Shown here: positions 1 to 64,000 of the stretch, in pieces | How positions within the stretch are numbered: the stretch's first letter is position 1 | How the letters are laid out: every line of letters starts with the position of its first letter | Source: Cristatella mucedo | Lineage: Eukaryota > Bryozoa > Phylactolaemata > Cristatellidae | NCBI GenBank assembly: GCA_009760855.2 | Contig: WPIO01000034.1 | Location: forward strand, 1,813,001 to 1,877,000 | Length of the DNA: 64,000 nt | Direction of reading: 5' to 3' | The notes under the pieces: generated by a model | Told to the model about the DNA's origin: nothing | Seen by the model: the letters and a program-made list of their open reading frames with translations, nothing else | The model's database searches: none | Position numbers and translations under genes: made by a program

Positions 1-74
1 CGTCGATGCGGACGAGCGTCGCTATGAACGCTGCGTTTGCGGCCCAAACGATATCTTCGCAGAAGCGACTTGGT

Positions 75-225
75 GCGTTTGCAACAAAAACAATAATAAT
101 ATTAATGCACTTGATACAGCGCCCTCAGAGAACTCAATCTCTTTCTAAGCGCTTTATATTTGCTTTTGCACTCGCCCAAGAAAAGCAGCACTCTTCAGGG
201 CGACGATAGATTTCTTGGGAAGTGC
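75..225 (-). mobile_element. LINE-A 3' tail fragment
   Basis: Read on the minus strand, this is the 3' end of a non-LTR retrotransposon seen many times in the window. It has a short stem-loop (AAGCGC and GGCGCT arms around a GAGTTCTCT core), then ATTATTATT. Only the tail is present, as is usual for 5'-truncated LINE copies. The better copy at 31380-32375 identifies the family. Confidence 0.7.
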
Positions 226-364
226 ATGAAACTGCCGCCGAAACAAGCGCCATAAACGACCCGCTCTGCCACAAAACCTGACGCGTAAACGGCCGGTCCA
301 AAGCGTGCCGTCCGCTAAGTGCGTCGGAAACCTCGCATCTATACTGCAGCTGATGGCTTGAAGA

Positions 365-430
365 GCTCTCTCTCTCTCTCTCTCTCTCTTCCTTTCTCTC
401 TGTCTGTCTGTGTGTGTGTGTGTGTGTTTC
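365..430. repeat. (CT)n-(GT)n compound microsatellite
   Basis: A run of CT dinucleotides grades through CTGT units into a GT run. No gene is evident around it. Confidence 0.95.
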
Positions 431-499
431 TGCTATCTTACAAGGCTCGCCAGTTTCACCAGTCTCACAAGGCCAGACTCGGCGATTAAGCCAGGCAGC

Positions 500-3000
500 T
501 GAAAAATCGTGCATACTCAAAGCGGCTCGCCCGCTCAACCTCTGACCTCTGCTCAACCTGAGCTGTCTGCGGCTGCTGTGCCGAGCTTATCGCAGCGAGA
601 TACACAAATTTCTTATAGCAGCGTTTGCTACTGTCATCGGAAAGTACTTCTTCAGTACTTTTCATCTCGCCTGGGTATCACTCAGTCTGCACCAAAAAGT
701 TGGCTTAGAGCCTACGCCAGTGAAATACATTCGAACTACTTATTTTGAAAGTAGGGAAAGACTTATTAGGTAGTCTTACTCTTGACACGAGAAAAATTCG
801 TATTAACTGAATGAAAGCTGTGATTTTGAAGCTATCATACTAACCCTAAAGCAACTGATGCAGAAACTATTCTGACTCGCTTAGGAGCGAATCTCCAGGT
901 TAGCAGCCCAGGGTGTGATAACTCGTCACTATCATCATAAAACTGCCAGTTGATTAATGCTTCTAGAACTACTGCCTTTCACTCTAATGCCAGAAGCACG
1001 TTGGCTGCTAACAGGCACGTACCAGGATAGATAAAATGTGAGATCGAGATTAGCCTAGTTCAAAGAAGCTGTGGTCTGATTTTTACATGAAGGCTATAAT
1101 TGGTCTGGGGCTAATCGGTAGGCAAAGCTGCCGTAGATATGTATCTTTCAAGTCGGTTCAAAGAGGAGCAGGTAGCGAGCACCCAGTGGTCAGCCTTTCC
1201 AATGCCAATAGCTATTGCTACTGCAGCCTCCAGGCAAAGAATAAGACTTCAATTGATTAATTACCTGCAATAAACGATCAAGCAACAATGCTATAAATTA
1301 ATGTAGGCAGATAAATTATAGATGATATAATTTCGGACGGGCCAGCTTTTTTTTGGAACCTTCAAGCCTTGGCATCTCATCAACACAGCTACCTGCTTTC
1401 AGTGCCAAATAGCACTTCATTCAGACCTGGATCCATCCAGACTCCAGCCACGACTAGAGCCCTACTAGATGCTTAGAAGGTAGTAACGCCCGTATTAGGA
1501 AACTCTCCTCTGCCGTCCATATCCGCACCAAAAATGTGGATAACGTAAACAGTAACAGTGAGCTGCGGTTGTCTGGGCTCTTGCCATATATTTTCTGGAT
1601 AACAGTGACAAGGCGTAGGAATGAGCAACGGGCACAACTTGAGCAAAGAAATTAATGAGTAGTTCACTTTTGCAGATTACCCTATTGCAACTGTCAGTAA
1701 TGAGTGTTATCTTTGCTAGATTGATCGACACGATCTGGCTGTAAACCTCTTCTGCACAGCCAACTTGGGGCTTCAGGCTCCGAATAGTCGATTGACAAAA
1801 TCAATCGCTATTTCCAGATACGCACGACAATGAGGAAGAAACTTTATGACCAGACATGCAAATCCAACAGCTGGACTAACAATACTGCATCCAGTAACCA
1901 TTGAACATCTATATGTAATTATTCCTTAGCATCATATTTCAGATGACTGCAATTCCTGATACAAGTAATACAAGCAAACCAGAAGTAAAAATATAAGCTC
2001 TGGCACCAAGACCTTGTAATGAGCATTACCTACAGTAATTACTCCCCAAAGCAGAGCCATACTCTGGTGGGTTGCCAGCCAAAAGCCTTAAGTGACTCAC
2101 CAGCCTCAACAGAAGGCTCGGCACTACAACCAACCAGTGGCAGGCACGAATTGCAAGACTAATAGTGGCAAGCCCCACATCCATCCAAAACCACCGGGCT
2201 AGCACTGGCTATGGGCTGGGCTGGCATTACTGAGTGACATGAAGCACCTCGAATTGCCTGCAAAATGCACAGGCAAATCATAACGATTTAAAGATCACTT
2301 TCCATGTACAGCTTTTCTTGTGCTCGATCGAGTCCGAAAGTCCTCCACAAATGGTGCACGGATTGATGGAGCAGTCAAAGTAGTGCAGGCATGGCAGCAC
2401 GACATGGCACATGAAGCAGTGGCAGCAGCTAGGCTCAGGCAGGCAGCATGGGTAAGCCAGTGCCAAAGACTACCAGACCGTATCAGTTTTCGGCCGGTCA
2501 CACGCTAGTATGGCAATATAAACACGAGCAGCACCCGAAAACCCTCGCGAAGCTCACAGCTATGTCAGACGCAAGCTCACCGCTGCAGCCGATCGGAAAG
2601 TTCGAAGAAGGAGAATCTACCTTATTCGTCGCAAGCCACGGAAGATTCAGCGATGCGCTGGATCTCCAAGGCTGCCACTCATCCCCAACCCCACCCACGG
2701 TGAGAAGAGCAGGATCACACTCATGCAGAGGCAGGGACCCTGCAGCGCAGCCCCCCCCCCCCCCCCGTCCTGAGCAAGCATTCATTCACGTGACGCAGCT
2801 AGGAAACCTGCAGGAGACGAAAAATGGGGCGCGATCGGCTGACATGGGGCAGTGGATCGATGGCTGCTGTCCAGCAATGGCACGGCATGCAGCTGTGTCG
2901 ACATGACGGAGCACGAATCAGGTTCTGCCGCATCAAGTCTAACACCTCGGCTAAAGGAGAGAAGGAAAGGCAAAGCTCTCACGGCTGCTCCAGTGTGGGA
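500..3000. other. Intergenic stretch with no recognised gene
   Basis: No recognisable protein, RNA or transposon is seen. Short open frames occur, for example 2448-2906 on the plus strand (152 codons), but they have low-complexity composition, cross a poly-C run near 2752-2766, and show no family motif. The stretch lies just past the 3' end of the MyD88-like gene and may hold its 3' UTR. Confidence 0.5.
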
Positions 3001-3001
3001 C

Positions 3002-14353
<11,352 letters not shown>

Positions 14354-14724
14354 CCTGCTGCTGCTGCTGGCTGAGCGGCTGTTCTTCAAGTCATCTGGGC
14401 TTTCAACAGACCGTCACTGGCCTTCCGCGCTCATCAACTCTTGTTTGAGATCACCAGCAAGAAGGGTTTAAGAAGCAAGAAGGCCCGTAAAGGCAGCCGG
14501 ACAGGATTCCCCTAACCGGTAGCTAGAGCCTACCGATGGCATCATGGGACAGGCTGGTTGGGTGGGTGGGGAGGAATTCCAGTTTTCTCCCCCCCCCCCC
14601 CCCATCCAGGCTCCTGTTGCATCCGGTATAAGGGACACGCCCCATAGTATTAGAGTTATCCTAAGGGCGATGGTTTCAGGATTGCGTTTACAGTCACTGA
14701 CATTAAATATTGACTAAATACAAT

Positions 14725-14885
14725 TAATCTGTACAGTACCCTAAGAGAACTAAATCTATATTCAGGTGCTTCACTTATGCCACACAGAGCTCGAGCCCAC
14801 GACCAGGTCAACAAATCCATTCACCTTGACCTTGGTCCGGAGCGAGCACCTTGTTCACTGTCTTAGCTACTTCCACAGCGTTCAG
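14725..14885 (-). mobile_element. SINE-A copy, degenerate
   Basis: On the minus strand it has the tRNA-like head (GCTCGCTCCGGACCAAGGTC) and B box (GGGCTCGAGC), then the shared 3' end reading CTGAATATAGATTTAGTTCT and a terminal hairpin half. Upstream, a poly-C run lies at 14590-14604. Confidence 0.65.
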
Positions 14886-14899
14886 CTCCGTTGGCATCG

Positions 14900-17150
14900 T
14901 CCAATTAGTTGTTATACATAATGGGACGAACATGCGCACAGACTTTCGGCATTTTAGAAAGCTTCTTTTGACAAACGCTTAAACAGCACATATAAAAAGA
15001 CTAAAAATACACCCAGAAAGCCCGAGGTCACTAGCCCAGGTGGCCTGGTTCCGCGTTTCGGTAACGGGTACCTTAGCGCTCTAAGAGGACATGGTCCTTT
15101 TCGTCGGCAGGCGTTTGTTGAACTACGGCATTGGCGCCTGAGCCTCAATTAAATCGCAGCATAGACAGAATCTAGCTGCCTAAAAAAAGTGCCGCCATTA
15201 GTTACTAATCAACGGGCGTCCGTGAGATCTTGAAAGGCTTCTAGAAGAAGCTGAGCGAAATTAAAGTATGCTTCGATACCTGCGTGTTCCTGCTTTTACA
15301 ACGCCCAAAATAATAATTATTATAATAATAAGACATTGTAATGGCACCCTGAGAAAACTAAATCTCTTCCTACGCATTGCGCATAAATGTATAGGCAGGA
15401 CCCCCATAACCGGGAGCATTTGCGATTGCATGGCTGCACAGCATTGATGCGCATTCGGGAGAGCGGCAGAGGAAAAAGTGCGAACGAGACTAACCTATTA
15501 CACGCAAGACAACGAAACCTACTTGTAATCCATTTAACTTCACGTTCGGAAAAAAGTAGTTTATTTCTTCCAGTTTGCCCCCGCTGAGCGTAAGGATCCG
15601 CTACGTACTTGAATAAGAGAAGCAGCACTTGAAATGACAGATTGTGCAATAAGTATTATAATTGTGCAATCAGTAAAAGTTCAACAAAACTAGACTAAGT
15701 CACTAAATTGCTCTTGTAGCATAGATTGTGACCCAGGTAAACCAATGGTCACAGCAGACACTCATCTCGGGAAGTAGCGGTAAATTCCGAAAACTCTTTA
15801 CTTGGTCGCAATGGACAGGAGTGTCACTTCGAGCCTTCTAGAAAACGCAGCTGGTACAAAAGCAGACAGGCTAACTGCCTGAGTTCATATATCTATACAT
15901 CTGCCGAGTCACGTGCCTAACAGTTTAATCTGCAGGCTGATCGGTCAGCATTCCTTCCACCCATAAACTGATTCGTATGTTGCTGATGCGCATTAATTTT
16001 TTCGGGATATATAAGCAATAATAGGAAGAAGAAGAATTAAGCAACTGTGCAGCACTCCGACAAAACGAAATCTTTGTAAAGGGTCCATGCAAATGCATGC
16101 AGCAGCAGCACAAGTTCTCGCTGTCTGGAAAATCTTGCTTGCAAACTGCCTAATTGAAAAACTTACTCGTCATTCATTCGGCACTCTGAAATATAATATT
16201 CGATGATGCTATTGTAGCCTTGGTTGGCTATTGCACCAGACTTTAAGGGAAGTGCACCTTCGCGGTATAGCTAACAAGTAGTCTCTGCTGCATCGCCTAA
16301 TTTATTTCCCATTACCTCTCTAAATTCTTCGCTTTAGCTATGTTTGAACGAATTTATAACATAACCAGAGATACTGAACCGGTGGTGCAGCTTTGCATGA
16401 CAATTTCACGTGCATTAGGGACGTCCAAGTTGACCGTAGAGGAAACGCCTCTTCCTGCTTTGCTTGCGGTTCGCTTGAAGTGATCGCGACCCAACGGGAT
16501 TTGGAAACGAAGGACGAGCGAGCAATGAAAATGCGAGCTGGTCGGCCTCGTCTAATGTTCAATGCACGCGAGTCGAGCTGCCTGCGAGTCGTAATTGGCA
16601 TACTGAAAACACTGGCGAACTTTGGCAGTACCTGGATGCCAATGCCTGGTGTACTTCGCAGCGAAAGTGTGCTGAGGGTTCTCCGTTTAAGGGGAGCCTA
16701 GTAGCTGGAGCAGGAGGCGTTCCCCATATAGTGAGCGCGCCGCTAGCTAGGCCGTCCCCTTTTCCCTACGCTTCCCCGCCCCCACGATCGTCACTGAAGA
16801 CTAAGCTGTGCCCTAATTCCATTCATAGAGCAACCACAGAGTATGTGTAAAATAAGCACTTGGATTTAGCGATATGAATTTTCATTAATTTCGAATGCTG
16901 CTTCACTGTGAAAGCTGTTGCTTATCTCCCTTTATAAAGATGACATTGGTATTGCCCCCAGAAACAACTCGTGGCTTCGTCTCTGACAGGACCAATTAAA
17001 TTCTGCAGAGTGAATGAATCTTGCTTGCAAATGTTTGGGAACGCAAATAGAGTAAGCAAATAGAAAAACAACTACTATTTATAATGTTTGTTATGAAACA
17101 TTAGCAAGTCCATAAGAAACTGTTTTTGACAGTTGCCAGAGATTAATTGA
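14900..17150. other. Intergenic, no gene recognised
   Basis: Only a short LINE/SINE-type tail is seen on the minus strand at about 15310-15390 (TAATAATAAGACATTGTAA, AAATCTCTTCCTACGC). Open frames up to 109 codons lack motifs. Confidence 0.4.
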
Positions 17151-17154
17151 AGCT

Positions 17155-17265
17155 CATGAGTAGTAATAATAATACTAATAAGCTTGATAAAGTGCCAACA
17201 GAGAACTCAATCTCTTTCTAGGCGCTTTACATTTACTGCAAAGGACACGCGATCGAAGTGACAAT
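17155..17265 (-). mobile_element. LINE-A 3' tail
   Basis: Terminal hairpin (AAGTGCC..GGCGCTTTAC region) and AATAATAATACTAATAA on the minus strand. Tail only. Confidence 0.75.
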
Positions 17266-17539
17266 AATTAATTAGGAACCGGCCATGACCATGTTATAAC
17301 CCATGGCTTTGCCATTATTTAATATTCCTAAATTCGGGTATGTAAATACTTGAAAAAATATTTAGTTCTCTTAGGGAGCTATAAGTATGATTTTCTAAAA
17401 CTATTAGTTATTATATAAAAGACAATTTTTTAATGATGGTGACCAGTGTAACGTATTGGTCGGGGTTAGTTCCTCTTCGGCTGCTAAATACACAGGTCTA
17501 TGTAAAGAATATAGATTTTCTATTTAGGTAAGAGTCTAT

Positions 17540-17655
17540 AAGCGTAAAAACCACGTGATACTTCCTTTGCAGCAAATGTAAAGTGCCTAGAAAGAGATTG
17601 AGTTCCCTGAGGGTGCTTTATCAAGTGCATTATTGTTATTACTATTATTCTGAAG
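17540..17655 (+). mobile_element. LINE-A 3' tail
   Basis: GCAGCAAATGTAAAGTGCC, then the hairpin AGAAAGAGATTGAGTTCCCT, then TTATTGTTATTACTATTATT. Tail only, opposite in direction to the copy at 17155. Confidence 0.75.
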
Positions 17656-19639
17656 CTTCGGAAAGTGGGCCTGAGCATTCAATTATAAAGCTGGTGCGCT
17701 ATCCCTACTAATGGGCAATCTTGCAGCTCTTTCTTAATGGCAAATTACGTTTAATATGTGTAAAATTAAAATTGATTGAAAAATTCTTCAAAAATTATTT
17801 GAAGGCGCAATTCAGCGTTAAATTTAACGTATGCAAGTTATGGCTACGTATGCAAATTACGAAAGTACTTTCCCTGATAGTTCCCTGGCACATGTCAAAG
17901 CAAAGAAGTCGAGATATTGTACGATGGTGTCAACGAACGATTGACCAGTCAGTGAGCATCACCCTCAGTGACGGTCAGACATCCCTCCAGTGACCTTTGA
18001 ATTTTTGTTAACAATCGTAAACTCAATTAAGTCACTATGCGGGACCGCTACTCGTTGCCCATTCGCACCGAGACGCTGGACCGTCTTCACAAAACTAAGT
18101 TACTTAGCAGCTTCGATATGACGTTCACCGCCGAGTTAAGGTTATTCGAGCAGATAGACCGAAAACGGCGGCGTTTTCATTACCCTACGACCTCTACTAG
18201 TATTGTCGTATGCCATTCGGACTCAAAAATGCCCCTGGGACAATTCAACATGTCGTCAATGACCTTATTCATGCGATTGATATAGAAGATGTCCACGCAT
18301 GCCTCGCCGACTTCGTTTGCTTCCGAGAAACTTGGGATGACCATGCGGCTGGCTTTGATAAAGCTCTAAGCCTGTTCACGTCATCTGGGCCTAAACTCTC
18401 AAGAGAGAAAACAGAGAGTGCTGCTTTACCCAACAAAAATTGGTTTTCCCTTTTGGTTGTTTTCATTTTTATTTTCACTTCGTGCCGCAGGAAGGAAAAG
18501 ACCACAACCAAAAAAAAGTTGCCAGTCATCCACAGCTGGCGACTACCTAAAGGGGATGGCGAATTGTCAATCACTCGAATTGCTTCCTCGGACTCATAGA
18601 CTTGTATCGTTAGTTTATCCCACCCGGGCCTTGCCCAGATTTCTGCTATCCTCTATGGTCAGCGGAAGCACTTCGAGTGGCTAGGGGAATCTAGATTGGC
18701 CTTCAACAAACTCAAAGGTCTACGCATCGACGATGTGGAGCTTTGGCTACCCGACCCCGACATTCGTTCAGCGTGACGTGCGATTCTTCTTCAGTGGCGG
18801 CTTACTTCGTCCTGGAACAGGTCGATATGTGCGATAAAGCACCAGCCGTTGGCATTTGGAGGGCGGAAGCTGAATGCCAAAGAGGCGAAATATTCTGCCA
18901 CTGAGCTGGATTGCCTTGCCAAATAGTAGAGGCACTGAAAGTGTACATGTCTTACTTGTTGGGCACTACTTTTTCTCTGTAAACTGACCGCTGAGCGTTC
19001 GAGTGGTTACTTCTTGACGAGAACCGCAGAAGGATCCGCTGGGCGTCTGTGGCGTTGGGCGCACAAGCCGGATGAGTTCAACTTCAAGGTGTTCCACAAA
19101 CCCGGTAAGGCAACGTTGTTGCTGATGCTCCAGCTGGGCTCATCTTCACATCACAGCAACTTATTTGGAGACTGGATGCTTTCGAAATATATCATTCGTG
19201 GAGTATGAGGATCCTGATTTTAATTGCCTACCTTCGGAGCTTGGTAAAAGAAAGCCTTCTGCTGGACGGTTCCAAGCGATACTGTCCAGTATTGTTGTGG
19301 ACTCGGCAACAGGACTGCTTACTGTATACAGTACTCGAATCACGTTGCCTCCAACACTTCAACGGAGTTGTATGAGGGCTCTTAAGGGGGTAAGTCGGCC
19401 GGTAGTGGGAGTTATCCCCCAACATGGCCGCAAATAGGGGGAGTTGTCCCCCAAAAGCACATTTATTAATGGCAACCCATGTGCAGGGCACCGTGCTATG
19501 GAAAATATTGTTTCGATGATCTATGAGCGGTTGCTCTGGTTAGTAATGAAGGAGGACATTGATGATCGGGTTTAATCTTGTGCGGCTTGTCAGGAGCGCC
19601 GACCGCCTACTCCGAAACAAAAGGCTGCCTTGGTCAGAT

Positions 19640-19795
19640 ATAATTCATTTGTATAGCGCCCCAAGAGAACTTAATCTCTATTCAGGCACTTCACATATGC
19701 CTCGGGGCTCGAGCCCACGACCTCAGCCAGACCTTGGTCGGGGCGAGCACCTTAACCGCTGGACCAAACCAGCTGCCGGCACCAAGCCAGCCGTT
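19640..19795 (-). mobile_element. SINE-A copy nested in gypsy
   Basis: A clean copy on the minus strand: TTTGGTCCAGCGGTTAAGG (A box), GGGCTCGAGCCCC (B box), then a body ending AATAGAGATTAAGTTCTCTT with GGGGCGCTATACAAATGAAT. It interrupts the integrase core, so it inserted after the gypsy element. Confidence 0.85.
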
Positions 19796-19994
19796 CGAGT
19801 TTTTTTCAGTTAGACTTTAAGTGCAGCCTTCCTGAAACTTCTGCTGCAAATAAGCATCTTTCGGTTGCTTACGACTATTCATCTAAGTACATTGTTGCTG
19901 TCCTTCTACCGAGCAAGCTCACAGAGACATTTAAGGATGTTTCGTCCACAGTGCTGTGCTCGTCTCTGGCAGACCGAATAGCTTGTGGAATGAT

Positions 19995-20155
19995 CGAGGT
20001 TGGCGAGCCGTGTCGGCTCAGTGGGTAAGACAGTTGCTTTTCACAACCTCGGTCCCAATATCGTGAGTTCAATTCCTGTGGTTATGGCCGTAAAGGCTCG
20101 TCAGTCGCTGTACATAAGAGGCTGTTCAATCAGTTAGTATGGTATCGAGTATGAG
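19995..20155 (+). mobile_element. SINE-B copy nested in gypsy
   Basis: GCCGTGTCGGCTCAGTGGG (A box) and GTGAGTTCAATTCCTG (B box), then TAAAGGCTCGTCAGTCGCTG and the tail AGGCTGTTCAATCAGTTAG. It separates two parts of the gypsy integrase. Confidence 0.8.
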
Positions 20156-20864
20156 TCGGGACTAGTGCACGAAGTCTGCCGACTGCTTCACATGGAAAAA
20201 GTACGCTCTGGCGTTGCTAATCCTGCCACTATTGGAGGTATCGAACGGTGCAGTCAATCTATTGGTAGGCAGCTCCGACTATTTCTTCTTCGAGACCGGA
20301 AGAAGTGGGAATCGCTTGTTCCGTATGCATGCTCTGCACATGAAACCTCGAAACATGCAACGACTCAGTCGTCTCCGTGCGAACTAATATTTGGGCTCAG
20401 GACACGTCAGTCACTTGTGATGCAATGCTGGTGAGACTCCTACAACAAGACAGCTGAGATAGCTAACCAGCCGCAATGACTAGCTGCGATGAATACAGAA
20501 ATCGGATCTAGCAGGTGTGCGATACGGTGACCAAGAACTTGTAACTGAAACTAGATAGGCAAGCAAAAGAGTGGACGAACTAAGACAGTGCAAATTGTGC
20601 TTTTTCAAGATGAAGGGAGAGTGTGGCTTCAGGACTCGCGAAAATCATCTGGTCGTGGGAGCCCTAAACCCATCTTAAATCAGCTCATCCTTCATATTCA
20701 CTGGCGAGGCCCGGGTGCTGTTATGCGAAAGGTCACTGACCTTTCGCATCTAGTCAGGTTTGGAAGGGCGAGGCATTCCATTGTAAACTGTGACCATCCG
20801 TTTCGTTTTAAGGATCGGAACCAGCTGACCGATGAGAAACACACTTCAGGGTAATCAGGATCGC

Positions 20865-22165
20865 AGTAGCGATGCACAGCAACCAGAGCCCGCAGAGGAT
20901 CTCTTGAAGGCTACAGATGCTTTGTCAAGCACTTTTGCCTACGGGCTTCCTGAATCGGCTTTTCCTGCTGCTGTTGACTGGACTGCGAACGGCTGCCAAT
21001 CGCCATCTGCTACCATAAACTAGACCAACTGAGCCGTGATGTAATGAACCAACCCAATCCTTGGCCAGCTACATGTACTAGTTCACGAGCTGTCCAACTT
21101 ATAGTATAGCTGAGTGACTATCAGATTGACTAAATCCCCAAGCCATATTTAGGGGAAAAGTCATTGGGAAGAAGTTATAATATTACATCAGTGCACTAGA
21201 GGTTAAGGCTGGAGCGATTCCATGCTATGTTAATAAAGACTTGGGTGTACTTTATCGCTGTTAAATTATACCTGCACTGAGCACTTTCCATAACTGCCTG
21301 CCGTGCTTCAGCAAGGTCTAGCATCAATTAAGGATGCTGAGTTAATTAATATTTAAGCCCTGAGCTGCAGTGCGCTCTTTCACAACATTTGCCGTCAGAA
21401 GTGCTGGATAATCACTGAGAATTGCGATATCTTTGGTACCGTTTAGCAACCATCGTGTGGTAGTCTCGTTGTTTTGAATATATGGCTGGGGAGTAGGTCG
21501 GAATTGTGTCTTTTGAAATTGAAGGGTAAAGGGCGAATATACTGCCCGCAAAAAAATGAGTCACTGAGCGCTGAATTACTTGCTTGCAATGCCAAGTAGG
21601 ATTTGAAGAATAAGCCCTCCTACAAACTGTTGAATTGTAAGCAATCAAGAGAAGCGGAACAACAAAGCAGGACCGCTCTAAAATTGAGTGGATTGGAAAG
21701 TAGTGTCCTCCCAGACATGGACCAGAGAGACACGATATGGCTGTTGAAAAGTGCCTAATGACATTTCTAAGAAAATGTGGTACAGATTTTGCTATCGTAA
21801 ATGCAGAGCTGATTCGATATAGGGTCAAGCAGTTAGCTATGCATTAGCTGTGGCCAAAAATAGCCATCATTCTGCCGAGACTAATGCTGAGGCTTCTACG
21901 AAGCTTGAACAGGATAATGCCAATAAATGCTGCGTATGGGCGAGCCAACTACGGTAAGTCTCAAAGTGTCAAGCTCGATATGTGACCGATTAAAAACTCA
22001 TACATGCCAGACATCCTTACAGCTCCTGGCATTAATCAGGGAAATCCAGCTTACAGCCCAGGTCTTATCCGGCTTACTAAGCCAGAGGTAAAGCATCTCG
22101 AACAGAACACTGTATTATCACCCGGCTGGCTTACTGAGCCAGAGTGAAACTTACTTCCACAATTC
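20865..22165. other. Intergenic, nothing recognised
   Basis: A 138-codon minus-strand frame at 21828-21412 has no clear motif; it may be an old transposon fragment. Confidence 0.35.
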
Positions 22166-22169
22166 CCGT

Positions 22170-22455
22170 GCCATGACATCTGTACTCCTGCTGCTGCTGA
22201 CTGTGACGACAGATCGTTTCTGGTCCTATTGAGCTGCTACTTTAAGCCACCCACTTACTCGCCACCGCCCTTGTGAATCAGCGATTCTTCTCACTTTTCT
22301 TTTCGATGCTATTGGGATGAAGTCTGCTGGCTATAGCATCCGTACCGAAAGCCACTTGGGCTGCCAGTGCGAGATAAGAAGCTTTCCGATGTAGCACCCA
22401 CTCAGTCGTAGTGGTCGTTGTGGAGTTTCAGGCAGAGATACATTACATTAAACCA
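22170..22455 (+). mobile_element. LINE-B 3' end
   Basis: Ends in TTCTCACTTTTCTTTTC, GAAAGCCACTTGGGCTG and GTGGAGTTTCAGGCAGAG, then ATACATTACATTA. This is the same 3' UTR as at 36822 and 38140. The (TTACA)-like tail marks the sense-strand end. Confidence 0.65.
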
Positions 22456-22459
22456 GACA

Positions 22460-23600
22460 AGAGCAGGAAGAGAGCACCAAGTGGGCTGAAAATAATGTGC
22501 AGTTATCTGGTATGCTGGCCCTGATTTGGGGTATGCTGGTGCGTCGAGCAAAGAGACCGTTCTCTCTGTATTGTTTAAAACAGTGGCAGAGTCTGTTGCT
22601 GTGGTAGCTTGCTTTGCCTGGTAATGCAATACATATCTTAGGGTGATGAAGTGATTTCCATGAGAATGTTCAAGCAGGTTTACTAATCTGACATCGTGTT
22701 GTCAATGGTGCCTGTAATACGCGTCACGCGATTGTTGCCAACTTTCTTTGTGTACGCGATGAAGATCCACCTCTCAACGATGGTCAATGAACTCTGCGCC
22801 GATGTTTTGTAACGACGGAGATAAATGCTTACTGCTATCACGCATTCATAGCTTCAATGCTTCCTCACTGTATTTTTTAAGACTTCGTGAAAATATTTTT
22901 GGCGGTGATTGAAATGCTTCCGTCGTTTCTTCAGCCGCTGTGTTGTAACAACTTAGATTTGGCCAATCCAATCGCACGATGTCCATGCACCCGTCAACCA
23001 CCTCAACCAAAATCTTATCCTACGAACATGCTATGGCTGAAAATTAGCGTTTCCTACAAGCGAATGGATTTGACTTACCGTTTGAATACGCAGTAACTTT
23101 CATTCATTAGATTTTGAAAGTCTGCCGGACGTCTACACTTGGCTGTTCGATTTTCCGGGCATTGAATACAACACAGACTGTCTGAATGTGTGGCAGGTAA
23201 TACTGTATTCGCGAGTCAATGTCAGAGGTGATCTTCTTGATAAGTCGCAGTACGAGCCTTTGTGCAGTTGATCGTGGAGGTTGGCTTCACTTTACGCTGT
23301 TTACCCTAATCATTTTCTAGTTTGAGATCGTGTGGCGTGTCTTCTGATATGAGAATGAAGAGAAAGGTGCAAACCAGTAACCAGCTAAGTGACGTGTTGA
23401 TGGCCTGAACATCAAAGAAGCCAACGACTCTGATCGATGTGTTGAAGCGAATATTGCAAATCTCTCACCTCACGGAGAAATCAAACTCCACGAACTCCTC
23501 AAATGTGTATTTCCAACACCAATAAACAATCAATTTTGCTCCAACTACGCCAGCTGCCGGCTGGAATCGGGTCGAAATATATGCGACGAATTTTTGCAAG
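22460..23600. other. Intergenic, nothing recognised
   Basis: No gene or repeat family recognised. Confidence 0.35.
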
Positions 23601-23609
23601 CTCTCCCCA

Positions 23610-23748
<139 letters not shown>

Positions 23749-23874
23749 CCCTACTATCTCGACCTTTATATACTTCATCAGCATCAAAGTATCGGACTGT
23801 GCACTCAGGCATTTAAAGTTGGTGCAATACTGTGCTATGTGCGACGGAAACCAAACTACAGTTAGGCATACCTG

Positions 23875-24430
23875 AGTGAGCTTCACAGTTGCCACATCAC
23901 ACCGCTTCTAGCCAACCTGCACTGGCTTCCAGTCAAGCAAGCCATCGAATTCAAGGTTCTGTCACACACTTTTAGGTACTTTCATTCTTTGTCTCCAGCC
24001 TACCTATCAGAGCTACTCCCCCAGGCTAGACATCGTACACCCTGCTTTCCTGAATCAAATCGTGTAGCCATCTTTCGAACCTCAAACCCTTTGGAGACCC
24101 TGCCTATAGTTCGTATGCTCCCAAAGAGTGGAACTCACTTCCGACTGACGTCATGACGTGGCGACATTAAAAACTTATAACGCACCTGTTTTCACATCAT
24201 GTAGTGGGGTTTTGTATTCGTCTTTCGTGTGCTCATGCTTGATGACACTGCATGCTACCACTAAGTAGATTTTACATGTTAGCATAGGGCATATCACCTC
24301 TAACCCTATTATGCTTATTGACATTATGCACGCTACCACTAATCGCCTGATTGTGCTTTCTTTACAACATATGTAAAGTGCCTAGAAAGACATTAAGTTC
24401 TTTTAAGGAGCGACATAAATGTGTACTGCA
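23875..24430 (+). mobile_element. LINE-A C-terminus and 3' UTR
   Basis: Encodes (in broken frames) CHITPLLANLHWLPVKQAIE and SPAYLSELLPQARHRT, which match the 31612-32316 copy, then the CATGCTACCACTAA 3' UTR and the terminal hairpin AGTGCCTAGAAAGACATTAA. It directly follows the CT array. Confidence 0.85.
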
Positions 24431-24714
24431 GTTCCGGCCTTTGCTCAATATGAGTGCGAACAAGAACTGCTGGGCGGGTAAAAACTCATTTGTCCTGGAG
24501 CAGTTAGCCACAGAGAAGCACCAGTGTGGCGAAATAGCAGAAGCTTAAACTTGAGAGCGAGCCATGAAGCTCTGGGACCAGCTGCGCTCTCCTATCCGTT
24601 ATTCAGAATTGGTCTGCTATTCGCAGGATCGGCCGATCGGTGTTGGCTGGTCCGTCAATCCCGGCCATAATTCTGTCCACAAAGAATCATCTGGAAACTG
24701 TTCGGCATTCAATC

Positions 24715-25220
24715 TCAAGATGAGCTTGCACATCCGGCGGTCGAGCGACCGTAGGAATTCCGTACCGTAGTGATGGCCTCTACGGTGCCGTGCCCAATAC
24801 CGCTAAGCTCTTGCCCCATTGTCTCGGCTCGGTTTGCAAGAGTAGAGCGACGCTCGCTTCTCGGCTCCTGCTCTCTCGTCGGCTCTTCCGTCTCGACGCC
24901 ATCGCCGGCCGGTAGTTGCCGGACTCGTTTCTCTGAAAGCGAGGGCGGAGTAAGTCTGGTAAGCCATTCGCCGGCGATTGACGGGACAGGACGAGGCAGC
25001 AGCGCTTGGATGATTCGTTGGACGCCACCGAATACCGTCGTAGAGCGCTGGTGGCTCGCATTTTGTGCTCTGTGTGCGAGCGCACGCAGAGCACGCAGTG
25101 CCGGCGCAGGGATCTGCCAACGCAAATTTGTAACCGAGTTCCAGGAGTCAGAGGCTAATTCCCGCCAAACCCCGCCATACTCCGGCCACGCTGCCGCTCG
25201 CCATGCCGCCGAGCAAGGTT
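24715..25220. other. GC-rich block with open frames on both strands, unassigned
   Basis: Minus strand 25125-24715 (136 codons) and plus strand 24770-25222 (150 codons) are both open. The minus frame is rich in Arg/Glu with AETMGQELSGIGHGTVEA, of hydrophilic gag-like composition, but no zinc knuckle or other motif is seen. It could be a decayed gag or a GC-rich regulatory block. Confidence 0.3.
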
Positions 25221-25224
25221 AGAC

Positions 25225-27140
25225 GCGCGGCCGTCAGGTTAAACCTCTTTAAAATAACGCATGCGCGAACAACAATAGGGGAACTAAACAAGTCTACGGG
25301 GAGGGGCCCTATACACAACACACTATGGGGGCGCAAGACTACGCAGAAAGCGCGAACCAACGTGTTAGTTGGGGTCAGTCGGCTTCTGCAGTCCTGTCGT
25401 TGTACCGACTCCGAATCCAACAGTACGAGCGTACGCCGTCCAAAACCCGGCTGGCTGAGTAACTGCTGGCTAGTCCGAGTCGACAACTACCACAGTCGTT
25501 AACTTCCACCGAAAGACGCCAACACGCGGAGGGGAGGTCACGAACACGCTACACGGGGAACGCGGAATAAAAACAAGTCAACAACGAGCGAGCTATCCAG
25601 CTCCGCTCGGGCCTTGGGTACTCGTTCCCTTACGTGAGTGGCAGCATCGCCGGAGCACGCCTGCACGAATCCAGGTGCATAACTCGGCGAGACCGGGAGC
25701 CTCCAACACCGCGACTTACTTGGCCAACTTCCCTTTCCCAAGAGCCCCGGTGACCTCTCGTCACTACACATCCGGCAATGCATAGGTCTGACCCCGGCCT
25801 AGCTGGTGACCCTCATTACAGCCACCTGGTCCCAGCCAACCGAACCCAGCCTGGGTACAAACTAAAAGTAGTTCTGTGTAGTGTGTGAGGTATTCCTGCC
25901 TTCGCAGTGGAGGCCGAGCCCTAGTTCTCTAATCTAGGTCTAGGTTCCGGTTTGGGCTCATTCGTCTTACTTGTGTCGTTCCCCACAATAGATGTAGGTA
26001 GCCTAAGTGCTGGGACGTATTTTCCCTGCAAGAGTGCATGTGCCGTTGAGAGCCTGTGAGAAGTGTGGAGATAAAACTGAGCTTGACGCGCAGCGATATT
26101 GTGAGCTTGCAAATAAAGCTCAGTAAAATCCCCTATTTCTGTGTCTCGATTTCCAATTCATGCCGCGAACTCGCGACCCTTTTAGTAACGGTAATTAGGT
26201 CAAAGCCAGAAATGCTCATTTCGTGGCGGCCTGCTTATTGGTGGCCTGCTTATTTCGCATTCACGCACACTGAACCGCATTCGGCAGCAGGTTAGGCCGC
26301 TTGGTAAGTGGCAGGTTAGGCCTCCTCCGCCAAGCCGTGGGCATTACAAGTGTATTAGTATTTTTAATGTAATAAATAAACTTGTCAGTGGACTCAATCC
26401 TTCTAAAACCACTTTTCATAGTGGCTGTTGGTGGCCGCTCCTTAGGAAAGCAACATCCGAGCAGGAGATTTATAAAACTTTCCGCCTACCTACTGCAGTG
26501 TCCATCAAAGAGACTGGGATGAGTAGTGGTAGACAAACCACACCAACCAGACTCCTGTATCACAATTTCCAATCTAGCCAGTAAGATTAACTTCCCGACA
26601 CGATTTAGTGCTAGTCATACTACTGAATACGTATCGATGGAAGTGCATAGTCAACGATCTAATCGTAATCTAACGATCGCCACGTCCTTCTTGAGCACTT
26701 TTCATCTTGCCTGGGTGCCAATGGCACTATACTGCAGCTGTTTAGATTCCATCTTAATTCAAGACCTCGGTAAACTGGCGCCAATAAGCAATAACCAGAG
26801 CAGCCTCTAAAGTACGAGGTACAAATTGTACATCTCCCTGTGTACGAGACGTTGCGTAATGGTTACTAGTAGTTGCCGAATTTCAATCATCAGTAATAAC
26901 ATAACTTACTCCTTATATCAAAGATCCTTTTAATTAATTGTTAGTACTGTTTTCAGTGTGCTCCGTAAGTGTCAGCCGTTGCCCTCCTCGGTACGGATTG
27001 TTACTAAGGTACGGACGTCATTTATTACTGCCCATCTTTGCTATTTTAAAATCTGCCCGTGTCCGTACGGCTTGTACGAATCGTTAGCCCTGTGTTGAAG
27101 GGGTAATACCAACAGCATCTGTCATGCATATGCAAGGACC
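25225..27140. other. Intergenic, unassigned; GC-rich to about 25900
   Basis: Sequence at 25225-25860 differs in composition from its AT-richer neighbours but shows no gene. From 26340 onward the sequence is ordinary, with no recognised element. Confidence 0.3.
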
Positions 27141-27149
27141 TGAGCCAGC

Positions 27150-27540
27150 CGCGAGTGCTGAGCTTTTGATACAAGTTTCAGTTCCAAAGCCACTACCCAG
27201 GGGGTGTCGTGACGGAACTTCACGACATCCCCTGACTTGACCACATTTAAAAAGAAACTAAAAATGCACCTATTTATCGCAGCATTTTTTGGGTCCCTGT
27301 GATTCGTCCTTTGTGTGCTTATGCGAGGCTGACACTGTTCATGCTGCCACAGACCAAATGTACATGCTGACCCTGTGCATGTCGCTCCTAAACGTATTAT
27401 TCTTGTTTTTTTGTCGAGCGTGCTAATACTATCGTGTTTCCTTTGCAGCAGATGCAAAGTGTAGAAAGAGATTGATTTATCCGAGGGCACTTTATCAAGC
27501 GTGTTATCATTATTATTACTATTTTTATTGTTATTACCAG
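27150..27540 (+). mobile_element. LINE-A 3' end
   Basis: CCCCTGACTTGACCACATTT, then the GTGATTCGTCC and CATGCTGCCAC 3' UTR, then the terminal hairpin GTGTAGAAAGAGATTGATTT and TTATCATTATTATTAC. Confidence 0.85.
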
Positions 27541-27924
27541 GGAGAACAAAGCAATAACGCTTTAGATAATTAGAAATCTTTGTACATACATTGCTAAGCT
27601 AAAATTAGTTCATTTAAACTAATTAGCGATACAATGCACAGCATTTAAGAACAGTTTAAGCAGACACAATGGCAATTCTCAAGAGTGAAGCAAACGTCTT
27701 GAAGAAATGCTGGGGTTATAGCTTCCTTTTAACTCTCCTAAAGTCAGATGATATCTTCATGTCACTTTCTAGTGAGTTCCAAGATCGGGGAGTTTGAAGA
27801 ACTGGAGGCGTTCGATGCATCGAAAGGCTGATCCGTCGCTTTGTTTCAGGTACCATGCTACGGGCAGCCTGATTCAGACGAGCGCGCGGTGCGAGGTAGT
27901 AGACCGAGGAGAAAGTATTTCTGG

Positions 27925-28108
27925 CTGTCGGGAGCAAGGGAACTAATTGCCCCTGGGGTATTCACCCCAGAGCCGAGGTGCTCGCTCTTCGCGACCTTGA
28001 GGTCACTTGGATTCGAGTCCGGCAGTGGGCGATCCTTTATTTCCCACTGCAAGCAGTGGCGATGGCCGTTAATGCTCCTCTGTCGCTATTCAAATGAGGC
28101 TGTTAAAT
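27925..28108 (+). mobile_element. SINE-B copy
   Basis: B box TTGGATTCGAGTCCGGC, then AGTGGGCGATCCTTTATTTC, CAAGCAGTGGCGATGGCCGT and tail AGGCTGTTAAATCGGCTAA. The 3' end abuts the tail of the next, inverted LINE-A. Confidence 0.75.
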
Positions 28109-28109
28109 C

Positions 28110-28615
28110 GGCTAATATATAATAATAATAATAATAATAATAATGCACTTGATAAAGCACCCTCAGAGAACTCAGTCTCTTTCTAAGGGCATTACATTTG
28201 CTGCAAAGGGAAATGCAATTGAACGGTGAGTAATGTCATGCTTGATAAACAAACAACAGGAATAACATGGTTAGGGTGACATGTACAGGGTCAGCATGCA
28301 AATGTGGTTAGTGGCAGCATGCACAGTGTCAGCACGCATAAGCACATCAAGGACGAATCACAGGGACCCACTAAATGCTGTCCTAAATAGGTATGTTTTT
28401 AGGTTCCTTTTAAATGTGGTCAGGTCAGGGGATGTTCTGACGCAGGTCGGGAGGGAGTTCCAGGCTTTGAGAGCATATGAACTAAATGCACGGTCTCCAA
28501 AGGATTTGAGGTTTGTACGAGCTATTTGTAGACTGTTGGATTCCGAAAAGCGGGTGGTACGATGCTTGGCCTGGTGGGGGAATAGATCTGAGTTATATAT
28601 TAATCTTATCATCTG
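28110..28615 (-). mobile_element. LINE-A 3' end
   Basis: On the minus strand, 84 codons are intact: SLQIARTNLKSFGDRAFSSY, KAWNSLPTCVRTSPDLTTFK and a stop after AFSGSL. The 3' UTR, hairpin and (TTA)n tail (28119-28144) follow. It is closely similar to the copy at 31612, which suggests fairly recent activity. Confidence 0.9.
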
Positions 28616-28699
28616 CCGTGCAAGCCGACTTCGATAGGTAAGCTTGGCAGTTTGCCAGTCAGTGGCATTGTGCGTTGCTGGAAATGGTCTGATTTAGCC

Positions 28700-29731
28700 C
28701 ACGCTTGGACACTGCAGCTGTCCCCCCCCCAAGTTTAGCCGATGCGAAACAAGAGCAGATGAAAATGGGACGATCCAACCGTCAAAAGTGGGCAGCATGT
28801 CTCAGACCGGGTTTATTTGTAACCGCTCGGCGAAAGCTCGTTCCCGGCTCTCTACCGATGGACTGTGTGATGCAGTGCTGCAGTGCGATTAAAACACAAG
28901 CGGCCACAACTGGGCGCCGAAAGCGACAGTTTTTTGTGGGCCTGTTAGTAGTGGTTACGCTCTGGCGAAAGCACTTTAGGCGGCACACACCGGACCGACG
29001 GAGTTAACTGCGAGAACTCACAAAGCCCTAGTATAACAAACTATCCTATGCGCGCGCCGCTAGTGATGGTGGTCCCAACCCCGAAGACGGACCGCTACAG
29101 CACCCCAACTAACTGAGTAGCCGGCAGAACACAACTGTGCAGTCTAAGTTGCACTTAGCTGTTCGTCACCGTAGGTTCGTCTCTCGTACTCTCGAAGCGT
29201 AGTCTCGCATCGACTACCGAAGCTGCCGCCCCGAGCTCTGTCAGTCGAACCCGTTTTATTCTCTCTCCTCTAAACTCGTGGCCTCGCGCATAGCCGCTAT
29301 TTTCTACTTAAAGCCCGCCAGTCAGTGCACATCCTGACCACATCGTCTGCTCCAGGTTTCATTCTAACTTTAGAGTGTCTATACCCGGTGTCCTAGTCTA
29401 GCCAACTATAGCGAGCACAGCAGTCGGTCCACCTCCTAACCGCATCTCCTGCACAGAGCTACATTCTAACCTGAGCTAAGAGGATCAGGAGCCGGGTTTG
29501 TGCTAGGCACCCTAGTCGAATCCATTAAAGGCAAGGGCTCCCATCTCGGCTAACCTGAGAGCTGCCTCGGTGCATATTTGCTCAGTCATCAGTAACTAGG
29601 TTCGCAAAATCAGCTTTTCGAAAGGGGAAGAAGCTGGAAAGTGGGCTCAATCTGGAAGACTACAGCATAAAAGCTTGCTAAGGCTTGAAAGCCAGCGGCC
29701 AGCATAGCGGCTCGTGCATTGAACCAAGAGC

Positions 29732-29774
<43 letters not shown>

Positions 29775-30340
29775 GGGAAGAAGGACAAGGAGAGGGAGAG
29801 ATAGATAGGGGGAAGGAGCGGACGGACACGCACTATTCGCGGGTAATATCGAACACACTACCAACCGGTCCACTGGATAAACTGCGGCCAACTGGCCAAC
29901 TCGCCCTCTGCCCCCAATTGGAAGCATTCAGTGTTTTCCTAGGCCGAGCGCACGCAGAGCGCGAACGCGTAGAGCGGCGGCTGGGGCGACACTGGCAAGT
30001 TTCAGTGCGCTGGCGCAGAGCATGGAAGAGCGCCCAAAAAACTCAGCCGCCCATACAGACGACTAGCTTCAGCAGCACGGGTTACGCCCCCTGGAGCGAT
30101 CTGTCCCGGCCTTCACAGAGCGTCTGCCGGAAGTTGGTCGTCGGAAGTTTCAGCGTTCGGCGCCAGCCTGGCCGATGTCGTAAGTACAACGCACCGCTGC
30201 GCTCTGTAGCCCGGCTATGCCCGGCTCGTGACTTTGGTCGTTACCTTTGCGGCATTCAGAGTACTTGCGATATTTGAAGCACTGAACTAGCTCCTGCTCG
30301 CGTTAAAATAAGGAAGCAGTTAACGGTGCCCCGGCGTGGA
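28700..30340. other. GC-richer intergenic stretch, unassigned
   Basis: Open frames (for example 29918-30277 plus, 119 codons) lack motifs. It contains a GA run at about 29729-29768. No promoter element can be named with confidence. Confidence 0.3.
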
Positions 30341-30346
30341 CACCCA

Positions 30347-31125
<779 letters not shown>

Positions 31126-31128
31126 ACC

Positions 31129-31312
<184 letters not shown>

Positions 31313-31379
31313 AGACCGTGCCAGAGGTGGCCAATCCTCTTAATCATCATTCGGGGCATAGAGTGTGCTTCTGCAGCTA

Positions 31380-32375
31380 AGTAATAATAATAATAATGTA
31401 CTTGATAAAGCGCCTCCAGAGAACTCAATCTCTTTCTAGGCGCTTTACATTCGCTGCAAAGGGAAATGCAATTAAATGGTAAGTAAAATCATGCTTGAAA
31501 AACAAACAAGATGAATAACATGGTTAGGAGTGACATGCACAGGGTCAGCATGCAAATGTGGTTAGTGGTAGCATGCACAGTGTCAGCACGCATAAGCACG
31601 TGAAGGACGAATCACAGGGACCCACTAAATGCTGTCCTAAATAGGTGTGTTTTTAAGATCCTTTTAATTGTGGTCAGGTCAGGGGATGTTCTGACGCAGG
31701 TCGGGAGGGAGTTCCAGGCTTTGGGAGCATATGAACTAAATGCACGGTCTCCAAAGGATTTGAGGTTTGTACGAGGTATTTGTAGACTGTTGGATTCCGA
31801 AAAGCGGGTGGTACGATGCTTGGCGTGATGGAGGAGTGTGTCGGAGAGATAGGCTGGAGCCATAGAATGAAGGGACCTAAAAGTGAGCGACAAAACCTTG
31901 AAGTCAATCCGTTGCTTGGCTGGTAGCCAGTGCAGGTCGGCGAGAAGTGGAGTAATGTGGCAACTGTGACGCTCACGACAGACAAGTCTAGCTGCCGAGT
32001 TTTGCACCAGCTGCAATCGCCTGATCGCACATGCTGGTAGTCCAGTAAGCAGTGAGTTGCAGAAGTCGAGACGAGATGTCACGAATGCATGGACCAACTT
32101 AGATGTGGTATCCTTATCTAAACAAGCCCGAATTTTAGCAATGTTATGAAGCTGAAAATAGGCAGATTTGACCGTGGAGCTGATATGGTCGTCTAACGAG
32201 AGGTCGCTTTGGAATATGACACCTAGATTTCGAGCTGATTCGACAGGAGATATGCTGGCAGAGCCAATTTTGAGAGACAGCCTTTCCAATTTCCGAATCA
32301 CACTGGGTTTGCCCATAACTAGTAAGTTAGTTTTGTCATCGTTTAGTTTTAGTTTGTCATTGTTTAGTTTTTAAT
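31380..32375 (-). mobile_element. LINE-A, best copy: RT C-terminus plus 3' UTR
   Basis: A 234-codon intact frame on the minus strand (32316-31612) contains ARNLGVIFQSDLSLDDHISS, HAFVTSRLDFCNSLLTGLP, LQLVQNSAARLVCRERH, LLADLHWLPAKQRIDFKVL and PKAWNSLPTCVRTSPDLTT. These are the thumb and C-terminal signatures of L2/Rex1/CR1-type non-LTR retrotransposons. The 3' UTR ends in a hairpin and (TTA)n at 31384-31396. The 5' end is truncated, so endonuclease and most of the RT are absent. Confidence 0.92.
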
Positions 32376-32384
32376 AATATTGCA

Positions 32385-32562
32385 TTGGAATAATAATACA
32401 TTTGATAAAACGCCTTTAGAAGACTCAATCTCTTTACACTTGGCACAAGGGAAACACGATCGAATGGTCAGTGGTAACATGCTCAGTGCCAACAAGCATA
32501 ACATGGTTAGGGGTGACATGCACAGGGTCAGCGTGCCAATGTGGTCAGTGCCAGGTAATTAT
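32385..32562 (-). mobile_element. LINE-A 3' tail
   Basis: A second 3' end directly next to the 31380-32375 copy and in the same orientation: hairpin remnant (CCTTTAGAAGACTCAATCTC) and AACATGGTTAGGGGTGACAT, with a TATTATT tail. Confidence 0.75.
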
Positions 32563-32627
32563 TTAGCAGCTGAGAAGGAGGAGAGAGAGAAAGAAGGAGG
32601 AAGAGGAGAAGCAGATAAACCAACCGC

Positions 32628-32905
32628 AGCAGCAGCAGCTGCAGCAGCAGCAGCAGCAGCAGCGTTGTGCTGGCCTGCAGCTTGCTTAGTTGTTGTTTGC
32701 CCTGTTGCTGTGCTCCCTTGTGCTGCTGCAGCAGCAGGTGTCCACATCGCAAAGCCCGGTTGCACTGAAGCAGCTGTCTATTGCTACTAGTGGTTCGTCG
32801 TGCTGCTGCTGCTGACCACTGCTGCTGCGTCAGCTGCTTCAAACTACTGCTATTACCGGCACGATCTGCTATTGAAAAGTCACCACTGCGGCTGCTGCTG
32901 AGTTG
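32628..32905. repeat. CAG/CTG-type trinucleotide-rich segment
   Basis: Many short GCAGCAGCAG and TGCTGCTGCT runs in the presumed 5' region of the phosphatase gene. The poly-Ala/Gln/Leu frames here come from the repeat. Confidence 0.8.
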
Positions 32906-33186
32906 CAACCACCCACTGTTCCTGGTTCCAATGTTGCTAAATAGCTGTTGCTGGCGCTGCTGTCACTAAGAGCTAAAAATCATGAGCAAAGACGTCGAAT
33001 CTGTTGGATGCACATCGGCTGCCGCACAGGAGTCCGTTCGGCCGAGTGCATAAGCCGATCCGACTCCTGGAGCTGATGTTAAACTCCACTCTTTGTAGGA
33101 TCGCTGCTGCTGCTCACCGTCTCTCTCTCTCGTGTTGAGGCCACTGAAGCAGCGGCGGCGGCAGCAACAGCAGCCTCCCCGGTGGC

Positions 33187-33632
33187 ATGCGGCTCGCAAC
33201 GCCGCAGCGTTTCGGCCATGGCACGGGATGCGGCAGCTCCTGCTGTGGCGGCTCTGCCACAGCCGCCGCCGACGCAGCGGCGCCCGAGGCGGCAGCGGCG
33301 GCGTCGACGGCCGAGCTCGGCGTGCGGCTGCTGCTGCTCGCCGCGGCGCTGCTGAGCGAGCGCTGGCCGGCATTCGAGCGCCGCATACAGCCCGAGGAGC
33401 TGTGGCTGTACAGGAACCCGCGCACGGCCAGCTACATGTCTGGCACCGAGCTGTCGCTGCTCGTGTTCGTCGGCGTGCCGGCACTGCTCGCTACCTACCA
33501 CTGGCGCACGCGGAGTCGGCTCGAGGCGGCGCAGTGCTTCTGGAGCTACTCGCTGGCGGTCGGCCTCTGCGGAGCCATCACCAACGTGACCAAGGTGCTC
33601 GTGGGCCGCCCGAGGCCTGACTTTTTCTACCG
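33187..33632 (+). CDS. PLPP4/5: PLPP4/5-like exon 1
   Basis: Encodes the Ala-rich N-terminus, first membrane segments and the first catalytic motif, ending inside the Arg codon of DFFYR at a CG|GTGGGT donor (33633). The exon is GC-rich compared with its flanks. Confidence 0.88.
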
Positions 33633-36600
33633 GTGGGTGGCCGCCGCTGCTGTTCGGTCTCGTTCGCGGGTTGCTACAGCCCTGTCTCTCGTCGATTCTC
33701 GCTAATGCAGGGAAGAATTAACTAGCATATCGGGCTTAGTACTTGAGTTAATTGCATTTCTTTTAATTTATAAATAGTCCACAGGTCCAGTTAATATCTT
33801 GAGAAGACAAGGTGTGCATGCTCGACAAAATGGGTGGAACGGATTTGCAGTATGATGCCGTCTACGTTGTGTTTGCTGTTTGCCTGTTAATACTTTGTGC
33901 ACAAATGTTTCATCGTGTCTTAAGGTGTCTTTTAGCATGGCCATAGCACGCGGCCAGCTCTAGTGTGTCTTGCTCGTATGGCGGTCCGAGTTGCCATTGC
34001 AGACATCATTCAGAGCAGGCATCACAGTGTCCTTAAGAGAGAGACTGGTCTGTGAGCTGGGCCCTGCAGTGCGATGCAACTTGGGTATGGCTAGTTTGCA
34101 AATCCCAAAAGTTTGACCTTGTGTCTCCTTTGCTAAAAGAGCTAGGATGGCTGCCGGTTGATCAAAGTATATAGAGCGTTGTCTTATGCTGATCCACAAG
34201 GCTTGACACGGCTTGGCTCCTCTATACCTAGCTCTACTGCCTGGTCAATTTCAGCCTCCTCGTGCACTCCGGTCCTGTATGGACAATAAATGAGCTGTTC
34301 TGTTCCTCTGCTTAAAGACCGTTGTCGACAGAAACTTTAGCTCTGCAGGTCCTAGACTGTGGAACTCGCTTCCAAGATTCTTATGCAACGACAACTACTC
34401 TGCTGCTGTCGACTATTGCACATCTTTTCCAGCTGCTCCGAGCTGCTACTTCCATGCCACTCACTACCTCAACTGGTCTCCCGACTCTGCTATGTATGCT
34501 TCCCACTTTCTCTTTGTTGGGTGTGATGTGATGTAATGTATCTCCGTCTGTAACTCCACAAAGTCATAAAGACCATGTGGATGTTAGGAGAGTTTTGTAT
34601 AGCTCACTCACAGCCTAAGCAGCTTTCGGTTCGCATTCGGTAGCCAACGGACTACGTCTCACGTGAGTAGCATGGAAGTAGCAGCTCAGGACTGCTGAAA
34701 AGGATGAGCCATAGTCGGCAGTAGGAGAGTAGTTGTCGTTTCGTTAGAAATTGATGAAGTCTTTATGCTACCGAATGCATACCGAAAGCCGCTTAGGGTG
34801 TTGGTGCACTATACAAAACTCTCCTGCTTAACACCCACATAGTCTGTGTGACTTTGTGGAGTTACCGACAGAGATACAATCTTGAAAGTGACCGCAAAAT
34901 ACTGGTCGTGCTGCCAGCTCTACCCGTACAAGCTACAGCAAGCAGTGCACCAGCTTTTGCTTAGCAGGCCAGTCAAGGCTCAGGCTGTATAGCTCAGAGT
35001 GGTAATGTTGCCTGGAAATACTCTGCAGTAGGCTAATCAATTAGTACGATCCAGTAACCATCCGGTAGAGCACCTCTTTCAATGACTCCCGGACTACTGG
35101 GGTGATATTAGAGGCTGATGCATGTTACTAAAAAAATATGGTGCCGGGATATAGTCATAGTGGAGCAGCCGGCACTCTCGTAGTAGCTGTCAGTATCACA
35201 GTCACCCGGAAAGCACTCTTGAACACGACTCTCCGTGACAGTATTCAAAGTGAAACTAAAAACACACCTATTTAGGACAGCATTTAGTGGGTCCCTGTGA
35301 TTCGTCCTTGATGTGCTTATGCGTGCTGACACTGTGCATGCTGCCACTAACCACATTTGCATGCTGACCCTGTGCATGTCACCCCTAACCATGTTATTCA
35401 TTTTGTTTGTTTTTCAAGCATGATTTTACTTACCATTCAATTGCATTTCCCTTTGCAGCAAATGTAAAGCGCCTATAGAGAGATTAAGTTCTCTGAGGGT
35501 GCTTTATCAAGTGAATTATTATTATTATTATTATTATAAAGTGCAGGGACCGCACCAGATCAGTAATTTATGCTGAACTCATGCTGAAAAGCTGCAGCAA
35601 GCTGCAGCCCAAAGCAAACCCTGTCCTCAAAGGTCCCCTTCTAAGAAACCTCTGCTTTCGGTAAGCTTTCTAAAACTATTTACCATATCCTGGCTAGTGC
35701 CTACACTTCATTCGCCAGTGTGTGCTAGCCAGCCTTTCCCCTCAAATTATGTGTTTAGGTACCATTCGAAATACAAATATGTTACAACTGGGATCGGAAG
35801 TTCTGGCGACTTCCACATGAAAGAAAAATCGGTTATGCCTACCACGTCTAACCCTGGTGTAAACTGAAAGCAACAAATCTACAAATAGGCAATTTACTGA
35901 TCTCTGCATCATATGCGACTTGTGTCCCAGCTTGTCGAATCTTGGTAGATCGCGATATATGCTTTAAGTTTGTTGAGTTGCATACTTGTGACTTTCATAC
36001 AGCTTCATTTCCAGGGTTGGTTGGTACCTTGTAAATGAAATAACTCAAATAATATTTCACATATTATATAATATTTCACAGTGAGATTTGAAATGGGAGT
36101 TCAGCTCTACTTTTTTGACTCTCTGTCAGTCTGTAGATGAAGTCTTTAATATTTTTGATTTCGGTATGATACATTTGGTTCTATATGTTCACGATTATGG
36201 AAAATAAAGCTCCACTACGTTTGATGACGTATGCATTAAAATTTATCCAACCGAAATCTGACTGTCAACCTGTTGAAGCTGAACCGCTTGGCGATCACGG
36301 CCATTGTCAAATCAGTGCACGAGGCTGCAGCCATCCAGTTCTCGTGAGCGAGGCAGTTGCTTAGAGTCGTGCCGACTTGCATACACTGCCAGCTGCCTGT
36401 CACTCAGAAAGTCATGAAATATGCTTATGCATGCCTGCTGAATGGACTGATGCCATGCTCACAGCTCCACCACGAACATGAGCAGCACCACGCCTCAGAC
36501 TGGGATGCAGGCCTGCATGCAGGAGACGAGTCGTTTATTTGCTGGAGCTAAATCCCCTGCACAATTCTGATACTGCTGGCGTTTCTGGTGGCCGGAAGAT

Positions 36601-39600
36601 CGGATTGGCCCGCTGTACAGATACATTGCAGTGGTGTGCATTCGAGGAGCTGGAGATGGAACTACTGGCAGAGGGTGGAAACGAACGTCAGCTGTCGCAC
36701 ATGGCTACTCCAAGAGGACACCGAGCCTCCTGTATCAGAGCATGCCGATAAAAGGAATCTCTACTAGTTAAAGCTAGAAAGTCTGTCCGTCAGTCAAGCT
36801 GCAAGATGGCCTGTGGACTTGTAATGTAATGTAATGTATCTCCGTCAGTAACTCCACAAAGTCATAAAGACCATGTGGGTGTTACGCAGGAGAGTTTTGT
36901 ATAGCGCACTCACAGCCTAAGCGGCTTTCGGTACGCATTCGGTAGCCAACAGACTTCGTCTCACGCAACAAAGAGAAAGTGGGAAGCATAGCAGAGTTAG
37001 GAGAGCAGTTGAGGTAGTGAGTAGCATAGAAGTAGCAGTTCAGGACCGCATAAAAAGATGTGCCATAGTCGGCAGTTGGAGAGTAGATGTCGTTGCGCAA
37101 GAATTGTGGAAGCGAGTTCCACAGTCTAGGACCTGCAGAGCTAAAGCTTCTGTCGCCACTGTCTTTAAGCGGAGGAATGGGACAGCTAATTTATTGTCCA
37201 CACAGGACCTGAGGGCGCGAACAGGCTGAAACTGATGCAGCAGTTCGACTTGCTTTGCAGAGTCACAGTAGAATTGCAGGTCTATTAGATCTATTGCACT
37301 GTCACTCCAGGAAGTACTGGTCGTGATCTTGCTGCCTGACCAAAGTGGGTGATGAATGTGGTTGACCGAATTTTTCGATTTAATTAATAGGGATGACTCA
37401 GAGAAATGAGTCAGTCCACAGGCAGTTAGCCCTTGTGCGAAATATAGGCTGGTGAGCTGCCTGACTGATTGATCAGCTCACCAGCTGATCAGCTCATCAG
37501 ATCAGCTCATCAGATCATCAGATCAGCTCACCAGATCAGCTCATCAGCTCACCAGCTGTCACTTTCTAACTTTTGGGCAGTGCCTAGGGATTCAGTTCTT
37601 TTATCAACACTAACGAACAATCAGTTGCATCTGCTTTCTTATTGAGTGCCAGCAAAGTCAGGGCTATTTGATCGGAGTAGATCTTTCATGCATCCCCACC
37701 ACCCCCTCCCCCTCCCAGGTACCTAGACACTCAGCTGTAGCTGCAGCTGACTGGTGGGTGGGGCAGGAGAGGCTCCTGCTCGTATGCAGCTGCCCCCTGG
37801 CACCTCTGCAGATTGCTGCAGCTACGAGTTCGTGCTCAGCAGATCACTGGTACCCTGGGTGAGCACCCTGCAATAATGCCACCCTCCCTAGTGTCTACTG
37901 GATTAGACCGAACCATGCAGGCTACATAGTAGGGAGGCTACTAGCTTGTTCACTATTGATCCATTGCATTACAACACTTAAACAGCTGAATTCCCAAACT
38001 AGTGAGCAGTCGAGAAGAGACTTTATTAAATGCTGCTTACAGGTTTTTAAATGCCCAGGTCCCAAACAATCGGTCTCTGCTTTGGTTAAATGTCCGGTTC
38101 GTGTGCTTGTGTCTGGTTGGTTAGCTCTTAGGCTGTCTGTCTCTGTAATGTATCTCTGTCTGCATCTCCAGAAAGCCACGGAGACTAGGTATGTGTTGCT
38201 CAGGAGAGTGTTGCCTAGCACACTCACAGCCTACACGGCTTTCGGTACACATTCGGTAGCCAACAGACTTCATTGCACACAACAATGAGAAACTGAGAAA
38301 CATAGCTGAGTCAGCAGAGCAGTTGAGGAAATGAGTAGCCCGATAGTAGCAGTTCAGGACCGCTGGATAAGATTTCCCACAGTCGGCAGCAGGAGTGTAA
38401 ATGTCGTTGCTTAAGAATTATGGAAGTGAGCTCCGCAGCTCCACAGGACCTGCACAGTATAAGCTTATGTTGTCCATAGTTTTCGACCGTAGAAACAGAG
38501 CATGTGGTATATTGTGCATAGATGACCTGGAGGCACGAGGAGGCATCAGTTCAGCTAGGCATGAAGGAGCCAAGCCATGGCATGCCTCGTGTGTCACCGT
38601 AAGAGCTTTACTCAGTGTCTTTAGATCAACCTGAGGCTATCGGAGCAAAGGAGACACATGGCTGTACCTCTGGGATGTATTAGCTAGCCTTTTAGCCATA
38701 TTCATCGCCAGCTGCAGTGGCCTAATTAATGGCTATTTTCGGTAGCCCAGCCAAAATGGTATTGCAATAATCTAGCCTACACAGAACCTGAGAGCTAGTT
38801 GAATTGTGGGAAAGCCACAGAGATCAACGGTCCTTAATCTTTGATAGGCATTGGACGTGATGGCAAGCTGTGGAAGTGTTCTTAACGAAACTTTCAAAAT
38901 GTTGGCAGTTTGCAAAGACGGCATGGAAATTTGGAGCTTATGGAAAGGTTCGAAAAAGAGCATCACGAACTAGCAGACAAAATCGTCTCTGCAAGCTGTG
39001 TCATAACATTACAAATGGTGTGTTTATTGCACCCGTATCTGCAACTTTTCTCTCCGTGGGAGCACTTAGCTAGCCTTAATTATTAGTATTTTATTATTTT
39101 TCTCATTTATTTCTCTTTAGCAATCAGTAACAACCAGTTGCACATTCGGTTGCTTCTGATTCAGTTCTTACTTACAAAAATCGTTTACTATATTTTGTAT
39201 TACTGATGGCTAATCGATATTAGGTCAGATAGTGAGGTTAGTGGCAACTGTTATTAGTGTGGTACTTGCCAGCTCTCATCTTTTATAAGATAACCATTTT
39301 TCATGTAACTCATGACATTTTAGCCAAACCAGACGATTTTTTCAGAGCAGGACTCTTTCTTTACCAGCCAGTAGCATAGTGCTTTCCTGTTGTGTGTGGG
39401 GGGTTGTTCCTTGAAGGGGGTATGCTCTTAAATCCCTGTCAAGGGACGTGACTTCAGCATCTTGCTGTCTGTAAAACGCCGGAACCTTTGTACTGGTAAG
39501 CAGGACATCGGATGTTCAAAATGTCAGCTGTCAATGTCAGCTCCTATCGAAGGGGCAGCTCTGAGCACGCAGGATTGTAAGGACAGTCGGCTGCATTTGA

Positions 39601-41241
39601 TGAGGAGGAGTTGTGGGCCCTGGCTCTGTTAGTTGTGTTATTGCTGACCGACAGATTTGTAATCTTGCAGCAGGCTTCTTGGCAGGAAGCACACAGATTC
39701 ACTGTGAGCTAATGTCCTTTGAAAATTGATTACTCTTAAAGCATGCCTTTTTGTGTCTGCTACGCTGCACGTTAAGCATAGATATATTTCCTGGTGATGC
39801 GGAAAAGAGCCCCTGCTGAGCTAGACCCAGCATTGGCTTGAATTTGGCAACGAAACACGCACCAGGTAACGTAAGATCTGTACGTATGACTGGGTAGCTG
39901 AGTGAGCAATAATAGCCCAGCTCGTGTTGTGCAGCTGCATGCGACCACGCAGCGGCCACCTTTAAAGAAGGTGCTGCCTGAGCTACTGATGCACATTTGC
40001 AGTGGGCTTTTTCTTGGTCAGAAAAGCTGCAGTGGCAGCAGCAGCTGCAGCTACTTAAACTTCTCTTTGACCAGCCCCATCATGCCCTGAGCAATAGCAT
40101 CAGGAGCAACAGCTATGTACTCGAGGCCGAGCCAGGCGGCCTACAGATCGAATCCTTTCTGCCACACTAAGCATCGCTTCTGATCTGTGATCGGTCGGCA
40201 TTGCAACAACTGCGCTCTGCTGTGGCGACCCGTAATCACTAACTGGTGGATGACTCGGTGCCTGGCAACCGGCATCATTTTGTGTAGGCTTCCTGGGGTG
40301 AGGGGCTACTTGTATCCTTCGTCCAAGTCAGGCATGCTGCTTGCCTGCAGGTGCACTACTCTTTTATTTATGCCATTTGTGGAGCTTTTTTTTATTCTCA
40401 CTTCCCAGATGCTTGTCTGTATTACGTTATTTATTTCGAATTATTTATTATACATTATGTATCATGTCATCATGTTACATTCTTTTCATGAGCAAATGCC
40501 ATTGCAATTATTTGACACATTATGTTGCCGTGTTTTTTTAATGTTGTTTTATATCTGCTCGTGACAGCTGCTTTCCGGATGGTAATGCGACTGCCGACAT
40601 GCACTGCACTGGCGATGCAGCCGACATCGTCGAGGGCAGGAAGAGTTTCCCCAGCGGTCACGCGGCCTGGAGCTTTGCTGCGTAGGTGCTCGCGCACCCT
40701 GCATCAGCTGGCTGCAATGGCCTTGAACTTTCAGCCACCGAGTGGAAGTGGAGGTGGCAAAAGTTACGCCATGCCGCGCCTCCTTTGCCGCCGCCGCCCC
40801 GTGCAGTTGCTTGCTCTCTGGCTTTGTGTTTATTTATTTACTTATTGCTTTACCCTTAGGCTCGGCTTTGCAGCCTGGTACATAAGCGGCAAGCTGCACA
40901 CGTTCGGCACCAGCGGAGCTGGCTCCGGTTGGCGGCTTGTCTGCTCGCTGACACCTCTGCTCGGCGCAGCGGCCATTGCACTTTCGAGGACCTGCGACTA
41001 CCATCATCACTGGCAGGACGTCGCGACCGGTTCGGCGCTCGGGCTGCTGACGTCATACGTCTGCTACCGGCGCTACTATCCGGCGCTGGACCACCATCAC
41101 TGCGATCGGCCGCTGGTCATCATCGGCGCGTCGTCCGCCCGCGGCCGAAGCCACAACGACTGCTGCCACTGCCACGCAGCAGCTGCTGCAGAGGGCACCT
41201 GTGGCTGGTGCCACGAGCCGACGATAGTCAAGGTCGTTTAG
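33187..41241 (+). CDS. PLPP4/5: PLPP4/5-type phospholipid phosphatase (PAP2 family), whole gene
   Basis: Integral membrane phosphatase of the type 2 phosphatidic acid phosphatase family, which dephosphorylates phosphatidate and related lipid phosphates. Exons 33187-33632, 40568-40681 and 40860-41241 join in phase to 942 nt (313 aa), close to vertebrate PLPP4/5 plus an extended tail. Near the N-terminus it has [14 protein letters not shown], typical of PLPP4/5. Catalytic motifs are complete: K136xxxxxxR143P144 ([11 protein letters not shown]), PSGH at 177-180 and S229R230..H236..D240 ([12 protein letters not shown]). [20 protein letters not shown] matches the family loop. The tail (about 260-313) is His/Cys-rich. 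The start is the first ATG in frame with the conserved region; Ala-rich residues precede the homology. Intron 1 (about 6.9 kb) is full of LINE-B copies. Confidence 0.9.
34200..34542 (+). mobile_element. LINE-B C-terminus, sense copy
   Basis: Contains the reading [20 protein letters not shown], the decayed C-terminal signature also seen at 37100 and 42870 in reverse, and ends with TGATGTGATGTAATGTA, the (TTACA)-like tail. In intron 1 of the phosphatase gene. Confidence 0.7.
34543..34885. repeat. Inverted pair of LINE-B 3' ends (large imperfect palindrome)
   Basis: 34543-34720 reads as the LINE-B 3' UTR in reverse (GTAACTCCACAAAGTCATAA.. GAGAGTTTTGTATAG.. CGCATTCGGTAGCC). 34755-34885 reads the same sequence forward (GCTACCGAATGCATACC.. 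CTATACAAAACTCTC.. GACTTTGTGGAGTTAC). Arms are imperfect but align over more than 100 bp, so a transcript of intron 1 could fold here. Confidence 0.8.
35220..35545 (+). mobile_element. LINE-A 3' end
   Basis: AAACACACCTATTTAGGACA, CATGCTGCCACTAACCACAT, then the hairpin AAGCGCCTATAGAGAGATTA and a (TTA)n tail at 35516-35537. In phosphatase intron 1. Confidence 0.85.
35550..36815. other. Phosphatase intron 1, nothing recognised
   Basis: No exon or repeat family recognised. Confidence 0.35.
36822..37290 (-). mobile_element. LINE-B 3' end
   Basis: Begins at its tail TAATGTAATGTAATGTA, then the 3' UTR (CTCCACAAAGTCATAAAGAC, CATTCGGTAGCCAACAGACT). On the minus strand it reads into a C-terminal coding remnant ([13 protein letters not shown]-type at about 37100-37160). 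Confidence 0.75.
37465..37560. repeat. Short tandem repeat of ATCAGCTC-type units
   Basis: Irregular tandem copies of GATCAGCTCATCA and GATCAGCTCACCA. TGATCA is palindromic, so the block is partly self-complementary. Confidence 0.85.
38140..38950 (-). mobile_element. LINE-B 3' portion
   Basis: 3' UTR (AGAAAGCCACGGAGACTAGG, CTTTCGGTACACATTCGGTA), then on the minus strand a decayed RT C-terminus running to about 38950. It is the longest LINE-B copy in intron 1 of the phosphatase gene. Confidence 0.7.
38955..40565. other. Phosphatase intron 1, nothing recognised
   Basis: No extra exon was found up to the exon 2 acceptor. It is AT-rich near 40380-40560. Confidence 0.4.
40568..40681 (+). CDS. 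PLPP4/5: PLPP4/5-like exon 2
   Basis: After a CTCGTGACAG acceptor it encodes [20 protein letters not shown] and the second catalytic motif ([14 protein letters not shown]), ending before GTAGGT at 40682. It has 114 nt. The exon is too short to be obvious from open frames alone but matches the family residue by residue. Confidence 0.9.
40860..41241 (+). CDS. PLPP4/5: PLPP4/5-like exon 3
   Basis: Follows a 178-nt intron with a CTTTACCCTTAG acceptor. Encodes [36 protein letters not shown] and [12 protein letters not shown], with the third catalytic motif. It then runs into an unusual His/Cys-rich tail containing DCCHCH and CGWCH, before a TAG at 41239-41241. Confidence 0.9.
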
Positions 41242-41259
41242 CGCGACTGCCAGGGGAAA

Positions 41260-41520
41260 ATGGCGGGCTTCTTGAAGCGCAAAGCTCCTGCACCGATCAA
41301 AGTCAAAGAGAAGCTGGAACTCTTTCGGGCAGCAACACAAGCACACGTGAAGAGTGAAATGCAGGCTGACGTCCGAATGCCATGGCAACTCGAGTGGGGG
41401 GAGGAGGCTGTACGTCTTAGCAGTACGCGAAGCACTGGCACACAGTTGCTCTCGTTTAAGATGGCTGTCAACTTGAAACAGCAGATATTGCGGACGGCTC
41501 AGCTCCATCGCCTAGGCTAG
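41260..41520 (+). other. 86-codon open frame in the phosphatase 3' region
   Basis: ATG 18 nt after the phosphatase stop, opening MAGFLKRKAPAPIKVKEKLE; basic and hydrophilic, ending at TAG 41518-41520. No family recognised. It is probably 3' UTR of the phosphatase mRNA. It lies between two convergent genes, which makes a separate gene unlikely. Confidence 0.25.
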
Positions 41521-41597
41521 GACGGCGCAAGCTCGTCTATTGTCGACCTTCTTGCCTTTTTGTTTCTTTTTTGTCTCAATTTTTCTAAGCACAAAAC

Positions 41598-41983
41598 TTA
41601 GTCGTAGGTGAGCGAAATGTCGAGGCGCTCGAGCATGGCAGCATCGACTTCCGCCCACCTCTTCCGGATGTCCTGCTGCGTGGCGCTCGCGGCCCTGTTG
41701 GACCGGTCGAGAGCCAGCGCGAAGAGCAGCTCGAGCTGCTGGCGCGACAGCCGCGCCCGCTTCCGGTCGCGTATAAACATGGCCGAGTTGTGGTCGACCG
41801 TGCAGTTGAGGCGAGTCTCGTCGAGAGGCACGCCGAGGAAGCGGACGAGTGCCTCTAGCTCGGCGCGCAGGTCCCTCTTGAGGCCGTTGTAGCTGACCAC
41901 GTGCACAGGCTTCTGGTACCTGTTTATCCAGTACTCGTGGAACTCAATCCACACGATCAGGCGTGTCAGCCACAGATCCCACT
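41598..41983 (-). CDS. WSCD: WSCD-like last exon
   Basis: Acceptor ACTGCTGCAG before 41983. Starts WDLWLTRLIVWIEFHEYW and ends MLERLDISLTYD, stop at 41600-41598. LEALVRFLGVPLDETRLNCT matches the family segment MVAFLNVSVSEERLLCV. It converges with the phosphatase gene, with 356 nt between the two stops. Confidence 0.8.
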
Positions 41984-44560
41984 CTGCAGCAGTAAGAGCC
42001 CCGTATGCGATTGCAGCTCTGCTCAGGTCACCACTTGCTGCTCGCATCGGCTGAAGCCCTCGGCAGCTCAAGCCAATGAGCAGCTCCACGTTTTTGGGTA
42101 CTGCTGAGTACGTGTTTCGCACGTGCCGAACAGGAAGTAGCCTATGCAGTCATTGCCTAAGCATCGTCTGACGGCAAAGCTTGAGAGCTAAAGGTGGACC
42201 GATTGGGTCGTGCGCAAACTGGATGGGAATTTCTGGTCCAGCGAGGTGCATTAAACATCTATGCTATTCAAATCTAGCGCAGTTGTTTGCACATGGCCGT
42301 GCCCTCCTGTTCTTGTTCTGCTTTACCCGAAGTGCATGCTCGCTCGATCACTCCCGATACCTAGTCGCATGACTAGCAGATCAGCTGCAGCCAATAGCTG
42401 TACGTTAGGCAATGCCGGTTCGTGCTTCGAGTTCAGGCTATCAGACTTGCATGCATGCGTGGGCAAGGTAACTGGCGTTGGCAACTACATTCGTGATGTG
42501 AGCCCCAGAGGCAATGGCCGAACTGAGATATGTAGTAATGCTAGTAATGCATCGACGTGTTGGTATCTTCACCTGCGAGTAGACAAAGCCAATCCTGTAT
42601 TGCCAGCTGCAAAGGGAAATGATTGCTTCTATGCGTTTTCACCCAGCGCCTACAAAAATGAGGCTGTTGAATAAGCTAACGTGCACTGTTTTTTTACAAT
42701 CGAGGAGATAAGTAGCATTAAAACAGCAGAGCAGGAGGCTGTGCCACAGCCGAAGCAGTGGAAGAGAACGTAAAGTTGCATAAGATGGCAAGGAAGTGAG
42801 GTTCACCGGACACGTAGAGCAAAGTTTTACATTTTCATCGGTTTCGAAGTGAAAGAATGGAACAGCTAAGTTATCGTCCGGAGGGGGCGCAAGGGCACGA
42901 ATGTGGCTCGGCAATGGAGGGCCTTGATGGAAATACCCGACCCATAATTTTCATATATTATATATTTATATTTATTATATATATATATATTTATTATATA
43001 TTTATATTATATTTCATAATCCAGTATATTTTAATGAGTTCTGCTCTTCTGAAGCACCTTCTTATCGTGACTGAGTTCTCTCGTTTGGCACGTAACACAA
43101 GACGTAAACGGAAGAAAGTGCAGCTGATTAGGGATAGCAGCTTTAGGAGGCACCATTTCAGCAGACGGGACACACAAAGCCGATTGCATCTCATGAGCGT
43201 CAGGCCTGTTTCAAATGCTATAGAGTAGGTTTTAAAAGAAAAATGCTTTGGCAGCGATTCTGTAATCGGGAGGCTCGCCACGAGAAAGCCGCGATCTGCG
43301 TTGGAGACAAGCACTGACGCTATGAAGGCGGCGAACTACCAAGCTTCTGCTTCTGTAGCTCCCCATTTACCGTACCTTATCGAAAAAAATCTTGTCTTCT
43401 AAAACCAGACCCTATAGCTCTTTTGGCGCCATCTTAAAAATTCGCTCATCGCAAGTTGGATACCCGGAATTTTTTTTATAAATGCATGACCCGGAAGCTT
43501 CTTTAGAGCCCATCTAAAAAAAGACAAGCTTTGGGATTTGAGGCAACTGGAGAGCCCCCCCCCCCCCGAAAGTCTATACTCACTCCAAGTTGTCGAGCCA
43601 TCGGGATTAAAGAAAAATGACGGGTCTGCATATCCGGTCTTGTTTCCACCGTAGAGACGATTGAACTCAGCGAATAAGCCGTTGAGTGGGTGCCGAATTA
43701 TAATGATAGCTCTCTCAAATGGATTCGTTCCATCATGCCTATAGAGCGACACATCGTAGCGATGGGTCTTCACAGCAACAACCGTGCTATCGGACCTTGA
43801 GCTGAACTCGGCAATTCGGTCGTTGCCAATGCTGTTGTACGTGTCGCCGGTCTTTATACCTGAGGGCGAAATCGAAAGTGAAGGTGAGTGTTATCCTGGA
43901 GCATTCTCGAAGCTTCAGGATAACACTCCTCCAAATGCACATTTTCAGTCTTACCGTTGCGACGTCCCCTAACTTGACCACATTTAAAAAGAAATAAGAA
44001 AAATACCTATTTATGACAGCATTTAGTGGGTCCCTGTGATTTGTCCTTTTAATGTCCTTAAGCGTGGTGACACTGTTGTATGCTACCACTAACCACACTT
44101 GCATGCTGACCCTGTGCATGTCACCACTAACCATGTTATTAATGTTGTTTATCACACATGATACCACACACAGTTCGATCGTGTCTCCTTTGTCCTCTTT
44201 TCGTGTCCTCTTTTCGATCGTGTCTCTTTCCGCTAATGTAAAGCGCCTAGAAAGAGATTGAGTTCTCTGGGGTTGCTTTATCAAGTGTATTATTACTATT
44301 ATTATTAACAACTAGAACCTGGCATAGGTCCTTTGGTCATTGCTGTCCCGATATAAAAGAATTAGCAGTAACTCACCTAAGAAAATCCGGTGCAGAATAA
44401 AATTAACCAACTGCGTTTCGCAAGTGTGAGGTCTAGCACCAACTTCAGGATTGACAATTCCAGCCAGCAAATCTTTAAACTCCAGCGCTGGTACGTTCAG
44501 GAAGAATGTCCGGCCATTTTGCAAAGATCCAACAATAACTGCAGCTCTGTCCGTGCTCAT
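41598..44560 (-). CDS. WSCD: WSCD-like sulfotransferase domain protein, whole gene
   Basis: Exons 44560-44377, 43859-43584 and 41983-41598 on the minus strand join in phase to 846 nt (281 aa). It matches the C-terminal sulfotransferase domain of WSC domain-containing proteins (WSCD1 is a Golgi sialate O-sulfotransferase), in order: IKTGDTYN, STVVAVKTHRYD, ERAIIIIRHPLNGLFAEFNR, WLTRLIVWIEFHEYWINRYQ, VHVVSYNGLKRDLRAELEAL. No WSC domain or membrane anchor is included, so a 5' part may lie upstream. An alternative acceptor at 44539 would join a further exon near 44597-44645 (GLTAFDVVIHGS). Both PAPS-binding motifs are altered: PGSGNTW is PHTCETQ, and the 3'-phosphate loop Ser is Gly (RHPLNGL for RNPYKSL). 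Confidence 0.75.
42590..42910 (-). mobile_element. LINE-B fragment next to a SINE-B tail, in WSCD-like intron
   Basis: On the minus strand 42910-42690 reads VRALAPPPDDNLAVPFFHFE-type LINE-B C-terminus. At 42650-42680 a SINE-B tail on the plus strand (AATGAGGCTGTTGAATAAGC) abuts it. Confidence 0.55.
42950..43015. repeat. AT-rich repeat
   Basis: TATATTTATATTTATTATATATATATATA units within the WSCD-like intron. Confidence 0.85.
43584..43859 (-). CDS. WSCD: WSCD-like exon: KTH and 3'-PSB region
   Basis: Acceptor CCTCAG before 43859, donor A|GTGAGT after 43584. Encodes IKTGDTYNSIGNDRIAEFSS, VVAVKTHRYD, IIIIRHPLNGLFAEFNRLYG and ends TGYADPSFFFNPDGSTTW. This is the strongest family match of the gene. 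Confidence 0.8.
43885..43927. repeat. Inverted repeat in WSCD-like intron
   Basis: GAGTGTTATCCTGGAGC and AGCTTCAGGATAACACTC form a near-perfect stem of about 16 bp around ATTCTCGA, just upstream of the exon acceptor at 43860 and next to the LINE-A copy. Confidence 0.8.
43965..44310 (+). mobile_element. LINE-A 3' end in WSCD-like intron
   Basis: CCCCTAACTTGACCACATTT, 3' UTR CATGCTACCACTAACCACAC? type sequence in a diverged form, hairpin AAGCGCCTAGAAAGAGATTG with GGTTGCTTTATC, then TTATTACTATTATTATTA. It is opposite in orientation to the host gene. Confidence 0.85.
44377..44560 (-). CDS. WSCD: WSCD-like exon with degenerate 5'-PSB loop
   Basis: Opens at ATG 44560 (a TAA lies two codons upstream) or, if internal, at 44538 after GAGCTGCAG. 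The final residues RPHTCETQLVNFILHRIFLG sit where the family has FPGSGNTWVRHLIE, just before the TG-type turn. Donor G|GTGAGT at 44376. The start choice is uncertain. Confidence 0.55.
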
Positions 44561-44717
44561 AATTTAGACACAAAAATAAAGCAGACATGCATGTACCTGA
44601 TCCGTGGATGACCACATCAAATGCTGTTAATCCGCAGGAGATGACCTCCAGTGTTTCATTTAGAAGAAAGTGTTATCAGCTGACCGCCTCGAACGGTGCA
44701 ATAGGAATGGCGATTCT

Positions 44718-44809
44718 CAGCTTATCTTTCGCTAAATCCGTCAGCTTATCTTTCCCTAAATCCGTCAGCTTATCTCAGCTTATCTTTCGCTAAATCCTTC
44801 AGCTTATCT
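44718..44809. repeat. 24-bp tandem repeat
   Basis: Four to five copies of a unit starting CAGCTTATCTTTCGCTAAAT, with starts at 44718, 44742, 44766, 44776 and 44800; one copy is cut to 10 bp. Confidence 0.9.
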
Positions 44810-44814
44810 CGCCC

Positions 44815-45710
44815 AGTTCTGTCTCTTAGTCCTCATCTCTGTGCGTGTGGTACTCGTATTTAAAAAAAGATAATAGAGAGCCTAAATATCAAGACTTTTG
44901 CGTACAATTTTGCAGGAATATTTAGTAACTCATACGAGCTGGTTTACACGACAGCTCGGCAGATGCCACCGCTTGAATGCACCTGAATTTGCTGCATTCA
45001 GCATCTACTGTACGCGCAAGCTGTACGAATGCACTAACCGGTCAGCTGGGCGAGAAGGAGTCGCATCCACGTGTTGCCGCTGCCTTGGAATGATGCAAGT
45101 GCCGTGACAGGGTACAAGCCTTTGGGGGCATACTCTGGAGCTGCTAGCTGACTGCATACGTCGTCACCTACAGCTAAAGAGAACGGCAGAAGGCGCTAAA
45201 CGAGCACGTAGGTGACTCTCGTAAAACTCCCAAACGTGTTACTTTTTGTATCACAAGTGGCAGTGAAAGGAATTGAACGCACAGCAAACTGAGCGTACAA
45301 TCACATCGGCACGGACCAGAGATCTAGAAAAATCACTCGAGTGACATGACACTTTGCACATGAATAGTTGAAGAAAGGCTGAAATCCGGCGATCGAGCCC
45401 GGATAGACGAAATGATTTCGTCGTAGACGAGCAGTTCGACGCCGCACTGAGAACCAACGAACTGCCTTGCCAGAGGTCTAGAGCATAATCGCCTGACTTA
45501 TTACACGACTTTGGCTTTTATGCCATCTAAGAGTAGATTAGCAGTGCATGATTCACTGCATCTAAGCCACTGGGGGGGGGGGGCATACTAACCGGTAGCC
45601 CTGTTTGGAGTACTTGTGCATGCTTCCCTGAGCCTGATACCTGGCTTGTCATTTACTCTTGGCTTTTGCTTCTGCTGCAGGTAGTTTAAGAAATAATGGC
45701 TGATTTAGCA
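44815..45710. other. Intergenic, nothing recognised
   Basis: Upstream of the WSCD-like gene. A 68-codon minus frame at 45457-45251 is not assignable. Confidence 0.35.
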
Positions 45711-45714
45711 GTAG

Positions 45715-45875
45715 TTTTCTATAGTGACAGAAGAGCCCTTGCGGCTATCACCATCGCTTGGGGCGGCAATAAAGGACCGCCCACCCCAGGATTCGAATCA
45801 CGTCTCTCGGGGACCGAGATCGTGAAAAGCAACCGCCTTACCTTAGCGTGCCATCGTGGCTCTGGAAAGAAGCTC
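45715..45875 (-). mobile_element. SINE-B copy
   Basis: Minus strand: GATGGCACGCTAAGGTAAGG (A box), GATTCGAATCCTGG (B box), then TAGCCGCAAGGGCTCTTCTG. A poly-G run lies upstream at about 45573-45583. Confidence 0.75.
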
Positions 45876-45879
45876 GATA

Positions 45880-46480
45880 CTCTTAAGGGGCTATAGAAGA
45901 GAGCTATTACTATTTTGCGTATTTAGATTTCTTACGAAGCTATACGTATTCATCGTTATTTTTAATGTGAAATCAAAATAGACATGCATAGCAGAACATA
46001 CAATCAGATTTCTGAGGCACTTACATACCAAAAGGCTAGCGTAGTGCTAAAAATAAAAAGCACGACATCCGCGGCAATTCAGTACCAGCTCTTTAAAACT
46101 GGAGGCGTATAATAGCACTCACTCACTTGGATCGATGCTCGTCCGAACGGCCATTCGCTGCTGAGTAGGCTCGTAGTTTATTGTATTGGACTAAAATCCA
46201 CGGTCTATCTCAGCGCTGCTGTACGATAAAAGCCAAGTTACCTGTAGGTAGCAGGCCATACGATACTGCTGGGGATCGGGGGGGGGGGAGGGGGGGGGGG
46301 GCGTTGCCACTCAGCCAGGCCCGTTTTCTACACGCTCCTCAGGGAACGGTCAATTAGCCAAGGTTCACTGACGCCTAGTTGAGTCTAAAGGCAGTAAAAG
46401 CACTCGAGCAAAGAGAGCACGGACAGTCGGTAGCAACTGTCCAGTGAGTCGAGAGGAAGCAGCAGCTGCTGCTGTTCGAG
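45880..46480. other. Intergenic, nothing recognised
   Basis: Contains a G-rich run at 46277-46302. No gene seen. Confidence 0.35.
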
Positions 46481-46483
46481 ATT

Positions 46484-46655
46484 ACCGTGATGGCACACTA
46501 GGTAAGGTGGTTGCTTTCACGACCTCGGTCCCGAGGTCGTGGGTTCGATTCCTGCGGTGGGCGATTCTTTATCGCCACTGCAAGCGGTGGTGGTAGCCGT
46601 AAAGGCTCTTCTGTCGCTATACAAAAAAGGCTGTTTAATCAGCTAGGATTTATTT
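46484..46655 (+). mobile_element. SINE-B copy, best preserved
   Basis: CCGTGATGGCACACTAGGTA (A box), TGGGTTCGATTCCTGCGG (B box), GCCACTGCAAGCGGTGGTGG, CTCTTCTGTCGCTATACAAA and tail AGGCTGTTTAATCAGCTAGG. Used here as the reference copy of the family. Confidence 0.85.
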
Positions 46656-46794
46656 ACCTCTCTCGTTCCGGCCGTGTTTGCCAATCAAGTCCTGACACAA
46701 CGTAACGACGAAAAAGGAGGCTCCTTGTATCGGCCACGACGATATTATGTCCAGCATCCTGGGATGCCAAACGAAGCATCCAGATAAATATAAA

Positions 46795-46965
46795 CAAAAA
46801 ATAGTTTAACTTGTATAGAACCCTAAGATAACTTAGCCTCTACTCAGGCGCTTCACACCTGCCGCGGGGCTCGAGCTCACGACCTCAATCATTAAATGCA
46901 TTCGCCCTGACCTTGGTTCCAGGCAAGAGTCTTAACCGCTGGGCCAAACTAGCATGCAGCGCACA
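46795..46965 (-). mobile_element. SINE-A copy
   Basis: Minus strand: TTTGGCCCAGCGGTTAAGAC (A box), B box GAGCTCGAGCCCC, then the tail hairpin half reading AGTAGAGGCTAAGTTATCTT. Confidence 0.8.
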
Positions 46966-47139
46966 TGACTCTTCGGTTTGCACCGTCAAGCATCTGACGA
47001 CAATCCAGACGATTTACTCTATTTGGATTGGCATGGTAAATCGAGCATTCAAGGGCTCAGCCGATCCTAGCTGCCCATTTGACGACAAATCGAGCGACTG
47101 TCCACGGTTCGAGGCTCTCGTATTCGTACTTGATCTAAG

Positions 47140-47292
47140 CTGCCGAGCTGGCTTAGCTCAGCAGTGAAGGTGCTCGCCCCAACCAAGGTCAGATCGAGGT
47201 CGTGGGCTCGAGCCCCCTGGCGTATCTGAAGCGCCTGAATAGAGATTAAGTTCTCTTAGGCTGCTATACAATTGAATAATATTTTCTTATTA
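47140..47292 (+). mobile_element. SINE-A copy
   Basis: GCTGGCTTAGCTCAGCAGTG (A box), TGGGCTCGAGCCCC (B box), then AAGCGCCTGAATAGAGATTA with AGTTCTCTTAGGCTGCTATA and an A/T-rich tail. It lies opposite in direction to the copy 180 bp upstream. Confidence 0.85.
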
Positions 47293-47299
47293 TATTTGT

Positions 47300-48035
47300 T
47301 AAGCGCGATGTCCTGCAACTGGTGGATAAAAACTCGTCTGTTGAAATCACGTTCACCTCTACGCAAAGAGGTTGCCTATTCAATGTCTAACGAGACGATA
47401 GTATACATTTTTATATTTCTACCCGGTGGTTCGATGTCAATTTTTTAATGCTATGTGCTTAATAAATGTGGCTAAGCCACCCCAAGCAGATTATTCATTT
47501 TGTAAAGAATGCAAGCAGTTGAGCTGACAGGAAGCATCCACGGACGACACAGGGCTTAGCTTTTACGGATGACTGTTCTTTTGGAAAATATCGTTCAATC
47601 CATTTACCAGTCGAGCACGTAGGGTGCAAAAGCACGTGACACTCAGCACGCGAAACTCTGCACGTGCGTGCACTGCAAAGGCACGTGTGTGTGCATGCAC
47701 AGGCCAGAACCGTGGAAAAATCCCTTCAACCATCCAGACGACCTATTGCGGCATTAACAAAAAGTCATATGGTAACCACCACGGCAGCTGAGGAGCCACA
47801 CCGATTCAAACGGATCGGCACAACAGACACACGTATCTAACTTGTTCGGTAGTTGAGAAAATTTATGAAAAAAACACTGAGCCGAACAATTATACCATTG
47901 TCTAGCCAAGCAGTAAACGGATGACTACACGGGCACATTGTGAGGATATAGGCATACAGCCTTTAACGAGAAATGAGTACGTCACCGATAATAAAAACTC
48001 AACGAAAGAGTTTTTCTATTGTGCCAGAACGTACT
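47300..48035. other. Intergenic, nothing recognised
   Basis: No gene or repeat family recognised. Confidence 0.35.
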
Positions 48036-48039
48036 GACG

Positions 48040-48690
48040 CATACACGGGTGACATCTTATCAGCAAGTTCTCCTAGACCCCAGCAGCATCTGGCACCATT
48101 GACCACCAGATCCTTCTGGGCCGTCTTCCCACACGCCCTTGTATTGCCAGCACTGTGCTAACCGGGGTTAGATCCTACCCTAGTGATATGGAGAGTGTGT
48201 TTCAATAGCTGTCGCTCAAAATGCGAACCCGTAAAGTGTGAAGCACTGCAGAGTTCGGTCTTAGGAGGACCTACTTTCACCTTATGTGTGCTCTCTGTTG
48301 GACTGATAGAGTCGTAAACTCAATCCTGGCATTCATTTCTCTGCGAATCACTCTCAGTTCTACCTAACCTTTGAACCTTATCAGCTTTGCTCTGCATCTG
48401 ACTCGCTCAAATCCCACGTGGCCTGCATCGAAGAAACTCGGACTTCGATGGCCAACAACTTTGTTAAAGCTGTGCGATGGTAGGACTGAACTAAAAGTTA
48501 CGCCTGGTGTCATAACAAGGCTGAAAAATGTCGCCCACAAGATTGGATCATGCAGCCTCACTCTCGAGACGTTTGCTGGTAATCTAGGAGTGCAGCTCCA
48601 GAAAGACTTGCCGCTTGATGAGCACATCGCCTACACTGCCAAGCCAGCCTGCGTTAAGGTGGGGACAATCGATACAAAATGATTGGCTTC
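48040..48690 (+). mobile_element. LINE-B reverse transcriptase fragment
   Basis: Broken frames include a decayed DHQILLGRLP region, QSSVLGGPTFTLCVLSVG (for PQGSVLGPLLF), DGRTELKVTPGVITRLK and AGNLGVQLQKDLPLDEHIAY. The order (RT palm, then thumb with NLGV.L..DL..D.HI) is that of non-LTR RTs. Confidence 0.75.
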
Positions 48691-48889
48691 TTAAATAGGG
48701 GAACGAAAGCCAAATTAGTCCATACTTGGTGACATCCCATCGGAATTAAAGTAACTTATTTTACTTTTGAATTCTGGCCTGAATGCAATCAGACTTGTAC
48801 TTTTCACGAATTTTCCGCTTGGCACACACAGCAGCCAAAAAGACTAAGTGAGTCTAAGGCTGGAGAAGATTTGGTTTTCAGACCCCACG

Positions 48890-49095
48890 CGGTAGCCACC
48901 AGAAAGCATCTCGAGCAATAGAAAAAAAGTGAACGCATAGCTAAATCAGGCGGCAGCTGACGCTAAGTGGTTACCACGAAAGTAGCAGCCCAGGATAGCT
49001 GGAGAAGATGTGCCACAGCAGCAGGAGAGAAGATGCCGTTGTTCAAGCAATGTGTAGCAGAGCTCTCCAAGTCGCTCGGACCAGCTCGCTGTGCA
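48890..49095 (-). mobile_element. LINE-B 3' fragment
   Basis: Diverged version of the segment also at 36990-37130: CACGAAAGTAGCAGCCCAGG, AGAAGATGTGCCACAGCAGC, GAGAAGATGCCGTTGTTCAA. Confidence 0.55.
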
Positions 49096-49269
49096 GCCAG
49101 AGCCAGAGCCAGCGTCCTTTCACCAAGGAAACGACTTCTCTGCACAGGGAACCGCCGGCCGCTCCGGCGGGTTGCCTTAACAGGGTGCAGAAAGTAAGCA
49201 GCGAACTTCAAGCAGCGCGCGAGCGAAATTAGTTACGAACTACGAGCATCGAGCGCGCGTGCGTAGGCA

Positions 49270-49815
49270 GCGGCCAGGCTGATGCGAGCCGGGCACCTTC
49301 GCCAGGGGGTGGGGGTGAGCTGGAGCTGACAAATGACCGGGCCTCAGTCCCGTTCCTGTTACGCGGCGTCGTCGATCGAATTCTCCGCTGACGACGAGAC
49401 CTCGCCGCGCGCCCATCGCAGCAGTAGCCGCCAGCGGAGACGCAGGATCGCCGCCGCGGCGGCTGCTGAGCGCTCACTGCGGCTCGATGACAACCCAACG
49501 GCGTCGGCATCGCCGATCCGGCGCAGGGAGGCGGCGTTGCGCGAAACGTACGCGGCGTCGCGAACCTCACCGGCTGCGGCGCTGCTAAAGGCAGCGGCCG
49601 CCGTCCACAGGAACGCGGCAGCGCTCGAGAGACGTCTCATCCGGCGGCGCCTGCCGGGAGCTGCTCGGACGAACGGTCGGCGGCTGCGCGTCGCTGCGGC
49701 GCTGCTAAAGGCAGCGGCCGCCGTCCACAGGAACGCGGCAGCGCTCGAGAGACGTCTCATCCGGCGGCGCCTGCCGGGAGCTGCTCGGACGAACGGTCGG
49801 CAGCTGCGCGTCGCT

Positions 49816-49867
<52 letters not shown>

Positions 49868-50159
49868 CTGAATCGAGTTTCCGGGGAAGCGATCCCATCG
49901 ATTGGGGATGGGCTGGGCGACGAGCCCAGATCCGGCGGAAGAGCGACGCGAGATAAGCGGGCGGAAGGATGGCGCGGAGCCGGGTGAGAGGCGCGATTAG
50001 CATAACAATGACTCGACCGCTCTCGCAGCGTCCGACGCTGCCTTTGAGTCCCGAGCGCTGGCCGCTGCGAGCAGCCGGCCGGAACGCCCGGTCGGTTGGC
50101 AAGCCGGGCGCTGAGCGCTCGCGCGCGCGCGCAGACCGCCGCCTGCCGGCCGGTCGAAC
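49270..50159. promoter_or_regulatory. GC/CpG-rich island 5' of the GalNAc-transferase-like gene
   Basis: Composition jumps to very GC- and CpG-rich, and all frames on both strands become long (for example 353 codons on the minus strand, 207 on the plus), a known effect of GC-rich sequence. It likely holds promoter and 5' UTR of the gene that starts at 50160. No TATA box was seen. A GC-rich run of GCG repeats lies at about 49815-49865. Confidence 0.5.
49573..49812. repeat. 120-bp tandem duplication in the GC island
   Basis: Two copies, 49573-49692 and 49693-49812, nearly identical; the 60-base stretches starting 49621 and 49741 are the same. One G/A difference near the end (CGGCGGCTG and CGGCAGCTG). 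A GCG-repeat run follows at once. The duplication keeps all frames because 120 is divisible by 3. Confidence 0.95.
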
Positions 50160-51779
50160 ATGCGCCATCCGCGGTGCTCTCGGCGGTGCCGCTCGTCGGC
50201 GGTGGGCGTGCCGGCGCTGGCGCTGACGTTCCTGCTCTGCGTCTGGGCGCTCGCGTCCACGTGGCTGCTGCCGCCTGACGCGAGCGACGGCGACGCCGCG
50301 TCGTCGCGCGTCGGATCGGCTGGCTTCATCACGCCGCAGCACGACGGCGACGTTGACAGTTCGGCGGCGGGAACTGGCGGCGCCTCGCCTGGCCGCTCGG
50401 ACAGGACTTCCGTCGAGCACTTTTGGGTCGCCGTCGATGGGTCGCCCAATCGAGATTCGAAGAAGAAGACCTCGTCCAAGGACGCCGGACAGCGCGCACC
50501 GCCGCCGCCGCCGCCGCCGCCGACCGCAGCGACGAAGTCAGCTAGCGGCGGCAAAGCGCTCGGCGCCACGCGGCTTCGTTCCGTTGAGCGCCCGTCGGCG
50601 ACGGCCGCAGCCTACCGTCCCAGCCAGCGGGAGGCGGTCAGCGCCGCCGTCGCCACCGGAACGCCTCGCGGTGGCGACGCCAACGAGGACGCCACGGCGG
50701 CAGCGGCGCCGGTGGATGCGACCGCCGCCGCGGTGGCGACGGAGCATTACTTCGACGACCTGGTCGCGATAGAGCCGGACGCGCGCTGCCGGTCGCATCG
50801 CAACGCGTCCGCCGACGCTGCCGGCCCGCCGCCCGGCGGCAATCTCACGCTCGTCGTGCTGCTTCGCGACGTCGACGACTCGCTGCCAGTTCAGACGGTG
50901 CTGAGCGCCGTCGCGTACACGCCGGCGCACCTGCTCAAGGAGATCCTCTTCGCCTACTCGACGTCGTCGAGCGTGTCGCGCGACTACCTGGACTCGTTGT
51001 GGCGCTCGCTGGCGCGCCACAGGCGCAGCCACGCTCTGCGCGCGTTCGGCGGCCGCACCCACTACGACGCCGCGATGGCGGCCGCCTCGGCGGCCGCCTG
51101 CCGGTACGTGGCCGTCGCGCACGACAGCGTGCTCTTCGCGCGGCGCTGGGCCGAGCCGCTGCTCGAAGCCCTCGTCGCCAATCCGGAGAGCGTCGCGCTG
51201 CCGCACGTCGACGCCGCTCTGCCCAATCTCGTGTACACGCAGCACTACTCTCGCCAGCTGTACGGCGAACGCGAGTCGCTGCGCTGGGCCCTCGGCTGGA
51301 GCCTCGCCTACAAGCTGCGCCCGTCGCCCTACCTGCGCGGCGGCGACGCTGGCGGCCGCGGCGGCGACGCTGGCGGCCGCGGCGGCGACGAGTGGCTGAA
51401 CAGCGCGGCCACGATTGGCGACGCTCTGCTGGCGCCGCGAAGCCTGCTCGTCGCCGCGGCGGGCGCCGCTGGCGTCGGCTCGTTCGTGGAGCTCGGCTTC
51501 CTTGCGTGGATGTGCGGCGGCGGCGTGCGCCTCGTCGGCTGCTCGCGGGTGCTCAAGGCCAACAAGTACTTCGTCATCCCGCCGCCGGTCGACGCCGACG
51601 AGCGTCGCTCCCTCGCGCGGCTCTACTTTGGCGCCGAGCGCCGCAGGCTGCACGCCGCCGCCAGCTCGCCGCCCGACGACGGGACGGCGCGCGCCGCGTC
51701 GCCCCGCGACGACGATGACGACGGCGGCAAGTCGCGCGCCTTCCTCGAAGGACTGAGAAGCAGAGGCTGCAAGAGAAGC
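50160..51779 (+). CDS. GALNT: GALNT-like exon 1: anchor, stem and catalytic-like domain
   Basis: Starts at ATG 50160 (MRHPRCSRR), which gives a short cytosolic tail and the membrane anchor. The exon ends ..GCKRS at AGC|GTAAGC (donor 51780). Very GC-rich. A 24-bp in-frame repeat near 51335-51390 encodes repeated GGDAGGRG units inserted in the catalytic-like domain. One large exon for anchor, stem and catalytic region is unusual, as vertebrate GALNTs split it into many exons. Confidence 0.82.
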
Positions 51780-52817
51780 GTAAGCCGCGCCGCGGCTGCT
51801 TCGCGCACATGCGCCGCGCGGCCGCAGAGCTCGCGCTCTTTCCGGCGCCGCCGCGGGTCTGTGCCCAGAAGGGGGGGGGACGGACGGGCGGGCAGGGTCG
51901 TTGCGATCGCCCGCCCCTCCCCCAGGCGATCCGAGGGAAGAACTTGCTCGCAGCGCCATCTTTCGGCCCGAGCTTGGCTTCTCGAGCGTCCGGTGCACTG
52001 TTCCCTGACCGGGCGCGAGGCAGCGCTCGTTCGCGCCTCGTCCGACGCCGGGCAAGGCGGCCGCCCAACGATTGGTTGCGAGTGCACCTCAAGCACCTCA
52101 AGCTCGACGGAGCTTCGCGCCGCCGCTGCAGCCCGAGAAGTCGATGCGTCTGAAGCGCCTTAGCTCCGATGGCGTCTTTCGCAACCTTTAGTAGCGCTCG
52201 ACGAAGCGCGCGCGCGCGCGACGCGGGTTGTTCGTCAGCACACGGCGGGGCATTCCTACCCTGCGCAGCTCCGACGGGCGGCTGCCGCGAAGCGGCCGCC
52301 CGTCGCTCTCTCGCGCTCCGACGGCTGATCGCTGCCTGTGTGCGTCCGATAGTGGCTCGGTCTAACCTCAGACGTCGCGCTTATTGGACGTGTCAGCTGC
52401 CGAGACTGTCCTCGCTAGTGCGAGCGGCGGCGTTGCCCTCCCCTCGATCGGGACTAGACGCCTGCATATCGTATCTACACGCCTGAGCCGTGTCCGCGGC
52501 AGGCAGTCCTACGTCCAAAGGCTAATTGGGGCAAGACAGGTGGCGCATTAAAACATCGCCGGTATACTTCCGTTTGGACCGCACGCCCAGAAGCGGTGGA
52601 TATTGTGAGGACGGCACGAATCGTCGTCCTTCTCTGCAGGAATGCTCCCAATTCGAGCGTGGCCTCTCACCAGACAGCTTTTACCTGTCAGCTGAGCTCC
52701 CGCTAGGTCATAAATAAAAGCCATCATAAATTCAGAAGCGCCCGCCAGGTCTCATTGCCAGGCAATAAATCACTGGCTCTAGAGAAAAAATAAACTCCAC
52801 AGATTCTATTAAACCCG

Positions 52818-52859
<42 letters not shown>

Positions 52860-55800
52860 GCTCAATCTGCTCCGAGCGCGTAATGCGCCTTCAGCCGCTG
52901 CCGTTTTCCGTGCGTAATAAAATGGCACATGTGGCAGCGAAACAGTAGCTGCGCCCCTCACCTCGGGCCCTCCGGGGGGGGGGGGCCGGGGGCGCGGTTG
53001 CATATTATTACAAGCCTTATTCTTAGAATTGGCTCCGCCATACGTTCTCCGCGACCTGTTCCGTTGAGTCTGCACGTCCTGATCCACGGCGACCTTTCGC
53101 GAGATGGCAGCCTAGAGTCTACGGTCTGGTCGACTTTCTCTAACCTACGTAAATTACTAGAAATTCAAAAGAGTTTACATCGACGTACCAGAACAAGTTA
53201 TTTCATGCATCAGCAGTTATTTGGCCTGTTTTGCTCTAGCGCTTTTTTGCACGTCTTCTAGATAAGATTCTCATATCCGGTTCAAAGCTTTGCAGCTGTG
53301 CTGCTTGTCAGTATCGAACTTCGCATCTGCCACGCTATACACCTCTCTCCGATTTGCACTAACCATCTATTAAGCAGCAAAGCAACTTACAGATATTTTC
53401 ACTCACTATTTTTCCGTTTATTATTTTTCTCGAGCTTTACAAACAGATATGTTCACCATTCAATGGCATTTCCCTTTGCAGCAAATGCAAAGCGCCTAGA
53501 CAGAGATTGAGTTCTCTGAGGGCGCTTTAGCAAGTGCATTATTATTATTATTATTGTATGCCGACTGGTAGCCCTTACCTCACGTGACTCTTCACTCATG
53601 GCTTCTTTCGCTTAGCGTGCCTTTGAGCAAATCTTTCGGAGACCTCGTTTTCACTTATTACACGAGCCTGGCCTCGAAAGTGTGACGTCAAGAAATCCCT
53701 TGACTGGATAGGGTTTCAAGCATGGCCAACAGCTCACCAGTTTGTCTCCACGTTTGCTTGACGCCTGCGAATCGGCCGATGTGTGTGCCTAGGCGGGCTG
53801 TAATTTACCTTGCCACGGTCGACAATCAGTCTGCGTTCTTTCATTCGCGTATATTTGAAGTGTCTAGGAAGAGATCAATTTTTTTTGGGCGCTGCATTAA
53901 CGCAAAAATATTATTCAAGATAGTGCAGCATAGATGAAGATAGCTAACCTCCGTATAGAGTATTAGTCGTCATCGCCGCCCTTGGTTTGGCCCAGGCGTA
54001 TGAAGGTGGTCTTCGACAAACGTGGGCGTGGGCTCGAGTCCCTCAGTGATTCGACACGTAGTCGGAACTGGATGAACGGTATATACGTAGTAGGGGCTAA
54101 ACCTCGTCGATACGACCTCGACGCTACCCTGTTGATGATCGCGTGTAACTATTTAGCCAGAGCAGACGCTACCAAGGTCTTCTGCTGAGCCAACTGGAGC
54201 TGTGATTTTAGTTCTTGCTCTGTTCAAATAGTATAACAAGCATGTTTTTATTGTATTCACAGTATTTACAAAACTTGCTCGCCTCTTTTTCCGATATCCC
54301 AACTAGCATTGAATGCTGTATCCATTCAGTTGCTCAAATATGCCCTGCCGAGTAAAGCCTACAGTACAGTTCTTTCGTGTGTTTCTGCTCGCGAACGTGC
54401 GCGCGTGTGGGTGCATGCGAGCGTGTGAATCCGTGAGCACATCCGTGGCTCTATAAACTTAATTTGGCCCTATTTGCGAAAGCTACCGCTAAGCATTTTG
54501 AAAGAGTGTTGGTATACAGAATAGCCTTGCTGCACGTGAACTTCGCAACAGTCCAGGAAGTTTCTACGACTTCAGCAGGACGATCGTGGCAGCGTCGAAA
54601 GGTATAGTGCCAGCAAAACAAAAGTGATGAACAATTTGCGTTTTTCGGAGAGGAATTCACATCGACAAAATATACTTCCTAGATAATTGACGGTATCATA
54701 AGAATTAACATCACACCAAAACTGCCGTGCCTACAGAGCCGGACGAGGCTGGCTTATTGACAGCTGCTGGCCGATAATGTGTGCTTGCTTTGTTGTAGGA
54801 AAGTTCAAAGCACACCTGTTAAGGAGCTGCCCATGCATACCTAAGAATATGCAGGGTTTCACAAAATTAGGGGCCTGTTTTGGAACTGGAATTAGCCTCT
54901 CGCAATGCATCTGCTTTAGGCTTGTTAAGGATAGTGTGTGCTTTAGCTATTATAGAAAAAGCATGCTCGCTGTTAGCCAGTAACTGTAACAGATCACCTC
55001 TGGAATCATCGAGAGTTGATTTGAGAATATTTTATGTCAGCATCTAAATTCTGTGCACATACTTTGGCAAACTTGTTTAAGGTCCTCTCCAATTTTTAAA
55101 ATCGTCAAAGTAATGTGTCCATGATCGTCAGAGAGTATACTACGCATCAAAGGCAGTAAAAGAGCTTGTCCAATACAAATTGGATAGTGCAATATAATAA
55201 TAGATAATACACTCGTATTGCACCAGCGGAGAAATTATTCTCATTTAGGTACTTTTCATAAGCTGTAAAGAAAGCGTGATAGTATGGTAAGTGGTAAAAT
55301 GCACAGTATCAGAGCGTGTAAGCACACTGAGTGCAATTTACAAAGGGCCCAGAAAAATGCTGTACGGAACAGGTGCGTTTTATGTTTTTTTTTAATGTCG
55401 TCAAATCAGGAGTGTCTTGACGTCAGTCGGGAGTGAGTACTAATCTGTTGGAGCATACGAACTAAAAGCACAAGGATTTACGGTTAGTTCGAGGCATAAC
55501 TAGACGATTTCAGTAAGTAGAGTGCGTGGCACAGTGTCTAGCTTGACTGGGATTAGTTTGAATAGGTTGACTGGAGCAAGATACTGGAGGGAACTAAAAG
55601 GTAGTGGCAAAAACCTTTTAAGTCGCCAGGCTGTCTTGTGGGGAGCCGAGTAGTGAGTTACAAAAGTCGAGAAGCGATGTCGCCTATGCATGAATCAATT
55701 TGGTTGTAGAGTACCTGTGTAAGCAGCTTCGAATGTTCGCAATGTAGGTCAACAACTCGCACGCTCTCACGCACTATACAGTTATACTGTACACCAGCGA

Positions 55801-56798
55801 ACAGCATCAGATTCCTCGTTTTAGCATATAAAAAGAATAATAGTTCAGGAAGTACCAACCTTAAGCGATAGCCCGAAGTACTTTTTGCTTACGGATGAAG
55901 GAAAATGTAGTAAAAATTAGCTTATCAAAAGCCTCATCTATGCAGCAGCAGCAGAAAAGCCTTAGCTGCTATCGCAGGGCTTGCCTTTGGCAATACAGTT
56001 TGCCTGCTGTGAGACTCAAAATAACCACCTGGATTGGAAAGATCGAGACTTTGATACATGTACGTTTATGCTTATGTGCATACGTGTACAGTTTGATTGA
56101 CCCACTCGTCCTTTTGTCTGCCCGTCCGGCGAACTGCAGATTGCCTCGGCCTGCTCATTCCTAACGTAATCGAAGAGCTCATCCCTAACGTAATCGCAGC
56201 CCTTTTAACGAACTCAACGGCTGACTGCGTGCTAGCACTACCAATCAGGTTATATGTGACAGGGTCTATGGCTAATCGCCTTAGGTGACCCACCCGAATG
56301 TGACACGGCCTCTTTCCTGTCAGTTCGGCTTGCCTGCCCTCTTCGTTGCAGTTCGACTGGTATGCCAGGGAAATCGCAGCTCTGCCGTTCCTTGACCTGA
56401 CGCCTCGCGACTTGGATCTCGTGGCCCGCGTCGGTCAGCTGATGAACAGACAAAGCTTGTCGTGCTACGACTTCGCTGCCGACGGCTCGGCCGTCGAGCT
56501 GGTTGGCTGCAGCCAGCAGTCGACCTCACTGTACGCCGAAAGTGATGGCTCGCTACACCTCCAGTTGGGCTGTTTGGGTCGAAGCGAGAGCTGGAAACTC
56601 AAGGTGCAGCCGTGCAACGCCACCGCGCAGGGCGCCATCTACAAGCTTGCTCGATCCCGGCTGATCACGGATGGCTACACATGCCTCGGTCGCAGGGCTG
56701 GCTCAGGCAAGGAGGACAGGCGGTTTGTCGCCGTTCCCTTCAACTGTCCGACGCCGGATGGGCCACCGCCGACCCACATGCAGTGGTCGCTAGTGTGA
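50160..56798 (+). CDS. GALNT: Divergent polypeptide GalNAc-transferase-like protein with lectin domain, whole gene
   Basis: GALNTs are Golgi type II membrane enzymes that start mucin-type O-glycans by adding GalNAc to Ser/Thr. Exons 50160-51779 (540 codons) and 56352-56798 join in phase 0 (2067 nt, 688 aa). N-terminal signal anchor at about 15-36 (PALALTFLLCVWALASTWLL), a Pro-rich stem near 115, catalytic-type fold from about 227 (NLTLVVLLRDVDDS; HLLKEILFAYSTSS; RRWAEPLLEALVAN; LAWMCGGGVRLVGCSRVL), then a ricin-type lectin domain. The DxH metal motif (FLDAHCECTVGW) is replaced by AVAHDSVLFARRW, so HDS (residues 321-323) stands where DxH should be. WGGEN is also lost, and the late His (HVFR) is replaced (KANKYF). 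It therefore looks like a pseudoenzyme or a changed activity. Confidence 0.82.
52820..52857. repeat. (AT)n microsatellite
   Basis: Pure TATA run in the GALNT-like intron. Confidence 0.95.
53450..53560 (+). mobile_element. LINE-A 3' tail
   Basis: TCCCTTTGCAGCAAATGCAA, then AGCGCCTAGACAGAGATTGA with GTTCTCTGAGGGCGCTTTAG, then (TTA)n. It gives the clearest view of the terminal hairpin (AAAGCGCC with GGGCGCTTT). Confidence 0.85.
53965..54050 (+). mobile_element. SINE-A head fragment
   Basis: CCTTGGTTTGGCCCAGGCGT (A box region) and GGGCGTGGGCTCGAGTCCCT (B box). The 3' part is missing. Confidence 0.5.
54190..55180. other. GALNT-like intron, nothing recognised
   Basis: No exon or repeat family recognised. 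Confidence 0.35.
55185..55740 (-). mobile_element. LINE-A 3' portion, degenerate
   Basis: Reads in reverse as the 3' UTR (GCACAGTATCAGAGCGTGTA, AAATGCTGTACGGAACAGGT) and a decayed C-terminus (TCGTCAAATCAGGAGTGTCT, GACGTCAGTCGGGAGTGAGT). More diverged than the copies at 28110 and 31380. Confidence 0.7.
56352..56798 (+). CDS. GALNT: GALNT-like exon 2: lectin domain
   Basis: Acceptor CCCTCTTCGTTGCAG ends at 56351. FDWYAREIAALPFLDL continues the GALNT end motif (KPFSWYLENIYP) from CKRS of exon 1. Lectin repeats follow: LMNRQSLSCYDFAADGSAVE, ESWKLKVQPCNAT, DGYTCLGRRAG, and a final QxW-type end HMQWSLV, then TGA. About 150 residues with paired cysteines, as in GALNT lectin domains. Confidence 0.85.
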   Translation, partial: FDWYAREIAALPFLDLTPRDLDLVARVGQLMNRQSLSCYDFAADGSAVELVGCSQQSTSLYAESDGSLHLQLGCLGRSESWKLKVQPCNATAQGAIYKLARSRLITDGYTCLGRRAGSGKEDRRFVAVPFNCPTPDGPPPTHMQWSLV

Positions 56799-56799
56799 C

Positions 56800-57680
56800 T
56801 AACTGTATCCGAAGCTCCACGAATCTCAATCTGCTGGTTAATGCACGCGTTTCGCAGCCCAGTCAGCATGGAAAAGCTACGGAGTCGTGAGCGAGCGGAA
56901 GCACGCTGCCGTCAAATCTGCAGCAGCAGCTACCGGAGGCAGCGGCCAGCGATCTCTTGCAAAGATGTGACTACGTGTGCTTATTAACTGCTGAGCTCAA
57001 GTTCCACGAAGTATCGCGATAGATAAGCAGAGTACGAACCAAGTGCGTTGCTGCTGCTTAAGCCTTACTAATTGCTGGGCTACTTGAAAATAGACCGATA
57101 GCACTACTATTGTGAGATCGCTGCGCCGTTAGTTAAATAGAGGCTTCGCCAAGAGCTCATCTGCGGCACTGCAAATTGAAAAACAAACTGCAGCGTTCGC
57201 ACGTTCATAGCAGGGCGCCGTTTTCTCCGAACGTGCAGCTTCGCCGAATGGCGTCATCAAGCGGGAGCTAGAATACCAGCAGTTACCGAGCACGGCTCCG
57301 CCTAATTTAGGTCAAGTGTCGTAGGAGATTCCAGCGACTGCGACGACGACTTTCGTCGATGGAGACGCTGCTGCTAGGCGTAGGCGTAGTAGGACTCGGC
57401 TCAGGATCGACCGGACCATGATCGTTTCAAGGCCATCCGACGATTTCCCTAGCCGAACGAGACGACAGAGCGTCACGACACGCCCCTGCACCAGGTCGGT
57501 CCAAGCGGCAGTGTAGGGCACATTGGGCACCCTCTTCTCTACGCTCCCAGGCTTTCTCCTCTTTCTTCGGCAGCAGAAAGCAGTGGGCTATAACTTATGA
57601 ACATTTCTAAAGTCGAAGGTTGTTTGCAGTATAAGCTGGTGAACGAAGCAAGCGTAACGGGCGGGCGAGCTCATGAGGTA
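56800..57680. other. 3' flank of the GALNT-like gene, nothing recognised
   Basis: No gene seen; likely 3' UTR at the start. No clear AATAAA near the stop. Confidence 0.4.
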
Positions 57681-57684
57681 CGAA

Positions 57685-57870
57685 AAGGTAAAGAATAATG
57701 ATTCAACAGCCTTATTTCTTCTGCTGCATAAGAGCTTTAACGGCCATGACCGTCGCTTGCTGTTGGGCAATTAAGGACTGCCCCCGCTGTATAAATCAAA
57801 CCGAACACCTGAATCCTGAAGTAGTAGCACCTTGCCCCTGGGTTACGATCTAGGGGCAGACAGATAAGGG
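57685..57870 (-). mobile_element. SINE-B copy, degenerate
   Basis: Tail in reverse (ATTCAACAGCCTTATTT), then TTTAACGGCCATGACCGTCG and GGGCAATTAAGGACTGCCCC, matching the SINE-B body. The tRNA head is poorly preserved. Confidence 0.6.
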
Positions 57871-58224
57871 GTCTTACTTTAAGGCCAACAATAGGATCGA
57901 CAAAAAGAGTCTTCACTCGATTGCCGCCATTTTCCGGTGAGTTTTAATCCAAGAAATAGTGCCGCTTGAGAGTTTCTCTCACCGTGTCATCATTAGCTGA
58001 CTGCTAGCTAGCTAGCCAGTCGAAGCCTAACCGATCGTGCCCCACCCCCCTGGTCGGTACAGCAGCCGAAGGAGTACGCTTGCAATCTGATCCCCTATTC
58101 TTGCTTTCCTCAAATTCTGCTAGCGAACTCTTCATGCATTATTTGCACTCATTGTATAGTTAATTATCAACAAACAGGCTAACTTCTACTTCTTTCCATG
58201 TAAAAGCTTTCATGATTGTTTTAA

Positions 58225-58385
58225 TGCTTTGGTCCAGCGGTTAAGGTGCTCGCCCCCCCCCCGACCAAGGTCTGGCTGAGGCCGTGGGCTCGAGCCCGGA
58301 GGCATATGTGAAGCGCCTGAATAGAGATGAAGTTCTCTTGGGGCGCTATACAAATGAATTATATTTTTTTATGTTTTTTTTATTT
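58225..58385 (+). mobile_element. SINE-A copy
   Basis: TTTGGTCCAGCGGTTAAGGT (A box), GTGGGCTCGAGCCCGG (B box), GTGAAGCGCCTGAATAGAGA, TGAAGTTCTCTTGGGGCGCT, ATACAAATGAATTATATTTT. It abuts a LINE-A tail in the same direction, so the two hairpin ends can be compared side by side. Confidence 0.88.
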
Positions 58386-58500
58386 TTTGCTGCTTAAGCA
58401 TACATATCCCTTTGCAGCAAATTTAAAGCGCCTAGAAAGAGATTGAGTTCTCTGAGGGTGCTTTATCAAGTGCATTATTATTATTATTATTATTATTACA
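58386..58500 (+). mobile_element. LINE-A 3' tail
   Basis: CCTTTGCAGCAAATTTAAAG, CGCCTAGAAAGAGATTGAGT, TCTCTGAGGGTGCTTTATCA, then (TTA)n. Tail only, directly after SINE-A. Confidence 0.85.
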
Positions 58501-58985
58501 TATAAAAATAGCGGCCTAAAAGTTCATGGATATCATTTGTTCGCCAACATGGATGAATAATAGTGGCTTTATGAGACGTGCATTTACCAACTAGCAGTTA
58601 GCACAATTATTAGGGATTTACACGGAAGATTGTGTCCGGTGAATTGTCACTATCGTTGAAACTTAAATAGATTTTCGTCTCATCCAAGGCCCCTTATCAA
58701 GCACACGAGCCTCTTTTTCGGCCCATTGTTTAAAGTATTTAAAGTTGAATTGCTGGTAAAAACTTGTGCTGAGAAAATAGTCAGCGGATGTTCAGCATGC
58801 TAATCCAAGGCTTCGCCTAGAAAGTCAATATTCGTCCCGTTTATTTTTATTTATTCTTCTTTAGATTCAGGAAAGCCTCCTCATTCAGCATGAGTGGTCT
58901 ATTCGGACACGTCCGCCATCTATTCAAAAGGTCCAAGACGTGTGCATCATAACCAATGCATTCCAACTCCTTCGAAGAGTCTGCT

Positions 58986-59051
58986 GTAAGATGGTGGCAG
59001 ATGCAATGTAAGATGGTGGCAGATGCAACGTAAGATGGGGGCAGATGCAAT
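58986..59051. repeat. 22-bp tandem repeat at the hAT insertion site
   Basis: Three copies of GTAAGATGGTGGCAGATGCA plus two bases, starting 58986, 59008 and 59030; the third has one G change. The hAT target duplication starts inside the third copy (59048). Confidence 0.92.
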
Positions 59052-59055
59052 ATGG

Positions 59056-61746
59056 CAGGGGTGTCCAACCTTTTTGCGTTGGGGGGGCCACATTAAAAAA
59101 ATTTAAAAGGTCCGGGGGCCACATGTAAATTGGCGTAGTTGACCGCATCAGAAAATAAGATCGTAATTTAGTATGACTATTACTATTATACTTAATAAAT
59201 AAACCGTAATACAATAGTATTTTTAATCATAATTATAATTAAAAAAATAAATAATAAAAATTTAATCATGTGTCCTGGAAAATAGTTTGATAGATATAAT
59301 GGCCAATCTTTTACTTTTGGATTTTTATTTTTATAACATGAAGACAGAAACTTATAAAACTTACACAATTACACGACAAGGACTCACATTATATTAATGT
59401 CTTCGGATTAATTATATGCCTCAGGTATTCAATGTGTTCTGCACTGCAGGCATCAATCAGATATTTAGCATTGTTTCTGTTTGCATAAGAAGTCGACATC
59501 TGTTGCAACACTGGATGTGGCAATTCTAAGGATTCCTGATAAATGATCATCTGTGAGAACGGATCGAGTCTTTGTTTTCACATTTTTCAGTCTGGAGAAA
59601 AGTGGTTCACAGTAATATGTGCTGCCAAAAAGTGCAATATACATGCGAGCATGTTTGGCTGGGTTAGGAAAAGACTCTGATGAAACATAATGCTTGTAAA
59701 AGGTAACAAGGTCATGCTGAGCATAAGCAGTTTTTAAATTGCTGTCATTATGAATGTTGATTAGTTCGAGTTGAAATTCATCAGGTGCATCAGAGAGATC
59801 GATATTAAATGGGTTACTAATCATGTTCATGTCATCCGCATGTTGTTGGAAATCCTGAAACCTCTCTCTGAATTCATCAACAAGTTTACTAACAAGAGTG
59901 GAGTACTTCATATGAGCCAGCGTTTTAGGCGATCTTGTTGCTAGTGTTGTGAAATGTAACAGTTTCTTCTGATCTAAGTGTTTCCGGAAAAGACAACACA
60001 CTCATACATTATATGGACCAGTTGATCCGTACCTTGGAGTTTGACATTAAGATCTGCAAGATGTTTAGTCATGTCCACCAAAAAAGCCAAGTCATTCAAC
60101 CACTGCTTGTCATCGAGGAGGCCAACATCTTTTCCCTTTTCTGTCATAAATGTTTTTATTTCGTCCCGAAGTGACCAAAACCTGGCTAACGTGTTTGGCC
60201 TAGTTAGCCAACGGACTTGGCAGAAATAAATAACATCACAATTGTCTGATCCCAACTCTTCAAGGAAAGCCTAAAATTGTTTGTGGTTTAGCACACGAGA
60301 CCTTATCGCATTGACTGTTGAAACTCCATTGTCCATTACATGTTGCATGCTCAAGACTTTTGCACATAGCTGTTCTCTGCGGATGATGCAGTGATGACTG
60401 ATAATTTTGTGAGGTACTAATTTTACCATTAAAGATACAAATCCATTGTGTCTACCTGTCATTGAAGGGGCTCCGTCTGTGGTTAAACCAATCAATTTCG
60501 TTTCAGGAAGATTAAATTTTGTGAGGACCCTCTTGACCTGATCCAAAATATCCCTCCCCATTGTAGTGCCTTTCATTGAACATATATATCCAACAGTTTG
60601 TCGATAATGACAAACTTTCCTGTTACTCCGCGTACAAACACCGACAGTTGAGCCGTATCGCTATTGTCCGTGCTCTGGTCGAGCGAAAGAGAATACAATT
60701 CGCATTCAGCAAGTCTTTTAGTGAGAATTTCTTCTATATTGGATGCGAGCTCGTCAAATCTTCTCGCAATCGTTTGATAAGAAAGACTGATTTTCTCTAC
60801 TTCTGACTTTTTTTCTGGACAGACCACACCAGTAAACAGCCTGAGGCATTCCTCAACAAATTCACCATCGGAAAATGCTTTCTCCGGCTTAGCTATAGCT
60901 TCAGTTAATAAAAAACTTACTTTGGTTGAAGCCTCAGATTTGTTGCTGACTGGTGTAAACAATGACTGCTGTCCGATGACGCTCTGTTTCAACGAGTTCA
61001 CGCGATCAATTCGAAGTTGACCAGTCAGGCTGTTGTACCAGTCGCCATGCTTTGTTGAAAAATGTCGCTTAACATTGTACTCCTTTGCAACGGCAATTGT
61101 TTCTTGGCATATCAGGCACATTATCCTACCGAAGCGTTCTATTACAAAATAGTCTACATTCCAAGATGCTTTGAAAAGTCTTCCTTCTGCGTCAATTTTT
61201 CGTTTTTTGCTAGTATTCAAATTCGCCGCCATTTTTCTCTGTGAAATAAAAAACAGATCAGTTACGAATTGATTAATTTATATTTTATCACAGCAATATC
61301 TTAGTATTAGCAAGTAAGTTGAGCAATACGCGTTTTTTGAAAAACCTACCTGACTGATTCCAGTTCGTGCAACAGCAGCTGAGAAACGGCTCTTTTTTTC
61401 TATCCACAGTGTGAAACAGTTAATTCCGATTTCGGAAGCGTTATACATGTGATCGTAATGGCGCCGCTGTAGCACAAATATATTACCCTTTCACGCCAAA
61501 ATGTTCACATGAAGGCTAGAAAAAAATAAATCGATTACTTTACCTTCACGCGAAAATAGCCATTTGGACACCTTCACTCTTCACGCAAGCGTGAAGTACA
61601 TCGCAGCGCCTTATATCGCCGTTTGTAATGATTAAAAATTAACGAAAAACATGGAGTGACGAATATTTTTGGGATAACGTTGTGGGCCGCATAGAAGACC
61701 TCGGCGGCCGGGTTGTGGCCCGCGGGCCACGTGTTGGACACCCCTG
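59056..61746 (-). mobile_element. hAT DNA transposon, near full length but disabled
   Basis: Terminal inverted repeats CAGGGGTGTCCAAC (59056-59069) and GTTGGACACCCCTG (61733-61746) match perfectly over 14 bp. The 8-bp target duplication CAATATGG is intact on both sides (59048-59055 and 61747-61754), a hAT hallmark. The transposase is on the minus strand. Element size 2691 bp. The perfect duplication points to a rather recent insertion although the transposase carries lesions. Confidence 0.95.
59465..61232 (-). pseudogene. hAT transposase (BED finger, ZBED/GTF2IRD2-like)
   Basis: Begins MAANLNTSKKRKIDAEGRLF at 61232. A BED-type zinc finger (CLICQETIAVAKEYNVKRHF, then STKH) is at about residues 38-65. 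The hAT core follows: LSLDQSTDNSDTAQLSVFVR, MKGTTMGRDILDQVKRV, LIGLTTDGAPSMTGRHNGFV, YFCQVRWLTRPNTLARFWSL. The C-terminal dimerisation part ends CEPLFSRLKNVKTKTRSVLT. Three breaks are seen: a frameshift near 60575, an in-frame TAG near 60272 (NHKQF*AFLEEL), and a frameshift with possible small loss near 60000. It belongs to the hAT group that gave rise to vertebrate GTF2IRD2 and ZBED5 type genes. As it stands it cannot make a full transposase. Confidence 0.9.
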
Positions 61747-62665
61747 CAATATGGTCTAGTCGCGGCTGGCAAGGTGAGCTGGCAGGCGTCACGCCTACCC
61801 AGGGTGCCGCCAGATGAGTCATTTGTGTGTAAGAGTCACCGCGAAGAGTCACCTGTTTTGATAGCCGGAAACCGGAACCGCGCGTAGCCCTTAGGTTGCC
61901 GCCAGCGCGGCTCACCCTAGCTCACCCTGGTTAAGGAAAGAGAAGGTCGCGTAGATCTGAGAGGGTTTGAAACTAAATAAATTCTGTTTCAAAGCCCATT
62001 GTGACATGCGCGGCTGCTTCTACTGTGCAGGCATGCTGCCGTTTATCGTCGACTGACCACGGAGCCCAGGCTTTCTAGACCCAGCTATCTTTGTCCATCA
62101 CACACATATCGCACAGCAGTTATCTTTACCTTTCATATATACCGTATAGTCGCTATCTTTGTCTGCATAGCGATTGGCAGCTCTGGTGACAGTGATGGAG
62201 CCAGGGAAGGGGTCAAGGGGCATTTGACCCCGCCTGTAGTGAGCCGCCCCTATTCCTACGCGCCCCCCCTATTCCTAAACCCTTCCTGCGGCAGTCACCA
62301 ACCATGATATTATGTCTTAATTCCACTCTGAGCCACCGCCACGTCCGTGTCGATTAGGCGCTGTAATTGTGTGCTATCATGTTTTGCTTATTTTTGATCT
62401 AGCACAACCTACACGAAAATCTTGTAGACCTTGCCTCCTACGTAAAATGCTTGCAGGTCTTGCCCCCAGACGAAAATTCTGGCTCTACCAATGTCCCGTG
62501 CCCTTTTCAATGAAGAGTTATATTTCTAACAGCAAGGTCATCCGAGTTTACTCCGTTTTAAAGACACGTGCGTTATGTTATTTTTTCATTGAATTTCAAC
62601 CGACATTGCTGATATTCCCATTAGAGCGACTGTCCAATTCTTGCTAACGAGTGTACGTAGCAGCT

Positions 62666-62669
62666 GTCT

Positions 62670-62723
<54 letters not shown>

Positions 62724-62743
62724 CCTCTCTCTCTCTCCCAGAC
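62666..62743. repeat. (GA)n array closed by an inverted repeat
   Basis: Left arm 62666-62684 starts GTCTGGGAGAG and runs into (GA)n. Right arm 62725-62743 is its exact reverse complement (CTCTCCCAGAC end). The arms are 19 bp, separated by about 40 bp of mostly GA. Confidence 0.92.
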
Positions 62744-63157
62744 GGTAGACCTCGCATAGATCGCGAAAGGCGCGAGCAGCATTGACTGTATTCCTAATTG
62801 ATACTTTACTGCAGCATCATTGTCAAGAAGATTCATTGCCAGTGGCACTTTTATCGCTCGTATGCTTCTTCCCTTTGAAAACTTGTAACCTTGATTACTA
62901 AAAACTCTCGCATAAAACAGATATTAATATTGCTGCAGCTAATACAAGATGATGCTGGATTACTGCTCGAGCACTTTTTTTGCCATCGGTTGTGGACATC
63001 AACCGGGTTTAATGACGACTAGAGTGAAACTAAACCTGGTAATGTTATTCCTGGAAAACCTCGGTAGCTTAGCTTTTACGTCATAGACAGCACTAAGTTT
63101 AACACAATTTACAGATTACCATCACCAGCTTCTCCGTTTGCAGTTTCGTTTCGTCCA

Positions 63158-63215
63158 TTATTCATTCAAGACCCGTCTATAGCTACTTATTCATTCAAGA
63201 CCCGTTTATAGCTAC
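63158..63215. repeat. 29-bp direct tandem duplication
   Basis: Two adjacent copies starting TTATTCATTCAAGACCCGT at 63158 and 63187, differing at one C/T position. Confidence 0.95.
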
Positions 63216-64000
63216 ATTTATATATCCAAATGTGCCCAATTAAAGGGATTCTAATGAATTTATATGCGCCCAAATCTTAGCTCCACAGCTACACAACTTT
63301 AACTTGTTATACAAGACTACTGGATATCTGCATCGTCTTGTGCACTACATTTCCTGCTCTGCTTCTGCACCTTATTTCCTGTGGCAATGCAGAAAATTCC
63401 CTCTGGCTGTGTTTTAATTTTGCGATAGCTAGACATCGAAGTGAAGGCAGCCACGACGTTAGCGCACGTTTTAAACGTATTGCGGCTAGGTTTTCGTCGC
63501 AGTTTTCAGTAAAAAAAATGTAATCTGAATTTAATAACCCCTGGTGATTCCACATCTAAAGACAAAGGGGGCTTGCTTAGACTTGCTTAGACTATTGACT
63601 TGCAAAGCATGCTTCAGTGGTCAAGAATGAAACTGCATAGCAACATGTCAACATACTGTTTAGTGAAGGGAGTAGGTGCCAGCCGAACTTCAACCATGAA
63701 CCCAGCCATTGACGTTCGCCTAAAGAGACATAGATACAGCAGTAGCTCATGCTAATACTTTAGCAAAACTGTGAACCAGACGCAACTGCGAAAGATATGG
63801 CATAAGTTAGAACGAGAAGGTCGGGTTGGCCATCAGTGCTTTTGAGACCCACAAAAAGGCATATTTTTGCTGCAAACGCACTCTCAAAATCTCACCGCAG
63901 ATCGGAGCCGAGATACGAGCAGCTGGCCCCGAGACTTTTGTGTACGATTAGGATGTTCGCTGCTGAGCAGCAGCAGGACTCGCGGCATAGTGGTGGTCTG

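Follow-up and report, generated by a model that had tools for sequence, protein, structure and literature searches.

The window analysed here is a stretch of 64,000 nucleotides from the bryozoan Cristatella mucedo. The gene under study (the window gene) consists of two exons on the + strand, 50160-51779 and 56352-56798, with a product of 688 aa (Table 1). The start at 50160, the donor after 51779 (GTAAGC) and the acceptor before 56352 (TTCGTTGCAG) proposed in the initial annotation were re-derived from the sequence, and the spliced frame of 688 codons was translated again without a stop or frameshift. The G+C content by codon position is 0.72/0.60/0.89 in exon 1 and 0.60/0.51/0.76 in exon 2. 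Both the type II signal anchor and the stem of the polypeptide GalNAc-transferases (GALNTs) are present by hydropathy and composition: the Kyte-Doolittle maximum over 19 residues is 2.23, at residue 14, and the low-complexity stretch of residues 40-205 may act as a Golgi stem. The other fold landmarks of the initial annotation (HLLKEI, W.EPLL and the FxWY linker) were also found, and a search with the core returns GALNTs. The catalytic-domain cysteines Cys452, Cys461 and Cys537 are kept and all align with GALNT cysteines; Cys210, which is invariant in the family, presumably also has a GALNT counterpart and forms a disulfide. An AF2 single-sequence model of the domain alone reached a pLDDT of 37 and is unusable as a structure.

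Table 1. Features of the window gene, with positions in the window
Feature	Position	Strand	Basis
Exon 1, 540 codons: anchor and stem followed by GALNT catalytic-like domain	50160..51779	+	Open frame; phmmer to GALNT2
Hydrophobic signal anchor, about residues 14-34 (predicted type II membrane protein)	50199..50261	+	Hydropathy
Low-complexity putative stem, Ala/Ser/Gly/Asp/Pro/Thr-rich, residues 40-205	50277..50774	+	Composition
Cys210, N-terminal to core	50787..50789	+	Invariant in family alignment
GT-A (GALNT/GT27-like) core, residues 228-471	50841..51572	+	phmmer and alignment with GALNTs
HDS in place of metal-binding DxH, residues 321-323	51120..51128	+	Alignment, register test
Loop of the catalytic-like domain with in-frame tandem repeat (21 bp, perfect, 2.6 copies; GGRGGDA)	51336..51390	+	
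VGSFV in place of WGGEN catalytic loop, residues 439-443	51474..51488	+	Alignment
CGGGVRLVGC with Cys452 and Cys461, conserved GALNT landmark	51513..51542	+	Invariant columns; aligned with GALNT cysteines
Lys466 in place of third metal ligand (His359 of GALNT2)	51555..51557	+	Alignment with GALNT4, GALNT10
Cys537, adjoining the splice, aligned with GALNT cysteine before FxW	51768..51770	+	Alignment
Intron, phase 0, GTAAGC...TTGCAG	51780..56351	+	Position identical in three paralogues
Exon 2: linker with FDWY, then a putative ricin-type lectin domain (degenerate, with six Cys)	56352..56798	+	Stop at 56796-56798

The phmmer search of exon 1 against all PDB chains gave seven matches at E<=0.001, all of them GALNTs, and the best was GALNT2 (5.1e-5); up to E=1 there were 16 matches, two of which (at 0.1 and 0.37) were unrelated proteins. 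With the core alone (residues 228-540), all 12 matches at E<=0.1 were GALNTs, again with GALNT2 as the best (1e-5). The Pfam GT2 match on exon 1 was under the cut-off (E=0.011). The window gene matches its paralogue C144 at 7.2e-12 and C144 matches GALNT4 at 8.3e-20; the kinship to the GALNTs is firmer by way of this paralogue than directly. A profile of six genes of the family retrieved 16 PDB sequences at E<=0.001 (best 4.6e-28), including 15 named GalNAc-transferases and 8uhv, which is named only 'Glycosyl transferase'; this profile owes most of its signal to C144 and C653, each of which strongly matches GALNTs alone. These relationships show that the window gene descends from polypeptide GalNAc-transferases. 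Like the GALNTs (CAZy GT27; GALNT2, GALNT4, GALNT10), it has the anchor, the stem, the GT-A core with the core cysteines, the landmarks HLLKEI, W.EPLL and CGG...CSRV, the FxWY linker and, probably, a C-terminal ricin-type lectin exon; whereas DxH, WGGEN and the late His are missing, the catalytic-like part is encoded by a single exon, a phase-0 intron precedes FxW[YF], and there are extra low-complexity stretches.

The Mn ligands of GALNT2 are Asp224, His226 and His359 (PMC4432651). Alignment with the GALNTs confirmed all three residue changes of the initial annotation: DxH is replaced by HDS, WGGEN by VGSFV, and the late His of HVFR by Lys, at the start of KANKYF (residues 466-471). Since the three Mn ligands and the WGGEN loop are all altered, the natural interpretation is that the normal Mn-dependent reaction has been lost, and the proposed loss of normal catalysis gains support from the alignment. 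The Arg of the RARL/RSRV segment, which has a donor-binding role in GALNTs, is absent from the window gene and from its paralogue C277b in the alignment.

Besides the window gene, at least five genes of its kind were found in the same genome: C277b (on C277), C44, C144, and two near-identical copies on C653. The DxH, the WGGEN and the late His are missing in all six genes found. The DxH position reads HDS in the window gene, DDS in C277b, EDS in C44, GDD in C144, and SAG in both C653 copies. The phase-0 intron lies exactly before FxW[YF], with good donors, in the window gene, C277b, C44 and C144. The C653 pair is less securely related to these four two-exon genes, and homology searches gave no direct match between the pair and the window gene. 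The ordinary GALNTs at six loci of this genome retain DxH; C662, in which WGGDN and HVFK are kept and the DxH exon was not seen, is outside this count. In the tree, which left out C653 and carries a long-branch warning, the four two-exon genes were separate from eight canonical rows (100/99). The region C277:1956536-1957165 holds a further family copy that is truncated and rearranged, and the family therefore also sheds genes. The C277b donor is GTAAGT at L017:2959 (phase 0), which replaced a candidate GTTCGC at L017:3088; the alignments within the family and with the GALNTs, the six-gene profile, the Pfam search of the C277b and C144 second exons, the Nei-Gojobori rates and the viral-contig scan were based on the longer exon end and so include an extra tail outside the core. 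Two other GT2 candidates were rejected: the matches on C55 resemble a dolichol-phosphate mannose synthase rather than a GALNT; and the C3 gene is of bacterial type. A scan of viral contigs with the family profile (one pattern) gave 20 pattern matches, none of which was confirmed. The mitochondrial contig C688 translates well under code 5, and its genes, as identified by inspection, run nad1-nad6-cob-nad4L-nad4-nad5 along one strand, tentatively a lophotrochozoan-like order.

The second exon of the window gene encodes a putative, degenerate lectin domain. Alone, it gave no Pfam match up to E=5, and neither a lectin nor a GALNT was found with it in the PDB. In its own genome (E<0.1) it retrieved, apart from itself, only the second exon of C277b (8.3e-7), which supports that the two exons of the window gene belong together. 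The second exon of C144 matches Pfam Ricin_B_lectin above the cut-off (E=1.5e-7), those of C44 and C653 gave weak lectin matches under the Pfam cut-off, and that of C277b alone gave no Pfam match; a profile of four second exons retrieves ricin-type lectins, GALNT9 and GALNT7. The lectin exons of the window gene and C277b share 32% identity, a value within the range of shuffles (mean 28%, maximum 42%); nonetheless, homology searches link them.

In the core, the window protein and C277b, its nearest paralogue, share 47.6% amino-acid identity, above all 100 shuffles (mean 29.4%, maximum 38.4%), and the same codon is used at 0.65 of the identical residues versus 0.55 (SD 0.06) in shuffles. The uncorrected Nei-Gojobori rates between the two genes are near saturation, with pS 0.535 and pN 0.461 for exon 1, and pS 0.702 and pN 0.472 for exon 2. 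These rates, with pN near pS, are ambiguous, and taken alone they fail to demonstrate strong constraint. Even so, the window protein has evidently stayed similar to that of C277b despite nearly saturated silent sites, and its catalytic residues were lost while the protein was conserved, as judged between paralogues. The recent C653 pair differs by seven nonsynonymous and two synonymous changes, which are too few for dN/dS and show no constraint.

An ordinary active GALNT distorted by sequencing error, misalignment or local mutation is extremely improbable, and is largely refuted by the paralogues. The DxH motif is short, and a shift of one residue would put the DS of HDS on the DS of DSH; however, the ungapped register scores higher in all five distinct sequences, each compared with four GALNTs, and even with the shift the His position is Val in the four two-exon genes. 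Moreover, three separate motifs are missing in six genes on four contigs. The local mutation or assembly error that the initial annotation had feared is unlikely because the paralogues also lack the motifs and four of the genes have a common structure. A decaying duplicate, its frame open by chance in GC-rich DNA, is possible but unlikely. The open frame had been taken as an argument against a pseudogene, but this argument is weak because Markov sequences at the exon 1 composition give comparable open runs: with 500 sequences of 2 kb generated by each model after training on exon 1, the longest run over the six frames had a 95th percentile of 487 codons at order 1 and of 666 codons, the maximum possible, at order 2. 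Decay would also fit the 21-bp repeat, which is perfect and therefore probably recent, and has expanded within the domain; one broken family copy (L020); and the exon 1 pN near pS, though both are near saturation. On the other hand, both exons have a coding-type codon-position bias, including exon 2 at ordinary GC, the splice sites are good, the core identity with C277b exceeds every shuffle, C277b was found by both exons in the same order, and 688 codons run without a stop or frameshift.

A working metal-independent glycosyltransferase, in which Lys466 would replace the metal in holding the diphosphate, a part played by basic side chains in GT14, and the shifted Asp of HDS would still contact the donor, is distinctly unlikely. 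GT14 and prokaryotic GT6 are described as having lost DxD and needing no metal, and the same article cites a title in which a metal-independent GT6 of bacteria is named together with UDP-GalNAc (PMC7185993). The genes studied here resemble these GT-A enzymes in the loss of a DxD-type motif and in the basic residue at the metal position of the four two-exon genes (K, K, R, R at the late His), all of which also keep the middle Asp of xD[SD]; and the altered sites of the window gene resemble those of C277b (DSV.F; KA..YF). However, GT14 and GT6 stay active, whereas the window gene has also lost the WGGEN loop and, like C277b, the RARL/RSRV Arg, and the C653 pair has Tyr at the late-His position. 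The four genes are related and K+R account for 12.5% of the residues in the window domain, which makes the four basic residues weak evidence. That these relatives of the retaining GalNAc-transferases form a clade which swapped its Mn site for Lys/Arg and a shifted Asp, with a metal-free donor-binding or transfer activity, is quite improbable. We know of no animal GALNT of such a metal-free, basic-residue type, and none was found in a literature search, mostly short of full text. A role as lectin-like effector (in mucus or innate immunity, for instance), with the catalytic-like domain as a scaffold and the lectin part at work, is very doubtful. The lectin-type second exon occurs in the family, which comprises multiple genes, some of them neighbouring copies on C277 and on C653; but all five distinct proteins have a clear N-terminal hydrophobic anchor, and by eye only the last repeat of the window lectin has a QxW-like motif, if QxW is presumed to mark such repeats.

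The best explanation, with a probability of about 60%, is that the window gene belongs to a small GALNT-derived (GT27-like) pseudoenzyme family that works by binding without catalysis. A small family of retired enzymes is suggested because the same genome holds several relatives with the same losses. The protein would be a folded type II protein, probably of the Golgi or ER, beyond whose ability Mn-dependent GalNAc transfer would lie. Its likeliest binding targets would be O-glycosylated (mucin-like) cargo or active GALNTs, and it might serve as a chaperone, compete with other proteins or modify specificity, as reported for GALNT18 and COSMC.

GALNT18 retains most canonical motifs, whereas these are gone in the window gene. 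GALNT18 is a precedent for a GALNT-like protein that works without catalysis (PMC9587226); a different review describes the glycosylation of two peptides by GALNT18 (PMC8472655). GALNTL5 (GALNT20) is described as seemingly non-functional (PMC8472655), and encodes no lectin domain, whereas the window gene has a probable lectin-type exon. COSMC (C1GALT1C1, GT31) is described as a glycosyltransferase copy without DxD and xED, which is inactive and serves as scaffold and chaperone (PMC7185993). The window gene is likewise a glycosyltransferase relative with the metal motif lost; however, COSMC belongs to another GT family and its partner is known, whereas a partner of the window protein is only inferred.

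The GALNT outliers known to us are individual genes of vertebrates. The genome of this invertebrate has at least six genes that lack both the metal site and the WGGEN loop but retain the core landmarks and a lectin-type exon. From C144 (8.3e-20 with GALNT4) to the window gene (1e-5 with GALNT2), the genes form a series in which the order of the losses can be studied, and the family may be a test case of O-glycosylation enzymes turning into glycan-reading or chaperone proteins.

Comparison with GALNT2, in which the Mn ion is coordinated by Asp224, His226 and His359 (PMC4432651, in the part available), showed that these positions in the window protein are occupied by His321, Ser323 and Lys466. 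The changed metal ligands (HDS in place of DxH, and Lys in place of the late His of HVFR) and the replacement of the WGGEN loop by VGSFV thus stand as the initial annotation had described them. The ungapped placement of the metal motif outscored a one-residue shift in each of the five distinct sequences examined; were the shift real, the four two-exon genes would retain an Asp, but Val would stand instead of His.

A Pfam search of the genome of C. mucedo (13 matches) and protein searches revealed five relatives of the window gene, namely C277b (the nearest paralogue), C44, C144 and two copies on contig C653. The own-genome search scores only its best candidates, and the family comprises at least six genes. 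WGGEN was not found in any of the five paralogues, and all six genes, the window gene included, are without DxH, WGGEN and the late His. In titles and abstract openings of part of the literature, no such family was named.

Positions of the window gene exons and of its paralogues, with the residues at the metal motif and the late His
Feature	Position	Strand	Metal motif	Late His	Remark
Window gene, exon 1	50160-51779	+			
Window gene, exon 2	56352-56798	+			stop included
C277b	C277:1950421		DDS	K	about 80 kb downstream of window gene
C44	C44:3456308		EDS	R	
C144	C144:2126909		GDD	R	
C653	C653		SAG	Y	two copies, same in both

The two exons of the window gene join into the 688 codons proposed earlier, with the splice sites AAGAGAAGC/GTAAGC (donor) and TTCGTTGCAG/TTCGAC (acceptor). 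The G+C contents by codon position (0.72/0.60/0.89 in exon 1 and 0.60/0.51/0.76 in exon 2) show a coding-type bias in both exons. The open frame had also been used as an argument against a decaying pseudogene; for exon 1 this argument is weak alone, as Markov sequences from models trained on exon 1 (500 for each model, 2 kb long) reached a 95th-percentile longest open run of 487 or 666 codons. The predicted protein has a hydrophobic anchor near residue 14, followed by a low-complexity stem and the GALNT landmarks. A perfect 21-bp in-frame tandem repeat at 51336-51390, probably a recent expansion, adds GGRGGDA units to the catalytic-like domain. The region shortly upstream of the gene (49573-49821) contains a 120-bp unit in 2.1 copies with 99% matches, and then a (GCG)17 run.

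The gene structure and several parts of the fold are shared. In the window gene, C277b, C44 and C144, exon 1 begins with the start codon and reaches as far as a conserved cysteine, a phase-0 intron follows, and exon 2 begins exactly at FxW[YF] and holds the lectin part. The donor of C277b is GTAAGT at L017:2959, where the exon end reads GCRD. The C653 genes differ in that exon 1 continues past FDWY and the split falls inside the lectin part. Exon 1 of the window gene matched GALNT2 in the PDB set at 5.1e-5, and its core alone matched GALNTs exclusively (12 sequences at E<=0.1, the best at 1e-5); its Pfam GT2 match stays under the cut-off. A six-gene profile matched 16 PDB sequences at E<=0.001, named as GalNAc-transferases in 15 cases and as ‘Glycosyl transferase’ in one (best GALNT4, 4.6e-28). 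This signal is driven largely by two members, C144 (GALNT4, 8.3e-20, when searched singly) and C653 (GALNT10, 7.1e-20). Cys452, Cys461 and Cys537 of the window protein line up with GALNT cysteines, and Cys210 is invariant across the family; these four residues presumably form two disulfides.

In C144 the second exon is a ricin-type lectin above the Pfam cut-off (1.5e-7), C44 and C653 gave weak matches under it, and the second exons of the window gene and C277b, each searched alone, gave zero Pfam matches. Within its own genome the window lectin exon found only itself and C277b (8.3e-7) at E<0.1. A profile of the four second exons, which share four invariant lectin cysteines, matched 20 PDB sequences at E<=0.01, made up of 18 plant ricin/mistletoe-type lectin chains, GALNT9 and GALNT7; the latter two align from the FxW position onward.

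In own-genome protein searches the window gene found C277b (37% identity, E=1.5e-42), C44 (5.1e-12) and C144 (7.2e-12). The window gene and the C653 pair did not find each other in either direction, and C653 is tied to the family through C144 (1.0e-13), so that the pair may represent a separate loss of the motifs. Unrooted trees were reconstructed from the family, six GALNT chains from PDB and two ordinary GALNTs of the genome, one of them 45-48% filled; the composition of C277b was unusual, and that of C44 also in one run. With C653 left out, a 100/99 node set the four two-exon genes apart from the eight canonical rows, with a program warning about long branches coming together at this point; an earlier version with six canonical rows also gave 100/99. 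With C653 included, the five clustered together (90/90, not starred) and the C653 branch was long.

The cores of the window gene and C277b (233 aligned codons) share 47.6% amino-acid identity, compared with a mean of 29.4% and a maximum of 38.4% in 100 codon shuffles of C277b. The 106 identical residues use the same codon in 65% of cases versus 55% (SD 6) with shuffled pairing, and the silent sites are therefore near saturation. Since the proteins are alike while the silent sites are near-saturated, the comparison points to purifying selection on this pair. Three observations weigh against this. The uncorrected values (pS 0.535 and pN 0.461 in exon 1; 0.702 and 0.472 in exon 2) lie too near saturation to give a ratio. 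The lectin identity of the pair (32%) is not above that of shuffles (mean 28%, maximum 42%), although phmmer, run on a seven-sequence database, detected the lectin pair at 4.6e-13. The recent C653 pair has 7 nonsynonymous and 2 synonymous changes. The C653 copies (L011 and L013), 18 kb apart, differ in 9/427 codons and a two-codon gap, and are a recent duplication. On C277 (L040, C277:1948001-1958000), the C277b match (1950421-1951836, plus strand) is accompanied a few kb away by a copy of its 5' half in opposite orientation; this truncated, rearranged copy (C277:1956536-1957165, minus strand) and C277b are a local inverted duplication.

Other features of the window include two PAP2-superfamily (lipid phosphate phosphatase-like) ORFs on the plus strand (33187-33705, under the Pfam cut-off, and 40522-41241), which are perhaps exons of one gene. 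The minus strand contains a Sulfotransferase-domain ORF (41598-42122; PF00685, E=4.1e-8) and a Death-domain ORF (13934-14389; PF00531, E=1.5e-11). Also on this strand, 59465-60001 and 60573-61232 look like pieces of a hAT-type transposase gene, with Dimer_Tnp_hAT under the cut-off and a Spin-doc zinc finger above it. The ORF at 31612-32316 (minus strand), with zero Pfam matches, shares a near-identical stretch (AKIRACLDKDTTSKLV...) with locus L039 from 8889; this stretch is probably the terminal part of a dispersed retroelement. Elsewhere in the assembly, contig C3 (1.5 Mb; L014) carries bacterial-type genes for a GT2-family glycosyltransferase and an ankyrin-repeat protein, and is perhaps a symbiont genome. 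Contig C688 (21 kb; L054 and L055) is the mitochondrial genome, with repeated segments and the same ORF stretches three times; its genes were recognised by eye, code 5 fits, and we take the gene order to be lophotrochozoan-like.

DxH exons were found at six loci of the genome (C33, C687, C221, C671, C665 and C199), with WGGEN and HVFR also at C687; C662 keeps WGGDN and HVFK, its DxH exon being unseen. Because these GALNT loci keep DxH, ordinary mucin-type O-glycosylation is likely present in the animal. For the window gene product, a metal-free enzyme is possible. For example, GT14 and prokaryotic GT6 are described as active without DxD (PMC7185993, in part), and a basic residue occupies the late-His position in 4/6 genes; however, the WGGEN loop is also lost. 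In its most likely state the window protein is folded and sits as a type II protein in the Golgi or ER, predicted to be incapable of Mn-dependent GalNAc transfer. Known proteins offer analogies: COSMC, with DxD and xED lost, serves as a chaperone (PMC7185993), and for GALNT18 an enhancing effect on GALNT2 and GALNT10 is reported, its own activity being called unproven in the part of PMC9587226 available, and two peptide substrates being reported in that of PMC8472655. By such analogy, the window protein most likely works by binding instead of catalysis.
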